Virus record (IMG/VR): IMGVR_UViG_3300022723_000282
Coordinates: 1 to 46,449 of that record
Source of the DNA: a virus
Reading direction: 5' to 3' (one strand)
DNA length: 46,449 nt
Shown: positions 1 to 46,449 of the stretch, in pieces
How the letters are laid out: each line of letters begins with the position of its first letter
How positions within the stretch are numbered: the first letter of the stretch is position 1
Notes under the pieces: generated by a model
What the model was told of the DNA's origin: nothing
Database searches by the model: none
What the model saw: the letters and a program-made list of their open reading frames with translations, nothing else
Made by a program: the position numbers and the translations under genes

Positions 1-366
1 ATGCCGGTCGCCGAGTCCGTCGCCCTCGCTATGCTCCGAACCTGGCGACGCGTCAGAACGGATGTCGATTCGGGAGGGCTGAACTATCCGACGGTGAATA
101 TTCTCCATCCGCGCGCCGGCCTGGGGGCCCCTTTCGAACCGCTCCAACGGCTCGCCGACGCCGAGCGGGTGCAGGCGATCGTTAACGACATGCCGGCCAA
201 CATTCGCCGCGCGTTTGAAGCCTACTATCTCGGTCTCGTCGGCGGCGAGCGCTGCCGTGATTCGCGCCAAAAGGCGCGCGCGGTGTTGCTTAGGATTTCC
301 GAAGGCACCTACTTTAGGCGCGTGGCGGCCGGCAGGTTAATCGTTCGGGAGCAGCTTGAGTTCTGA
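1..366 (+). CDS. Antiterminator Q-like / sigma region-4-like hypothetical protein
   Basis: A 121-residue protein starting with ATG at the first base. Its C-terminal half (about residues 65-118) has the helix-turn-helix layout seen in phage late-gene antiterminators: a helix ending in an AYYLG motif, then a turn, then GTYFRRVAAG. The N-terminal LAMLRTWRRV helix resembles the start of such proteins. It would regulate late phage transcription by binding DNA near a late promoter. It stands tail to tail with the minus-strand remnant at 368 and has no other neighbour visible. The family assignment rests on pattern only; an unrelated small DNA-binding protein is possible. Confidence 0.5.
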   Translation: MPVAESVALAMLRTWRRVRTDVDSGGLNYPTVNILHPRAGLGAPFEPLQRLADAERVQAIVNDMPANIRRAFEAYYLGLVGGERCRDSRQKARAVLLRISEGTYFRRVAAGRLIVREQLEF

Positions 367-367
367 T

Positions 368-799
368 TCACGAACGCGTGCGCGCCAGCCGGTCTCTACC
401 CCGGTTCCTCGTGATCGTCTGCAGAATTCCCATGCCGGCGTCGCGGGCTGCGTGCATCCGCGCGGAAGGGGATGCACCACCCCCGCCGCCTCTGTCGCCG
501 CCGCCTTGCGTTTTGAATGCTTGCCAGCGGGGTGAGTGCCTCCCCCACTGACTGGCTAAAGCAGTGACTGTCGGAGGCCTGTCGCTCTCGACCTGGTCGT
601 TGAAATCAGACTCGGGAACGCGGGCGACTCGCTGGGCTTGCTTCTGCTGGCGTTCGGACATGCCGGCGTCGCGGGCGGCCTGTCTTCTGGAATTAGGGTC
701 GCCGCCTCCCCCAATTCTTCGGCCAGCCTGCGGCGGGTGCGCCTCAATCAGCTCGCCGGCGCGGCGGATAGCTCGCGCCCGTATCCTTGCGGCGTGGTT
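368..799 (-). pseudogene. 5'-truncated phage regulatory/accessory protein
   Basis: One reading frame stays open from about 857 down to the stop at 368 and encodes a helix with the pattern IRARAIRRAGEL, then the segment VPESDFNDQVESD and PPTVTALA. This order is typical of a phage accessory family found beside DNA methyltransferase and early genes. No ATG, GTG or TTG lies upstream in frame before the tape-measure stop at 801, so the normal beginning is missing. An ATG at 661 could still drive a 97-residue C-terminal piece. The family resemblance begins within about 10 bases of the tape-measure stop codon, which marks a recombination or deletion joint. An 18-bp direct repeat (431-448 and 659-676) lies inside. 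Confidence 0.55.
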
Positions 800-800
800 C

Positions 801-2822
801 TCAGCCGCCCGCGATCTCCAGCGCCTGGCGCGACCCGGCCGTGAACAGCACCGCGTCGTTATCCTCGATCAGCGTCCGCATGCGGTCCAGGAGGTTCTCG
901 GCCGCGTCGCCGATGATGTCGCCGGAGACGTTGAACTGCACGATCGTCGGCGGCCGCTGCTCCTCGTTTCTCTCGAAACCCGCGGTTACGCGCTGGAGGT
1001 TGCCGGCGGGCAGCGCGCTCGGTGTCGGTATGGGCCCGCTGCCGGCGCCGGCAGCCAGCGGCGCGCTCCCGCCGCCTGAGCCGATCGATTGCGCCTTGAT
1101 TGCGGCAATCTGAGCCGCGCCGGCCGCCGCCATCGCTGCCGCCGCAGGTATTCCTAGCGGGAAGCCGCCGGCGTTCTTGTACGAGGCAATGATGGCCGGG
1201 GGGAGCTCTACGGCCGCCTGCGCAAGCGCTGCCGCTCTTTGGACCCTGAAAAGTTTCTCACTGCCCGCCGCCTGGAAGGCCTGGGCGAACGATGCCGTCG
1301 ACTGCAGCACACTCTGTACCGTCTTGGAGCTCTTTTTCTCGAGGTCGATTTTCGACTTGTTGAACGCTTCAAGCGCCCGCAGCCGGCGGTTGGCGGCGTC
1401 CTGTTCGGTAATCAGTTTCGCCTGCTCGGCCTCGCCGATGATGAGGATCTCGTCGGCGAGCTTTTGCCGGAGCTTCTGCGTCTCTGTTAAGTATTGCCCA
1501 TCGAGCCGCGCCAGGCGTGCCTGCAATTTCTCGCGCTCCCGCTGAGCCGCCTCCTGGCCCGCCGCATCCTCCGCTACGGTTTGCTCGGGCGGCGCCTGCA
1601 CCCGGGCTGCCAGCTTGGCAACGGAGGCCTCTGCCCGCCGCTCCGCCTCGGCCGTGATCGCGTCGAGGCTCCGAGTGATCACCTGACCCGGCAGCTCGGC
1701 GGCCAGCAACGTTGCGAACTCGTCCTGCGCCTCACGGAATTTCTCGGCATGACGCGACGCCAGGTTCTCGAACGCCGCCGTGCCAGATTCTTTCAGTCGA
1801 TCCTCGACGGCCTGGACGTCGGCAAGCATCTCGCCGAACGCGCCGCTGACCTTCGACAACAGCCTGAGCGTCGATTTCAATGGCGTGAAGAAGCCGCCGA
1901 TGATCGCATTGCGGACGTCGTCGCCGATGAGCGTCGCGAGCCGAGACACGCCCTCGGTCATCACCGCGAACGCACCGCGTGCGAGTACCTCGAGGCCTTT
2001 CACGACCACGCGGACGCCGTGGACTCCGTTCGCGAGCGTCGCCGCTCCCTTGGTGCCGAGCTCGAACCCTTTGCTCACTGCCTTGCCGAGGCGGTCGCCT
2101 TCGATCGCCGTCGCGACGAACTTCTCCGCCAGCACCTCAATTACCGGCGCGACCTCGACCGCGACCTTGTTGGCGAGGCCGGTTGCAACGCTCTGGATGC
2201 GCTCAAACGAGCGGTTCGCAGCTTCGAGCTTCGCGGCGTCGATATCGGTGATCGACACGCCCAGGGCTTCGGCCTCTTCGGCGAGCTCGCGGAGGCCCTC
2301 AGCGCCGTCCTCTAGGATCGGCAGGAGATTGCTGGCGTCGCTTGCCAAGGACTCGAGCAGGAAGACTCTTTCCGACCGCGACTTCACCTGGTCGAGGGCG
2401 CCGGCGATCGCGAGCAGCTGTTGATCTGGCTTGAGCGCGACGAGCTGGCTTGCGCTGAGATTTAGGCGATCGAAGACGGCCGCGGCCGGACCACCGCCGG
2501 TGGTCGCCAGGTCGCCAATCTTGTCGCTCACGTCCTTGAAGATATCGGCGACCTTATCGCCCGCGACTTCAACCGTACCCGCCGCGTGCGACCACTCACT
2601 GAGCGTCTCCGTGCCGACGCCGACCGACTGCGCGAGTCGGCTCATCTCGGTGTTGGCCCGGATCGATTGCGTGACCATGACGGCCAGGCCTGCGGCAACG
2701 CCCGCACCGAGCGCGCCGGCCGCGTTCACCGTGCTCCGGATCGATTTGTGGAGCGACGCGAATGCGGCCTTCGTCCGGTCCGAGCCGAGGATCTGGAATG
2801 TGTATTTCGCGTCGGCGACCAT
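801..2822 (-). CDS. Tail tape-measure protein, copy 1
   Basis: A 673-residue protein that would span the lumen of a siphophage tail and set its length. It opens with a conserved segment (YTFQILGSDRTKAAFASLHK) followed by an Ala/Gly-rich hydrophobic stretch near residues 34-48. It then has long charged helices with LARLDGQYLTETQKLRQKL near residue 440, and a hydrophobic C-terminal region rich in AAA and AGAAQIAAI. The ATG overlaps the chaperone stop as ATGA. It is a diverged paralogue of the product at 40710-42725: same length within two residues, near-identical blocks around 1376-1445, and the same EDNDxVLF...SRQALEI ending. No tail-tip gene follows. The next frame is a truncated early gene, so copy 1 may be nonfunctional or act with right-unit proteins. 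Confidence 0.9.
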   Translation of the reverse strand: MVADAKYTFQILGSDRTKAAFASLHKSIRSTVNAAGALGAGVAAGLAVMVTQSIRANTEMSRLAQSVGVGTETLSEWSHAAGTVEVAGDKVADIFKDVSDKIGDLATTGGGPAAAVFDRLNLSASQLVALKPDQQLLAIAGALDQVKSRSERVFLLESLASDASNLLPILEDGAEGLRELAEEAEALGVSITDIDAAKLEAANRSFERIQSVATGLANKVAVEVAPVIEVLAEKFVATAIEGDRLGKAVSKGFELGTKGAATLANGVHGVRVVVKGLEVLARGAFAVMTEGVSRLATLIGDDVRNAIIGGFFTPLKSTLRLLSKVSGAFGEMLADVQAVEDRLKESGTAAFENLASRHAEKFREAQDEFATLLAAELPGQVITRSLDAITAEAERRAEASVAKLAARVQAPPEQTVAEDAAGQEAAQREREKLQARLARLDGQYLTETQKLRQKLADEILIIGEAEQAKLITEQDAANRRLRALEAFNKSKIDLEKKSSKTVQSVLQSTASFAQAFQAAGSEKLFRVQRAAALAQAAVELPPAIIASYKNAGGFPLGIPAAAAMAAAGAAQIAAIKAQSIGSGGGSAPLAAGAGSGPIPTPSALPAGNLQRVTAGFERNEEQRPPTIVQFNVSGDIIGDAAENLLDRMRTLIEDNDAVLFTAGSRQALEIAGG
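967..978. repeat. Near-match to TTTCGNNCGAAA (one mismatch)
   Basis: TTTCTCTCGAAA, inside tape-measure copy 1. The flanking bases extend the arms to GTTTC and GAAAC. Confidence 0.5.
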
Positions 2823-3220
2823 CAGGCGGCGGCGGGCGGATCGTCCGGTTTCTTGGCCCGGGTAAGACTCTGTTTGTACTCGTCGGCGGCCGTCGCCTTC
2901 GCGAAGATCGCAGAGGCCAGGTCGAAGAGGGTCTCCGCTGAGAGATCCTCAAACGCTCGATCGAGAACGAAAGGCAGCTCCTTGCCGTCATCCAGGTCCC
3001 GCACGCCGTCCCAGTCCTTCAAGCCGCGGCGGATGAGGAATACCTTGCCGGCGTGTGACGTCTTGAAGGCGCCGCCTGCCATCTCGCCAAGGGTCATCAG
3101 CTCGAGCAGATCGATAGCCGAGAGTGCGCGGATTTGAAATCGCTGGGTTGCGACGTGATCGTCGTCGGTTTCGGGCGACCACCACTCGGGCTTCAGAATC
3201 GACGCATTCGTTTCACTCAC
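2822..3220 (-). CDS. Tail assembly chaperone, copy 1 (G-like, no T extension)
   Basis: A 132-residue protein placed just before the tape-measure gene, where siphophages encode the gpG/GT tail chaperone that coats the tape measure during tail assembly. It starts with GTG at 3220, with GGGAG as ribosome-binding site. The N-terminus (ILKPEWWSPET) matches the IAPEWWTPKD segment of the right-unit chaperone. The central part also aligns (QIRALSAIDLLE against RIRALNGLEYCE). Unlike copy 2 it has no run of A residues and no -1 frame T domain: its stop overlaps the tape-measure ATG. It lies only 14 bp after the capsid gene, where connectors and tail tube would normally be. Confidence 0.78.
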   Translation of the reverse strand: MSETNASILKPEWWSPETDDDHVATQRFQIRALSAIDLLELMTLGEMAGGAFKTSHAGKVFLIRRGLKDWDGVRDLDDGKELPFVLDRAFEDLSAETLFDLASAIFAKATAADEYKQSLTRAKKPDDPPAAA

Positions 3221-3234
3221 AGGACTCTCCCAGA

Positions 3235-4176
3235 TCAGATCAGATTGACGAGGCAGGCGTGCTGCCAGTAGCCATAGGCGACCTCGCGCCAGGTGTCGAC
3301 GACGTACTGATGCACGTCGTTGTCGAACTCGAAATCGGAGCCCTCGGCCTTCGCCTTGAGGCTGAGCCCGTCCTCTTCCTGCCGAATGAACGGCTTGACC
3401 CGTCCATCTGTGCGGAAGATGGCGAACTTGTCGGTCCAGGTGTCGAGGCGGACGTTCTGCGCGACTGACACCTCGTAGTCTTCCGGCAGGCCGAGCTGCT
3501 CAAGAGTCGTACCGCTCGGCGTTTTTATCGCCTGCGAAGCTATCGTGTACAGCGAGCTCGGCGTGATGACGACGAACCGTCGCGCCGTCTCGTTCATCGG
3601 TTCGCCCTGGTCGTCGCGTACCCGCGCGAGCTGCTGCAGGCCGTCCATGATCGCGTGCTGCATTTCGGCTACGGATGGCTTCGCCGGAGTACCGTGAATG
3701 CCGGTCGGGTAGCCGGAAATATCGGCGCTGATGTCGTTCGACTGCGAACCGCTGTCGCCTTCCTCGTGAACGGTGTCGAAGAAGAACTGGCCGTCGTAGC
3801 AGACCGTGCTTTCGCCGCCGATGATCAGCGTGCTCAAGAGAGTGGCCCAGTGCGCGTTGGCCCGCATTGCGAGCTCGTCGATACGGGTCATCACCTGGCC
3901 CGATTTGTCGCGCCGCATGTGCCGGACCGGCACCTCGAGGGTCGCCTCGAAATGCTTGTTCTTCACGAGGATCTTGTTCTCGTTGAAGCCCTTCGCGTGC
4001 CGGCCGCCGACCCATTCGCGCATCGCCGGAGTCTGGCCGAGCCAGGCGTATTCTTCCGACTCCTGGTCGGAGCGGAAGTACATGGAAACCGGGTCGACCC
4101 AGCCGATGCCGGCGTCCTGCTCGAGGGTTCGATAGAAGCGGCCGATGACCGCTCGACTTGTGATCCTGTCGATCAT
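3235..4176 (-). CDS. Major capsid protein, Mu gpT-like, copy 1
   Basis: A 313-residue shell protein of the Mu gpT-like major head family. Visible signatures are AWLGQTPAMREWVGGRHAKG near residue 45, CYDGQFFFDT near 125, and the C-terminal block FAIFRTDGRVKPFIRQEEDG. It would form the HK97-fold capsid around the portal. The ATG at 4176 has a strong GGGGGA ribosome-binding site two codons after the decoration gene. The right-unit copy (45511-46449) shares roughly three quarters of its residues and its first 57 or so bases are identical. Copy 1 has no terminator after it, unlike copy 2, and is followed immediately by the tail chaperone. Confidence 0.92.
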   Translation of the reverse strand: MIDRITSRAVIGRFYRTLEQDAGIGWVDPVSMYFRSDQESEEYAWLGQTPAMREWVGGRHAKGFNENKILVKNKHFEATLEVPVRHMRRDKSGQVMTRIDELAMRANAHWATLLSTLIIGGESTVCYDGQFFFDTVHEEGDSGSQSNDISADISGYPTGIHGTPAKPSVAEMQHAIMDGLQQLARVRDDQGEPMNETARRFVVITPSSLYTIASQAIKTPSGTTLEQLGLPEDYEVSVAQNVRLDTWTDKFAIFRTDGRVKPFIRQEEDGLSLKAKAEGSDFEFDNDVHQYVVDTWREVAYGYWQHACLVNLI

Positions 4177-4178
4177 GA

Positions 4179-4583
4179 TTAAATCCCCCTCGCGTCGAAC
4201 TCGACCACGCAGTCGGTGCCGGAAATCCAGCGAGACACGTAGCCGATTTTGGAGTTGCTGCCGACGGTCAGCGTGAACGTTCCGTCGTCACTTGCGTAGA
4301 CAGCCGGTCGATCGTTCGAAGTGATGGCCGAACCGACAACCGTCAGCCGCACCCTGCCCTTCGTCTTGACCTCGGCCCTGATCGCGCCCGCGGCGCCGGA
4401 AGTGTTATCGGCCTTGAACTCGGCAAAGCCGAGGAACTTGTCCCCTGCCTGCAGAGCTCGGGCGTAGCCGGCGGCGTTCTCACCGACCGCGGCGCCCTCG
4501 TAGATCACCTCCGAAGCGGCGACCGGATAGGCCTCTTTCTCGCCGACCTGGTAGTCGCGAGGCGTGTTTGCGGAAAGTTCCAT
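4179..4583 (-). CDS. Capsid decoration/cement protein (DUF2190-like)
   Basis: A 134-residue protein of the small capsid-cement type that stabilises the expanded head. It begins NTPRDYQVGEKEAYPVAAS, followed by short beta strands with alternating Gly and Val/Ala and the segment GDKFLGFAEFKADN. That layout is typical of DUF2190-like proteins encoded between protease and capsid genes. Its ATG overlaps the protease stop (ATGA) and its own stop is two bases before the capsid ATG, so it is translationally coupled in the head operon. No counterpart is visible in the right unit because the window ends at the second capsid gene. Confidence 0.75.
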   Translation of the reverse strand: MELSANTPRDYQVGEKEAYPVAASEVIYEGAAVGENAAGYARALQAGDKFLGFAEFKADNTSGAAGAIRAEVKTKGRVRLTVVGSAITSNDRPAVYASDDGTFTLTVGSNSKIGYVSRWISGTDCVVEFDARGI

Positions 4584-5095
4584 CAGCTCTTACCTCCGAG
4601 GACCCTTGCCCTCTTCTCGTTTTTCATGAATGCGGCATACGACTCGAAGTCGTCAGCGAACTCCGCACGGAGATTTGCGTCGGCGTCCCATTTCGCCTTG
4701 AGGGACTGCGCGTCCGTAGCCGACTCGCGCGGCTGCGGAACATCGAGATCGCCCGACGCCTTGACGTCGTCGAGATCCTGCGCGTCCTCGGCACGATCTG
4801 CCTTGGACGACGCGCGCTTTTCCCTTTCGGCATTCAGGACGGCTACCGCCGCCTGTGGGCCGGTCGTCTTGCCGTCAAACTTGAGCGACGAGATCAACTT
4901 CTCGTGCCCCGGCATTGACTGCGCTTCGACGTCCTGGATTCGCTCGCGCTCAGCATCGGCGCCGGAGCTCTCACCCTCGGTACGGCCATCTGCCTTGCCA
5001 GCTTCGAAGCCCTCGGCGCGGCCTTCGTCGAAACCCTCCTTGCGGGCCTCGGCAAACACCTCCGGGTGCTTCTCCTTCAACGTTTTCAGGTCCAT
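4583..5095 (-). CDS. Nested capsid scaffold protein (Nu3-like internal start)
   Basis: An ATG at 5095 in the protease frame is preceded by CAGGAGT six bases upstream, a much better ribosome-binding site than expected by chance inside a gene. Starting there gives a 170-residue, charged, helical protein equal to the C-terminal third of the protease polypeptide. In lambda the scaffold Nu3 is made in the same way from within gene C. It would line the inside of the prohead and be removed by the protease. The call is an inference from the internal ribosome-binding site and domain boundary. Confidence 0.6.
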   Translation of the reverse strand: MDLKTLKEKHPEVFAEARKEGFDEGRAEGFEAGKADGRTEGESSGADAERERIQDVEAQSMPGHEKLISSLKFDGKTTGPQAAVAVLNAEREKRASSKADRAEDAQDLDDVKASGDLDVPQPRESATDAQSLKAKWDADANLRAEFADDFESYAAFMKNEKRARVLGGKS

Positions 5096-6022
5096 ATCGG
5101 ACTCCTGTATTTCTGTCGTTTGAGATTCGTCTCGCGTTTCGCGCGAAACATCGATTGCGGCAGCACCGGCCGCGAGGGCTTGAAACGCGTCATCATCGCT
5201 CAGCGCTTCAATGAGCTGGTCCAGCGTGGCAACACCGTCCACGAGACCAGCATCGATAGCACGCTGGCCGATAAACATGCGTCCATCAGCCATCCGCTTG
5301 AGAACATCGTCCGACGTCGTACCGCGGTGCTTCGCAACGACGTCGACGAACATCGAATAGAGGTAGTCCACGTCGTCCTGCAGCGTGGCCTTACCCTCCT
5401 TGGAAAGCGGCTTGTACGAGCTGTGGATCCGCTTGTATTTGCCGGCGTAGATCTCGGTGACCTTGATGCCGGCGTTTTTGTAAGCCTCGGAGTAATCGAC
5501 GTGCTGCGTGACAACACCAATTGAGCCGACGTGCGTAGTCGGGCCGGTCATGAAGACGTACTCGGCGGCCGAGCCTATCCAGACGCCGGCCGAAGCCATC
5601 AGGCCATCAGCCAGTGCGACGACTCGCTTCTGTCCCCGTGCTTCGAACACGACCTCGCCGAGCTCGGCCGTCCCGTCTACGGACCCGCCCGGAGTATCCA
5701 GGTGCAGCACGATCGAGTGCACATCGTCATCCGCCAGTGCCTGACGAATATCGCGCTCTACCAGCTGCGTTGAGCATCCGCCCGAAATCTGGCTGAAAAG
5801 GTTCATTTTCTTGGCAATGACGCCTTCAATCGGGACTATTGCAACGCCTTTAATGACGTCGTAGCCTTTTTCGTCGTTCGAAAGCGGAACGCCGAGCCGC
5901 GCCTCGACCTTCTCGATATCGATCTTCTCGCCGCGCAGATGCGTGGAATAGATCTCGGTAATCTCGTCGAGACGCTCCGGAATGATGGCCCAGGGCGCCG
6001 AAAGCACATCTATAATCTTCAC
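4583..6022 (-). CDS. S49 (SppA/ClpP-like) prohead protease with C-terminal scaffold
   Basis: A 479-residue protein like lambda gpC. Residues 60-270 form an S49 serine protease with IVPIEGVI, the HLDTPGGSVDG turn, nucleophile Ser144 in MASAGVW and general base Lys195 in YAGKYKR. It would mature the prohead by cutting scaffold and capsid proteins. Residues 305-479 are charged, helical and scaffold-like (EARKEGFDEGRAEGFEAG). A nested start inside the gene would yield the scaffold alone. The ATG overlaps the portal stop and the stop overlaps the decoration ATG. A TTTCGNNCGAAA palindrome lies in the linker, encoding VSRET. Confidence 0.9.
   Translation of the reverse strand: MKIIDVLSAPWAIIPERLDEITEIYSTHLRGEKIDIEKVEARLGVPLSNDEKGYDVIKGVAIVPIEGVIAKKMNLFSQISGGCSTQLVERDIRQALADDDVHSIVLHLDTPGGSVDGTAELGEVVFEARGQKRVVALADGLMASAGVWIGSAAEYVFMTGPTTHVGSIGVVTQHVDYSEAYKNAGIKVTEIYAGKYKRIHSSYKPLSKEGKATLQDDVDYLYSMFVDVVAKHRGTTSDDVLKRMADGRMFIGQRAIDAGLVDGVATLDQLIEALSDDDAFQALAAGAAAIDVSRETRDESQTTEIQESDMDLKTLKEKHPEVFAEARKEGFDEGRAEGFEAGKADGRTEGESSGADAERERIQDVEAQSMPGHEKLISSLKFDGKTTGPQAAVAVLNAEREKRASSKADRAEDAQDLDDVKASGDLDVPQPRESATDAQSLKAKWDADANLRAEFADDFESYAAFMKNEKRARVLGGKS
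5137..5148. repeat. TTTCGNNCGAAA palindrome, exact (centre CG)
   Basis: GTTTCGCGCGAAAC with flanks, a perfect 14-bp palindrome. It differs from the bacterial parS core GTTTCACGTGAAAC at two positions. It lies in the linker between protease and scaffold domains and encodes VSRET. Confidence 0.75.
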
Positions 6023-7659
6023 TCTTGGTCTTCCTCGCGCTGCTCGTCGGTATCCGTGCCTTCGTCGTCCTGTTCCGGCTCGTCCATTTCGTCGGGATCG
6101 TCCGGCTCCTCATCACTTGAGGCGGAGGCCGGGCTTCCCACGTCCGCCTGGTCGCGCCTGATCATCCGGAGTTCCTTCGTGCGCTGACGGTGCACGCTCT
6201 CCCAGTCCTCACCGGTCGCTTCGGCAGTGATGCGGTCCAGCGTCTTCGTGCCGAGTGCATACGCTTCAACCTCCGCCTTTATTTCCTGCAAAGGCTGAAT
6301 GTGACCTTTCGCTGGTCCAGTCCAACTGCAGCCCAGATAGGCAGCTCGGACCGCGGGGTCTCCATCCAAAAAACCCGGTGCCGCGATACGACCGAGTTCG
6401 ACCGCCTCAGTCATCCACTCCTCGTAAACCGGCATGCAGAACTTCCCGATAAGGAATTCCCGCCTCGATCGGAAAAACTTCCATGCCAGCTCGAGGGCCG
6501 CCCGCGACGCACTGTAGGATGCTGTGAAGTGCATGATCAGCAACTCAAACGGAAGCTCGAGTGCTACGCCGATCTGCCGCAGAACCGACATGACAAACGG
6601 GTCGTAGGCCGTATTCGGTCGAGACGGATTGACGGTCTCGATGCTTTCGTTGTCGGCGAGATCAATAATCGCCCCGGAACCCAGCTTGACTTCGTCCGAC
6701 TCCGCACTGGATATACCCTCGGCGCTGCCTACCTCGAGCGGGTTTATTCCACCGTCGGACTTCACAAAGACGGTCAGAAGCCCGGACACCACGGCTGCCT
6801 GTATCTCCGCCTCCGTGTAGTCGCTGAGCTGCTTCAGCGCTTCGATGACCGGCGCCAGGTCGGGTACACCCCGGGATTGACCAATTCGGAGCTTGCGGTA
6901 GATGTGCAGCACATTGCGGCGTCCCGTCCGCGCGCCGAACATCCGCACCTTTTTCCATGTCGATTGCGACGAGTACGGATTCCCCGGGTGGCCATTCAGG
7001 ATATGTACTATGGTCGGCGTCCCCCGCTCGTCGCGCTCAATACCGCCCGCAAGGTTCGGTTTGTCCGCGGCGTTGCTTTCGTTGCATACCCGATCAGCTT
7101 CGATCAGGTTCAACGCCAGCCGATATGGGATGCGCTGACGTTCGACAAGCGGCATCAGAACAAAGACGTCGCCGTTTTCCAGTGTTGACCGAAAAACCAA
7201 ATCCTGCATCTCGTACAGGTTGGCGTCGCGCGTAATCGAGCATTCCTGGCTGCTGGCCCAGAGACTGAACTCGCGCTGCGTGTTCCGCTCCCACTCGTCC
7301 GCCTCGTCCTCGTCCATGCCGAGAAAGTCCCGATCGACGCGACACTGCAGCCGCAATCCGCCGCCGACGATGTTCGTGACCTTCGTGTTGATCGCGCCGG
7401 TCGCGATCGGCGTGTTGCGGACAAGGTCGCGTGAACGCTCTCTCAGCGTCGGAAGGTCCGGCAAGATATCCGTGTCAGCATCACCGTGTGAATGTCGCCA
7501 TCCGCGCGTCGGCTTCCTGCGCCTTGACCCGCCGATGTACGCCTCAGCGACCGCCATCTGATACCGGGCCTGCGTTCGGCGAAGTCCGTTTTCGGGCGAA
7601 AAATGGCCAATCACTCGATCGAGCCAGGTCATTTCGACGTCGATTCGGCGGCGGCTCAC
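6019..7659 (-). CDS. Portal protein, lambda gpB family
   Basis: A 546-residue portal protein that forms the ring for DNA entry and exit at one capsid vertex. Recognisable segments are RERSRDLVRNTPIATGAINT near residue 72, TNIVGGGLRLQ near 95, LPFELLIMHFTASYSASRAA near 368 and WKFFRSRREFLIGKFC. The C-terminus is very acidic (EEPDDPDEMDEPEQDDE). The frame opens with GTG at 7659 in a GTGA overlap with the gpW stop; an ATG nine codons later is the alternative. It lies between gpW and the protease in the standard lambdoid head order. A TTTCGGGCGAAA palindrome lies near its 5' end at 7590. Confidence 0.93.
   Translation of the reverse strand: MSRRRIDVEMTWLDRVIGHFSPENGLRRTQARYQMAVAEAYIGGSRRRKPTRGWRHSHGDADTDILPDLPTLRERSRDLVRNTPIATGAINTKVTNIVGGGLRLQCRVDRDFLGMDEDEADEWERNTQREFSLWASSQECSITRDANLYEMQDLVFRSTLENGDVFVLMPLVERQRIPYRLALNLIEADRVCNESNAADKPNLAGGIERDERGTPTIVHILNGHPGNPYSSQSTWKKVRMFGARTGRRNVLHIYRKLRIGQSRGVPDLAPVIEALKQLSDYTEAEIQAAVVSGLLTVFVKSDGGINPLEVGSAEGISSAESDEVKLGSGAIIDLADNESIETVNPSRPNTAYDPFVMSVLRQIGVALELPFELLIMHFTASYSASRAALELAWKFFRSRREFLIGKFCMPVYEEWMTEAVELGRIAAPGFLDGDPAVRAAYLGCSWTGPAKGHIQPLQEIKAEVEAYALGTKTLDRITAEATGEDWESVHRQRTKELRMIRRDQADVGSPASASSDEEPDDPDEMDEPEQDDEGTDTDEQREEDQE
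7590..7601. repeat. TTTCGNNCGAAA palindrome, exact (centre GG)
   Basis: TTTCGGGCGAAA in the 5' part of the portal gene, codons of HFSPENG. Confidence 0.7.
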
Positions 7660-7883
7660 ACCTTCACTCCGTAGCGGACACGCGGTCCGGATACGCCGGC
7701 CTGCTCCCGCGACGCCTTGACCCGCAGTTCCGACTCGCGCTTGTAGAGCGTCGCAAGCTCAGCTCGACGCACGACACGCTGTCCGTTCGGTGTCTGAATC
7801 GTATACTGCTGCGCGCCGGCCTCGATTGCCGCAATGGCCGCCTGTACGCGCTCAAGCTGTGCCGTGTAGGTCTCAACTACCAA
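7656..7883 (-). CDS. Head-tail joining protein gpW-like
   Basis: A 75-residue basic protein between large terminase and portal, the position and size of lambda gpW. It has an N-terminal helix (TAQLERVQAAIAAIEAG), a short beta hairpin (QYTIQTPNGQRVVRRA) and a second helix (LATLYKRESELR), matching the alpha+beta gpW fold. It would plug the filled head after packaging and prepare it for tail joining. The start is TTG at 7883 with GAGGAG nine bases upstream, overlapping the end of the terminase gene. The stop overlaps the portal GTG. Confidence 0.8.
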   Translation of the reverse strand: MVVETYTAQLERVQAAIAAIEAGAQQYTIQTPNGQRVVRRAELATLYKRESELRVKASREQAGVSGPRVRYGVKV

Positions 7884-9822
7884 CGCCCTTACTCCTCATG
7901 CGCCGCTTTCTCGTCGTTGACGGTTTTGGCGCTTCGCTTTTTGCTGCGTGTGCCAGCTCCTTCGAGCGGACCGCAAATCCATTCATGTCCAGGCCGGTCA
8001 ACATCTGCAGTACCCGCAAACAGGCGAGTGAGTAAACCCAGAGGTCCGAAATCTCATTGCGCCGGCTGCCTTCGTCCCAGACCCTGATCATCCGGCCGCG
8101 AACCTTCTTCGTTATCCGCCGCGGCGCGCACAGCTGCCTGAAGTACTCCTCGTCGTGCTCGTCGTTGAGCGGAAAGTGGATGTAGTTCGGCCCCGGCTCC
8201 AACGTCGATAGCTGGCTTGCTATCAACGTCTTCGCCGTGTCGGTGCCAATGCGGTGCAGGAAAACGCCGTCGTTGTTGCGCTTACGCACGACGTTGACGA
8301 TCGGCTTGCCGTATTGGTTTTCACCAACGATCGGACGGACGTGTGCCTCGTGCTGCTTGCAGAAGTCCTGCACCTCCGACGTGTAGTGTCCGCCCTGGTC
8401 GATAAGCCAGAGCGGCACGTTGATCAGGTAGCCGAGTTCGTGTTCGAAATCTCGATAGATGAACTCGGCAAGTTTCTGCCAGACCAGCTTCTTGCCGGGA
8501 TCGCCGTGGATGACGTGCGGCTGAATGCTCCATCGCTCGTTGTCATTCCCGTGGCCCGTGACGAGAACCTCGAGCCGATCGTCCTGGGTGTCGATGGTTC
8601 CCGTCAGAACGTTTACGCCCGCGGGTACCGGCTTGCGGTATGTCTCTCGACGCCGATACAGCGTCTCGTGCTCGATCTTGCTGCCCGGCTCCTCCCATGT
8701 CTCGCCGAGAGTCGTGTTGACGAAGACCTTGAGCGACTCGGTACTTTTTTGCGATCGGTACCAATCCCGGACGATGCGCGACCAGGGCGACCAGTGCGAG
8801 TAAACCGACCAGCAATGAAAGGCTACGCTGTGCGGCGCCGATATCCTCTTTCTGCGTGCACTTTTGAACTCAATGCCGTCATCTGTGCGAATACCGGTAT
8901 CGGAGGCCCAGTACCCCGAATGATCCGCCTCCAGGTAGTCCGCGTAATCGAACCGGCAGCTTTTCTTGCCGCTGCATTGATAGTAGGCCGTATCCGCCTG
9001 CTGCTCTTTCGGTACGTCGTGATTCCATTTCAGGCCGAAAGCGACGTCCGGCCCGCCAAATTGCAGCACCTGGTGATGACCACACTTCGGACACGGGATA
9101 TAGCGATAGAGCATCAGCTCGGACTCGCTACACGCCTCCTCAATCTGACACTCGCCTTTCGTCTTCGGCGTGCTGCCGCGAATAGACTTGCTGAAAACAG
9201 AGCCTTCGAGACGCTTGTCGCCGAGGAACGTTGGCGAACCCTCTTTTTCGATATCGCGATCAAACTTCGACAGCTCGTCGTAGATCGCGACGTCGACCGA
9301 GATCTCGCGGTAATTCTTCGCCGCCTTGCCGCCCAACAAGTAAAGAACTTGCTGATTCGAAAACGTCTTGGCATCGATCGTGTTGTTCTTGTCCTTCTTG
9401 TTCAGCCACGGAAACAGGTCCCGGAGCGGCAGCACGTCTCTGATCATCGAATCCACGTGCTTCTTGCTGAAGCGGTCTCGAGATCCGTCGTCCGGACTCC
9501 ACGCGGCGACATTGCGGTGCTTCTGCTCGATCGCGTAGGCGATAGCGATCGAGATGCACTTGGTGTAACCGACCCGGGCCGACTTCTGCCAATTGACCTC
9601 TGCGATGTCGTCGTTACACATCGCATTGAGAATCGCGACCTGGTACGGAGCGGTAACCCAATCGCCGCGCTCGTAGGACGACTCCGGCGACAGCTTGAAG
9701 TGCTTGTCGGCCCATTGCGTCGCCGTAACCGGCGGCGGCCGACGGATGGCGGCAAGTGCTACACGGACAGCACTATCTAATTCTTTCCTCTGCTTCGGCG
9801 ACAACGCTATCGACGATTTCAT
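7873..9822 (-). CDS. Terminase large subunit, lambda gpA family
   Basis: A 649-residue packaging motor and nuclease. It shows the gpA-family PPPVTATQWADKHFKLSPES start and the atypical Walker A KSARVGYTK at residues 80-88. Walker B is near 177-184 (DVAIYDEL), with a zinc-binding CPKCGHHQ segment near 254 and the nuclease segment beginning GTIDTQDDRLEV near 415. It would cut concatemers at cos and drive DNA into the prohead using ATP. The ATG overlaps the small terminase by 50 bp. A long antisense frame over it (8254-9780) is a coding shadow. The lambda-type gpA family suggests cos packaging. Confidence 0.95.
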   Translation of the reverse strand: MKSSIALSPKQRKELDSAVRVALAAIRRPPPVTATQWADKHFKLSPESSYERGDWVTAPYQVAILNAMCNDDIAEVNWQKSARVGYTKCISIAIAYAIEQKHRNVAAWSPDDGSRDRFSKKHVDSMIRDVLPLRDLFPWLNKKDKNNTIDAKTFSNQQVLYLLGGKAAKNYREISVDVAIYDELSKFDRDIEKEGSPTFLGDKRLEGSVFSKSIRGSTPKTKGECQIEEACSESELMLYRYIPCPKCGHHQVLQFGGPDVAFGLKWNHDVPKEQQADTAYYQCSGKKSCRFDYADYLEADHSGYWASDTGIRTDDGIEFKSARRKRISAPHSVAFHCWSVYSHWSPWSRIVRDWYRSQKSTESLKVFVNTTLGETWEEPGSKIEHETLYRRRETYRKPVPAGVNVLTGTIDTQDDRLEVLVTGHGNDNERWSIQPHVIHGDPGKKLVWQKLAEFIYRDFEHELGYLINVPLWLIDQGGHYTSEVQDFCKQHEAHVRPIVGENQYGKPIVNVVRKRNNDGVFLHRIGTDTAKTLIASQLSTLEPGPNYIHFPLNDEHDEEYFRQLCAPRRITKKVRGRMIRVWDEGSRRNEISDLWVYSLACLRVLQMLTGLDMNGFAVRSKELAHAAKSEAPKPSTTRKRRMRSKGVGS

Positions 9823-10369
9823 CCAGGTACTCGCTCAAGTTGGCCGTCTCATTCATCAGCTTGATTGTCTCGGTCCGAATCAGTTCGACGACTCGCTTGT
9901 CGATCTTCGGGTGGCGGCGGCGGATCTTCGGTGGCAGGCCGTCGAGGATCTCCCCGGCCCTCGAAAGAATCCGAGCCAGCACCTCCGTTACCGCCCATGA
10001 CGGCAGGCTCTTTCCCTCGAGTATTTGGTTGCGAAGCTCAAGGCTCGCGTTTTCCAACTCGAGCTTTCGTCCCTTCAGGAGTTCAATTCGGTCGAAAACT
10101 GCGAGGTCCGGATCGTCTAACAGGGTTTGAATCTTCCCGCTTGGCTCGTTGTATGTTTCGACTACCTTGGCGAGCTCGCGTGCCGTGTAGAACTCGAGCA
10201 CGTCGTCGACGGTGTAGAACGCCTCGCGTCCGATCTTAGCAACCGGCGTGATCCCCCACTTTGCAAAGGCATTTACCGAGATGCCGATGCTCTTCGCCAT
10301 CTCGCGCTGGTTGAGCCAGTGAGACTGCTTGCGTGCGCGAGTAGTCTTTTTCCTGGCCATGACAATCAA
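9773..10369 (-). CDS. Terminase small subunit, Nu1-like
   Basis: A 198-residue DNA-recognition subunit. Its N-terminus has a Nu1-like winged-helix segment (WLNQREMAKSIGISVNAFAKWG) followed by a long helical body and a C-terminal acidic part that would bind large terminase. ATG codons at 10369 and 10360 are both possible starts, and neither has a strong ribosome-binding site. It heads the packaging operon, and the non-coding stretch just upstream is where cos would be expected. Downstream it overlaps large terminase. Confidence 0.85.
   Translation of the reverse strand: MIVMARKKTTRARKQSHWLNQREMAKSIGISVNAFAKWGITPVAKIGREAFYTVDDVLEFYTARELAKVVETYNEPSGKIQTLLDDPDLAVFDRIELLKGRKLELENASLELRNQILEGKSLPSWAVTEVLARILSRAGEILDGLPPKIRRRHPKIDKRVVELIRTETIKLMNETANLSEYLDEIVDSVVAEAEERIR
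10086..10097. repeat. Near-match to TTTCGNNCGAAA (one mismatch)
   Basis: ATTCGGTCGAAA in the small terminase gene. Only the first base departs from the pattern. Confidence 0.45.
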
Positions 10370-10499
10370 CCAACTTGATCAAATTTTCGGGCTGCACATA
10401 CCGAGACACTGCGATTCGAATTACCCGCACATCGCATGTCGCTGGAAGGACCCATAACGAAAATGGCGAAGGTTAACCGACCTGCCGCGCACAATGCCT
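10370..10499. other. Non-coding gap upstream of terminase; candidate cos region
   Basis: About 130 bp without a convincing gene between the small terminase and the 227-residue protein. In cos phages with Nu1/gpA-type terminase the cos site and terminase-binding repeats lie immediately upstream of the small subunit gene, so this is the best place to look. I see a TTGATCAA palindrome at the start of the gap but no clear set of R-type repeats or a 12-base twofold nick site, so the assignment is positional only. Confidence 0.3.
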
Positions 10500-11183
10500 T
10501 CAACGCGTGAACCGGTTGATTGCCTTGCGAATGTTCTTGGTCAATCGCTTCCTCGATATCGTTCGAGCGGTTGCGTAGAAGTCAAACCGGCGTCTGTATA
10601 TCGGGGCCCGTACTGCCACCAGCAGAGACTTGAGCTGACCTCCCTGTTTCCAGTAAACCCCTGCAAGCCTGCGCCCTGCCGCTGGCAGCCAGAAGTACTT
10701 GCCGCGCTTCCTCGAGGTGTTCTGGCGCGGGTCCCATTGCGCGCCGACGTCTGACAGCGCTTTCGTGATCTGACCCTTTGGGATGTTTCCTGCAGCGTTC
10801 AGCCTGGCGTCTCGCCCCGGCACGAGATACAAGCCCGAAGCCAGGAAGCCTCTGCGCCGGAACAGTCGCTCCGATCGCTTTAGCTTCCGATCACCGCCAG
10901 ATATCTGCGGATCCAGGTACGCGCCGGCCGCCGTTCCCTTGGGGGCGAAGTCCTTGAAGAACACCAGGCCGTTCCAGTCATCGCGCTTTGCTGGCTTCAG
11001 GAACAGCGAGTTGAGCGTCCATCGTGTTGGCCGGTCGAAGACACTCTGCATCTCCTTGCGCAGGCCCTTCTTGACGTCCTGGCCAGTCCACGTAATCCCT
11101 ACCGCCGTGGCGAATCGGCGGTTCTTGTCCCACTTCTGGATGTCGCGCGGCAGGTTGCCGATGTCTGTTACGACCTCAAACAC
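10500..11183 (-). CDS. Conserved phage minor virion protein (gpZ-like position)
   Basis: A 227-residue, very basic protein with features of a common phage structural family: EMQSVFDRPTRWTLNSLFLK near residue 45, WLKDF/FFKDFAPKGTAAGAYL near 75, GGDRKLKRSERLF near 97 and a C-terminal YRRRFDFYATA. Families of this type are often annotated as minor tail or head-tail proteins, but the exact role is not known to me. It is the last gene of the 8-kb module upstream of terminase and lies three bases from its upstream neighbour at 11187, so it is co-transcribed with the fibre-type genes. Confidence 0.65.
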   Translation of the reverse strand: MFEVVTDIGNLPRDIQKWDKNRRFATAVGITWTGQDVKKGLRKEMQSVFDRPTRWTLNSLFLKPAKRDDWNGLVFFKDFAPKGTAAGAYLDPQISGGDRKLKRSERLFRRRGFLASGLYLVPGRDARLNAAGNIPKGQITKALSDVGAQWDPRQNTSRKRGKYFWLPAAGRRLAGVYWKQGGQLKSLLVAVRAPIYRRRFDFYATARTISRKRLTKNIRKAINRFTR

Positions 11184-11186
11184 GGA

Positions 11187-11693
11187 TCACTCAACCGATA
11201 CGCGAAGGACAAGCTCGACGATCGGTGACGATGACCCATCTGCCGTCGCCTGCACCTGGGCAATCACATCGTAAGTCTGCCCAGCTGTTCCACTACTCAC
11301 CTCAATGGCAACCAGCTGGGCGCCTGGGGTATCGATGGCTGACAGCTCGTGGTGCGTGATTCCGCTTGGTACGTCGTAGCTGACCGAGTTGATTCGATGG
11401 ATAAGGCTCGCGTTCGTCTTCGCGTATGCGGTCCACGTGATATTTCCATCGGTGACCGTCTGTGCGGCTACTTTAGGCCAGTTGCGCGGCTCGCGGCGGC
11501 CGCTGATGCCGCCAGACGACTCGTATTCAAGACCGGTAACCTGACCCAAGAAGGACGGCCGAATTCGGACACCCGCACCGAACGGATAATCCTGCAGCCA
11601 TAGGCGAGCAAAGTAAGAGGTCAAGTCGAACGCAGGAAAGCGCTTTCGCTCACCAGCCCGCTTGCACACCTCCTGGATTATCTGACATCCCAT
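11187..11693 (-). CDS. Hypothetical virion-associated beta-rich protein
   Basis: A 168-residue protein with a short helical start (MGCQIIQEVCKRAGERKRF). A beta-rich body follows, with FGAGVRIRPSFLGQVTGLEYE and a C-terminal immunoglobulin-like strand pattern (YDVIAQVQATADG...VELVLRVSVE). I do not recognise the family. Tight spacing to its neighbours and the same late strand suggest a structural or assembly protein of the tail-fibre module. Confidence 0.6.
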   Translation of the reverse strand: MGCQIIQEVCKRAGERKRFPAFDLTSYFARLWLQDYPFGAGVRIRPSFLGQVTGLEYESSGGISGRREPRNWPKVAAQTVTDGNITWTAYAKTNASLIHRINSVSYDVPSGITHHELSAIDTPGAQLVAIEVSSGTAGQTYDVIAQVQATADGSSSPIVELVLRVSVE

Positions 11694-11704
11694 ATTCCGC
11701 TGCC

Positions 11705-12712
11705 TTAAAGTCCAAAACCGCCGCGCCCAGGCGTGACGACGAAAGTGCGTTTTTCGGGCGAAACGCGAAACACTTGGCTTTCCGGTTCCACGACAAACGC
11801 TAACGCCTGCGAGTCTGACTGCTTTGCGGTCCCATACAGTCCAACCAGCAGATCGTCTATCGACGCAGACAGTTGGCCGACATTGGCGCCGGCGCTGATA
11901 ACCGCGCCTTCCATCGAAACCGAAAACGCATCGACAGCAACGAGAATAACGCCGTCAGTTGTCCAAGGCGCGAATGTGCCGTCGAAATTCGTCGACAATG
12001 CATCAACCGTCGCGGCGACGAATCCGATATTTGACTGTGCCGGTGTTGAAACACCAGCCAAAGAAACACCGAACACCTCAATATCGAGGCCAATGTTTCC
12101 ATCTCTCGCCGGCGCCGCGGTAAACGTGCCTGTAAGACCCGTCGAAAATGCAGCTACCGATAGGTTAGCCTGACCGTCAATGGCTCCGGGCGGCAGGACC
12201 GAACCGGATGCCACCAGCGAGAATCCCGCCAACGTTGCCGACAGGTCGCCGAATCGTGCCGGCTGCTCATGGATGATGAACGCTGGCGTGATCGAATAGC
12301 CAACGTCGAAATACAGCCGGTTCTGAAACTCGGCGGTGAAACTCGCCGAAAACCCCGCCAGTGTTACTGCTATATCGCCTTCAAACGTCGGCAGCACCGA
12401 CGTTCCGTCGAGATCCGGGGCGAATGTCGCCAGCGTCGCCGCAACGACGCCATCCCGGTTGATCGAGTCGCCCAGACCAACCGCCGCAACACCGGCGATG
12501 GCGTACCGGGTCGTAACGTCAAAGCCCGTCGTACCTAGCGGCGTAAAGGTTAGCGTCAGGGACTCGTCGTAGTCCCACGGTACGATGAATGCCAGGTCGG
12601 ACGAGTTCGCGACGCCAGCGAGCGCCAGCTGCGTCTGCTGCTCGTCTAGCGATTGAGCTGGGTCAGGTAGCCCTAGTAGAGAATACCTCCATGCTTGCGC
12701 TGTCCAGGCCAC
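11705..12712 (-). CDS. Repeat-rich beta protein, probable tail-fibre component
   Basis: A 335-residue protein starting with GTG at 12712. Much of residues 90-300 consists of about eight imperfect 25-30 residue repeats. The pattern is Gly, alternating hydrophobic residues, then a short AF or GFS turn, then a Leu-x-Gly-x-Phe strand. Examples are VTLAGFSASFTAEF, ATLAGFSLVASG and VAAFSTGLTGTF. The same repeat recurs at the N-terminus of the 800-residue fibre protein downstream at 14967. This suggests stacked beta units in one fibre or homologous attachment domains. The C-terminal tail (FRVSPEKRTFVV) is encoded over a TTTCGGGCGAAA palindrome. Function is inferred from context. Confidence 0.6.
   Translation of the reverse strand: MAWTAQAWRYSLLGLPDPAQSLDEQQTQLALAGVANSSDLAFIVPWDYDESLTLTFTPLGTTGFDVTTRYAIAGVAAVGLGDSINRDGVVAATLATFAPDLDGTSVLPTFEGDIAVTLAGFSASFTAEFQNRLYFDVGYSITPAFIIHEQPARFGDLSATLAGFSLVASGSVLPPGAIDGQANLSVAAFSTGLTGTFTAAPARDGNIGLDIEVFGVSLAGVSTPAQSNIGFVAATVDALSTNFDGTFAPWTTDGVILVAVDAFSVSMEGAVISAGANVGQLSASIDDLLVGLYGTAKQSDSQALAFVVEPESQVFRVSPEKRTFVVTPGRGGFGL
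11752..11763. repeat. TTTCGNNCGAAA palindrome, exact (centre GG)
   Basis: TTTCGGGCGAAA in the last codons of the repeat-rich fibre protein, encoding VSPEK. Confidence 0.7.
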
Positions 12713-12715
12713 ACG

Positions 12716-13603
12716 TTAGGCCCCGGTCGTCGCTTCGGCTACTGTCGTGACGTTGCTCGCATTGGTCAGGTCCTTCTCGTACAGGATCGTCGTGCCGTCG
12801 TCGGCAAATATCTGCTTTTGGTTCGCCGAATCGGTATCGACTACCACCTTGTTGCGGACCAGCTCGCGGTACAGATAGTTGAATATCTGGAACGCCGTTG
12901 GCGAAGCGGGCGGCGCTCCCTGCGCCATCTCCGAAATGGTGTCGGTCTTGAGTACGTCGGACACCTCGGCATTGACCTGCGCCGTAGAGATGTTATTCAG
13001 GGCCGAGATACTCGCTGCGGTTGCTAGGCTTGTCAATGCACCGGAGTTCGGCAGATTGTCCGTTACTGCCTTGATCGCGTCGACCAACTGGTCGAGCCGC
13101 CCGCCGTCCGCCCAGTCGCCTTGCAGCTCGTTCGTGTCTTCCAGGGCTGCTGTCAGGTTTGTCGCGATGGCGTCGATGTCAAATCCGCCGGCATCGGAGA
13201 TCACCAGTCCGCCCGCGGCATCAGCCGCTGCGTTCGGCAATGCCGTGCCTGCCAGACCTCGAGTAGCACTCGAGATGCGTATCCGCCCGCCGATCACCAC
13301 CATGCCGGTTACTGTGCCGCCGACGTCGACGTAATCGACACCGCTGGCCACCGCCGCATCCGGCAGATCCAGCCGATAGTAACCATCGGAGATATGCACG
13401 AATCCACCGTCCGTGTGCGTGCCGCCCTCCGTTTGCGTCGCTTCGGTGATCGATGTATGAGCGCCGCCAGGTCGACGATACCAGAGATCGATTCCTGCTG
13501 TGTTGAAAGCGACGCCAATTTCCGGCGTACCGTCCGCGGAATCCACAATCCGAATCGTGCACGAATAGTCTGCGCTTCCCGCGGTTACAATATCTAACAG
13601 CAT
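12716..13603 (-). CDS. Hypothetical tail-fibre/spike-type protein
   Basis: A 295-residue protein with a beta-sandwich-like N-terminal domain (about residues 1-105, including IDLWYRRPGG and GYYRLDLPDAAV). A GLAGTALPNAAADAAGG linker follows, then a helical segment with repeated Asn/Thr-Leu heptads, and a C-terminal beta piece (QKQIFADDGTTILYEKDL). Proteins with this linker are common in phage fibre regions. It lies three bases upstream of the repeat protein and ten bases downstream of the next gene, so it belongs to the same late operon. The specific role is unknown. Confidence 0.6.
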   Translation of the reverse strand: MLLDIVTAGSADYSCTIRIVDSADGTPEIGVAFNTAGIDLWYRRPGGAHTSITEATQTEGGTHTDGGFVHISDGYYRLDLPDAAVASGVDYVDVGGTVTGMVVIGGRIRISSATRGLAGTALPNAAADAAGGLVISDAGGFDIDAIATNLTAALEDTNELQGDWADGGRLDQLVDAIKAVTDNLPNSGALTSLATAASISALNNISTAQVNAEVSDVLKTDTISEMAQGAPPASPTAFQIFNYLYRELVRNKVVVDTDSANQKQIFADDGTTILYEKDLTNASNVTTVAEATTGA

Positions 13604-13613
13604 CTACATCACC

Positions 13614-14321
13614 TTATCCGTGATAGTAAGCATTTAGTAGCGGAAGCGCCGAAGAGCCACCACCACCACCACTGGGCGTGCCCTCTTGTAAAGTGACACC
13701 GATGATCGACGAATAAGCATAATTCGACAACGTAATGACGTGACTGGCTTGCGTTCGCGCAAAGTAGTCTACATCAACCACCTGGTCGCCCCCCGGATCA
13801 CTGGAATCGAACAGCGACGTTCCTTGACCAGTGATTGTGTCAAGGATCATTTCGATGGTGGACGTCTGAAACGCTTCGCAATGCGTAACGCAAACATCGC
13901 CAGTTTCCGTTGTAAGCGTTGCCGTAACCGTCGTGCCGCCAAGAGCACGGTCACTTTGCGGTGTTTCTCTTAGCGTGTCGCTGGCGCCCGACCAAAATGA
14001 AATATAAGGGTACCCGCCCTCCGATATTGCTTCGTCAGACGTCCAGTCAAGCGCAAATTCTTGAGTGCCACTCCCCGATAACACTATCACTCCGACGAAC
14101 AGACCACTTAACCCTGCGGCTGTCGCGTTTATATTTAGCGGAGTCGCGGCACCTTGACCGCCAATCGAACATGCACTCACCGGTCCAGCACTCGCCCCGG
14201 CGTCCCAATATGACATTTGCACCAAGGCAATCTCTGCGCCGGCCGGTACAGTGATGTTCTCCGTCGTGTTGCCGGCGCTGCAATCGACGACTACGGGAGT
14301 GCCTTCCGGTGCTATTGGCAC
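13614..14321 (-). CDS. Hypothetical beta-rich virion protein with Gly-rich tail
   Basis: A 235-residue protein predicted to be beta sheet throughout, ending in a GGGGGSS stretch and a hydrophobic tail (LPLLNAYYHG). The start is GTG at 14321 with AGGA seven bases upstream. A competing 23-codon frame begins at ATG 14383, overlapping the stop of the upstream gene, and ends at 14312. It may be a leader peptide or only a coupling frame. No family recognised. The position among fibre genes suggests an accessory virion protein. Confidence 0.55.
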   Translation of the reverse strand: MPIAPEGTPVVVDCSAGNTTENITVPAGAEIALVQMSYWDAGASAGPVSACSIGGQGAATPLNINATAAGLSGLFVGVIVLSGSGTQEFALDWTSDEAISEGGYPYISFWSGASDTLRETPQSDRALGGTTVTATLTTETGDVCVTHCEAFQTSTIEMILDTITGQGTSLFDSSDPGGDQVVDVDYFARTQASHVITLSNYAYSSIIGVTLQEGTPSGGGGGSSALPLLNAYYHG

Positions 14322-14382
14322 GGAAATATCCTTTTGTAGGAATGGGAACCGCTAGCATCAAAATCAATATATGTAACAGCCA

Positions 14383-14970
14383 TCAGAAGTCCCCGGACCC
14401 GAAGCTCGCACACCTGTCTGTACGTTCGCCCCATACCTCTGTGTAGTACTCGTACCATTCGACTGCGCCTTGCAATGCAGCGTAGATCGGCCCTGGTATT
14501 TCTTTGTCCGGCGGCGTCTCCGGCCCTTTACTCGACCCGACTGGCTGCCACGCAAACGCGAACACCTGCATTTTTGGAAGGTTCGGTTCAAAACCCATGT
14601 ACCGCACCGCTTCGGTCAGCATTGATATTCTATCGCCCGCGGCAATATCGATCGGGAAGTAAAAACCATTTAGCTGCTCGGTCTTCCACAGAAAGTTTGC
14701 CCACAAGCCCAGGAACTCAATATCGCGCTCATGCTGCGGTATGCCGTAGCGAGTGCGATTCCACGTAAGCCAACAGTCATGCGGATGCCGTACTGGAAAT
14801 ATCCGACGCTGTTCGTCGAGCAGCATTCGTTCGTTCACATGCCGCACTCGGATATGAATATCCTGCGAACTGAAAAAAGTCATGATGAATCGCGTACCAG
14901 TGCCAGGCACGGAGTACACCGTAGAGGTCGGCGTTACTTCTTCCTGGTAGCCTTTCGGTTCGATACTCAT
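14383..14970 (-). CDS. Hypothetical protein of the fibre module
   Basis: A 195-residue protein with mixed alpha/beta character and many aromatic residues (WLTWNRTRYG, GLWANFLWKTEQLNGFYFP, VEWYEYYTEVWGE). No signal peptide or membrane segment. The ATG at 14970 overlaps the stop of the 800-residue fibre gene (ATGA), so it is translated directly after it. A fibre chaperone, a cap protein or a small virion subunit are all possible, and none is proven. Confidence 0.55.
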   Translation of the reverse strand: MSIEPKGYQEEVTPTSTVYSVPGTGTRFIMTFFSSQDIHIRVRHVNERMLLDEQRRIFPVRHPHDCWLTWNRTRYGIPQHERDIEFLGLWANFLWKTEQLNGFYFPIDIAAGDRISMLTEAVRYMGFEPNLPKMQVFAFAWQPVGSSKGPETPPDKEIPGPIYAALQGAVEWYEYYTEVWGERTDRCASFGSGDF

Positions 14971-17369
14971 ACCAGCGTCTTAACCCCGCCGGGGCGCCAG
15001 AGGAGTGTGCCGAACCTCCCTCCACCATTCTGTCCATTACTGCTCAGGCCAAGTACACACCCATAGCGAGGCAGAGAACAGCAGGTCCAACTACCTTCGT
15101 CGTAAACTCCGTTGTCGCGATACGGGTTGTTGTCGTAAAACGGATGCTCGAACCCTGTCTCGAGCGTCCAGTTACCCGACATTGGATCATTGCTTGTGTA
15201 GACGTTGCCGCCGTCCCGCTGGAGCAGCATGACCGTCTTTTGTGTGCGGTCGCGGGGATCAAGCAGCATCATGTATGTATTACTGCTTGGCGAAAAGTTA
15301 CCCACGCCTTGACCTGGTACACTTGCCGTCGCTCGAGTAGCTGTTCCGGTAGTGTCGCCGTCTTCCACTCCGATTAGATAAGGCGAGCCTGGCTTATCTC
15401 CTGAACCGCAAAGCATCAGACCGAGGCCCGGAACATACAGTGTCGAGCCCTGACGGAAAGAGCCCCACTGTGAGTAGCCGACGTCGGCCCCTTCTACCCA
15501 GGTATCGTCAAGCTCATTCCACGCGGCCCACTGCCCCCAACCAAAGCAAAAAACTCCAGGTCTGCCAGAACCGAATAAGTTTGGGTTAAAGCATAGGCCC
15601 GGATTCGGCGTAGCGGTCGTGCTCCACACATTAAACCCCGCGTTGCTTACCGGATTCCACGTATCGGTCGGCGTTGCCGATTCGCCACGTGTGAACTTCA
15701 AGAACCGCTGTACGTTGCCTCCTTCTGCCGGATTCTGCTGAACGTGGTAGTAGTTGCCGTACTGGTGGTCGAAGCTGCACAGCCAAATATGCCCGTAAGA
15801 GTTCGGCGTTACGTTGGTGTCGATTGTCGTCCAGGAGCCCGTGTACTCGTTATAGATAAAATGCGGCGAGCGGTTTCGGCCGCCAGCTGACGCTTGGGCT
15901 TTGCCCATGTACTGTATCTCGCCCCTGTTTTCGTCGTAGAACGCAGTGCGGTTCTGCCACGAAATGTCCCACTGATTGCTGTCGCCGTTGATCGCAATAG
16001 GGTCGAGCGTGTATTCGCCGGCATTCAAATTGCCTGCTTCGGTTTCAAGCGTCGTCGCAGCACCATCCCGGCCGGGAGGTATCCATTGCCGAGAAAAAAT
16101 GATTTCGTCAAAGTTTGAGGACCACTGTTGCGGAAAGTCGATGCCGTTCTGGTAGCCGGAAATGATAAGCGCCTGCCAAGCCTGCGGCCCAAAGCTTGAT
16201 GGATTGCCCCAATCTGTTGACAACTCATCCATCCTATAGATTTCTGTATAGTGGTTTTCACCATCCGCCCGGCGATAAACTCGAAACCTCGAATCGCCAC
16301 GGTTGGAGCCGCCACTACCCGGCTGAGATACACCAAGATCGTCGTTTTCTTGGCCCGGAACGACAACATACAAAAACTCGTCCCACTGATCGAAATTCGG
16401 CTTCTCAGCCCACGGCGTTATAGGTGAGCCGCCATTAACCGGAGGAAGGTCGTTCGTAAGCGTCCCACTTCCCCCTGTGTAGCAACTAAACTCGTCGCCA
16501 CCCAGTAGAGTACTGTGTTGGAAAACAACCTCTTGAGGCGTTAGGGAGCGCCTTGAGTTCGTAATGTATGTGATTTTGCCGCCGCCTGCCAAGGCCCTTG
16601 CGGCAGTCGTTTTCATCTTGAACTGGATGAAGAACTTGTCGCCATCCCACGAGCCCATCGAATCGTGCCCATATGTGCCCTCGCTATAGAACCTTTGCTC
16701 TTGATTTAGCGGCGGGCCCCATGAGCGCAATGCGAGCGTACCACCATTGGCGGGGTCGTCAGTTGCCCTGCCGTTCTCGCCGGCAGCTATGGGGTAGAAC
16801 GGGCGATTCCAGTTTTTACTGTCCTGGGCGCCCGCTGCGCGAAGCATTTTCAGGCTGCCGGCGCCTGAAAACTTATCTGTGCTGTCCCAAACTATTGTGC
16901 CCGGCGCTTGAGCGTCAATGTTCTGATTATTGTCGTCCGGATCCATGTATAGGTTGCCGGCTTCACGGAACTGATCGACCTCTTCAACTGCCTGAAAGTT
17001 GTGATACCAAACAACGCCGGGGCCTGCGATACGGCGTGCGAAGTCGGAATCCGCCGCGGAGACATCCTGCAGAAGAGGGGTAAAGCCACCAAGACCAATA
17101 AACGCCAACCCGTCAATCGTCTGTATCTGGTTGCCTATAATCTGCGGCGCAAACCCGTTAATGCTGAAGGCTAAAGAACCGTCGAAGTTCTCCGATGATC
17201 CGAACTGGCCTTCCAGATCAACAGAAAACGCACTGAGTGACGTCGGCAACAGGCCGCTTCGATTCGACGGCGCGACGTGCGAACCGTCAATATCGGCACT
17301 AAACAACCCAAGACTGAATTGAGCCAGACCAAGCCTATTGTCGCCCGCTCCGTTGATCGTGATCGGCAT
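14967..17369 (-). CDS. Large tail fibre / receptor-binding protein
   Basis: An 800-residue protein without Cys-rich or membrane regions. Residues 1-85 hold three copies of the LxxFSxxLxGxF repeat shared with the 335-residue protein at 11705, a likely particle-attachment part. Residues 120-410 look like a lectin-type beta sandwich (KFSGAGSLKM, KFFIQFKMKTTA, WDEFLYVVVPGQ). Residues 440-800 have repeated aromatic blade-like strands (WDISWQNRTAFYD, GHIWLCSFDHQYGNYYHV, GNVYTSNDPMSGNWTLE), as in beta-propeller or sialidase-like folds. It would contact surface glycans. Enzymatic activity cannot be seen. Confidence 0.65.
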   Translation of the reverse strand: MPITINGAGDNRLGLAQFSLGLFSADIDGSHVAPSNRSGLLPTSLSAFSVDLEGQFGSSENFDGSLAFSINGFAPQIIGNQIQTIDGLAFIGLGGFTPLLQDVSAADSDFARRIAGPGVVWYHNFQAVEEVDQFREAGNLYMDPDDNNQNIDAQAPGTIVWDSTDKFSGAGSLKMLRAAGAQDSKNWNRPFYPIAAGENGRATDDPANGGTLALRSWGPPLNQEQRFYSEGTYGHDSMGSWDGDKFFIQFKMKTTAARALAGGGKITYITNSRRSLTPQEVVFQHSTLLGGDEFSCYTGGSGTLTNDLPPVNGGSPITPWAEKPNFDQWDEFLYVVVPGQENDDLGVSQPGSGGSNRGDSRFRVYRRADGENHYTEIYRMDELSTDWGNPSSFGPQAWQALIISGYQNGIDFPQQWSSNFDEIIFSRQWIPPGRDGAATTLETEAGNLNAGEYTLDPIAINGDSNQWDISWQNRTAFYDENRGEIQYMGKAQASAGGRNRSPHFIYNEYTGSWTTIDTNVTPNSYGHIWLCSFDHQYGNYYHVQQNPAEGGNVQRFLKFTRGESATPTDTWNPVSNAGFNVWSTTATPNPGLCFNPNLFGSGRPGVFCFGWGQWAAWNELDDTWVEGADVGYSQWGSFRQGSTLYVPGLGLMLCGSGDKPGSPYLIGVEDGDTTGTATRATASVPGQGVGNFSPSSNTYMMLLDPRDRTQKTVMLLQRDGGNVYTSNDPMSGNWTLETGFEHPFYDNNPYRDNGVYDEGSWTCCSLPRYGCVLGLSSNGQNGGGRFGTLLWRPGGVKTLV

Positions 17370-17371
17370 GA

Positions 17372-17779
17372 CTATGCAATCAGCGAACTGATGTCGACGC
17401 GCAGCTTCTTGGAGGGCGTCATCGTAACGGCGGATGCAAGATCCTGAAAGTGCAGAATAGACGTGCCGTCCGTAATCGCAACTCCGGTCACGGGTTGACT
17501 CCAGTTCGAGCCGCCCGCGCTCTCTGTGTTCTCGAATACCGGGTCGTCCGGCGTTCCATGATCGTACTGAACGACGCCATCATTCTCGGAGAACGAACCG
17601 TTAAGCGGAATAGGTGCGTAACCCGGGCCGGTCGGCTCCGTCAGATCCGCAAACACGGTGTCGTCGTCGAGACTGTCAGCCGTGTTGACGTAGCATCGAA
17701 GGTCCAGCGTGCCGGTCGTATAGACCCGCTCGGAAACGATGTTGTCCCGACCTTCGTTCGGCGTGCCCCTGTCGGCCAT
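17372..17779 (-). CDS. Small beta-rich virion protein
   Basis: A 135-residue acidic protein (MADRGTPNEGRDNIVSERVY) with beta strands and a C-terminal KKLRVDISSLIA strand. It sits two bases upstream of the large fibre gene and nine bases downstream of the 137-residue protein, clearly in the same transcription unit. No family recognised. A role as a small structural or fibre-base protein is inferred from position. Confidence 0.55.
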   Translation of the reverse strand: MADRGTPNEGRDNIVSERVYTTGTLDLRCYVNTADSLDDDTVFADLTEPTGPGYAPIPLNGSFSENDGVVQYDHGTPDDPVFENTESAGGSNWSQPVTGVAITDGTSILHFQDLASAVTMTPSKKLRVDISSLIA

Positions 17780-17788
17780 GACAGTGGT

Positions 17789-18202
17789 TTACGCCGCGTT
17801 CGGTGCCGTGATCGTGTTCGGGCCGCCAAGCGCGACAGTGCCACCGAGTACGATACTCGTATCGTCCAGCTGCAAGTCACCTGTGCCAGCAGCCGTGGTC
17901 GAAACATCTCCATCCATAACGAACGTCGTTCCGTCCGATTGGTAGATGCGATACCAAGTTGCCGTGCCGCTTGCGTTGGCCGAACTATCCGCCGTGATGC
18001 TGTTGAGGGTCAGCACGCCGCTCGCCGCCGCGGCCGCAAATGTTGCATTGCAGGTCAGCTGCGCCAGAACAGTCGTTTCAGCCCCTCCGCCAGCTGGCTG
18101 CGTGCCGGACATAATCTTGAGGATGGCACTGCCTCCAGCATAACCGGTGATCTCGTCGAGGATATTGTTGCGCAGCGTGGTCGACAGTTTAAGATTGCTC
18201 AT
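17789..18202 (-). CDS. Small phage structural protein
   Basis: A 137-residue protein with the start SNLKLSTTLRNNILDEIT and the segment LKIMSGTQPAGGGAETTVLAQL. That pattern is common in small phage virion or fibre-associated proteins. The rest is Ala/Thr/Gly-rich beta structure ending in GPNTITAPNAA. Its ATG lies inside the end of the preceding 59-residue gene. The function is not known, but the N-terminal motif makes a phage structural origin likely. Confidence 0.65.
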   Translation of the reverse strand: MSNLKLSTTLRNNILDEITGYAGGSAILKIMSGTQPAGGGAETTVLAQLTCNATFAAAAASGVLTLNSITADSSANASGTATWYRIYQSDGTTFVMDGDVSTTAAGTGDLQLDDTSIVLGGTVALGGPNTITAPNAA

Positions 18203-18368
18203 TCAACTCGCCTCTTTCGTAGTCTGCCGCCTTCGCGACATCAGATGGGGTAATTCGGCGACCCTCGCAATGACTGACAAGCCACGCGCGACCCTTTCCC
18301 GACAATGAATCTATCGCCGGCTCGAGGGATTCGGGCGGTTTCACAGTTCCATAGATGGGCTTGTTCAT
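18189..18368 (-). CDS. Small hypothetical protein, 59 residues
   Basis: An ATG at 18368 with GAGGGG upstream opens a 59-codon frame. It starts MNKPIYGTVKPPESLEPAID and ends YERGELNEQS, overlapping the next start by 14 bp. It fills the gap between the secreted protein and the structural gene exactly, which supports it as a real gene. No domain or membrane segment is visible and no function can be given. Confidence 0.6.
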   Translation of the reverse strand: MNKPIYGTVKPPESLEPAIDSLSGKGRAWLVSHCEGRRITPSDVAKAADYERGELNEQS

Positions 18369-18377
18369 AACCGCCCC

Positions 18378-18782
18378 TCACGTAATCCTGATGATGATCG
18401 GAATGTTTGGCTTGCCGCAGCCCACATCCCGCACGGCCTCGCCGCTGAAATTTGACCACTCGCCGGCGGCGCCCTGCACTCGCATGACCATGAAGTACGT
18501 CTTGCCGCATTCGAGGTCGATGGTTACCTGCGTATCCGGTGTGTCGACGGTCGCCAAGATCGCCGAGGGCGGCGGCACGTCATCCGCACCCGTACAGCCG
18601 TCCGGCGAATTCCGTGGGATGGTCGACTCGCTGATGTAGATTTCGGCGGCCTGGATGTCACCGATCGCCAGCGGGTCGCCGTTGCAGTAGGACTCGGGCC
18701 ACGAGTACTCGATGGTCACGTCTGCTGCAAAGGCCGGTCCCATCAGCAAGACGAGCGAGACGAGCGCGAATAGCTTCTTCAT
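18378..18782 (-). CDS. Secreted protein with signal peptide
   Basis: A 134-residue protein beginning MKKLFALVSLVLLMGPAFA, a clear Sec signal peptide with cleavage expected after AFA. The mature part has about five Cys residues and a fibronectin-III-like strand pattern (VTIDLECGKTYFMVMRV, GEWSNFSGEAV). The ATG at 18782 has GGAGAAATC upstream; longer frames run into the tRNA and are artefacts. It is the first late gene after the terminator at 18797. It could be a periplasmic lysogenic-conversion protein or a superinfection factor; no specific family is recognised. Confidence 0.7.
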   Translation of the reverse strand: MKKLFALVSLVLLMGPAFAADVTIEYSWPESYCNGDPLAIGDIQAAEIYISESTIPRNSPDGCTGADDVPPPSAILATVDTPDTQVTIDLECGKTYFMVMRVQGAAGEWSNFSGEAVRDVGCGKPNIPIIIRIT

Positions 18783-18796
18783 GATTTCTCCGGGGC

Positions 18797-18821
18797 AAAA
18801 AAACCCGCGCTCGGCGGGTTT
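18797..18821 (-). terminator. Intrinsic terminator downstream of tRNA (tR'-like)
   Basis: On the minus strand an 8-bp perfect stem, AAACCCGC with GCGGGTTT around a 5-base loop, is followed by a run of seven T. It lies between the tRNA and the first late gene. In lambdoid phages such a terminator blocks late transcription until antiterminator Q acts, which fits the Q-like gene just upstream. Confidence 0.8.
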
Positions 18822-18829
18822 GAAGGAAA

Positions 18830-18904
18830 TGGTTGCGGAGACAGGATTCGAACCTGCGACCTCCTGGTAGTGAGCCAGGCGAGCTGCCGCTGCTCTACTC
18901 CGCG
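18830..18904 (-). tRNA. Initiator-type tRNA with CAC anticodon (GUG-reading)
   Basis: A 75-nt cloverleaf with encoded CCA, closely resembling bacterial initiator tRNA. Acceptor strands CGCGGAG and CTCCGCA leave the C1-A72 mismatch that marks initiators. The D stem has A11-U24, the variable loop is AGGTC, and the T loop is TTCGAAT. The anticodon loop is CUCACUA, giving anticodon CAC (reads GUG) instead of CAU. In the anticodon stem the usual three G-C pairs are reduced to two, with a U-A pair at 29-41. It could be an initiator for GUG starts, or a derived tRNA-Val. Position 37 is U, which is unusual. Confidence 0.85.
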
Positions 18905-19016
18905 ACAACGACAAGCCCGCACGAGGCGGGCCTTTGGTGCACCGGCAATTCCGGTAGCATGGCGAATAGTACCGTTTACCCTACTTTTTTCAACTATTTT
19001 GGCCGTTTTAGGCGTT

Positions 19017-19661
19017 TCAGGCTGTCTGCGGATCGCCGATGCGGTTCGCGATGTGTGTACAGCCGCCACCAAACCAAAGAAACGCCTGCGACTGGAGCGT
19101 GGCGTAGGGCTCGTCGATTTTGATTCGCCAGTGCGACGGACTGAGTCCGAACCAGTCCGCCCGCTGCGTGTGCGTGCTGTAAGTATTTGGCCAGCGGAGC
19201 TCGAGCAGGGTCAGCGTGACCAGGTCGGGAACGTAATCCCCGGCCGGTATGCGCTCGCCAAGGCGCCACTTCCGGCGAACGGTGCGAGGCCAGAACGGAT
19301 CCCGGCCGTACGACCGGCGCGCGAGCTTCAACAGTGTCCCGTGGAGTTGCTCGTAGGCGTCAGCCTCCTCGCTGATCGCCCATCGGAGCGCCGCCCACTC
19401 GAATCGAGGCATACCTGAGACGGCGTAGTTCGATATTTCGACCAGTCCGGACGTCCGCTTTCTCGAGCGCGTCGCAGTGCCAGCGGCCGTCGCCTGGCTC
19501 TGCCGGCGCGCGTAACGCGGGATAACCTCGCCGTCGAGCTCGGCGATCGCCGACTCGAGCTTTGCGATGACCCCACGCATGTCGGTATGCCCGCCCGGGC
19601 CGTTGTCGATCCACTGACCACGCGCCGTCAGTGAGCCCAGGATATCTTCGACGGTCAGCAT
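19017..19661 (-). CDS. Q-like late antiterminator candidate
   Basis: A 214-residue protein starting at ATG 19661, whose ATGCTGA overlaps the stop of the ParB-like gene. An ATG nine codons earlier is possible. The C-terminal half is a basic helical region (RRSYGRDPFWPRTVRRKWRLG) followed by a helix-turn-helix-like stretch (RADWFGLSPSHWRIKIDEPY), seen in phage antiterminators. It lies directly upstream of the tRNA and terminator that head the late genes, the genomic place of lambda Q. The role is therefore inferred mostly from position. It would let RNA polymerase pass the terminator at 18797. Confidence 0.5.
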   Translation of the reverse strand: MLTVEDILGSLTARGQWIDNGPGGHTDMRGVIAKLESAIAELDGEVIPRYARRQSQATAAGTATRSRKRTSGLVEISNYAVSGMPRFEWAALRWAISEEADAYEQLHGTLLKLARRSYGRDPFWPRTVRRKWRLGERIPAGDYVPDLVTLTLLELRWPNTYSTHTQRADWFGLSPSHWRIKIDEPYATLQSQAFLWFGGGCTHIANRIGDPQTA

Positions 19662-20653
19662 CGTCTTTCGCCACGCGCCGCCGAACACGCCCGCTCACAC
19701 GCCGGCAAGGTGCGAGAGACGGCACGAATTGCGCGCCGTAGAGAGTCAACCACCTGACGGTAGTCCTGATCGAGCGCCCGCGCGACTTCGTCGATCGTCA
19801 TCCACTTCAGGAAATAGAGCTGCAGGCACTCGTAGAGTTCCGGGTGCGGACCGAGCATCACCGCCGCAACCGCCTTTTCTACTGCCTCAATCTCGTGCGG
19901 AAACCGGCCATGCCTGACCGTATTCAGCCGGTCTCTGACGCTCGGCGTAATCCGCAGGCCGCCGGATATTTCATCGATCCTGTCGGTGGGGTTGGTGCGG
20001 TTCTCGACCCATACGCCCCAGGCCAGGAGCCTTAAGTAGATCGCCTCCTCGAAGTAGCGCGTTTCGGACGAAACGCTCATCCGCTCGAGGTTGATCTGCG
20101 CTGCCAGATAAAAGCCGAACATGCCAACACTATGCGGTACGAGCGAAGTGAACAGCGGACGGCGCATGTACTGGTTGGCGAGCCGCGGCAGTTCCTTGTG
20201 GCGCTCGACCACGGCAAGAACCTCCTTGTTCGATATCCGTCGTGCGCCACCTTTGCCCGATATCCAGTTCCGCTCGTAGGCGAAGACGCTACGCGCTGCG
20301 GCAGCCAACGCATTCGGATTCTTGTAGTCCAATACGTAAAGCGTATCGCCGGCGTTTCTGGCCTTGCCGGCGTCCAAAGTATTGAACACGTCAGGATCCA
20401 GATTACGAACAACGCAGGTTTCGATCGCCTTGCCGGCAATTAAAATGGCAGACAATCGATGCTGACCATCGAGCAAACGGCCGGTTTCGTCGAACTTTAT
20501 CGCCTCGCCGTTGATGCACCACTCACCGCGGTCTATAGCTGAAGCAAGGCGTTTCACTGTCGAGTTGCTCAGCTTGCGATTTCGGGTGTTCTTCTCGATG
20601 TATTGCCTGGCTTTTGCCGGTGTAATCGTCTCGACACTGAACTCGACAGTCAT
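19655..20653 (-). CDS. ParB-like nuclease-fold domain fused to antiterminator-like domain
   Basis: Counting from ATG 20653 (ATGA overlap with the upstream gene), residues 1-185 match a common phage ParB/Srx-fold protein: GEWCINGEAIKF, LLDGQHRLSAILIAG and VFNTLDAGKARNAGDTL. That family normally continues about 60-80 residues more. Here the match stops at residue 191 and the frame continues into another protein. The second part (MSVSSETRYFEEAIYLRLLAWG to AVSRTL) resembles a Q-type antiterminator with a sigma region-4-like HTH (WMTIDEVARALDQDYRQV). It has its own ATG at 20080. A perfect TTTCGNNCGAAA palindrome sits at the joint. Confidence 0.65.
   Translation of the reverse strand: MTVEFSVETITPAKARQYIEKNTRNRKLSNSTVKRLASAIDRGEWCINGEAIKFDETGRLLDGQHRLSAILIAGKAIETCVVRNLDPDVFNTLDAGKARNAGDTLYVLDYKNPNALAAAARSVFAYERNWISGKGGARRISNKEVLAVVERHKELPRLANQYMRRPLFTSLVPHSVGMFGFYLAAQINLERMSVSSETRYFEEAIYLRLLAWGVWVENRTNPTDRIDEISGGLRITPSVRDRLNTVRHGRFPHEIEAVEKAVAAVMLGPHPELYECLQLYFLKWMTIDEVARALDQDYRQVVDSLRRAIRAVSRTLPACERACSAARGERRC
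20062..20073. repeat. TTTCGNNCGAAA palindrome, exact (centre GA)
   Basis: Extended GTTTCGGACGAAAC. It sits at the joint between the ParB-like and antiterminator-like halves of the 19655-20653 gene, encoding VSSET right after the internal ATG. Confidence 0.75.
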
Positions 20654-21042
20654 CCAAAAGCCCTCTGCTCGCGATGAAACTTCCTGAGCTGATCTGAAAC
20701 CTCGCGGGGCATCGCAAATTGTGGCCAACCGATCGCCTTGAATATCTCGAGCGCGAAGTCCTGCAGATTAAGAAGTTGAGCTTCGCTCCCGAACGCTTCG
20801 TGATAGGCCCGCGGGTTTCTCGCCATGCTCGGACCGAACCGCCACTCCATGTACCGCGGATCCCGACCCGGGTGTGTGTGGCCTTCGTGATGCCACTCGC
20901 TCACGCCGTCCAGGACGTGATGGACCTGGCAATGGCCGTTGTCGAATCCACGCAGCATCGACGGCAGGCATCCTGTGTAAAACTTTATCCGCTCCATGCG
21001 CTGTTTCTCTGCAGGGACCGCTGCTTCCGTCCTGCCGACCAC
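20650..21042 (-). CDS. Ref-like HNH nuclease (RecA-dependent nuclease family)
   Basis: A 130-residue protein with the zinc/HNH-type motif CQVHHVLDG (C38, H41, H42) and a second histidine pair in WHHEGHTHPG. The GPSMARNPRAYHEAFGSEAQLL ending is typical of P1 Ref-like phage proteins. Family members cut DNA at RecA-made displacement loops and aid recombination. The start is GTG at 21042 with GAGGAA five bases upstream. It sits in the early-to-middle operon between a small HTH protein and the ParB-like gene, where lambdoid phages keep nin-region recombination genes. Confidence 0.7.
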   Translation of the reverse strand: MVGRTEAAVPAEKQRMERIKFYTGCLPSMLRGFDNGHCQVHHVLDGVSEWHHEGHTHPGRDPRYMEWRFGPSMARNPRAYHEAFGSEAQLLNLQDFALEIFKAIGWPQFAMPREVSDQLRKFHREQRAFG

Positions 21043-21043
21043 G

Positions 21044-21277
21044 CTAGTTCCTCACCGCCCGCCAGCTTGCGAGCAACGCCGCCCGCGCCTGATTGTCGAG
21101 TTCCGTACGGCGCTGCGGTGTGCTCGTCGGTTTGGTTGTCTGGCGGATGATGCGCAGCACAGACGTCCGCCCGATACCGTAGTCGGAAGCAAGTACCTCC
21201 ATCGTCTCGCCGCAGTTGTAGCGGTGCCGTATTTCCGCAAAGTCGGCATCCGCCAATGCATCGAAGTTCTTACTCAT
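21044..21277 (-). CDS. Small helix-turn-helix DNA-binding protein
   Basis: A 77-residue protein whose centre is a Hin/resolvase-type helix-turn-helix (IRHRYNCGETMEVLASDYGIGRTSV in outline), followed by a basic tail rich in Arg and Gln. The ATG at 21277 overlaps the VRR-NUC stop (ATGA), which fixes the start. It is probably a middle-gene regulator or a small DNA-binding accessory to the neighbouring nucleases. Targets cannot be predicted. Confidence 0.65.
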   Translation of the reverse strand: MSKNFDALADADFAEIRHRYNCGETMEVLASDYGIGRTSVLRIIRQTTKPTSTPQRRTELDNQARAALLASWRAVRN

Positions 21278-21705
21278 TGATTCGGCCACGCCGGAAGGTC
21301 GAGATAGGTTTCGATTTGAGCCCGGGCCTGGTCAAAGCCCCAGGCGACATCGGCGCGGTAGCCCTGCTCCTGGGCGCGCTGCAGGTTGTCGAGCTGGTTG
21401 GTCGTGGGTTTGCTGCCGCACTCTGCTTTGATCTCGAGTACCAGGCCGTGATACGGCATACGAGCGATGTACAGCGTGTAGTCGGGCCAGCCGGGACGAA
21501 CGCCCTGACCCTTGAGTATCGCCGCCTCGACCGGGCTGCGCTTGCCGCCGTTCGGTGTGTGCACGAACAAGGGGCCCGCCCGAGTGCCATCAGGAAGTAC
21601 GAGCAGATCCATGAAGCGGACCAGCATCGCACCGACTTCCTCCTCTGGCCGGCGTGCCGGCGCCCGCCCGAAAGTTCGTCTTCCATTGAGTCCGAGCGAT
21701 GTCAT
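21274..21705 (-). CDS. VRR-NUC domain nuclease
   Basis: A 143-residue protein with the PD-(D/E)xK nuclease layout of the VRR-NUC family. It has an N-terminal Glu-rich helix (EEEVGAM), GVRPGWPDYTL with D75, GLVLEIKAE with E91 and K93, and Q104 in TNQLDN. Phage members of this family are structure-selective nucleases, often placed near replication genes and thought to act on branched DNA. The ATG overlaps the stop of the O-like gene and its stop overlaps the next ATG, showing a tightly coupled operon. Confidence 0.85.
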   Translation of the reverse strand: MTSLGLNGRRTFGRAPARRPEEEVGAMLVRFMDLLVLPDGTRAGPLFVHTPNGGKRSPVEAAILKGQGVRPGWPDYTLYIARMPYHGLVLEIKAECGSKPTTNQLDNLQRAQEQGYRADVAWGFDQARAQIETYLDLPAWPNQ

Positions 21706-22391
21706 TCCCTGGTCCCACCCGCACCGGCCGCCCGCAGCGCTTCCTCCCGGTCTTGAGCTGATTTCTTTCCCGTTTGCTGTTCCCGGTCGGGACTTCGCAT
21801 CCTGTCCGCCGCTTCGGCAACCAGGCCGAGCACGGCGAGCTTCCGCTGGTGGGGCCCGTCTACCAACCTTTCAGGTGAGGAACAGCTAATCGAAGAGATC
21901 CCTTTGTTGTTCCCCTTTGCTGTTCTTTTACTGTTACGTCGGTCCCCGGGAACGGGGTGTCCTGTCCCCGGGAACGGGGTACCCCTGTCCCCGGGAACGG
22001 GGTTAGCCTCTGCACCCCTGTCCCCGGGACAGGGGTTGGCGAGACCCCTGATGACCGGATCGTTGATCGTGTACAGCGACGTTCGACCGGAATCGGATCG
22101 GATTTTGATCAGATGGAGAGCCTCAAGCTGGCGGATCGCCCGCCGGATCGTGCTGTCGCCGAGACCGGTCAATTCGACCAGCCTGGCAACCGATGGCCAG
22201 ACCTCGGTGCCGTTGCGTCTCGGGTTCAGGTGACCCACCAGGGCGATCAGAACTGACTTGAGGATTAGCGGTGCGGCACCGCGAGAAGATGAGATTTCAG
22301 CTGACTGGAACCGATCAGCCGGCAAACTTACAACCACAAATAGAAGAGCTCTGACCTTGCCGGCCACCGCTGTTTCGTTTGAATCGCTCAA
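21702..22391 (-). CDS. O-like replication initiator with winged helix
   Basis: A 229-residue protein starting at TTG 22391 with AAGG upstream. Residues 40-110 form a winged helix of the phage replication-initiator type (LIALVGHLNPRRNGTEVWPSV, LTGLGDSTIRRAIRQLEALHLI). The middle, residues 115-150, is a Pro/Gly-rich linker made of repeated PGDRG and PGTG units. The C-terminus is helical and charged. As in lambda O, the linker DNA holds short palindromic repeats that could be the origin. It follows the CII-like gene, as in lambda. No helicase-loader gene (P) is obvious next to it. Confidence 0.6.
   Translation of the reverse strand: MSDSNETAVAGKVRALLFVVVSLPADRFQSAEISSSRGAAPLILKSVLIALVGHLNPRRNGTEVWPSVARLVELTGLGDSTIRRAIRQLEALHLIKIRSDSGRTSLYTINDPVIRGLANPCPGDRGAEANPVPGDRGTPFPGTGHPVPGDRRNSKRTAKGNNKGISSISCSSPERLVDGPHQRKLAVLGLVAEAADRMRSPDREQQTGKKSAQDREEALRAAGAGGTRE
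21944..22035. repeat. Four palindromic repeats inside the O-like gene; candidate origin
   Basis: The 14-bp palindrome CCCCGGGAACGGGG occurs at 21944-21957, 21966-21979 and 21989-22002. A variant, CCCCGGGACAGGGG, lies at 22022-22035. Centre spacing is 22, 23 and 33 bp, so three lie on the same face of the helix. They encode the repeated Pro-Gly linker of the initiator. In lambda the iterons lie in the same place inside gene O, so an origin function is a reasonable inference. Confidence 0.55.
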
Positions 22392-22423
22392 TCGTTGGCC
22401 CTTACGTCGCTCAGTTCGCTCTT

Positions 22424-22458
22424 AAAAACGCCCCGGGCCGGAGCGTTCAGCCCGGGGC
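22424..22458 (-). terminator. Intrinsic terminator between CII-like and O-like genes
   Basis: On the minus strand a 9-bp perfect stem of GCCCCGGGC with GCCCGGGGC and an 11-base loop is followed by G and five T. It lies in the only sizeable gap of the rightward early operon, so it may limit O-like gene expression unless antitermination occurs. Its position is similar in spirit to lambda tR1, although tR1 precedes cII. Confidence 0.7.
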
Positions 22459-22533
22459 CAAAAAAGGACCGGCCGTGCGGGGAATGGCCGACCCGTGTCT
22501 CCGCCGTTTTTCCCAAAGGGACGGAGATTGTTG

Positions 22534-22941
22534 TCAGCTTGCCGCGGCTATCGAGCCTCCCCTGCCCCGTATCTCGTCGAGCTCGCGCGACAGTTCCGCC
22601 TCGCGCCTTGCAATCACGGCCTTCTCCTCGAGGATCAGCGTCTCGCGTGATTTCGCGGCACATGGCCTGGGGCGCTCGTAGTCGATTCGATCGCAGAGTA
22701 TGTGCAGCCCGGCATGCACACTGTGCTCCCGCCCCATCCGCAGGATCGCCTCGATCTCTTCTAGGTCGAGTTTTGCCGGCCGCTCAGGGTTGAGACAGTC
22801 AGACAGCCAGCGCCCGGCCGCTGCGCGAGATTTCGCCGGCCATATTTCGATGCCGACGGCTTCAAACCCACCTAGCGCGCTGACTGCATGCCGCAGTGCG
22901 TCTCGCCAGTCTTCGTGGAAAAGCTCGTCTTGCGACGTCAT
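22534..22941 (-). CDS. CII-like phage regulatory protein
   Basis: A protein of 135 residues from ATG 22941 (GTGGA upstream); a longer start at 23049 would add 36 residues overlapping cro. The segment WRDALRHAVSALGGFEAVG followed by AAGRWLSDCLNPERPAKLDLEEIEAILRMG is typical of phage CII-type activators, which bind DNA near early promoters and favour lysogeny. The C-terminal 40 residues form a charged coiled coil. It is the second gene after cro and precedes O, matching lambda cII. Confidence 0.6.
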   Translation of the reverse strand: MTSQDELFHEDWRDALRHAVSALGGFEAVGIEIWPAKSRAAAGRWLSDCLNPERPAKLDLEEIEAILRMGREHSVHAGLHILCDRIDYERPRPCAAKSRETLILEEKAVIARREAELSRELDEIRGRGGSIAAAS

Positions 22942-23002
22942 ACGGACATCCACCCAGGCATTCGCAAACGTTCGTAAGGACGTGTCCCGCCAAATAAAAA
23001 CA

Positions 23003-23194
23003 TCAGCTGGCGGGCTGTGGTTGATGCGGAACGGTAACGCTCTTGCCATGTCGAAGCGCAGCCCCGTTCACTCGATCGACGGTCGCCTGCGGCAGTTCAT
23101 CCGGCCACATGTAGATGGCATGGCGCGTAATACCGAGCGCCGCCGCCAACTTCGGCACGGACTCAAATATCTCGATCGCTTCTGTCTTGGTCAT
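23003..23194 (-). CDS. Cro-like repressor
   Basis: A 63-residue protein with a Cro/YdaS-type helix-turn-helix: AIEIFESVPKLAAALGITRHAIYMW, then DELPQATVDRVNGAAL. It starts at ATG 23194. The longer ATG at 23212 lies inside operator O1 and is unlikely. The -10 element TACTAT (minus strand, 23207-23202) predicts a transcript start at about 23195, so the mRNA may be leaderless or nearly so. It is divergent from cI across three operators and would shut off cI to promote lytic growth. Confidence 0.8.
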   Translation of the reverse strand: MTKTEAIEIFESVPKLAAALGITRHAIYMWPDELPQATVDRVNGAALRHGKSVTVPHQPQPAS

Positions 23195-23201
23195 GGGGTG
23201 G

Positions 23202-23231
23202 ATAGTAAACATGTTTACGTATGATGGTCAA
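23202..23231 (-). promoter_or_regulatory. Early rightward promoter pR-like (drives cro)
   Basis: On the minus strand TTGACC (23231-23226) and TACTAT (23207-23202) are separated by 18 bp. Operators O1 and O2 overlap the two elements, as expected for a repressor-controlled early promoter. Confidence 0.6.
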
Positions 23232-23261
23232 CTTGCTTACTCTGACGGTAAGTATAATTAC
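23205..23261. promoter_or_regulatory. Three repressor operators O1-O3 between cro and cI
   Basis: Three related 14-mers of the form GTNANNNTNNTTAC lie here. O1 is GTAAACATGTTTAC at 23205-23218, a perfect palindrome. O2 is GTCAACTTGCTTAC at 23227-23240. O3 is GTAAGTATAATTAC at 23248-23261, extended by ACG/CGT arms. Centres are 22 and 21 bp apart, two helical turns, as for lambda OR1-3. They overlap the promoters of both divergent genes. Confidence 0.8.
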
Positions 23262-23265
23262 CGTG
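23230..23265 (+). promoter_or_regulatory. pRM-like promoter for cI
   Basis: A perfect TATAAT at 23253-23258 lies within O3, with only a weak -35 match upstream (AACTTG at 23230 with 17-bp spacing). The predicted transcript start at about 23265 coincides with the GTG start codon of cI. The message would then be leaderless, as is lambda cI from pRM. Confidence 0.55.
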
Positions 23266-23672
23266 TGGGTGATCTACTTGGGGATAGGATTAAGGAATTG
23301 CGGCGCTCTGCCGGCCTGAGCCAGGCCGACCTGGCAGAGCGTTGCAGCGTTTCGCGTGAGGCGGTGTCGCAATGGGAAAGCGGGGCGACAAAGAATCTCC
23401 GCAACCCAAACCTGGTGAAGGTAGCAAAGGCCTTTGCTATGACGCTCGACGAACTGGTTTCGGGAACGCAGCCGCTACGGGTTGCAGATGAATCGCCTGA
23501 TTACCAACGGCAGCCAGGCGACATCACCGCCGAAGAACTCACACTGCTCGAACAATACCGCGAGCTGTCACCCACAGATCGTCAACGACTGCGCAAGATA
23601 CTTGCGGCGTTTGGTCTGGACGTCAACGACGATACTGACAACCACACGATGCCACCCAGAAGCCCGGCATAA
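23265..23672 (+). CDS. CI-like XRE-family repressor without peptidase domain
   Basis: A 135-residue repressor with an N-terminal XRE helix-turn-helix (IKELRRSAGLSQADLAERCSVSREAVSQWE in outline, residues 9-38). An acidic C-terminal region follows with a helical ELTLLEQYRELSPTDRQRL segment. It has no S24/LexA-type peptidase domain, so RecA-driven self-cleavage is not expected and induction must use another route. I chose GTG at 23265 because the ATG at 23211 lies inside operator O1. It would hold the prophage state by binding O1-O5. Confidence 0.75.
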   Translation: MGDLLGDRIKELRRSAGLSQADLAERCSVSREAVSQWESGATKNLRNPNLVKVAKAFAMTLDELVSGTQPLRVADESPDYQRQPGDITAEELTLLEQYRELSPTDRQRLRKILAAFGLDVNDDTDNHTMPPRSPA

Positions 23673-23683
23673 TTGCGAACCGG

Positions 23684-23845
23684 CTAGCCGCCTTTCTTAA
23701 AGCGCTTGCGCAGCGCGACGCCGCCGCCCAAAACCAGCACGACGCCCATCACGATCATGAACGGGTCCTTCGGATCGCTCGCGTAGCCCGCAAAAAGCAT
23801 CCCAAGGCCAATCAGCTGTAGAACGAATACCAGCGGCTTACTCAC
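23684..23845 (-). CDS. Small two-helix membrane protein
   Basis: A 53-residue protein from GTG 23845 with GAGGAA upstream. It holds two hydrophobic segments, about residues 4-22 (VFVLQLIGLGMLFAGY) and 29-46 (FMIVMGVVLVLGGGVAL), and ends in a very basic RKRFKKGG tail. The earlier ATG at 23908 would place the start inside operator O4 and is disfavoured. It lies tail to tail with cI. The role is unknown; a superinfection-exclusion or immunity-linked membrane protein is possible. Confidence 0.6.
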   Translation of the reverse strand: MSKPLVFVLQLIGLGMLFAGYASDPKDPFMIVMGVVLVLGGGVALRKRFKKGG

Positions 23846-23900
23846 TACAGTTTCCTCCGATTCGAGACCAGAGTAGCGCAAACCTTGTACACCCATGAAG

Positions 23901-23945
23901 GTAAGCATGTTGACATTCCGTGCCCAGATAGGTAATCATGCTTAC
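23901..23945. promoter_or_regulatory. Two more repressor operators (O4, O5) at the leftward-type early promoter
   Basis: GTAAGCATGTTGAC at 23901-23914 and GTAATCATGCTTAC at 23932-23945 match O1-O3 in arms and length, 31 bp centre to centre. They flank the promoter of the plus-strand early operon, like lambda OL. Confidence 0.75.
23910..23938 (+). promoter_or_regulatory. pL-like promoter of the plus-strand early operon
   Basis: A consensus -35 TTGACA at 23910-23915 is followed after 17 bp by a weak -10, TAATCA at 23933-23938. O4 overlaps the -35 and O5 the -10, so CI binding would block it. The first gene starts 25 bp further on. Confidence 0.55.
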
Positions 23946-23962
23946 CCGCAGAGGAGGAAGAC

Positions 23963-24109
23963 ATGCGCTTTGTTCAAAGACGGGCCCCAGACGCCCTGAC
24001 CAAAATCGAGATCCGCCACTTCTGGCAGGTCGCCCACTACGCCGCACACGGCTTTCACCTGAAGCACTACCCGCGCGGCAATCGCTTTTTCATGGTGCGG
24101 CGTGCCTGA
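23963..24109 (+). CDS. Small basic early protein, 48 residues
   Basis: An ATG at 23963 with a strong GAGGAGGAAG ribosome-binding site opens a 48-codon frame (MRFVQRRAPDALTKIEIRHF to RFFMVRRA). It is basic and His/aromatic-rich. It is the first gene of the CI-controlled early operon and is translationally coupled to the next gene through an 8-base overlap. No domain recognised. Position suggests an antiterminator N, CIII-like or host-takeover role, none proven. Confidence 0.65.
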   Translation: MRFVQRRAPDALTKIEIRHFWQVAHYAAHGFHLKHYPRGNRFFMVRRA

Positions 24110-24350
24110 CTGGTTCCTCGAGGAGGCGGAACCGGTCGTCAACCTGGCGCCGAACGATCAGCCTATCCAGCTGACGACCACCGTGGAGCATGTGCGCCTT
24201 GAGCAACTGCGGGAACGGGCCCGCGATTTCATCGACGTGGACAGCCCGCGCGCCAGATTCAATCTCTACGAGCTGCAGATTGATGCCGTGGCCGGCCTTC
24301 TCAACCGCGCCCGCCACTACTTTCGAGGGAGACCGCATTGCAAACCATAG
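24102..24350 (+). CDS. Hypothetical early protein, 82 residues
   Basis: Starts at GTG 24102, overlapping the end of the preceding gene, and overlaps the ParB-like gene by 13 bp. The sequence is acidic at the N-terminus (PDWFLEEAEPVVNLAPNDQ) and helical after residue 28 (VEHVRLEQLRERARDFI, LYELQIDAVAGLLNRARHYF). No recognised domain. The tight overlaps on both sides mean it is probably co-translated with the ParB-like protein and may act with it. Confidence 0.6.
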   Translation: MPDWFLEEAEPVVNLAPNDQPIQLTTTVEHVRLEQLRERARDFIDVDSPRARFNLYELQIDAVAGLLNRARHYFRGRPHCKP

Positions 24351-25972
24351 ACCTGAAACCCGGCGTCGTGACCGAGATCCCGATCGACCAGGTACTGCCC
24401 GATGCGCATCAACCGAGACAGACGTTTCGCCCGAAACCGCTCGACGAGCTCGCCGCAAACATCGCAGCCCGCGGCGTCCTTCAGGCAATCACCGTTGTTC
24501 CGTCGGGGCCAAACGAGTTTCTGATCAAGACTGGCGAGCGCCGCTGGCGGGCCAGCAAGGCGGCAGGCGACAGCAACGACCTGCTGATCGACCAGCTCGC
24601 CGAGAACAACCTTCGCGAGGATCTCGATCCCGTCGACCGTGCTACGGCGCTCAAGAAGCTGCGCGACAAGGGTTTGAGCCTCAAAGAGGTCGGCGCGCTG
24701 CTTGAACAGCATGGGATGACGATGTCGCGATCCGCGATATCGAACTCGCTACGCCTGCTCAAACTTCCGGAGGAAACCCTGGAACGTGTCCGTGCCGGCG
24801 AGCTCGTTGAGTCTGTCGCCCGGGAGTTGGTGGCGATCGCGGAGTATCCCGACATCGTCGACGAGATTTCGAAAGGCGCCGTCGAGGAGAAGTGGGAACG
24901 AGTCGATCCGGAGTACATTCGGTGGGCGATCGATGACGAGCTCGGCATCGTCTGCGAGCGCGTGCAGAAGGGCGACGGCTGCGAGAACTGTGAATGCATG
25001 CTTACCGTGACCGACGGCAATGGCAACAAGATCGGCTGGTGCAAGGACTCCGAAAAACTCAAGGCCAAGCGCGTCGACGCGCTCGCGCAAGTAGCCGGCA
25101 ACGACGGCGAAGACTCGGCCGAGACACCGAAGAAGAAAGCCGAGACGGATCCCGCGAAAGTTGCGCCTAAGAAGATCAAGCCAGCAAAAGGCGGTGCGGT
25201 GGCGCTCCAGCGCCGGAATTATGATTTGTACCACCGTCTGCGCTCAGCGAGCTTTGACACCGAGGCCTGCAACGATTGTCCGCACAACCACAACGCCTCG
25301 TATGACGGTGACAGCGAAAGAGCGGAGCGGACGTGCTTCTATCCGCCCTGCTACAACAACCTCGCCCGGCAGCACGCGAAGGCTGAGAAACGACGTGAGC
25401 GGATACTGGAGATCATCGATAACCAGCTGCTCCCGCACCTGGTTGATACCTGCAAGCAGCCTGTCGCCGAGACGATCGTCCTGCCATTGCTGGCCTATAT
25501 CGCGAGCGACTACCCGGTTGAGGGGACAGTCGTCGATCATGATCATCACTTCATGCGGCACTGCGCCGCACCGGGAAATTGGAGTGATGACTGTAGAAGG
25601 GCACTCGAGGCGCTGCCCGCAACACTCAATCGCGGCACGCTGACCGCTTATCTGAGCAGCGACCTTTCCGGGACGGACGCGGAATGCGTCGTTGAAGCTG
25701 CAATTCGCTCGCTCGATATTCCGCAACGTCGGGAGCTCGCGCTATATCTGTCGATCGAGATTGGATCGTTCTGGGAAACCAGTGACGACTACGTGAAGCT
25801 CTTTACGAAACCGGAGATTGTCGAGTTGATCGGCTACGCGTTCGATCCGCCTGATGTGCCGGCCGGCGAATGGCGTGATCGGCTCATGCTTCGTCCCGGG
25901 GTGCCGGACATGGTCCGCGAGCTCTGGGCCAGCCCGATCGAAAATATTCACCAGGCCGGTGACGAGCAATGA
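24338..25972 (+). CDS. ParB/RepB/Spo0J-family protein with Cys clusters
   Basis: A 544-residue protein starting at TTG 24338 (GAGGGAG upstream). Residues 10-100 form the ParB N-terminal domain, with PDAHQPRQTF, RGVLQAITV and the GERRWRA motif (66-72) that marks CTP-binding ParB clamps. Residues 113-140 form the ParB-type HTH (SLKEVGALLEQ, RSAISNSLRLLKLPEE). Cys clusters follow at about 206-235 (CENCEC) and 307-336 (CNDCPHN, CFYPPC), as in PRTRC-type ParB proteins, and would bind zinc. No ParA is seen. It may bind the TTTCGNNCGAAA sites spread through the window. One such site lies in its own codons 29-33. Confidence 0.85.
   Translation: MQTIDLKPGVVTEIPIDQVLPDAHQPRQTFRPKPLDELAANIAARGVLQAITVVPSGPNEFLIKTGERRWRASKAAGDSNDLLIDQLAENNLREDLDPVDRATALKKLRDKGLSLKEVGALLEQHGMTMSRSAISNSLRLLKLPEETLERVRAGELVESVARELVAIAEYPDIVDEISKGAVEEKWERVDPEYIRWAIDDELGIVCERVQKGDGCENCECMLTVTDGNGNKIGWCKDSEKLKAKRVDALAQVAGNDGEDSAETPKKKAETDPAKVAPKKIKPAKGGAVALQRRNYDLYHRLRSASFDTEACNDCPHNHNASYDGDSERAERTCFYPPCYNNLARQHAKAEKRRERILEIIDNQLLPHLVDTCKQPVAETIVLPLLAYIASDYPVEGTVVDHDHHFMRHCAAPGNWSDDCRRALEALPATLNRGTLTAYLSSDLSGTDAECVVEAAIRSLDIPQRRELALYLSIEIGSFWETSDDYVKLFTKPEIVELIGYAFDPPDVPAGEWRDRLMLRPGVPDMVRELWASPIENIHQAGDEQ
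24425..24436. repeat. TTTCGN2CGAAA palindrome, exact (centre CC)
   Basis: Extended GTTTCGCCCGAAAC at codons 29-33 of the ParB-like gene itself. The reading frame (TFRPKP) differs from the VSxET frame used at other sites, so the DNA sequence and not the peptide is what repeats. Confidence 0.8.
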
Positions 25973-26343
25973 TTCGCACATGCCTGCACCCGCTCTGCGA
26001 CGTCGAGGTGGCACGCCCCAAAATCGTCTGCGGCGCACACTGGCATCGCATCCCAAACGCCTACATACGGCAATTGCGGTCCGCCAGGTCTACCGAGGCA
26101 CGAGGCGCGATACACGTCGAAATCGTGCAGTACTTTGAGAGCAGAACGATAGGCAATCACGAGATTGTCGACTGTCGATTCCGAGGCTGCGGCACACCGA
26201 TCGTGTTCCTGCCGACCAAACGTGGCAAATCGATGCCTGTCGATGCCGATACGGTGCGCGCAGACGACGAACTATACGACGGCGATCGTCACGCATCGCA
26301 TTTCGGCACCTGCGTCGCAAGGCAACCGATGGAGGGGCAATAG
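25969..26343 (+). CDS. Double zinc-ribbon hypothetical protein
   Basis: A 124-residue protein with two likely zinc-binding parts. The N-terminal one has CLHPLC and CGAHWHRIP; the C-terminal one is CRFRGCGTPIVFLPTKRGKSMP, ending HFGTC. The second resembles small phage zinc ribbons. The ATG overlaps the ParB-like stop (ATGA). It is probably a nucleic-acid or protein-binding accessory factor; the function is unknown. Confidence 0.65.
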   Translation: MIRTCLHPLCDVEVARPKIVCGAHWHRIPNAYIRQLRSARSTEARGAIHVEIVQYFESRTIGNHEIVDCRFRGCGTPIVFLPTKRGKSMPVDADTVRADDELYDGDRHASHFGTCVARQPMEGQ

Positions 26344-26450
26344 TGAGTCGTCGCAGAGTCGGGCCCACAGCGATCCTCGCAGCTGTCTGGGTGGTGATGT
26401 GGCTGCTGCTCCTGGGCATGGGAATTGCGGCGCTGGTGGTGAGCGCGTGA
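26343..26450 (+). CDS. Single-helix membrane peptide, 35 residues
   Basis: A GTG at 26343, overlapping the previous stop, starts a 35-residue peptide with a basic N-terminus (SRRRVGP) and one strong membrane helix (ILAAVWVVMWLLLLGMGI). Its TGA overlaps the next ATG. The arrangement is what is expected of a small inner-membrane peptide in a phage early operon. The role is unknown. Confidence 0.55.
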   Translation: MSRRRVGPTAILAAVWVVMWLLLLGMGIAALVVSA

Positions 26451-26917
26451 TGGAGGTCTCCAGAAGTTACCAGCAATCACTATCAAGCTGTGGCCGTTAC
26501 TGCTACAGCGTTGAGCACGAAGTCTTTACTGACCTCGATGGCAGCGCGCTTTTTGTGCTGCCGCGCCCGCTCCCGGCACATGGACAGTCCCGCGAGATAA
26601 CCGTTCGTCGCTGTGCATCGTTTTGCCGTGCGTGGGGATATCGTCAACTTCTGTTGGGCTATATCAATCCCTTGATGGACCGACACAAACAGCCGTCGGA
26701 GGATGCGCTCGAGATGAATGAAATCTATATCGAGGCGCAATCGAATCTCGCAAATATCACTGTAGCCGCCTGGGGCCCTTCGGTAGACAGCAGGCTGGTC
26801 TCGCGTGTTTTGAAGCGGCTGAGCAAAACCTACGTTCTCGGCCTGGACGGCGACGGGACTCCGCTGCATCCGCTGGCTGCCAAGTTTGAGATTGCACCAA
26901 AGCCGTACGGTGGCTGA
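26450..26917 (+). CDS. DUF1643 domain protein
   Basis: A 155-residue protein that matches DUF1643. It has an N-terminal RYCYSVEHEV, LFVLPRPLPAHG (in place of the usual FVMLNPS), ITVRRCASFCRAWGYRQLLLGYINPL, then NITVAAWGPSV and VLGLDGDGTPLHPL. DUF1643 proteins occur widely in phages and bacteria, and the family's function is not established. The ATG overlaps the membrane-peptide stop. The longer frame from 26165 overlaps the zinc-ribbon gene and is not used. Confidence 0.85.
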   Translation: MEVSRSYQQSLSSCGRYCYSVEHEVFTDLDGSALFVLPRPLPAHGQSREITVRRCASFCRAWGYRQLLLGYINPLMDRHKQPSEDALEMNEIYIEAQSNLANITVAAWGPSVDSRLVSRVLKRLSKTYVLGLDGDGTPLHPLAAKFEIAPKPYGG

Positions 26918-26971
26918 CGCACGACAACAGGAGATTTCACACACAGCGGGCTGATCCCGCGAGGAGGAAAG

Positions 26972-27106
26972 GTGGAAACACAGGAACGAGATAATCGACT
27001 TGAAGCGCTGCACGAGGCAGCGCGACACAGGCTGGCCGATGAATCAGCAGTAGACGTCAGAGACGGCCGGGCGTCGTCTCTCCCGCTGACGAAGGACAGT
27101 AGATGA
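26972..27106 (+). CDS. Small charged protein, 44 residues
   Basis: A GTG at 26972 with an excellent GAGGAGGAAAG ribosome-binding site starts a 44-residue helical, charged peptide (ETQERDNRLEALHEAARHRL to LPLTKDSR). It overlaps the next gene by four bases (ATGA). No domain is visible. Strong translation signals and coupling support it as a real gene. Confidence 0.6.
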   Translation: METQERDNRLEALHEAARHRLADESAVDVRDGRASSLPLTKDSR

Positions 27107-27969
27107 AAGCATTTCACGATGACCCTGCTATCAAACAGAAGTACTTAGACCGCGTTGCCGCCCATCGTGCGGCCGACGAGTTAATAAAGGGCACAGGATG
27201 GGAAGACGGCAAGGGCTGCGCCATCGGTTGCACGCTGGAGGGTTACGACCACGTGCGCTACGAAACCGAACTGGGTATTCCGCAAATGCTCGCGAGGCTT
27301 AAGGACACGATATTTGAGGGCTTGCCGAACGGCGACTCGCAGGCGTGGCCTGAGCGGTTCTTGTCGGCGATTGAACCGGGCGCGGACCTGTCTAGCGTTG
27401 GTTGGCAGTTTGTGCACTGGCTTCTGACCGACAGTGGTATTGGCGAATACCATCACGAACTCGTGAAGGGCGCGGTATCGCAGTGTGCAGCCGTATTGGT
27501 GCCGTTAACCCTAGGGTATCCAGCCAATCAAAGCGCGGCGAGCGCGGCGTGGAGCGCGGCGTGGAGCGCGGCGGAGAGCGCGGCGAGCGCGGCGTGGAGC
27601 GCGGCGTGGAGCGCGGCGAGCGCGGCGAGCGCGGCGAGCGCGGCGGAGAGCGCGGCGGAGAGCGCGGCGAGCGCGGCGTGGAGCACGGCGAGGAGCGCGG
27701 AGAGGAGCGCGGCGTGGAGCGCGGCGAGCGCGGCGAGGAGCGCGGCGTGGAGCGCGGCGGAGAGCGCGGCGTGGAGCGCGGCGGAGAGCGCGGCGAGCGC
27801 GGCGGAGAGCGCGGCGGAGAGCGCGGAGAGCGCGGCGGAGAGCGCGGAGAGCGCGGCGTGGAGCGCGGAGAGCGCGGAGAGCGCGGAGAGCGCGGCTTAT
27901 AAATATATGGCCGACAAACTTATCGAACTGCTTTCCGCTGCCGGCGATGAGCAGGCGAATGGCGATTAG
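27103..27969 (+). CDS. Conserved phage protein with long Ser-Ala-Ala repeat tail
   Basis: A 288-residue protein. Residues 1-140 belong to a phage family seen in many early regions: KYLDRVAAHRAADELIKGTGW, GKGCAIGCTLEGYDHVRYE, LGIPQMLARLKDTIFEGLP and WPERFLSAIEPGADL. From residue 144 to 266 the chain is almost only triads of Ser-Ala-Ala or close variants, each followed by Trp, Glu, Arg or nothing. This would form a long alanine helix, possibly a coiled coil or fibre. The last 22 residues are normal helix. Members of this family often carry Ala-rich repeats. The function is unknown. Confidence 0.75.
   Translation: MKAFHDDPAIKQKYLDRVAAHRAADELIKGTGWEDGKGCAIGCTLEGYDHVRYETELGIPQMLARLKDTIFEGLPNGDSQAWPERFLSAIEPGADLSSVGWQFVHWLLTDSGIGEYHHELVKGAVSQCAAVLVPLTLGYPANQSAASAAWSAAWSAAESAASAAWSAAWSAASAASAASAAESAAESAASAAWSTARSAERSAAWSAASAARSAAWSAAESAAWSAAESAASAAESAAESAESAAESAESAAWSAESAESAESAAYKYMADKLIELLSAAGDEQANGD
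27531..27897 (+). repeat. Low-complexity 9-12 bp tandem repeat (AGCGCGGCG units)
   Basis: About 365 bp built almost only from AGCGCGGCG with interspersed TGG, GAG or AGG codons. It is in frame throughout and encodes the Ser-Ala-Ala tail. The lack of stops or frameshifts indicates selection for the peptide, and the unit structure invites slippage, so length should vary between relatives. Confidence 0.9.
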
Positions 27970-27970
27970 G

Positions 27971-28084
27971 ATGAATCGCGCCGAGCGACGCGCGCACGCG
28001 AAGCGGATGCGTCAACTGCCGGAACCGTTGCCGTTTGCTTGGCGACGGTCCGCAGACGGACGGGGACAAAGGGCGGGCGAATGA
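27971..28084 (+). CDS. Small basic phage protein (MNRAERR type), 37 residues
   Basis: An ATG one base after the previous stop opens a 37-residue peptide starting MNRAERRAHAKRMRQLPEPL. This opening is common among tiny phage proteins of unknown role. It is strongly basic, and its stop overlaps the next ATG (ATGA), which supports translation. Confidence 0.6.
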   Translation: MNRAERRAHAKRMRQLPEPLPFAWRRSADGRGQRAGE

Positions 28085-28359
28085 CCAATAACGAGATTCG
28101 CAGAATGCTTTTGCAGCATCGTGATCAGGTTCAACGCTTCATACTGACCGATCAGGAGGCGCAAGTCCTCGACCAGTTTGGCGGTCACGACATGTTCTGT
28201 TCGGCCGACGTCACCAGCGCATTCGGGTTCAGCCCGAGTCATACGTCGATGGTCATGCGACGCCTGTTCGACAAGGGTTATGTGAATCGCCGCCGTGTAT
28301 CCGCTCCAAGCGGCGGCATTGAGTACGAATTTACAGTTGGAGATAGGCGCGATGCCTAA
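28081..28359 (+). CDS. Winged-helix (MarR-like) regulator
   Basis: A 92-residue protein with a winged-helix layout: an N-terminal helix (NNEIRRMLLQHRDQVQRF), a helix-turn-helix (FCSADVTSAFGFSPSHTSMVMRRLFDKGYV) and a wing (RRRVSAPSGGIEYEF). The ATG at 28081 overlaps the preceding stop. It probably binds DNA as a dimer and could regulate this operon or host genes. Target unknown. Confidence 0.65.
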   Translation: MTNNEIRRMLLQHRDQVQRFILTDQEAQVLDQFGGHDMFCSADVTSAFGFSPSHTSMVMRRLFDKGYVNRRRVSAPSGGIEYEFTVGDRRDA

Positions 28360-28573
28360 GAAATCACGGATTATCGTGAACAACTGGTCGTCACAGCCTG
28401 ACGAGTCGATCTTGTCATGCGTTGCCGAGACGATCCGGCAGGGCCGCAACCGCATGGACCACTACCCGTTCATGCGATTCCCGAAGCGCGGCCTTTACGT
28501 GGCAGCGTTCCGCAACAAGACCAGCGACTCGTTTGATGTGCGGGACTTAGCCCCTGCAGAGGACAGGCAGTAA
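28352..28573 (+). CDS. Hypothetical early protein, 73 residues
   Basis: ATG at 28352 overlaps the end of the winged-helix gene. The protein (MPKKSRIIVNNWSSQPDESI to DVRDLAPAEDRQ) is small, mixed alpha/beta and basic in the middle, with FPKRGLYVAAFRNK. No family recognised. Its stop codon is shared with the next start (TAATG). Confidence 0.55.
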   Translation: MPKKSRIIVNNWSSQPDESILSCVAETIRQGRNRMDHYPFMRFPKRGLYVAAFRNKTSDSFDVRDLAPAEDRQ

Positions 28574-28695
28574 TGGCGTGGGCGAAAGCACGTGATTTCG
28601 CCATCTGGGTAGTCTGCGGCGGCGTCGCCGTGACGAAGAAGGGTTCGACTCCCTTCCGCGCCCAACCGACACCCGAGGACAAACAGAGTGGATGA
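28573..28695 (+). CDS. Small hypothetical protein, 40 residues, over a tRNA-like sequence
   Basis: A 40-codon frame (MAWAKARDFAIWVVCGGVAV to PEDKQSG) starts in TAATG coupling with the previous gene and overlaps the next GTG. The same DNA contains a tRNA-like T arm and acceptor pairing, so it is unclear whether the selected product is the peptide, an RNA or both. Low confidence as a protein. Confidence 0.4.
   Translation: MAWAKARDFAIWVVCGGVAVTKKGSTPFRAQPTPEDKQSG
28575..28667 (+). other. tRNA-like sequence (T arm and acceptor stem only)
   Basis: GGCGTGG at 28575-28581 can pair with CCGCGCC at 28656-28662 (one G-U pair). The 17 bases before the second arm form a perfect T arm with loop TTCGACT (28639-28655). 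A 7-bp hairpin with arms GGCGAAA and TTTCGCC lies at 28581-28602. No standard D arm or anticodon arm can be drawn, and the final bases read AACC rather than CCA. It may be a degenerate class II tRNA or chance. Confidence 0.3.
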
Positions 28696-28867
28696 CCAAA
28701 TGCCATGCGGTGAATGCGTCGTTTGTGGTGATTACCTTGACCACAGTGAGGCCGGTTTTTGCGGTCACTGCGAAGGTGGATTCCATTGGGGCCGCTGCGG
28801 CACATGGGAGGGTGGCAAGCATACTTGCGAAAACTGTTCCGCCCAACCGAGGCAAGCGAATGACTAA
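28688..28867 (+). CDS. Cys-rich zinc-ribbon protein, 59 residues
   Basis: GTG at 28688 starts a 59-residue protein with four CxxC-like pairs: CGECVVCG, CGHCEG, GRCGT and CENC. It is likely to fold around one or two zinc ions. It overlaps both neighbours by 8 bases. Such tiny zinc proteins are common in phage early operons as host-takeover or nucleic-acid binding factors. The specific role is unknown. Confidence 0.6.
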   Translation: MDDQMPCGECVVCGDYLDHSEAGFCGHCEGGFHWGRCGTWEGGKHTCENCSAQPRQAND

Positions 28868-29066
28868 TCCTGACCCGCTTTACTGCGAAGAATGCTTTGA
28901 GATCCACGCGGAGTGCACCTGTCCATGCTGGCAGTGCGGCGACGGCGAAGATCCTGATTCGTGGGAATCAGCCTGCATCGACGATATGTATATGTGCTAC
29001 GGCGGCGAGGTTCCCTGCATGCATGGGGATTGGGCTCGGTTGCCGTGCGGAGTGTGTGGCAAATGA
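28860..29066 (+). CDS. Cys-rich protein, 68 residues
   Basis: ATG at 28860 overlaps the end of the preceding zinc-ribbon gene. The protein has about nine Cys residues (YCEECFEIHAECTCPCWQCG, MCYGGEVPCMHGDW, CGVCGK) and many acidic residues. It looks like a second small zinc protein, perhaps a paralogue in style. The longer frame starting at 28692 runs through the neighbour and is not used. Confidence 0.6.
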   Translation: MTNPDPLYCEECFEIHAECTCPCWQCGDGEDPDSWESACIDDMYMCYGGEVPCMHGDWARLPCGVCGK

Positions 29067-29392
29067 CTGAGCGACCTATCAGGGTCCAACGAAAGCGCAC
29101 GAAGGGCTGGCGTATGCCGCCGAATACGGTCTATGTCGGACGGCCCTCTCGGTGGGGAAACCGTTTCACAGTTGAACAATCTGGGTCAGCGCAGAAAGCG
29201 GTCGAGGACTTTCGGTACTGGATCGGCGTAGATGATGATGCGCCGGCGAACTTTGGCGCCGAAACGAGGCGGCAGGTCCGTGAACATCTGCGTGGCAAGA
29301 ACCTTGCGTGCTGGTGCCCGCTTGACCAGCCGTGCCACGCCGATGTGCTTCTGGAAATCGCAAATACTGACCAAGGTGAGCAGAGTGAGTGA
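29063..29392 (+). CDS. DUF4326 domain protein
   Basis: A 109-residue protein with DUF4326 signatures. The start is RPIRVQRKRTKGWRMPPNTV, then YVGRPSRWGNRF, and the end is LRGKNLACWCPLDQPCHADVLL. The CWC and PCHAD Cys/His residues may bind metal. DUF4326 proteins occur in many phages and plasmids, and no function is established. The ATG overlaps the previous stop by four bases. Confidence 0.9.
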   Translation: MTERPIRVQRKRTKGWRMPPNTVYVGRPSRWGNRFTVEQSGSAQKAVEDFRYWIGVDDDAPANFGAETRRQVREHLRGKNLACWCPLDQPCHADVLLEIANTDQGEQSE

Positions 29393-29453
29393 CCGAAACG
29401 AGTACCTTCGCCGCAACGTGATCCTCGCGTCCATCAAATTGTCGCCGCCCTAA
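29385..29453 (+). CDS. Possible 22-residue peptide
   Basis: GTG at 29385, overlapping the DUF4326 stop, gives a 22-residue basic peptide (SDRNEYLRRNVILASIKLS). It is listed only because this operon packs tiny overlapping genes. A second tiny frame (29454-29555, 33 residues, ATG start) follows directly. Either may be chance. Confidence 0.3.
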   Translation: MSDRNEYLRRNVILASIKLSPP

Positions 29454-29567
29454 ATGCTGGCGGTATTGAAACAGTCGCCAGTTGCTGCGGTCACGGTCAG
29501 CAGGAGGGTCGTATCGACCTCGCGGACGGGCGGGTTCTTCGGCTTACTGCCGTAAAGGATCAGAGCG

Positions 29568-29771
29568 ATGGTTAAAAAAATCCTCGACATTTTCAGATAC
29601 CGCTGCTGGCACCTATGGCGACACAGGCCGTCCGAATGGCTATCGCCTGTGGGTTGGCGCCGAGAATGCTACCGGTGCTTATCGAAACACCTGGTTGCCG
29701 TCGGACCCGATCAGGAAGCAGCCTATCCGGAGAGAGACCCGCCGCCGCCCGCCCAGGAGAAGCAGAAGTGA
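29568..29771 (+). CDS. Small Trp/Arg-rich hypothetical protein, 67 residues
   Basis: ATG at 29568 opens a 67-residue frame (MVKKILDIFRYRCWHLWRHR to PPPPAQEKQK) with six Trp and two Cys in the first half and a Pro-rich tail. No domain recognised. Its end overlaps the next GTG by four bases, which supports translation. It may be a membrane-interacting or nucleic-acid binding peptide. Confidence 0.5.
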   Translation: MVKKILDIFRYRCWHLWRHRPSEWLSPVGWRRECYRCLSKHLVAVGPDQEAAYPERDPPPPAQEKQK

Positions 29772-29866
29772 AACGCTGTGCATGGTGCTACCGAAAGATG
29801 CGCTACCGCCTGCGGAACGGCACCTGGGTCGCAAAGCCGTGTGAGTGTGCCGGCGGGCAGCACTGA
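29768..29866 (+). CDS. Small Cys-containing peptide, 32 residues
   Basis: GTG at 29768 (GTGA overlap) begins a 32-residue peptide with two Cys pairs, CAWCYRKM and CECAGG, separated by a basic stretch. This is a minimal zinc-ribbon layout. It ends just before the excisionase gene. Confidence 0.5.
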   Translation: MKRCAWCYRKMRYRLRNGTWVAKPCECAGGQH

Positions 29867-29871
29867 AACCT

Positions 29872-30084
29872 ATGCCTGCCGCCGCCGCCACCGCTGAAAC
29901 GCTGATTTATCCGAAACGATGGATCAAGCTCGAGGCCTATTGCGCCCTGACCGGAGAGACAAAAAACGCCGTTGAGACGCGGGTTGCAAAGGGTCAGTGG
30001 GTCCGAGGCGTGCATGTGAAGGTCAAGAGTCGTAGGCTCTGGGTAAATCTTCCGGAGGCGGATCGATGGGTAGAGAGCGGTTGA
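29872..30084 (+). CDS. xis: Excisionase-like DNA-binding protein
   Basis: A 70-residue protein beginning at ATG 29872. Residues 15-66 form a small winged-helix of the phage excisionase type (KRWIKLEAYCALTGETKNAV, VAKGQWVRGVHVKVKSRRLWV). It overlaps the integrase start by 19 bp, the usual xis-int arrangement. It would bend att DNA and steer integrase toward excision. Confidence 0.75.
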   Translation: MPAAAATAETLIYPKRWIKLEAYCALTGETKNAVETRVAKGQWVRGVHVKVKSRRLWVNLPEADRWVESG

Positions 30085-31244
30085 AGAAGCTAAGCCCCGG
30101 CATTTACCTGCGACAGTACGCCTCTGGGAAGACGTCTATTCAGGTGCAGTTCTCGTACATGGGCGTCCGCTGCCGCGAGACGTTCACCGGTCTGGATCCG
30201 ACGAAGAAGTCGCACGTGAACATCGCCGCACATCGCCTGGGCGCGGTGAAGGACTCCATCCTGAAGGGCACGTTCAAGTATCACGAGCACTTTCCTGAAT
30301 CCCGGCGCGCATCGCTTTTCGGCCACGGGCTGTCCGCGAGGACAGTCCGCGACGTCGGTGATTCATGGCTCGATGACATGAAGCGGTCGAAACCGCACAG
30401 CACCTACTACTCGTACTGGAAGTGCACGAACAACTTCGTGTATCCCGAGCTCGGCAGCCTCCGGGTGCGTGATGTTAGCCCCGAGCATGTGCGCCGAATG
30501 TTCCGAAAGATGGATGTTTCGCTCAAAACCGCTCGCAACTATTCGATCCCGGTGAAGGCTATCTTCGAGCGCGCTGTCGAAGACGGGGATATCGAACGCA
30601 GCCCATTCGAGCGGGTCAACCTGCGGAACCTCATTCCGTACGAGAAGCGCCGCACCGACTACGAAGTAGACCCTTTCAACGAGACCGAGATATCCAAGAT
30701 ACTTGCGGCGGCGGAACAGCACCGGCCGGACTGGCGAAACTACATCGCCCTGGCCGTGTTCACCGGACTGCGTACGTCTGAGCTGTACGCGCTGCGTTGG
30801 AGCGACTGGACCGGCGACATCCTTCATGTGCAGCGCGCCCGCGTGGAGGGCCAGAACAAGATCACCAAGAACGTCACGAGCAACCGCGAGCATCAGCTCT
30901 CTCCGGCCGCGAAAGCCGCGCTCAAGCGTCAGCGCGCGCTGACGGCGTTCAACGATGAGATATTCTGGAATCCGAACACGAAGCGGCCGTTGACGCGCTA
31001 CGAGCCGTCACAGCGAGCCCTGGACTACTGCTGCAAGAAGGCCGGCGTGCGCCGCAGAATCCAGTACCAGACACGCCACACCTACGCGAGCAACATGCTC
31101 AGCCAGGGCGCGAGCCCTCACTTCGTCGCAGCGCAAATGGGCCACAAATCGGTCCTGACGCTGTTTCGCCACTATGGCCGCTGGGTGGAGGGAAGTGCCA
31201 CGCACGTGCCCCTTGCCGGCCTCACGTTTGGAGAAGGTCAATGA
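30066..31244 (+). CDS. int: Tyrosine site-specific integrase
   Basis: A 392-residue phage integrase. Residues 1-75 look like the DUF3596-type arm-binding domain (SPGIYLRQYASGKTSIQVQF). Residues 85-185 form the core-binding domain. The catalytic domain shows R236 in GLRTSELYALRW, R337 in YQTRHTYAS, H360 in MGHKS and nucleophile Y370 in RHYGRW. The usual His of the HxxR box is Tyr334, a variant seen in this integrase branch. A tRNA-Leu-like att core follows 17 bp after the stop. It would insert the phage into a host tRNA-Leu gene. Confidence 0.95.
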   Translation: MGRERLKKLSPGIYLRQYASGKTSIQVQFSYMGVRCRETFTGLDPTKKSHVNIAAHRLGAVKDSILKGTFKYHEHFPESRRASLFGHGLSARTVRDVGDSWLDDMKRSKPHSTYYSYWKCTNNFVYPELGSLRVRDVSPEHVRRMFRKMDVSLKTARNYSIPVKAIFERAVEDGDIERSPFERVNLRNLIPYEKRRTDYEVDPFNETEISKILAAAEQHRPDWRNYIALAVFTGLRTSELYALRWSDWTGDILHVQRARVEGQNKITKNVTSNREHQLSPAAKAALKRQRALTAFNDEIFWNPNTKRPLTRYEPSQRALDYCCKKAGVRRRIQYQTRHTYASNMLSQGASPHFVAAQMGHKSVLTLFRHYGRWVEGSATHVPLAGLTFGEGQ

Positions 31245-31261
31245 AAACGAATACTTATGCA

Positions 31262-31298
31262 GGTAGTGTAGGAGGTTCAAGTCCTCTTCTCGGCACCA
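31262..31298 (+). other. att: Attachment core: 3' end of a tRNA-Leu
   Basis: This stretch matches a tRNA 3' half. The T stem GGAGG/CCTCT flanks loop TTCAAGT (31271-31287), followed by acceptor strand TCTCGGC, then A and CCA ending at 31298. The pattern fits tRNA-Leu. No 5' half is present; the integrase gene lies there instead. This is the usual look of attP or of the phage-side attachment joint. Confidence 0.8.
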
Positions 31299-31310
31299 AA
31301 TCAGCATCAG

Positions 31311-31362
31311 AAAGCCCTTCAGGATTCAGGCGCTTAGCCGCTGAATTGAAGGGCTTTTTTTC
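31311..31362 (+). terminator. Intrinsic terminator after int/att
   Basis: An 11-bp perfect outer stem (AAAGCCCTTCA at 31311-31321 with TGAAGGGCTTT at 31347-31357) encloses a second 6-bp stem. It runs into a T tract at 31355-31361. It would end the early operon transcript and, in a chromosome, the tRNA-Leu transcript. Confidence 0.8.
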
Positions 31363-31423
31363 TGGCCGCCACAACCGTCCTTTCCTGAGCCATTCCCGAA
31401 CCCGGCTCGAAAATGCCACGTGG

Positions 31424-31666
31424 ATGACACGCAGGACGATGCCGGCGCTCGCCGGCGTCCTCGCGATGCTGCTGGTGTCCGCCTGCACGACCTCGGACGG
31501 TTACCGGCGCCAGGCGGCGTACACCCAGGAATCGGCCTGCGAGCGCGATGGCGGCTACATGGTCTACGAGGTGACGGGCAGCCGACTGCCTCGCCGCCAG
31601 GTGCGGCAAGCGGAGTGCTCGACGCATCACGACCAGCAGAAGCGGATAGCGCGCGCAGGTCTGTGA
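31424..31666 (+). CDS. Small lipoprotein
   Basis: An 80-residue protein (75 if ATG 31439 is used) with a lipoprotein signal: hydrophobic ALAGVLAMLLVSAC with the lipobox VSAC. The mature part is about 55 residues, polar with three Cys (SACERDGGY, QAECSTHH). It is probably an outer-membrane lipoprotein, perhaps a lysogenic-conversion gene or a host gene. No clear ribosome-binding site precedes ATG 31424. The hairpin array begins 20 bp after its stop. Confidence 0.55.
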   Translation: MTRRTMPALAGVLAMLLVSACTTSDGYRRQAAYTQESACERDGGYMVYEVTGSRLPRRQVRQAECSTHHDQQKRIARAGL

Positions 31667-31686
31667 GTGGCCGACATTTCAATCTT

Positions 31687-31746
31687 GGGAGCGCGGCGAG
31701 CCAGTGGCCCATCGATAGCCAAAACGCTGACGACCGCCGCGCTCCC
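31687..31746 (+). repeat. Hairpin element E1
   Basis: Sixty bases. Perfect 12-bp arms GGGAGCGCGGCG and CGCCGCGCTCCC enclose a 36-nt core built as AGCCA-N10-GAT-AGCCA-N10-GAC. No T tract follows, so it is not an ordinary terminator. The arms are identical to those of E5, 1.8 kb away, while the N10 parts differ. Confidence 0.9.
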
Positions 31747-31755
31747 TCCTTACAA

Positions 31756-31815
31756 GCCAGTGGGCCGTGCCATGACGAGCCTGACAGCCAACTCGAGGGC
31801 GACCGGCCCACTGGC
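31756..31815 (+). repeat. Hairpin element E2
   Basis: Sixty bases, nine bases after E1. Perfect 12-bp arms GCCAGTGGGCCG and CGGCCCACTGGC surround a 36-nt core TGCCA-N10-GAC-AGCCA-N10-GAC. The arms differ completely from E1 yet remain self-complementary. The CAGTGGG part recurs in E4. Confidence 0.9.
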
Positions 31816-31830
31816 ACCTAACAGAAATAC

Positions 31831-31888
31831 GCCGCCCGCCGAGCCACACGCTAAGCGACAGCCAGATTGAGGCCGACCGGCGGGCGGC
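31831..31888 (+). repeat. Hairpin element E3
   Basis: Fifty-eight bases, 15 bases after E2. Perfect 11-bp arms GCCGCCCGCCG and CGGCGGGCGGC enclose a 36-nt core AGCCA-N10-GAC-AGCCA-N10-GAC. The arms pair with those of E6 in type. Confidence 0.9.
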
Positions 31889-31936
31889 ACCTTCACCACG
31901 AACTCCGATCCGGAGCCATAGCAGAGGAAACAGAAA

Positions 31937-32596
31937 ATGACCGATACACGAATCACAGATCAACTCCGACACGCTGGCGTCGCCGTCGGCAGGGCCCGAC
32001 TGAACTGTCTGGTCGAACATGCCTGGAAGCGCGCAGACGGAAAGATACCGACCGCCATGCGATACCTTGAGATGGCCGTTCGCGAAGACAGGGAAGCCCT
32101 GCTGGCGCTGATCGGTGACACCACAATTCGACGCCGTGTAGAGGTCACAATCCGACAGAAGTCGGATGCCACCAAATTATCAGTGGGTGCGGCGAGCCAG
32201 AGCGTCTTCGACAGCCAGGGAATCGCGGACCGTTTACCCACTGACCCTACACCGCCACGCAGTGTCGCGCCGAAGAAGCCGGCGCCCGCAAGCCGGATAT
32301 CGAAGGTTGCCGCCCGGAGCGTTGCCCGCAGCGTATTCGACGAGCGCGTAATGGCCAACTTCAACAAGACGTACGGCGAGATTACGCAGTACGACTACCT
32401 CAACCTCTGCGTCGTCAGCGGCGTCACGTCGACGCTGAAAAAGCACCTGGACAAGGTCCGCTGGCGCGGCCTGCACGTTCCACTGAAAGACTTCGCCGAT
32501 CCCGCCGTGATAGCGGCGGCCCGTGATGAGGTCGAATCCGTCAAGCAGGCCAGCAGCCAGGCGGTTAAGCGGCGCTCGCTGGAGCAATCGTCATGA
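31937..32596 (+). CDS. Hypothetical protein, first gene of the IS110-like operon
   Basis: A 219-residue basic protein with GAGGAAACAG upstream of ATG 31937. Residues 1-60 are helical (RARLNCLVEHAWKRADGKIP). Residues 82-103 are encoded by hairpin element E4 and read as SQSVFDSQGIADR in their centre. Residues 128-205 are helical and conserved-looking (FDERVMANFNKTYGEITQYD, LCVVSGVTSTLKKHLDKVRW). No domain recognised. Its stop overlaps the next ATG (ATGA), so it is co-translated with the IS110-like protein and probably works with it. Confidence 0.65.
   Translation: MTDTRITDQLRHAGVAVGRARLNCLVEHAWKRADGKIPTAMRYLEMAVREDREALLALIGDTTIRRRVEVTIRQKSDATKLSVGAASQSVFDSQGIADRLPTDPTPPRSVAPKKPAPASRISKVAARSVARSVFDERVMANFNKTYGEITQYDYLNLCVVSGVTSTLKKHLDKVRWRGLHVPLKDFADPAVIAAARDEVESVKQASSQAVKRRSLEQSS
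32180..32244 (+). repeat. Hairpin element E4 (inside coding sequence)
   Basis: Sixty-five bases with the standard 36-nt core at 32195-32230 (AGCCA-N10-GAC-AGCCA-N10-GAC). The arms start TCAGTGGGT and end ACCCACTGA, 9 bp, followed by mismatches and then four more pairs, two of them G-U. The G-U pairs suggest an RNA structure read from the plus strand. Confidence 0.8.
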
Positions 32597-33708
32597 GTGG
32601 GTTCGCGGACAATATCGATAAAATCCGGCTCAACTACCGGCTGGCGAAGTTTGCTGAGAAAGAGCGCTCGGCGCTGGATCAAAAGCTCGTTTCGTTCGGG
32701 CGGATACACCTCACGAACTGGCTGCCCGATATGGACGAGAAGGGGAGGAAGCGACTCAACACCGCAGCCCTGCAGGCCGTGAAAGAGATTCAGAAAGGCA
32801 TCGAGGCAGACCCGGAAAAACTCTCGAAAGTAGCAGCGACGCTGACATCCTCGCTGCACGAGGATCTGGCGCCAATGGTGATTGGCTTGCACCCGGCCCG
32901 GCAGTCGCTCGAGATGGAGCGCAAGCAGAGTCGGAAGCGGGTTGAGAGTTCTGTCAAAAGCCTGCCGGCATGGGAGCGCCTGAAGCACATCAAGGGCTTT
33001 AGCGTATGGCACCTGGGCTGCATCATCGGCGAGTTCGGCGACCTGACAGACGACATTGTTCCGACCGAAGCACGTGAGCCAGGCAAGCGGTACTCCGGCG
33101 TGCGTCGTATCTACAAGCGGTTTGGGCTGGCGCCGGACAGCGCCTATCCTAGAGGTGAGAAGCGCACGGGCGCGATGGTGCCGCGGTCGACCCGGGGTCG
33201 GATCATCGGCATCATATTCGACCCGCTGCTGAAACATCAGTGGGCCGCCGAGCGCGGGCCGAACGGCGAGAAGCTGAAGGAAAGCGAGAAAGGCCGCTCC
33301 GAGAACATCCCGGCCCACCCGACCGGCCCCTACGGCGTCGTGTACGGCGAGACGAAGGCCAGGCAGCTTGCCGCAGGGCGCAGCAACGGGCACGCCTTTG
33401 CGCTCGCCAGGCGGACGATGGTGAAGGCCCTGATTCACGACGTCCACAAGGCATGGCACGGACAGCCATTGACATATCAATTTGAAGGGAGCGCGGCGAG
33501 CCATGTGATGAGCGCCAGCCGGCCTAAATTCGACCGCCGCGCTCCCGACTTTGAACGTAGCCGCCCGACGAGCCATGGTGATGGCGCGAGCCATATTGAA
33601 GCCGACCGGCGGGCGGCTATCCCTCTCATCACCGGGCCTGGTGATGTAGTGGGCTGCAATGCAGACGAGATACGGGATCAATTAGAGAACCTGATTGAGA
33701 CGGGATAG
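32593..33708 (+). CDS. IS110/IS116-type transposase-domain phage protein
   Basis: A 371-residue protein. Residues 1-115 are helical with no RuvC-like DEDD start, so the usual IS110 catalytic half is not obvious. Residues 124-185 match the IS116/IS110/IS902 C-terminal domain in pattern: LPAWERLKHIKGFSVWHLG, IIGEFGDL, then IYKRFGLAP. They are followed by GPYGVVYGETKARQL and RRTMVKALIHDVHKAWHG, as in a phage-borne branch of the family. Residues 299-342 are encoded by hairpin elements E5 and E6. It may bind or rearrange those hairpins. Catalysis is unproven. Confidence 0.65.
   Translation: MSGFADNIDKIRLNYRLAKFAEKERSALDQKLVSFGRIHLTNWLPDMDEKGRKRLNTAALQAVKEIQKGIEADPEKLSKVAATLTSSLHEDLAPMVIGLHPARQSLEMERKQSRKRVESSVKSLPAWERLKHIKGFSVWHLGCIIGEFGDLTDDIVPTEAREPGKRYSGVRRIYKRFGLAPDSAYPRGEKRTGAMVPRSTRGRIIGIIFDPLLKHQWAAERGPNGEKLKESEKGRSENIPAHPTGPYGVVYGETKARQLAAGRSNGHAFALARRTMVKALIHDVHKAWHGQPLTYQFEGSAASHVMSASRPKFDRRAPDFERSRPTSHGDGASHIEADRRAAIPLITGPGDVVGCNADEIRDQLENLIETG
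33487..33546 (+). repeat. Hairpin element E5 (in 3' end of IS110-like gene)
   Basis: Sixty bases. Arms GGGAGCGCGGCG and CGCCGCGCTCCC are identical to E1. The 36-nt core is AGCCA-N10-GCC-AGCCG-N10-GAC. In the reading frame it encodes SHVMSASRPKFDR. Confidence 0.9.
33559..33618 (+). repeat. Hairpin element E6 (in 3' end of IS110-like gene)
   Basis: Sixty bases, 12 after E5. Arms AGCCGCCCGACG and CGGCGGGCGGCT pair at 11 of 12 positions. The core is AGCCA-N10-GCG-AGCCA-N10-GAC and encodes SHGDGASHIEADR. The 3' half is nearly identical to that of E3. Confidence 0.9.
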
Positions 33709-33721
33709 GATCCGGCAGTGA

Positions 33722-34024
33722 TCAGGCCTCGACGAGCTCGCCCGCCCGCACCCAGCCATGCCAGTGCCCGACCGCATGAACGGAGGGTGTCAGTGTGGGT
33801 GAATCCTTGTTTCCGTCCCACTGCCACGCTTCGTCGCCCGTGATCGGGATCCGCGAGAACTCATATTTCATCCTGCGGCCAGTGGGGACCGCCAGCCAGA
33901 TTGCGACGATCTTGTCGTCCGCGTACGAGAAACAGTAATCGCCTGGTCGTTCGATATCGGCCCAGCGGATCCGGCGGCGCATAGGAATGGGGTCATGGCC
34001 GTGGCGCGGCGTTTTCTCAGTCAT
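33722..34024 (-). CDS. DUF6527-like phage protein
   Basis: A 100-residue protein from ATG 34024. It has RRRIRWADIERPGDYCFSYA, then a short beta region and the C-terminal SPTLTPSVHAVGHWHGWVRAGELV. This ending is typical of DUF6527-type phage proteins found near lysis and tail genes. It is the last gene of the right unit's late operon and converges with the IS110-like gene. The function is unknown; the longer frame to 34108 overlaps the next gene. Confidence 0.7.
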   Translation of the reverse strand: MTEKTPRHGHDPIPMRRRIRWADIERPGDYCFSYADDKIVAIWLAVPTGRRMKYEFSRIPITGDEAWQWDGNKDSPTLTPSVHAVGHWHGWVRAGELVEA

Positions 34025-34205
34025 CGGAGTTCCTCGTTTCGACCGAAACGTCGGCGTCGGCCGCAAGCATATCGAGGGTTCGGAGAAGGGATAAGCTGTA
34101 GATTTCAAGCCTTTCCTCGATCGTGCATCGATCGGATGTCGAGGCCTTTTTCAACGCGGTTCGAAGGCGGTCACGCTCTTTGGCGTACCTATTTGGCACA
34201 GTCAC
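34017..34205 (-). CDS. Small helical protein, 62 residues
   Basis: GTG at 34205 overlaps the previous stop (GTGA). The protein is a charged helix (NRYAKERDRLRTALKKASTS, ERLEIYSLSLLRTLDML) and ends VSVETRNSDD, the last part encoded over a perfect TTTCGNNCGAAA palindrome. No domain recognised. It overlaps the DUF6527-like gene by eight bases. Confidence 0.6.
   Translation of the reverse strand: MTVPNRYAKERDRLRTALKKASTSDRCTIEERLEIYSLSLLRTLDMLAADADVSVETRNSDD
34037..34048. repeat. TTTCGNNCGAAA palindrome, exact (centre AC)
   Basis: Extended GTTTCGACCGAAAC, in the last codons of the 62-residue late gene (VSVET), next to the ribosome-binding region of the following gene. Confidence 0.75.
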
Positions 34206-34480
34206 TTCTCATCGAGCTTGGTCTCTATCCGCTTTAGCGTGTCTGTCACGCCTCTTAAGTTCTCGTTGATGACGGCGATTGCTGTGGTATTGACAGTCGT
34301 GGTCGAGCGCTGGCCCTCTGTGCGCGTTTCGAGCATTGCGAGACGCCGGTCATTCTGCTCGATCTGTGCGTGCATCGTTGACAGCATCCACACAAAGACC
34401 GCCGTTTGCAGCACCAGCGAGAAGATGATTGTTACTGGTACACGCTTGTCCAGGTGCCAGTGTTCTTCAACATCGGACAT
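34202..34480 (-). CDS. One-TM lysis-cassette protein (holin/spanin-like)
   Basis: A 92-residue protein with a short cytoplasmic start (SDVEEHWHLDKRVP), one membrane helix (VTIIFSLVLQTAVFVWML) and a C-terminal coiled coil (QIEQNDRRLAMLETRTEG to LRGVTDTLKRIETKL). This layout is common in proteobacterial phage lysis cassettes and is often described as holin-like. It could set lysis timing or act as an inner-membrane spanin. It lies in the lysis gene cluster. Confidence 0.6.
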   Translation of the reverse strand: MSDVEEHWHLDKRVPVTIIFSLVLQTAVFVWMLSTMHAQIEQNDRRLAMLETRTEGQRSTTTVNTTAIAVINENLRGVTDTLKRIETKLDEK

Positions 34481-34519
34481 GGTTGGCTCCCTTTATCCAA
34501 AATCCTATCGTCTTGACGC

Positions 34520-35050
34520 TCACTGGTGCACCGACTTGGCGGCATCGGTAATTCGATCGGCCAGGACCCGAAGCCTGGCGCCCTGAAAGTAGTCACCATG
34601 CCCAGAGCCCGGGGCAGCGTAATGCTGAACACCGGCCTGCAGGAATCCCTTCGTGCCTGCCGAGCCGAACGGATGCAGGAACAAGAACGTGCCCGCCCGC
34701 ACCGCCAGATCATCCGGCGAGAACCAGCACTGCACGCGGCTGGGATGTCGCCACTGAGCGTGTCGAGGCATCGCCGGCGCAATGCAGACAATCAGCGAGT
34801 AGTCGACCAGATGGTGCGCGTGCCAGGACCGAAGACAACCGAAACTGTGCGCGACGAGTATGTCGCCAGGCTCCGAAAAATCCGCAACCAGCTCGCCGTC
34901 CTTCTTGCCGCCGAATCTGGCCGTGAAAACGCTGCGCCAGGGCAGTCGGACGTCAACAGTGTCAAACCCACGGCGGTCCAATTCGGTCAATACCAGGTCG
35001 GTACTGGTCGCGCCGTGCGTCCGGATACCGTTGACGCCGATGACTTTCAT
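34520..35050 (-). CDS. Alpha/beta hydrolase in the lysis cassette
   Basis: A 176-residue hydrolase with the fold's usual elements: strand and loop GVNGIRTHGAT, nucleophile elbow HSFG with Ser69, acidic residues in FSPDD (113-114) and catalytic His151 in GSGHGDYF. There is no signal peptide. Its ATG overlaps the stop of the lipoprotein gene. Lipid or ester substrates are possible, as with phage lysis esterases (LysB-type), although those are known from mycolate-bearing hosts. A moron enzyme acting on host metabolites is the alternative. Confidence 0.75.
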   Translation of the reverse strand: MKVIGVNGIRTHGATSTDLVLTELDRRGFDTVDVRLPWRSVFTARFGGKKDGELVADFSEPGDILVAHSFGCLRSWHAHHLVDYSLIVCIAPAMPRHAQWRHPSRVQCWFSPDDLAVRAGTFLFLHPFGSAGTKGFLQAGVQHYAAPGSGHGDYFQGARLRVLADRITDAAKSVHQ

Positions 35051-35451
35051 ATCATCTGCGCCGCTTCGATGACCCAGTCGGCTACCTTGTCCACGGTCAG
35101 GCGGAGATCCTCGAGAACCGTGTCATCGCCGAAGCGCTCTTTCAGCCGATCCTCGAGTTCCAGCAGCAGGGCATCGACCAACAATCGATCCGCCGCGTCC
35201 AGTTTCGACCAGTCGATCAGCGAGCGGGTCGTGTCGATCAGCGCGTCGATGGTGAGCAGCTCCGCGTCCTGCGCGTAGCGTTTGACCTCGCCCGCGATTT
35301 CCTCGACTCGTTCGGCCTTCGCCTGGTCGTCGTCAACCACCTTGATGGTGGCGTACATTGTCGTCAGTCGGGCCGTACGCTCGTATTCGTTGAGCGTCGA
35401 ACAGCCGACCATCAGCGAAAACAGTGCCAGGTAGATCAGTAAATGTTTCAT
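35047..35451 (-). CDS. Phage lipoprotein
   Basis: A 134-residue protein with signal peptide and lipobox (LIYLALFSLMVGC), then a polar helical body (AKAERVEEIAGEVKRYAQDA, LLLELEDRLKERFGDDTVL). It would be an outer-membrane lipoprotein. Between lysozyme and hydrolase, it could serve as the outer-membrane spanin or block superinfection. It overlaps both neighbours by four bases. Confidence 0.65.
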   Translation of the reverse strand: MKHLLIYLALFSLMVGCSTLNEYERTARLTTMYATIKVVDDDQAKAERVEEIAGEVKRYAQDAELLTIDALIDTTRSLIDWSKLDAADRLLVDALLLELEDRLKERFGDDTVLEDLRLTVDKVADWVIEAAQMI

Positions 35452-35876
35452 TGCGTTTCCTCGCCTCGGATAAGTGCGGATACGCGTCTAGCGCGCTTGG
35501 GGGTCTGGGTGGCCCAGCGGGATGACAAGGCCTCGTCAGCGGCGCTATCACGGTCTCCAGACTCGAGCGCGGCCAGCATCTTTCGGAAATTCAGGACACC
35601 ATTGACGCCGAGCTGGTACGCCATGTTGCCGAGCGCCCGCTGGACGTCGTCAGGAAGATGCACAATCCACGGCCGACGCGCGACCAGCTGGCTCCAGCGC
35701 TCCATGATTTCGTGGCGCAGCCAGTAGTCGGCGACCTTCTCCGGGATGCGGCCGTTCTTTCGCTCGTCGACGAGAAAGCCGTAGCCGAGTGTCCAGAATC
35801 CCAAATGGTCCTGATACGCATGCGGCACCCATCCCTCGTCGGATTTGAGTTCGCGGGAAAGCTGATCAGTATTCAT
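35448..35876 (-). CDS. Endolysin, T4-type lysozyme (GH24)
   Basis: A 142-residue muramidase. The Glu-Asp-Thr triad is E14 (KSDEG), D23 (AYQD) and T29 (FWTLGYG), with the same spacing as in T4 lysozyme. Later helices include VQRALGNMAYQLG. It would cut the glycan strands of peptidoglycan at lysis. No signal-arrest helix is present, so it needs a holin. Its ATG overlaps the stop of the tail-tip gene. Confidence 0.92.
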   Translation of the reverse strand: MNTDQLSRELKSDEGWVPHAYQDHLGFWTLGYGFLVDERKNGRIPEKVADYWLRHEIMERWSQLVARRPWIVHLPDDVQRALGNMAYQLGVNGVLNFRKMLAALESGDRDSAADEALSSRWATQTPKRARRVSALIRGEETQ

Positions 35877-38800
35877 CCCTCGGTACCTGTGATCGTGCCG
35901 TTGTTTGTGACCGGAACTGTGTTGCCGTTCTTGCGAATCGCGTAGCCCTTCAGACCACCGCCGCCGCCTGTGCCGCCGAAACCGCTGCTCTGGCCGCTGT
36001 CGCCATCCGTGTTCGTGTCACCGCCATCACCGCCATCGCCCGCGTACGGGCTCGCACCAGCACCGCCGGATCCGCCGCCAGAGGTGGTCCCCGCGGAGCC
36101 CGCGGAACCGTCAAGGTCGATCGTGTCGCCGCCGGATCCGGCCGCTCCGTTCGGTTCACCGCCTCCGCCACCACCACCGCCGTAGGTTCGAAACGGTTCA
36201 GTGGGCTCCACAGCGCCGGAACCACCGCCACCGCCGGCGCCGCCCGCCTCTACAAGGCCGCCAGAATTGACGGTGATGTCGATGTCCTCTGAACAGAAAA
36301 TTGCATCGCCGCCGTTTCCACCGGCCGCACCGTTGCTCGAGTAACCGCCCTGGCCGCCACCACCGCCTCCGCCACGCACGGTGCCGCTGATCTGTAGTTC
36401 AAGATCGATGGTCGCGCCCGCCGGCCAGGAGCCCGTGTAGATTGCGTGCCCGGCGTTGCCGCCGTTGGAGGAACCGGCGTTGCCAGTCAGCGTAATGCCG
36501 TTCGCGACCGTGAAGGTGACCGTCGCATCACCGATGCCGTCGTACCCTTGGGCATCAGCCAACGATCGAAGCGTAACTGGACCGGTGCCGGTCACGGCGA
36601 TCGTGTCAGTAAAAGCGGACGGCGTTTCACCGGAATCGCCCTTTGCAGCGATTAGGTCCCAGAACGCATTGCCAGAGTTCGTCCCGGAAGGTGCGTTTCC
36701 AGTCGAGGTCTCAACTGTGAGGATGTACGACCTTCCCTCGTAGGAAACGACGTCGTCGCGCACGTAATCGACGGATGCGGAATACGCTTCCCTGAAGGTA
36801 GGTCCGCTGAACCTTTGCGGCGTTGACCACAAGCCGACCAGCTGGCCAGACGCGGTCTTCGTGCCGGTGCTGGCCCAGACTGTCCCGCTCCCGCCCGGAA
36901 TATCGTCAGTCCATCCGGACGGTGAATTGCCTGTCGGCGTCGCCGGCTTCGTCGGTGAGCGCCTGAATATGATGTCCCGGTACTCGCCCCGGACTGCTCC
37001 GGCGCCAAGCACGGCCGCGATGCTCGGCTCGTCGCCATTTCGGACCAGCAACGTCGGTCGGCAGAACTCATATCCATCGGAGCTCGACGCAGCCGTATCG
37101 TTCTCGAAGAATCCGAATCGGACCAGCGCCGTATCGTTCTGCGCGGTCCATCGAAACTCGTTTCCAGCAGACACGCGTTCGCCGGTTTGTGGATCGTAGA
37201 GGCCGGCCTTTCCCTGATCATCTGCGACGGCGTCCTCGCCCCAGATGAGTCCAACAGCGAGGTACCATTTGTCCGCTATCAATGTATCGCCGCGATTCGG
37301 GATGAAGTACCCGTTCGACGTCGGCGTGCCATCCATGTTTTCGACAGCGCCGCCAGTATCAGCACCTACATACAGTCCGTTCGACGGCGGACTGCCAATC
37401 TTCCTAACCCAGAGATAGAAGACATACGACTTTTGAAAGTCGTAGGCGAAGTCGGCTTGCCATTGCGTGTACCAGCCAGACGCCGTTCCATCTCCGACGA
37501 CCCGAAGCGTCAGCGGGTATTCCGCGAACGGGCCAGCGACGTCGTTGTGCATCGAGCTATTTGCGATGTCACCTGTACGAACGGAGAACGGACCCATTGG
37601 ATCTGCAACCGGGACGGTCCAGTCGCGAGGAGACAGAATCAACGCCGAAACAAAGGCATCGCCTTCCACGCGCACGGGCGTCTGCCAGACATAGGAGCTT
37701 TCACCGCTCGGGCGCTCGCCGTACGACGTCCATATCACTCCCGGGCCCGCGGGCACCGATGAGACGGCGGCAAACCAGCCGGAAGGAACGCCGTCCGACA
37801 CTGCTGGCGTCGACGGCTGTGACAGCGCCCGCTGAAACACCAGGTCGATTGACGAGCCTTGCAGGCCCAGGAGCGCATCCGGGTACGGCGTGCGGCTGAC
37901 AGGCACATACGCGACGCGTGCTGCCGCTGGACCCAGATCGAAAACCTCGGCCGCGCGGGCCTTGCCGGCAGTGTATTCCTTCGAGTTCTTTTCCGGCGAA
38001 ACGCCGTACTCGGCGACCACGTTGCCGGCCAGCACGGGAAAACTGACGGTCCGACCGTCAAGGGCGTGCACCAGCGCACCAGGCGCGCCACCACCGCCGG
38101 ATCCGGCATCGTCGCCAAGATATACGCCGCCAACGGTTCCGTCTTCGCCTGAGAGATCTACGACGCCGCCAACACCGTAGGCAACGCCACGAGAGACGGT
38201 GACCAGCGATCCGCCACCTGCGCCCCCGGCCCCGCCTACCGCTTCCTGACCGAATATGCTCTCGATCGTGGCCCAGACACCCTGTCCCGTGCCGCCGCCG
38301 GATCCGCGCATGTCGGCGGGAATTCCAACCAGGACCCCCGCGTCGTTCTCGATATCGAGAACCGGTGTCGCCGAGTTCGTTCCAAAGACCCGCGGTGCCG
38401 GCAACAGCCGGTTGGTGTCCTTGTTGACGCCCTGCCCGCCGAACGTCGTACCGATGTAACCAGCGGTATTGCCAGGCATGCCGCCGTTGCAGTCGATCGT
38501 ACCGTTTACCTGTAGGGTGCCGCGAATTCGCAGCTCGACATTCCCGGTGAGCGTCAGCGTCAGATCGGACGCAATCGTCAGATCCCCCAGGTAGTAAAAG
38601 ATCGTGCGTGTCGTCGTACCACCCGCGAGGGCACCGCTGGCCTGTAGTATGCCACCAGCAATCGACAGGCCGGCAGCCGTAAGCTCGGTACCCTCGGAGT
38701 CGTACCAGCCGTCCGGCAGCTCGCTCGCGGCGCCCGCATCGGAGTCCGCGATCGGGTCCGCCTTCAGCGTAGACCCAAAGACGTCGACGGAGACGCGCCC

Positions 38801-40324
38801 GCTCTTTTGATCGATCCTGACGCGCTGGATCTCGGCCGAACGGTCGAGCGTCGATGCGCCCGCGTAGTCGCGTACGTTCGGGAACCGAAGCCGAACGATG
38901 TCTCCGACCTCGACGTCGTTCATTGACGGCATGAGCTGCAACGACATCATCATCGGCGGGCCCGCGTAGCGATCGCGCAACGCGTCGAAACGATTGATCA
39001 GGGTCGTGAACGTGTGTCGTTCGTTGTGGAGACCCTTGAACTCGAACTGGATTGGCTTCGACTGGCCGTGAATGGCGATCGATGTAGCGTCACTGAGAAA
39101 GTTCCGGCGCAGGTACCGCGGTTCGGACTCGCCAGGAAACTCCACGTACGACCACCGAATATCAAACTTGTTCCGAATTTTGGAGAGGTCATAGACGGCG
39201 TCGCCGTGTGTGATCGCATTGTCCGGATTCAATTCGGCCACGTAGTCCGCCGAGTTGATGATGCCGGTCATGCGACGCAAATAGAGTTTTCCGTCCGCGC
39301 CGACACGCATGAACAGGCCTGCCAGCAGGCACACTTCCCGTTCGATGAAGCGCTTGCCGTCGGTCTTCTTGAGGCCGTTGAAGCGGAGAATCAGCCCCTT
39401 CGTGTAGTCCGACGAGTCGAACAGGTCCTCGCCAATATTCTGGAACGAGGCGATATCGACATCTGCGGTGTCGATCCCGAGAGACCACCGCGTAGGAATG
39501 GTCCCGCCACCAATGATGTCGCCCGTGAGCAGGGCGTAGGCCATTGCCGCTGCCGGCAGCTCGAGATAGACGTACTCCTCGATCTCGACGCCTGACGTCT
39601 CGCTCGCATCGCCAGTCGCGCTGTGAGGAACCGCCTTCGTTCCGAGTACTCCACGGGTGACACCGGTGAAGGATGTGGCCGTCTTCCCCGTTGCCCGGCA
39701 AATCTCGTAGCCATCCGAGTACTTGATCCGGATGTAGAAAAAAGAGCCCGACCCCTGATCGCTGAAGCTGGCGACGTGCGAGCACGCCTCGAAGTCGGCC
39801 GCGTCGAACACCGGTATTGTCGTCGCGGCGGCGTCAATGTCGGCAGACAGGAAGGTCTTGGCGAGGTCGTTGATGTCCGCACGGAGACTCCGCTGGATGT
39901 CGGCGCACTGGACCTTGTAGGCGCCCTTCGAAAACGCGACGTTGCCGTCGATCTGCTGCGTCTGCTCGAGGCGAAATTCCGCCCAGTCCATGCCCTCGCC
40001 GCCGCGGTACAACTCGACGGTCCGGCCGTTCAATCCGTTACCGGCTGCCTGTTGTGATCGAAACTCTGTCGTGACGGCACCGGCGACGTCGACGACAGAG
40101 AACGACATCGATCCGATCTCGGAGCGCCCGTCCTTGGGAACGAGCCGCTGCGACGTCGAGGAGACGTTCATAAGCGAATCGTCGATACGATTGGCTGGAA
40201 TGTTGGGGATGTCGGCGTGCGATGTGAGATAGATCGGCGCGGGGAAATTGATCTTGATGACCAGGCGCAGGGACTTCGACGAGGCTTGATTGAACTCGTC
40301 GAATGCGGCCGAGTTGGTGCGCAT
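35873..40324 (-). CDS. Tail-tip / host-specificity protein (1483 residues)
   Basis: Residues 1-520 resemble the hub region of siphophage tip proteins (VVDVAGAVTTEFRSQQAAGN; EEYVYLELPAAAMAYALLTG; GDIVRLRFPNV). Residues 540-720 are beta-helical with repeated short strands. Then come two similar modules near 830 and 1115 (QPSTPAVSDG..PSGW and KPATPTGN..PSGW) and a carbohydrate-binding-like segment near 1180 (VDYVRDDVVSYEGRSYILT). The last 200 residues are very Gly-rich (about GGGGGQGG repeats), forming a likely receptor-binding tip. It follows tape measure and one small tail gene. Confidence 0.8.
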   Translation of the reverse strand: MRTNSAAFDEFNQASSKSLRLVIKINFPAPIYLTSHADIPNIPANRIDDSLMNVSSTSQRLVPKDGRSEIGSMSFSVVDVAGAVTTEFRSQQAAGNGLNGRTVELYRGGEGMDWAEFRLEQTQQIDGNVAFSKGAYKVQCADIQRSLRADINDLAKTFLSADIDAAATTIPVFDAADFEACSHVASFSDQGSGSFFYIRIKYSDGYEICRATGKTATSFTGVTRGVLGTKAVPHSATGDASETSGVEIEEYVYLELPAAAMAYALLTGDIIGGGTIPTRWSLGIDTADVDIASFQNIGEDLFDSSDYTKGLILRFNGLKKTDGKRFIEREVCLLAGLFMRVGADGKLYLRRMTGIINSADYVAELNPDNAITHGDAVYDLSKIRNKFDIRWSYVEFPGESEPRYLRRNFLSDATSIAIHGQSKPIQFEFKGLHNERHTFTTLINRFDALRDRYAGPPMMMSLQLMPSMNDVEVGDIVRLRFPNVRDYAGASTLDRSAEIQRVRIDQKSGRVSVDVFGSTLKADPIADSDAGAASELPDGWYDSEGTELTAAGLSIAGGILQASGALAGGTTTRTIFYYLGDLTIASDLTLTLTGNVELRIRGTLQVNGTIDCNGGMPGNTAGYIGTTFGGQGVNKDTNRLLPAPRVFGTNSATPVLDIENDAGVLVGIPADMRGSGGGTGQGVWATIESIFGQEAVGGAGGAGGGSLVTVSRGVAYGVGGVVDLSGEDGTVGGVYLGDDAGSGGGGAPGALVHALDGRTVSFPVLAGNVVAEYGVSPEKNSKEYTAGKARAAEVFDLGPAAARVAYVPVSRTPYPDALLGLQGSSIDLVFQRALSQPSTPAVSDGVPSGWFAAVSSVPAGPGVIWTSYGERPSGESSYVWQTPVRVEGDAFVSALILSPRDWTVPVADPMGPFSVRTGDIANSSMHNDVAGPFAEYPLTLRVVGDGTASGWYTQWQADFAYDFQKSYVFYLWVRKIGSPPSNGLYVGADTGGAVENMDGTPTSNGYFIPNRGDTLIADKWYLAVGLIWGEDAVADDQGKAGLYDPQTGERVSAGNEFRWTAQNDTALVRFGFFENDTAASSSDGYEFCRPTLLVRNGDEPSIAAVLGAGAVRGEYRDIIFRRSPTKPATPTGNSPSGWTDDIPGGSGTVWASTGTKTASGQLVGLWSTPQRFSGPTFREAYSASVDYVRDDVVSYEGRSYILTVETSTGNAPSGTNSGNAFWDLIAAKGDSGETPSAFTDTIAVTGTGPVTLRSLADAQGYDGIGDATVTFTVANGITLTGNAGSSNGGNAGHAIYTGSWPAGATIDLELQISGTVRGGGGGGGQGGYSSNGAAGGNGGDAIFCSEDIDITVNSGGLVEAGGAGGGGGSGAVEPTEPFRTYGGGGGGGGEPNGAAGSGGDTIDLDGSAGSAGTTSGGGSGGAGASPYAGDGGDGGDTNTDGDSGQSSGFGGTGGGGGLKGYAIRKNGNTVPVTNNGTITGTEG
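37990..38001. repeat. Near-match to TTTCGNNCGAAA (one mismatch)
   Basis: TTTCCGGCGAAA in the tail-tip gene; one half-site is exact. Confidence 0.45.
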
Positions 40325-40707
40325 CAGCGTTCGAGTACGCGGAAGGAGTAGCGGTAGTAGCCCGGCCCGATTCGCGTTTCGTTCCAGGTGCCCTTGACCA
40401 GGGACGCCGTGATGGGATTGTCTGGCGAGGCCTGCGTGCCGAAAATATCGATCGTAAATGTTTCGCGGGCAAGCACACTACCGAAAAACTCCCGCCAGCG
40501 ACCGATATCGGCCGTGGGTACCGGCAACGATGTAATCGCCCATTCAAACTGGTAGCGATGCAGCTGGGTTTCACGCGAAACACCGGACATCGAGTCCGAT
40601 TCGTCCGACTCGACCTGCGGCACTCGCTTCGGTGGCTGGATGCCGTGGTCGATATGGCTATCGCCGCTGCCATCGGGCTCACGGGTTGCTGTGTAGTCGA
40701 TGAACAT
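40324..40707 (-). CDS. Minor tail protein
   Basis: A 127-residue protein between tape measure and tip gene, the place of distal tail or minor tail proteins. It has an N-terminal polar segment with SGVSRETQLHRYQFEW and a C-terminal GTWNETRIGPGYYRYSFRVLE. The VSRET part lies over a near-parS palindrome at 40569. It probably joins the tape measure to the tip complex. No closer family assignment. Confidence 0.65.
   Translation of the reverse strand: MFIDYTATREPDGSGDSHIDHGIQPPKRVPQVESDESDSMSGVSRETQLHRYQFEWAITSLPVPTADIGRWREFFGSVLARETFTIDIFGTQASPDNPITASLVKGTWNETRIGPGYYRYSFRVLER
40569..40580. repeat. Near-parS site (one mismatch to both patterns)
   Basis: With flanks GTTTCACGCGAAAC, which matches 13 of 14 bases of the bacterial parS core GTTTCACGTGAAAC. 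It lies in the minor tail gene, encoding VSRET. Confidence 0.65.
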
Positions 40708-40709
40708 CG

Positions 40710-42725
40710 TCAGCCGCCAACGATCTCGAGCGCCTGCCGCGAAGTTGGCCCGAACAGCACGACGTCGTTGTCTTCGATCATCGTCCGCATCTCGTCGAGG
40801 ACTGCCTGCGCCGAGTCGGTCCGCACATCACCGTCAATATTGAACTGGACAATCGTCTGCGGCCGGTCCCGGTCCGAGCGGTCAAAGTCGCGGGTAATGC
40901 GCTCCAGGTTGCCAGCAGGTAACGCGCTCGGCGCCTGGCCGGTCGTGCCGGCGCCGGCCGATGCCGACGAGCTGCTCGAGGTACCGCCACCGATCGAGGC
41001 GCGCGCGATGGCGGCTATCTGAGAAGCACCGGCGGCAGCCATAGCAATTGCCGCCGGAATGCCGAAGGGATAGCCGCCGGCGTTCTTGTACGACGAGATG
41101 ATCGCGGACGGGAGCTCTGCCGTCGCCTGGGCGAGCGATGCCGCCTTCTGGGCCTTGAACAGCTTCTTGCTGCCGCTGGACTGAAAGGATTGGATGATGG
41201 CCTGGCTCGACTGCAGGACGCCCTGAACACCCTTGGAGCCCTGCTTTTCGAGATCGACCTTCGCCTTTTGGAATCCTTCAAGCGCCCGCAGCCGGCGGTT
41301 GGCTGCGTCCTGTTCGGTAATCAGTTTCGCCTGCTCGGCCTCGCCGATGATCAGAATCTCGTCGGCGAGCTTCTGGCGGAGCTTTTGCGTCTCCGTGAAA
41401 TACTGCTCATCCAGCCGCGCCAGCCTGGCCTGCAGCTTCTCGCGCTCAGCCGCCTCCCGGGGATCCTCGGTTTCGGCCGAAACGCCTTCGCCGGTGTCCT
41501 GGGCGATGCTCGCGCGGATCTCGGCGACCTTCTCCCGCGCCCTGACGTCCGCCTCGGCGAGGATCCGGTCGATGTTTTCCTTGATTACCGTGCTCGGCAG
41601 TTCCTGCATCAGCAGGTCGTGGAGCTCGCCGCGGGCGATGTCGAAGGCCTGCGCCTGCGCATCCGCGAACGCTTGCATCGAAGCCGGTACCTTGATCTCA
41701 ATCTTTTCGACCAGGTTGTCGACGTCGGCCAGCGCATTCGCGGCCATGTCGCTGAACGGCGCGGCGAGCTCGAGGACTTTGCGGATCGGCGAGACGACGC
41801 CTGAGACGATCGCATTGGCGACATCGCCAATGATCTCGATCAGTTTGACGAACCCACTGACGAGAACGAAGTTCATGCCTCGACCAATAACCTCGACACC
41901 CTTGAAGGCAACCTGCAGACCTCGGGCACCGTCGGCCATTATTCCGGCGGCCTTGCCACCGACCTGGAATCCATGACTGATTCGCGCCCCTAGTTGCTCA
42001 CCTTCCGTCGCGGCTTGGACCAGCCTTTCCGACAACGCTTCAACTATCGGAGCTACCTCAACAGCGACCTGAGTGCCAAATCCGGCCATGATGCCTTGAA
42101 CGCGCTCAAATGAGCGCGCAGCAGCCTCAAGCTTAGCCGCATCTATATCCGAGATTGATACGCCCAGAGATTCGGCTTCGTCGGCCAGTACCTTCAGTTG
42201 CTCTCCGTTGTCCTCGAGCAGCGGCAGCAGACGGCTTGCATCGCTGGCCAGAGCCTCAAGGAAGAATATTTTTTCCGATCGACTGTTGACGCTATCCAGC
42301 GCCTGACCGATTTTTAGGAGTTGCTGGTCTGCCGTAAGGCCGACGAAGTCCTTGACGTTGAGATTCAGTTTCTCGAACATATCGGCAGCTGCACCGCCAC
42401 CGGTCGTTACGAAGTCGCCGATCTTGTCCTCGACATCCTTGAAAATGTCGGCCATCTTGTCGCCTTCGACGTTGACCGTCTTGGCAGCGTGCGTCCATTC
42501 CGACATCGTCTCAGAGCTAACGCCAACAGACTGCGCGAGGCGGCTCATCTCCGCGCCCGCCCGAGTCGACTGGACAACCATCACGCTAAGGCCTGCCGCG
42601 ATGCCTGCGCCCATGGCTCCAGCTGCATTCACCGTGCTACGAATAGACTTGTGAAGCGATGCGAAGGCCGCCTTCGTCTTGTCGTTTCCAATGATCTCGA
42701 ATGTGTACTTATTGTCGGCGATCAT
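40710..42725 (-). CDS. Tail tape-measure protein, copy 2
   Basis: A 671-residue tape measure, paralogous to the product at 801-2822 and aligned over its whole length. It has YTFEIIGNDKTKAAFASLHK at the start, a hydrophobic stretch at 35-51, LARLDEQYFTETQKLRQKLA near 435, and an Ala-rich hydrophobic C-terminal part (AAIAMAAAGASQIAAI). It starts at ATG 42725, overlapping the -1 frame stop of the chaperone (ATGA), so frameshifted ribosomes end at its start. A perfect palindromic TTTCGGCCGAAA site lies at 41471, encoding VSAET. Confidence 0.92.
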   Translation of the reverse strand: MIADNKYTFEIIGNDKTKAAFASLHKSIRSTVNAAGAMGAGIAAGLSVMVVQSTRAGAEMSRLAQSVGVSSETMSEWTHAAKTVNVEGDKMADIFKDVEDKIGDFVTTGGGAAADMFEKLNLNVKDFVGLTADQQLLKIGQALDSVNSRSEKIFFLEALASDASRLLPLLEDNGEQLKVLADEAESLGVSISDIDAAKLEAAARSFERVQGIMAGFGTQVAVEVAPIVEALSERLVQAATEGEQLGARISHGFQVGGKAAGIMADGARGLQVAFKGVEVIGRGMNFVLVSGFVKLIEIIGDVANAIVSGVVSPIRKVLELAAPFSDMAANALADVDNLVEKIEIKVPASMQAFADAQAQAFDIARGELHDLLMQELPSTVIKENIDRILAEADVRAREKVAEIRASIAQDTGEGVSAETEDPREAAEREKLQARLARLDEQYFTETQKLRQKLADEILIIGEAEQAKLITEQDAANRRLRALEGFQKAKVDLEKQGSKGVQGVLQSSQAIIQSFQSSGSKKLFKAQKAASLAQATAELPSAIISSYKNAGGYPFGIPAAIAMAAAGASQIAAIARASIGGGTSSSSSASAGAGTTGQAPSALPAGNLERITRDFDRSDRDRPQTIVQFNIDGDVRTDSAQAVLDEMRTMIEDNDVVLFGPTSRQALEIVGG
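41471..41482. repeat. TTTCGNNCGAAA palindrome, exact (centre GC)
   Basis: Extended GTTTCGGCCGAAAC, fully palindromic over 14 bp, in tape-measure copy 2 (VSAET). The same place in copy 1 lacks the site. Confidence 0.75.
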
Positions 42726-43371
42726 GGCTGGCTCATTACGTGGTCAATCAATGTCATCGCCTCTAGGAAGACGTTTGGCTGCTCGTACATCCCGCCAGAA
42801 ATTGGCAATATCCGGTCCTTGTAGAGTTTGTGAATCTCGATCAACTCCCACGACAACGGCGAGATCATGGGTAGAAGACACACATCGCTTTCAATAACCT
42901 CTGGTATTACCCACTGCTTTATTGGGGCGGGGTTTCGTCCGTCGCAGAATCGTCCCCACTCACACTCGTCGCAGTTGAACCGTTTGGAGTTTTTGACGAC
43001 CTCGCAGGCGATGTGCAGGTTCTTTTTTTTTCGTCAGTCATCGCACTCTTCGTCATGATTTGCCCCGCAATTTCAGGCAGTAGGGCTGCATCGAGACACT
43101 GCCAGGCGTTCTCGATCGAAAAGTCGGGCAGCGGAACCTCTGCGTCGCTCGGCTGCTTCCAGTCGAGTAAAGCGGTCCGGAGCAGATATCGCAGACCCGG
43201 GATGTCCATTACCCACCGACCGTCGTCACCGCGGCCGACCATCGACATGGCTTCACAGTACTCAAGTCCATTCAGCGCCCGGATCCGCAGGCTGATTGGC
43301 CGATCCTCGCCATCCGCGTCCTTCGGCGTCCACCACTCCGGCGCGATCAGTTTTGCTATCGTCTCGTGCAT
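42722..43371 (-). CDS. Tail assembly chaperone GT, made by -1 frameshift (copy 2)
   Basis: The 0-frame product is 150 residues (43371 to 42919) and opens IAKLIAPEWWTPKDADGED. At codons 114-116 the message reads GAA AAA AAA AGA, with nine A in a row (43031-43023), a classic slippery run. Slipping back one base opens a 100-codon frame that ends at 42722, exactly on the tape-measure ATG. The T part contains NCDECEWGRFC and a helical end. The fused GT product is 216 residues. As in lambda G/GT, both forms would guide tail-tube assembly on the tape measure. Coordinates cover the fused product. Confidence 0.85.
43023..43031 (-). promoter_or_regulatory. Programmed -1 frameshift slippery site
   Basis: A run of nine A on the minus strand (heptamer A AAA AAA in the 0 frame) lets the P- and A-site tRNAs re-pair one base back. 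The new frame is open to the tape-measure start. Confidence 0.85.
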
Positions 43372-43379
43372 CGAAGAAC

Positions 43380-44300
43380 TCAGGTAAAGGTGAGCGTGAA
43401 CGCGGAATCGTCACCGACGGCCCGGAACGGGATCTCGAGTGACCGCAAACCGTTCCGCGATGCAAACTCGATGCTGCGATACCTGGCCGTCGGCACGGTG
43501 AGTTGAACCAGGTTGCCGGCGGTCGTGCCGACCACGCCGGTCGTGACGGCCTTGTCCACCATGCTCTTCCAGTCGCCGATCCAGTCTTCCGTGGCCTTCA
43601 GCGTGTGCTCTGGATCGATGGACCCGGTCATGTCTCGGTCCACGATAAAGATGTCCGAGTAGCCATCGGCTGCGTTGGCATCAGGCGGAAACTCGACCTG
43701 GTTGCCGACGTCGAGACTCAGATTCGAGACGCGCGCCGCATACCCGCCGACGTCAACAGAGGCACCGATGAACGCGATCGGCGACGTGCTGTCGTAGGTT
43801 CCGGCTACGATGGCAACATCGCTGTCGCCGCCGTCCTTTCCGACGAAGCTGAAATTCGCCATGATCTTGTCGTCGGTGCCGAACGCTAAGTCCACGTTAC
43901 CGCGGCAGCCGAGAGCGATCTGCAACTTGCCGGCATGGTAGTAATAGATCGTCGCACTCTCGATTGCCGTGCTGACCGGCGCGTAGGCAACCGACGTCGA
44001 TGCGACAATCGTCTCATCAAGGCCGCACGCCCTGAGTGCCTGACCGATCTCCGGCGCAGTGCCGGCCGCGCCAGAACCTTTCATCGCGACCCCGAATTCG
44101 AACCGCACGAGGTTGCCGGCGTAGAGGTCCTCCTCCTTGCCGAGCGTGGCCTTTTCCGGCGCTTGTTCGATTGTCCGCACCGCGTCGTAGGACATGCCAA
44201 CCTCGCCCTCGACGAGGATGGCATCGGCAGCAATCGGCGAGGCATCGACACCGTAGGCGCTCTCGATCTTGAGAAGCAGTGTTCCCTGTTTAACCAGCAT
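43380..44300 (-). CDS. Major tail tube protein
   Basis: A 306-residue protein in the tail-tube position between connectors and chaperone. It opens with VKQGTLLLKIESAYGVDASP and then has long alternating beta strands typical of tail-tube folds (YYYHAGKLQIALGCRGN, KIMANFSFVGKDGG, VEFPPDANAADGYSD, FTLTFT at the end). It would polymerise as hexameric rings around the tape measure. The left unit lacks this gene. The ATG lies within the end of the 44-residue gene upstream. Confidence 0.8.
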   Translation of the reverse strand: MLVKQGTLLLKIESAYGVDASPIAADAILVEGEVGMSYDAVRTIEQAPEKATLGKEEDLYAGNLVRFEFGVAMKGSGAAGTAPEIGQALRACGLDETIVASTSVAYAPVSTAIESATIYYYHAGKLQIALGCRGNVDLAFGTDDKIMANFSFVGKDGGDSDVAIVAGTYDSTSPIAFIGASVDVGGYAARVSNLSLDVGNQVEFPPDANAADGYSDIFIVDRDMTGSIDPEHTLKATEDWIGDWKSMVDKAVTTGVVGTTAGNLVQLTVPTARYRSIEFASRNGLRSLEIPFRAVGDDSAFTLTFT

Positions 44301-44424
44301 CTTTGCCGCCCTCCGGTTTGTGCTTGCTGTCCTTGCTCGTGGATTTGCCCTTGTCGGGCTCGATCACGCGCGAGCCGCCTTTCCGCGGCACGTACGTTTT
44401 GGTCTTGCGGTTAGAATCGGTCAT
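44290..44424 (-). CDS. Small lysine-rich protein, 44 residues
   Basis: ATG at 44424 opens a 44-codon frame (MTDSNRKTKTYVPRKGGSRV to KPEGGKDAG) with about 11 Lys, ending inside the tail-tube start region by an 11-bp overlap. It fills the gap between tail terminator and tube genes exactly. It is probably a small disordered head-tail or tail accessory protein. Confidence 0.6.
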   Translation of the reverse strand: MTDSNRKTKTYVPRKGGSRVIEPDKGKSTSKDSKHKPEGGKDAG

Positions 44425-44425
44425 C

Positions 44426-44860
44426 TCATGCACCCGGGTCCAAGTAGGAGTGGCGGTAGTTGACCTGCCAGGTGAACACCGCCGTCTGAATTGCGTAGCG
44501 TCCCTCGTCGTTGTAATCAGGCTCCGCCATTCCGACGAGGAACGTGTCTATTACAAATGGCAAGCCGAGAGTGATATCTGCCATGATCGCGACGTAGGCC
44601 TCGCGATGAATGTTGAGCAGCTCGGCGTCGAGCTCTTCCTCGCGTCCGGCAACGGTGATCTCGTCGCGAATGATCTGTGCCTGGTCGACGATCGACGTGT
44701 TGTTGATTTCTGCCGTCGACTGGCCAAGGTAGATCGAATGTGACGGCGTGTTCTCGAAGTCCTGAATGCGACCCTTGAAGACGTTGTCGCCCACTGACGG
44801 GAGATCAAGCAACGCCGTCGTAAATGCGTCCAGTATCGCAATCGCCCTGTGATCACTCAT
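44426..44860 (-). CDS. Tail terminator / minor tail protein (gpU-like)
   Basis: A 144-residue protein placed after the connector gene and before the tail tube, the position of gpU-type tail terminators. It starts with a helix (HRAIAILDAFTTALLDLP), then beta strands (SIYLGQSTAEINNTSIVDQA) and a C-terminal FTWQVNYRHSYLDPG. It would cap the growing tube and join it to the head. The ATG overlaps the connector stop (ATGA). Confidence 0.65.
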   Translation of the reverse strand: MSDHRAIAILDAFTTALLDLPSVGDNVFKGRIQDFENTPSHSIYLGQSTAEINNTSIVDQAQIIRDEITVAGREEELDAELLNIHREAYVAIMADITLGLPFVIDTFLVGMAEPDYNDEGRYAIQTAVFTWQVNYRHSYLDPGA

Positions 44861-45132
44861 CGCTTCTGCTCGCGAAGAAATACAGTGGTCAGACCCATGC
44901 CATCATCGTGCGACGACACGACCTCGAACGCGCGATCCCTGATGATCAGCGTCGTATCCCTGGACCGAAGGCCAGTCGCATCGGCAGGAGCGCAGACGAT
45001 AGATGGACGGAAGGTGTCATCTTCCGCAGATTCATCGAAAATCGCGTCGAACTCCGAACCGCTCTCGCTGACACGGACGCGGACAAAGCCCGGAGTCGAC
45101 GCGTTGATGTAGATGGATGGGTCGTCGTTCAC
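44857..45132 (-). CDS. Head-tail connector (gpFII-like)
   Basis: A 91-residue beta-rich protein resembling head-tail joining proteins of the FII type: VRVRVSESGSEFDAIFDES, FRPSIVCAPAD, TTLIIRDRAFEVVSS, GLTTVFLRE. It would bind below the portal and form the tail docking ring. It overlaps both neighbours by four bases. Confidence 0.65.
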   Translation of the reverse strand: MNDDPSIYINASTPGFVRVRVSESGSEFDAIFDESAEDDTFRPSIVCAPADATGLRSRDTTLIIRDRAFEVVSSHDDGMGLTTVFLREQKR

Positions 45133-45434
45133 TTCTTCTTGGCGCCGCCGTCCTTGCCGTCATCCTTCTTGGCGCCGCCGTCGGTACCCTCGTCTTCGCC
45201 CTGGACCGTGACCGACGTGAAAAGGCCCTTCGCGACTTCCTCCAGGTACAGCTCCTCACCGACCTTGAACTGCGTCTGCTTGGTGACAGTGAATGCCTGG
45301 AAACCCTTGTCCAGCCCCGTCGGCTGTTTCTCGGCTTTCTCCAGACAGTGAGCGCGCCGCGCGGCCTGCTCTTTGGTGATGCCAACGGTGCCGCCAGGGA
45401 CGGTCAGCGTCTGCTTTACAGTTACCTTTTCCAA
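45129..45434 (-). CDS. Hypothetical head-region protein, 101 residues
   Basis: Starts at TTG 45434 with GGAGAG upstream. The N-terminal half is beta/alpha (VKQTLTVPGGTVGITKEQAA); the centre has FKVGEELYLEEVAKGLFT. The last 25 residues are a low-complexity Asp/Gly/Lys tail (GGAKKDDGKDGGAKKK). It comes first after the capsid terminator. It may be a small head completion protein. No family recognised. Confidence 0.6.
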   Translation of the reverse strand: MEKVTVKQTLTVPGGTVGITKEQAARRAHCLEKAEKQPTGLDKGFQAFTVTKQTQFKVGEELYLEEVAKGLFTSVTVQGEDEGTDGGAKKDDGKDGGAKKK

Positions 45435-45452
45435 TGATCTCTCCTCGGCAGC

Positions 45453-45483
45453 AAAAAGAGAGGGGCCATGAGGCCCCTCTCTT
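45453..45483 (-). terminator. Intrinsic terminator after capsid gene copy 2
   Basis: A perfect 12-bp stem (AAGAGAGGGGCC with GGCCCCTCTCTT, loop four bases) followed on the minus strand by five T. It would end most transcripts after the capsid gene and so raise capsid over connector levels. Copy 1 has no such structure. Confidence 0.85.
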
Positions 45484-45510
45484 GGCTCACTGCGTTGTGC
45501 TGCGTTGCTA

Positions 45511-46449
45511 CTAGGTCAACGTGACCAGGCAGGCGTGCTGCCAGTACCCGTAGGCCGCTTCGCGCCAGGTGTCGATGCCGTACTGGTGGGCGTCGTTGTC
45601 GAACTCGAACTCCGAGCCCTCCGCCTTCGCCTTCAGGTTGACACCGTCCTCTTCCTGCCGAATGAACGGCTTGACGCGTCCATCGGTCCGGAAGATCGCG
45701 AACTTGTCGGTCCAGGTCAGCCGCACATTCGGCACGACCGAGATATTTATCCCGGCCGGAACCTGCTGCTGTTCGAGATCCACGCCACGCGGAACTGCGG
45801 CGGCCTGCTGCGCCACCATGTACAGCCCGATCGGCACCATCACGACGAAGGTGTTGGCCGTCTCGTTCATCGGTTCGCCCTGGTCATCCTTGAACGACGC
45901 AATCTGCGAGATGCCCTGCAGAATCGCCAACTGCATCTCTGCAACGGACGGATTGGCGACAACGCCGTGGACCTCGGTCGGGAGCGCAGAGATGTCGACG
46001 GAGATGTCGTTCGACTGCGCACCGCTGTCGCCTTCGGCGTGATCGGTGTCGAAGAAGAACTGGCCGTCGTAGCAGACCGTGCTTTCGGCGCCGATGATCA
46101 GCGTGCTCAGCAGGCTAGCCCAGTGCGAGTTTGCCCGATCGGCGAGCTCGTCGATGCGCAGCATGGCCTGTCCAGACTTGTCGCGACGCATGTGCCGGAC
46201 TGCGATCTCGATCGTCGCCTCGAAGTGCTTGTTCTCGACGATGATGCCGTTCTCGCGGAATCCTTTCGCGTGCCGGCCACCGATCCATTCTCGCATCGCC
46301 GGAGTCTGGCCGAGCCAGGCATACTCTTCCGAGGCCTGATCCGAACCGAAGTACATCCCGAGCGCGTTGACCCAGCCGACGCCGGCGTCCTGCTCGAGGG
46401 TTCGATAGAAGCGGCCGATGACCGCTCGACTTGTGATCCTGTCGATCAT
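45511..46449 (-). CDS. Major capsid protein, Mu gpT-like, copy 2
   Basis: A 312-residue capsid protein whose ATG is the last codon of the window on this strand. It has AWLGQTPAMREWIGGRHAKG, CYDGQFFFDTDH and FAIFRTDGRVKPFIRQEEDG as in copy 1. The two copies differ most near residues 205-235 (QQAAAVPRGVDLEQQQVPAG here), where surface loops may lie. It is followed by a terminator, two connectors and a complete tail operon, so this is the better candidate for the working capsid of a full phage. Confidence 0.92.
   Translation of the reverse strand: MIDRITSRAVIGRFYRTLEQDAGVGWVNALGMYFGSDQASEEYAWLGQTPAMREWIGGRHAKGFRENGIIVENKHFEATIEIAVRHMRRDKSGQAMLRIDELADRANSHWASLLSTLIIGAESTVCYDGQFFFDTDHAEGDSGAQSNDISVDISALPTEVHGVVANPSVAEMQLAILQGISQIASFKDDQGEPMNETANTFVVMVPIGLYMVAQQAAAVPRGVDLEQQQVPAGINISVVPNVRLTWTDKFAIFRTDGRVKPFIRQEEDGVNLKAKAEGSEFEFDNDAHQYGIDTWREAAYGYWQHACLVTLT

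Follow-up and report, generated by a model that had tools for sequence, protein, structure and literature searches.

Can a phage carry a transfer RNA that starts proteins at GUG instead of AUG? The starting tRNA of bacteria is taken to read with a CAU anticodon and to be charged with methionine, and versions with other anticodons are known from laboratory mutants. The window, by which we mean the whole 46.4 kb stretch of viral DNA analyzed, contains a single tRNA gene, proposed to be an initiator with an anticodon complementary to GUG.

18830 to 18904, minus strand: initiator-type tRNA with anticodon CAC and encoded CCA, found by ARAGORN, Rfam and our covariance model

The gene is named Val-CAC by ARAGORN, and matches Rfam RF00005 with 58.9 bits against a cut-off of 29. 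The RNA reads CGCGGAG-UA-GAGC-AGCGGCA-GCUC-G-CCUGG-CUCACUA-CCAGG-AGGUC-GCAGG-UUCGAAU-CCUGU-CUCCGCA-ACCA. The acceptor stem (CGCGGAG/CUCCGCA) forms six pairs with a C1xA72 mismatch at its end, and the D stem (GAGC/GCUC) includes an A11:U24 pair. The anticodon arm is CCUGG-CUCACUA-CCAGG, the variable loop AGGUC and the T stem strands GCAGG and CCUGU, with A73 preceding the encoded CCA. Every feature on which the proposal had been based (C1-A72, A11-U24, AGGTC, CCA and the loop CUCACUA) is therefore present in the sequence. The earlier note had regarded a broken fold as fatal to the idea, and here each of the 20 stem pairs is able to form, 19 of them as Watson-Crick pairs. Minimum-energy folding of the single sequence without a tRNA model prefers a structure other than the cloverleaf, as is not unusual for an unmodified tRNA. 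Two details were absent from the earlier description: the anticodon stem lacks one of its three classical G:C pairs, 29:41 being U:A, and position 37 is U, a pyrimidine and not a purine. The tRNA gene is real, and the observation is confirmed.

Is the body of this tRNA that of an initiator? As the training set for a covariance model we took 36 diverse CAU initiator tRNAs from viral contigs and named phages, most of them gathered by a sequence pattern that fixes some of their positions, and with this model we searched the window and 24 other loci. The window tRNA scores 85.3 bits. In the same search CAU initiators score 82-98 bits, other viral CAC tRNAs 78-89 and the best elongator about 65, so that the window tRNA lies inside the range of CAU initiators and some 20 bits above the highest-scoring elongator of that search. 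It has the unpaired 1:72 position (C1xA72) and the R11:Y24 pair (A11:U24) of bacterial initiators, and lacks the paired 1:72 and Y11:R24 of elongators. Of the three G:C pairs 29:41, 30:40 and 31:39, the first is replaced by U:A. Because the CAU anticodon and the third G:C pair are both missing, the tRNA is not filed as tRNA-fMet. We compared it with 103 phage CAU initiators. Among them C1xA72 is the commonest state at 1:72, U:A occupies 29:41 in 28, and A11:U24 is frequent, as is U29:A41 together with two G:C pairs. From the covariance score and this comparison we conclude that in its body the tRNA is an ordinary phage initiator, and that it is the loop that differs. Across the same 103 tRNAs, 29:41 is G:C in 30, and thus about 70% of them do without this third initiator-marking pair.

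The name given by ARAGORN corresponds to an ordinary elongator tRNA-Val(CAC). Such a role is very improbable, given the initiator features C1xA72 and A11:U24 and the 20-bit distance from the best elongator. Moreover, GTG makes up only 23% of the valine codons in the window, and an elongator role is therefore not called for.

Within the loop, A37 is found in 111 of 111 CAU initiator loops counted, where the window tRNA has C36 followed by U37. Could the anticodon result from faulty sequencing or assembly of a CAU gene? Such errors do seem to arise. Using a stricter pattern in bacterial genomes we found three MAGs with a CAC initiator, each having a single match to the initiator pattern. Relatives were compared for two of these (the third is L134): CAT is present in all six genus relatives of the first, and at the matched gene in 16 family relatives of the second. 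The MAG sequences are probably consensus errors and were not counted. In the window, however, two neighboring bases of the loop depart from CUCAUAA, which a single-base error would not produce, and some of the other viral cases are each backed by a pair of separate contigs or of isolates. We give the explanation by error almost no weight.

Those other viral cases came from pattern scans of IMG/VR, the patterns being of limited reach. CAC initiator-type tRNAs were found in four further viral or prophage lineages, and other anticodons occur on similar bodies.

L002: CAC, loop CUCACAC
L124 and L127: CAC, loop CUCACAA
L153: CAC, loop UUCACAA
L154/L155: CAC, loop UUCACUG
L129, 3168-3241: CAG, loop CUCAGUA, with C1xA72, three G:C pairs and U37; would pair with CUG
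L130, 11700-11774, and L132, 2706-2778: initiator-type with anticodon UAC and C1xU72
L123, 1871-1928, and L125, 1225-1282: broken hybrid of the 5' part of a CAC initiator with the 3' part of another, CAU-bearing tRNA

L154 and L155 are one phage from two metagenome samples, 99.98% identical over the shared stretch that bears the tRNA. L124 and L127 share 99.0% identity over a stretch of 24 kb but diverge outside it, and are separate prophages. The CAC form is rare, since the CAU pattern gave at least 120 matches and the corresponding CAC pattern one. Its recurrence in other lineages argues against an accidental origin. The tRNA of the window occurs naturally, is of the initiator type and has a re-coded anticodon; tRNAs of this kind recur in phages. 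Several candidates were set aside. The tRNA at L128, 4026-4099 (CCA) has the initiator-type D stem GAGC/GCUC, but A1:U72 is paired and we treat it as an elongator, as we do the viral L131 (GGG), also paired at 1:72. ARAGORN finds no tRNA in L126, nor at six other pattern matches in genomes.

The relatives indicate where a CAC anticodon may come from. In L127 the gene order is antiterminator, tRNA, two small genes, then the small and large terminase subunits, and a CAU initiator lies at the matching place behind a NusG-like antiterminator in phiLM21 and in Rhizobium phage RHph_TM3_3_3. Close CAU copies lie on one Ensifer and one Sinorhizobium replicon. With CAU at the same locus in relatives, the CAC anticodon of phiLM21-like Sinorhizobium prophages is most simply a change derived from CAU. 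Relatives with CAU had been put forward as evidence against a GUG role; they do exist for the Sinorhizobium CAC prophages, and the role is not refuted by them. For the window phage itself, searches of viral contigs with its 800-aa protein, terminase and Q-like protein, and of named phages with several proteins and the tRNA region, returned distant homologues only. The nearest CAU relative of the window tRNA in the compared set is that of phiLM21, with 66 of 75 aligned columns identical. For the phiLM21 gene (L183, 21148-21224; KJ743987.1) the deposited record gives the minus strand, but it is the plus strand whose sequence has the form of an initiator. Xanthomonas phages DoCa5 and Elanor and phage CBW1004C-Prop1 (L149, L150 and L151; ON932079.1, ON189045.1 and MZ188970.1) also contain CAU initiator tRNAs, which are missing from their annotation.

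A change from CAU could be the result of neutral drift, in which a dispensable phage initiator mutates in its anticodon and stays in the genome, doing no harm or keeping slight activity. Damage to the gene is frequent in phiLM21-like prophages, as the broken hybrid of L123 and L125 illustrates; one Ensifer copy is interrupted by an insertion in its variable loop, and other copies look degraded. The CAC tRNAs themselves have intact stems, however, with no more mismatches than the CAU tRNAs, and the identical CAC tRNA is kept in L124 and L127 where the prophages differ by about 1% over 24 kb. In addition, U37 recurs only alongside changed anticodons (the window, L154/L155, L129 and L130). We regard drift as unlikely, if a serious contender.

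If the gene is functional, what would it do? Valine identity resides in A35, C36 and A73, together with minor elements elsewhere (PMC9976931), and the window tRNA has all three of these nucleotides. By these rules the amino acid expected on it is valine, not methionine. There is a close precedent in the engineered E. coli initiator G34C36, with A35-C36 in the anticodon GAC, which is charged by valyl-tRNA synthetase, formylated, and starts at GUC with formyl-valine (PMC2268962). Taking the identity set and this precedent together, the simplest mechanism is formyl-valine initiation at GUG. By analogy, the host valyl-tRNA synthetase would charge the CAC initiator with valine. The 1:72 mismatch would then permit formylation by the host transformylase and exclude the tRNA from elongation. 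Finally, the ribosome would accept it in the P site where GUG is the start codon, and a fraction of phage or host proteins would then begin with formyl-valine. U37, missing from the 111 CAU loops counted, may weaken decoding. We put the complete reading, a phage-type initiator re-coded from CAU to CAC, charged by valyl-tRNA synthetase, formylated and starting proteins with formyl-valine at GUG, at just short of an even chance.

The surroundings of the gene bear on when it would be expressed.

19655 to 20653, minus strand: gene weakly matching a Q-like antitermination C-terminal domain (E 9e-5; phrog_5931, phrog_79), upstream of the tRNA; the scan used a longer start at 20728
19017 to 19688, minus strand: gene without known family, between the Q-like gene and the tRNA
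18966 to 18993, minus strand: predicted sigma-70-like promoter TTGAAA-N16-TACTAT, upstream of the tRNA
18913 to 18933, minus strand: 8-bp GC-rich hairpin just 5' of the tRNA (-14.2 kcal/mol, z -2.66)
18797 to 18821, minus strand: hairpin and T run resembling an intrinsic terminator, directly 3' of the tRNA (-11.9 kcal/mol, z -2.48)
18378 to 18782, minus strand: first predicted gene after the tRNA, with an ATG start and without known family, opening the late region

The promoter pattern occurs once in the 600-base region against 0.1 expected in shuffled sequences, and over 19 kb it is not above chance. A pattern scan did not list the terminator-like hairpin at 18797 to 18821. The suggestion that the tRNA serves late growth fits its location behind the Q-like gene at the head of the late region, and several phage CAU initiators likewise adjoin an antiterminator gene or terminase. 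The layout suggests that the tRNA is transcribed at the head of the late region. Transcription from a promoter there might give a short unit that ends at its own terminator, or might read through into the late genes. We rejected a role for the tRNA as an attachment site, the integrase gene being far off at 30066-31244. At the two ends of the window (801-4176 and 40710-46449) there are two tape-measure and two major-capsid genes, the capsid DNA being 79.5% identical, and these duplicated ends possibly reflect adjacent prophages or a chimeric contig.

The genes that start with GTG are the potential clients of a GUG-reading initiator. We called start codons with a simple custom gene caller applied alike to all loci. 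In the window 12 of 54 genes start with GTG, or 8 of 35 high-scoring genes, and ATG starts about 70%. Two of these genes are singled out as candidate clients.

6019 to 7659, minus strand: portal gene, GTG start
4583 to 6022, minus strand: head maturation protease gene, GTG start

The earlier note had counted at least 14 such genes, among them those of the portal and the repressor. The count was roughly right and the portal gene is one of them, but the gene taken as the repressor (23115-23672) is called with an ATG start. The further idea that the phage boosts its GUG-started genes finds no support in these numbers. The 8 of 35 in the window compare with 28 of 164 at CAU-initiator loci of similar GC (Fisher p = 0.47), and the 10 of 54 in L127 with 15 of 113 in two CAU relatives (p = 0.37); the other CAC phages show no clear excess of GTG starts, including against their closest CAU relatives. 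The lack of significant enrichment is a point in favor of drift, and it is unlikely that the tRNA greatly boosts GUG-started genes. A passage in PMC11497404 quotes GUG starts with the host CAU initiator at 58% of AUG. As GUG already works with the host initiator, the benefit to the phage may be small.

An advantage might instead lie in evading an anticodon nuclease of the host directed at the initiator, with a loop altered to resist VapC-like enzymes so that GUG-started genes continue to be translated. Evasion of VapC and other nucleases has been predicted for phage tRNAs whose loops are altered (PMC10264068), some VapC toxins cleave initiator tRNA according to references cited there, and the CAC set is altered at positions 36-38. 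On the other hand, a CAC tRNA is no proper substitute for a cleaved CAU initiator at the ATG-started majority of phage genes. Furthermore, the host is not known to have a nuclease of this type. We consider this explanation improbable. The window tRNA also differs from the phage tRNAs of that study, in which altered loops are proposed to resist nucleases, in that the anticodon itself is changed.

Formyl-valine initiation at GUG can be set against known systems. The window tRNA shares with E. coli G34C36 the initiator body, A35-C36 and, as expected for it, valine charging, formylation and starting at a valine codon. The E. coli tRNA is a laboratory mutant that reads GUC, whereas the window tRNA is natural, with C34 to read GUG, U37 and two G:C pairs. 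Phage tRNA-fMet(CAU), for example that of Sinorhizobium phage phiLM21, has the same body and the same place behind an antiterminator gene, but CAU and A37 in place of CAC and U37. In the part of a 2025 survey of phiLM21-like prophages that lists their tRNAs (PMC12429752), one tRNA-Val(CAC), in phiAK83-016 of S. meliloti, appears among mostly CAU tRNAs; that listing gives it by anticodon without comment on an initiator body. Compared by this listing, it is probably of the same kind as L124/L127, with CAC in a phiLM21-like prophage. Our literature search found no natural non-CAU initiator described as an initiator. CAC initiators are easy to overlook because ARAGORN names all of them tRNA-Val.

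It is possible, if doubtful, that re-coding of the initiator tRNA to non-AUG starts (GUG, perhaps CUG) arose independently in several unrelated phages, and that infected cells contain proteins with formyl-valine or other non-methionine N-termini. Since re-coded initiators turn up in viruses that are not related, valine may be the starting residue of some proteins in certain viruses. If the tRNAs are active, viruses would alter both the start codon and the starting amino acid of proteins. With active CAC initiators, the ribosome's requirements for an initiator could also be tested on natural examples, and non-methionine initiation could be engineered from existing components.

What the first reader, a model, noticed from the sequence alone, without database searches (positions are those of the whole stretch)
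31687..33618. Family of hairpin elements with a fixed 36-nt core and variable arms, in and around an IS110-like operon
Six elements of 58-65 nt (E1-E6) share one architecture: a self-complementary arm pair of 11-13 bp, then a core of exactly 36 nt built as two 18-nt units, AGCCA-N10-GAC. The arms vary between elements but stay complementary, which shows selection on the hairpin. The core length and anchors are constant while N10 varies. Three elements lie in the non-coding stretch before the operon, one inside the first gene and two inside the 3' end of the IS110-like gene. IS110 transposases are known to work with structured guide RNAs, so a phage-borne relative with its own array of structured cores could be an RNA-guided or hairpin-mobilising system not yet described. 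Transposition or guide function is inference.
Basis: partly seen in the sequence, partly recalled or inferred. Interest (0 to 1): 0.9.

Follow-up and report, generated by a model that had tools for sequence, protein, structure and literature searches.

The report
Phage TIGR guide-RNA hairpins with TasA
A bacterial virus carries six small hairpins, each holding two 9-letter guide sequences, around a gene for the RNA-guided DNA-binding protein TasA; this is the recently described TIGR-Tas kind of system, but here some guides sit inside protein-coding genes and a second, previously unnoted gene travels with it in many other phages.

Summary
The six elements are real. Their 36-nt core resolves into box C (CCA) - 9-nt spacer A - box D (YG) - short loop - box C - 9-nt spacer B - box D, closed by a variable but self-complementary stem. 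This is the stem-loop TIGR unit of PMC12045711. The 371-aa 'IS110-like' protein is a nuclease-less TasA (Nop domain): its family profile finds TasR (E 2e-22) and TasH (5e-7) in the PDB and no IS110 transposase, and the predicted fold ranks TasR and TasH first. The hairpins track the gene: 198 units on the tas strand, 6 on the other, 2 in shuffles, over 51 phage loci. Stems persist between related phages while spacers are wholly replaced. Two features are absent from that paper's main text: (i) a partner gene upstream of tasA in 45 of 62 other loci, often overlapping it; (ii) guide units in frame inside the tasA or partner ORF (43 units in 1,721 open codons in 14 coupled loci; E4-E6 here). No target was found in this phage, 24 others, about 300 Rhizobiaceae genomes, the phage database or (E1, E3, E5) IMG/VR. 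Known kind, new variant; not a transposon. Likely role: cleavage-free RNA-guided binding of other DNA (inferred).

The parts
31687..31746 (+). E1: stem-loop TIGR unit; spacers GTGGCCCAT / AAACGCTGA
31756..31815 (+). E2: stem-loop TIGR unit; spacers TGACGAGCC / ACTCGAGGG
31831..31888 (+). E3: stem-loop TIGR unit; spacers CACGCTAAG / GATTGAGGC
31937..32596 (+). gene 1: partner protein (219 aa), weak member of a helical family found upstream of tasA in 45 of 62 other loci; overlaps tasA by ATGA
32181..32244 (+). E4: TIGR unit with imperfect stem, inside the linker of gene 1 (codons 82-104); spacers GAGCGTCTT / GGGAATCGC
32593..33708 (+). tasA: nuclease-less Nop-domain Tas protein (371 aa; structured 1-297, disordered 298-355)
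33487..33546 (+). E5: stem-loop TIGR unit in frame in the C-terminal tail of tasA; same arms as E1; spacers TGTGATGAG / GCCTAAATT
33557..33620 (+). E6: stem-loop TIGR unit in frame in the C-terminal tail of tasA; arms related to E3; spacers TGGTGATGG / TATTGAAGC

Best explanation
A TIGR-TasA system of the stem-loop-array type in a temperate phage. E1-E6 are transcribed with the gene 1-tasA operon, and each hairpin is a dual-spacer guide (tigRNA). A TasA dimer holds the two box C/D pairs of one guide; spacer A pairs with one DNA strand and spacer B with the other over a contiguous 18-bp target (top strand = A + reverse complement of B). With no nuclease domain, TasA most likely blocks transcription or replication at target sites in rival mobile DNA or the host rather than cutting. 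Shown: hairpins, boxes, spacer hypervariability, Tas homology, genetic linkage. Inferred: transcription, processing, DNA binding, and the biological role (probability about 0.5 for action against other mobile DNA). The confidence below is for the identification as a TIGR-TasA guide system.
For: Same module in 51 IMG/VR loci, Rhizobium phage RHph_X2_25 and 6 bacterial genomes or MAGs. Units: 198 on the tas strand, 6 opposite, 2 in shuffles; in 25 phage genomes 159 near tas on its strand, 3 near on the other strand, 14 elsewhere in 1.32 Mb. Searching by box C/D core alone, blind to stems: 215 hits near tas on its strand against 40 opposite; their stems pair 5.9 of 8 against 2.9-3.1 for other hits and 3.3 for stems taken from different units. 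210 units: 0.00-0.10 bits at the 18 spacer positions, box C CCA, box D YG, as TasR's CCA/UG. TasA family: PDB hits only TasR and TasH; fold order TasR, TasH, IS110, Prp31/Nop5. Stem-loop arrays with solo-Nop TasA are described, and shown to be processed, in PMC12045711.
Against: P0001 alone is too divergent to match Pfam or PDB sequences; it needs the family profile (20-30% identity to members). No promoter found, no RNA data. No target found for any spacer pair tested, so DNA targeting is unproven for this clade. E4's stem is imperfect.
Confidence: 0.88

Rival explanations
1. An IS110-type transposon or a derivative in which the hairpins are bridge-RNA-like elements or are themselves mobilised by the protein.
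For: Weak Transposase_20 and PHROG 4285 'transposase' matches in family members; IS621 and ISCro4 among the fold hits.
Against: No RuvC/DEDD domain; TasR and TasH rank far above IS110 in sequence and fold; many units per locus with fixed stems and changing spacers; no element ends; only 14 stray, mostly irregular unit-like hits away from tas in 1.32 Mb.
Confidence: 0.03
2. TIGR-TasA acting on its own phage: guides regulate phage genes or assist the integrase by bending DNA, as PMC12045711 speculates.
For: TasA is nuclease-less; in the window the module lies next to the integrase and an att-like site, and in 7 of 10 phages that have an S24 repressor this lies within 3 kb of tas.
Against: Self-matches of the spacer pairs equal the permuted control in 25 phage genomes and in the window; spacers turn over completely between close relatives, which does not fit conserved self-regulation.
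Confidence: 0.15
3. The in-frame hairpins are accidental: reading frames merely happen to stay open over non-coding arrays, and the true tasA start lies after them.
For: Translation of the units was not shown; E5/E6 encode a tail predicted to be disordered; family ORFs were chosen for being open.
Against: 0 stops in 1,721 codons in the tasA frame against 37 and 74 in the other two; the upstream start overlaps the partner gene's stop by 4, 8 or 11 nt in 17 loci; E4 lies between two collinear parts of gene 1.
Confidence: 0.2
4. Inert palindromic repeats (REP/RUP-like or attC-like recombination sites) that happened to spread near this gene.
For: Inverted repeats of similar size, some inside coding sequence.
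Against: Strand bias with tas (198 to 6), near-absence elsewhere in the same genomes, random spacers between fixed box C/D motifs; REP and attC families keep sequence where these vary.
Confidence: 0.02

Closest known systems
TIGR-TasA with stem-loop array (Peromyscus leucopus gut contig, 13 units; PMC12045711)
   Same: Solo-Nop effector with coiled coil; dual 8-12 nt spacers between box C and box D; variable palindromic stems instead of edge repeats; several subarrays
   Different: Here a partner gene is conserved and overlaps tasA in part of the family, and units lie in frame inside tasA or the partner gene; the paper's main text says TasA lacks clear associations with other proteins and places arrays beside the gene (supplements not available to me)
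TasR and TasH, TIGR nucleases (PDB 9mty; 9w02, 21kl)
   Same: Homologous Nop domain (E 2e-22 and 5e-7 with the family profile); CCA/UG boxes and 9-nt spacers in TasR
   Different: They carry RuvC or HNH nuclease domains and use dual-repeat arrays; the TasA here has no nuclease and uses stem-loop units
IS110 transposases (IS621, ISCro4) with bridge RNA
   Same: Related Nop-type RNA-binding region; two-guide logic
   Different: No DEDD/RuvC catalytic domain here, no element ends, many guides instead of one bridge RNA
Box C/D snoRNPs and Prp31 (Nop5 family)
   Same: Nop fold (weak fold hits); tandem guides flanked by boxes C and D
   Different: They methylate RNA or act in splicing with a K-turn and an L7Ae-type partner; none of this seen here

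Membership tests
TIGR-Tas (TasA, stem-loop array type) | Effector with Tas-type Nop domain | tested here: met
   Family profile including the window protein vs PDB: TasR 2.1e-22, TasH 5.1e-7 and nothing else at E<=10; predicted structure: TasR, TasH with probability 1.00, E 1.4e-3 to 5.6e-3
TIGR-Tas (TasA, stem-loop array type) | No nuclease domain (TasA rather than TasR or TasH) | tested here: met
   No Pfam nuclease in P0001 or family members; the model shows only a Nop core and a disordered tail
TIGR-Tas (TasA, stem-loop array type) | Two 8-12 nt spacers, each between box C and box D | tested here: met
   Base composition of 6 window and 210 other units: CCA-N9-YG twice, spacers without information
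TIGR-Tas (TasA, stem-loop array type) | Variable but consistently palindromic arms around each unit | tested here: met
   arm-blind core search; E4 only partly
TIGR-Tas (TasA, stem-loop array type) | Array expressed and processed into small guide RNAs bound by Tas | not testable with these tools
   No expression data; no sigma-70-like promoter found
TIGR-Tas (TasA, stem-loop array type) | Spacers direct binding to both strands of one DNA target | tested here: inconclusive
   No target found; most possible targets are not in these collections, and binding cannot be tested here
IS110 family transposon | N-terminal DEDD/RuvC-like catalytic domain | tested here: not met
   No Pfam match; the coiled coil begins at residue 2 of the model
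IS110 family transposon | Mobile element with a single bridge RNA next to the transposase | tested here: not met
   Instead up to 13 dual-spacer hairpins per locus, around and inside the genes; no element ends seen
TIGR TasA-TasParB operon | ParB-like gene in operon with tasA | tested here: not met
   The operon partner is gene 1, which has no ParB match; a ParB-like gene lies 7 kb away at 24338-25972

The most novel reading that the evidence does not exclude
A two-gene TIGR subtype in which guide hairpins are written into the open reading frames of their own effector and of a dedicated partner protein, so that cutting guides out of the mRNA destroys the message that makes TasA: a built-in switch balancing guides against effector, with the partner protein needed for guide processing, loading or spacer renewal.
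Probability: 0.3. Interest if true: 0.78.

Novelty: new variant of a known kind. Interest (0 to 1): 0.6.

Why it matters
PMC12045711 says that native targets, spacer origin, guide maturation and the role of nuclease-less TasA are unknown, largely because most systems come from metagenomes. Here the same system is found in named, culturable settings: a sequenced Sinorhizobium phage and prophages of Rhizobium esperanzae, Shinella and Metarhizobium, with aligned loci in which stems stay and spacers change. That makes spacer turnover, in-frame guides and the partner gene directly testable. It also shows that PHROG 4285 proteins filed as phage 'transposases' include Tas proteins.

Tried and rejected
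Exact core pattern in IMG/VR: eight hits, none with paired arms, chance. Close-relative protein scan with P0001 alone and protein searches of plasmids and phages at strict cut-offs: nothing. Rfam: no match. IS110 transposon, attC-like and REP-like readings: rejected, see rivals. Self-targets in the window with 10+10 nt, then 9+9 nt with gaps 0-2 over 25 phage genomes: same as permuted spacer pairs. Host targets: best match 16 nt in four host genomes; one perfect 18-mer in 299 Rhizobiaceae genomes against about two expected by chance, in an ordinary chromosomal stretch. One search used 10+10 nt and so was a poor test; repeated with 9+9, no match. One search contained a core-only pattern one base too long; those core-only numbers are replaced. 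Partner protein: helical fold, no convincing PDB match, no family.

Full report
OBSERVATION. The window holds six hairpin elements at the stated place, all on the + strand. Five have 11-14-bp stems and fold far better than shuffles (z -3.2 to -5.2); E4 has a 9-bp outer stem with an irregular inner part and does not (z -0.8). The core motif occurs six times, only here in the window.

WHAT THE PROTEIN IS. The 371-aa protein has no Pfam match and only a faint match to PHROG 4285 'transposase'. The first relative was found in Rhizobium phage RHph_X2_25 (29% identity), whose gene is likewise surrounded by hairpins. An alignment of the window and rhizobial proteins then recovered 51 loci in IMG/VR and six in bacterial genomes or MAGs, among them Rhizobium esperanzae SEMIA 4089, Shinella sumterensis, Metarhizobium album and a Verrucomicrobiaceae MAG. 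A profile of 48 members finds exactly two proteins in the PDB at E<=10: TasR (9mty, 2.1e-22) and TasH (5e-7). The AlphaFold model of the window protein has a largely confident Nop-type core (residues 1-297) and an unstructured tail (298-355). Its best PDB folds are TasR and TasH (probability 1.00), then IS110 recombinases, Prp31 and box C/D Nop5. No RuvC/DEDD or HNH domain is present, so the protein is a TasA.

WHAT THE HAIRPINS ARE. A generic unit scanner gives 198 units on the tas strand, 6 on the other strand and 2 in shuffled sequence over the 51 loci. In 25 phage genomes (1.32 Mb) 159 units lie within 3.5 kb of tas on its strand, 3 on the other strand there, and 14 elsewhere, mostly irregular. 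Searching with the box C/D core alone, ignoring stems, gives 215 hits near tas on its strand and 40 on the other; the stems of the former pair 5.9 of 8, against 2.9-3.1 for the rest and 3.3 when left and right stems are taken from different units. This removes the bias of having selected on stems. The base composition of 210 units shows CCA, nine positions with almost no information, a pyrimidine and G, a short loop ending in CCA, nine more uninformative positions, and again YG (the CC dinucleotides were required and the Gs favoured by the scanner, the A and the pyrimidine were not). This equals the box C (CCA), box D (UG) and 9-nt spacers of TasR guides. The window's AGCCA-N10-GAC is the same thing. 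PMC12045711 describes such stem-loop arrays in two Tas clades and shows for one TasA that the units are processed into single hairpins. Loci without the 10-8-10 spacing have their own stem-loops with 33-39-nt loops and a locus-specific loop repeat.

SPACER TURNOVER. Among all unit pairs with at least 80% identical stems (76 pairs), spacer identity is 0.26, the same as for unrelated units. Aligned rhizobial loci show identical stems and linkers with entirely different spacers. In the window E1/E5 and E3/E6 share stems but not spacers. The stem is the stable frame; the spacers are the replaceable content.

GUIDES INSIDE GENES AND A PARTNER GENE. In 45 of 62 other loci a gene family without any convincing Pfam or PHROG assignment lies next to tasA on the same strand, upstream in all but one; it is predicted all-helical with no PDB match. 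The window's first gene is a weak member and overlaps tasA by ATGA, as a 4-nt overlap does in seven other loci. In 14 loci with adjoining or overlapping genes 43 units lie in frame between the coupled start codon and the Nop domain: 1,721 codons without a stop in the tasA frame, against 37 and 74 stops in the other two frames. The frames were chosen for being open, but at the observed stop frequency an average extension of about 120 codons would be open by chance in only a few per cent of cases. In the window E4 lies in the linker of gene 1, and E5 and E6 encode the disordered tail of TasA. The main text of PMC12045711 says that TasA lacks clear associations with other proteins, apart from an occasional ParB operon, and does not mention in-frame units; its supplements could not be read.

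TARGETS. With the geometry required by 8-nt 3' overhangs (top strand = A + reverse complement of B, contiguous or 1-2 bp apart; my derivation), no target was found above the permuted control in 25 phage genomes, in four host genomes, in 299 Rhizobiaceae genomes beyond chance, in the phage database or, for E1, E3 and E5, in IMG/VR. Absence of self-targets and fast spacer change fit action against other DNA; they do not prove it.

CONTEXT. In the window the module follows the integrase and an att-like tRNA end. Integrases are present in 14 of 23 other phages, and an S24 repressor lies within 3 kb of tas in 7 of the 10 that have one (mostly one related rhizobial group), so the module is carried by temperate phages, often in the lysogeny region. 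The host of the window's phage is not known.

MECHANISM, STEP BY STEP. (1) One transcript carries E1-E3, gene 1 with E4, tasA with E5 and E6 (inferred). (2) TasA binds the box C/D pairs and each hairpin is released as one guide (shown for another TasA in PMC12045711; inferred here). Guides cut from coding mRNA would lower TasA output (hypothesis). (3) The RNP opens 18 bp of DNA, one strand paired to each spacer (shown for TasR; inferred here). (4) Without a nuclease the bound complex blocks transcription or replication, or bends DNA (inferred).

VERDICT. A TIGR-TasA stem-loop system: known kind, with two features (partner gene, guides within reading frames) that I did not find described. The biological purpose remains open.

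Noticed in passing
31256-31362: 3' end of a tRNA gene (AGGAGGTTCAAGTCCTCTTCTCGGCACCA) followed by a terminator-like hairpin directly after the integrase (30066-31244): probably the phage attachment site, which suggests the contig is the phage form rather than a prophage with host flanks.
   Followed up: partly
24338-25972: ParB-like partition protein (PHROG 4715) 7 kb from tasA, not in its operon; unlike the TasParB operons of the TIGR paper.
   Followed up: partly
18830-18904: tRNA-Val (anticodon CAC) carried by the phage.
   Followed up: no
L024:244-850: Four units spaced exactly 183 bp (61 codons) with nearly the same stem and different spacers, in frame inside the tasA ORF: looks like a tandem duplication of a unit plus coding linker whose spacers have since diverged completely.
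   Followed up: partly
L036:273-549, L044:4828-5830, L022:2502-2894: Related tas loci with longer loop repeats (CGCCTGAAAAGGCCA, or one built on TGGCGG...GCCGCC) in otherwise similar stem-loop units; possibly a graded series between stem-loop and dual-repeat arrays.
   Followed up: no
L066 (Verrucomicrobiaceae MAG, JAIXZA010000150.1), 5185-5839: Thirteen units, seven to eight of them in frame between the ATGA start of tasA and its Nop domain: the largest in-frame guide array seen.
   Followed up: partly
PHROG 4285 and Pfam Transposase_20 annotation: Phage proteins filed as 'transposase, integration and excision' under PHROG 4285 include TasA proteins, so phage annotation pipelines probably mislabel many TIGR systems.
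   Followed up: partly
L058:4313-4837, L055:4106-4627, L047:4085-4621, L061:3530-4231 and others: The partner gene: a phage protein family of about 160-270 aa with no convincing Pfam, PHROG or PDB relative, predicted helical; function unknown.
   Followed up: partly
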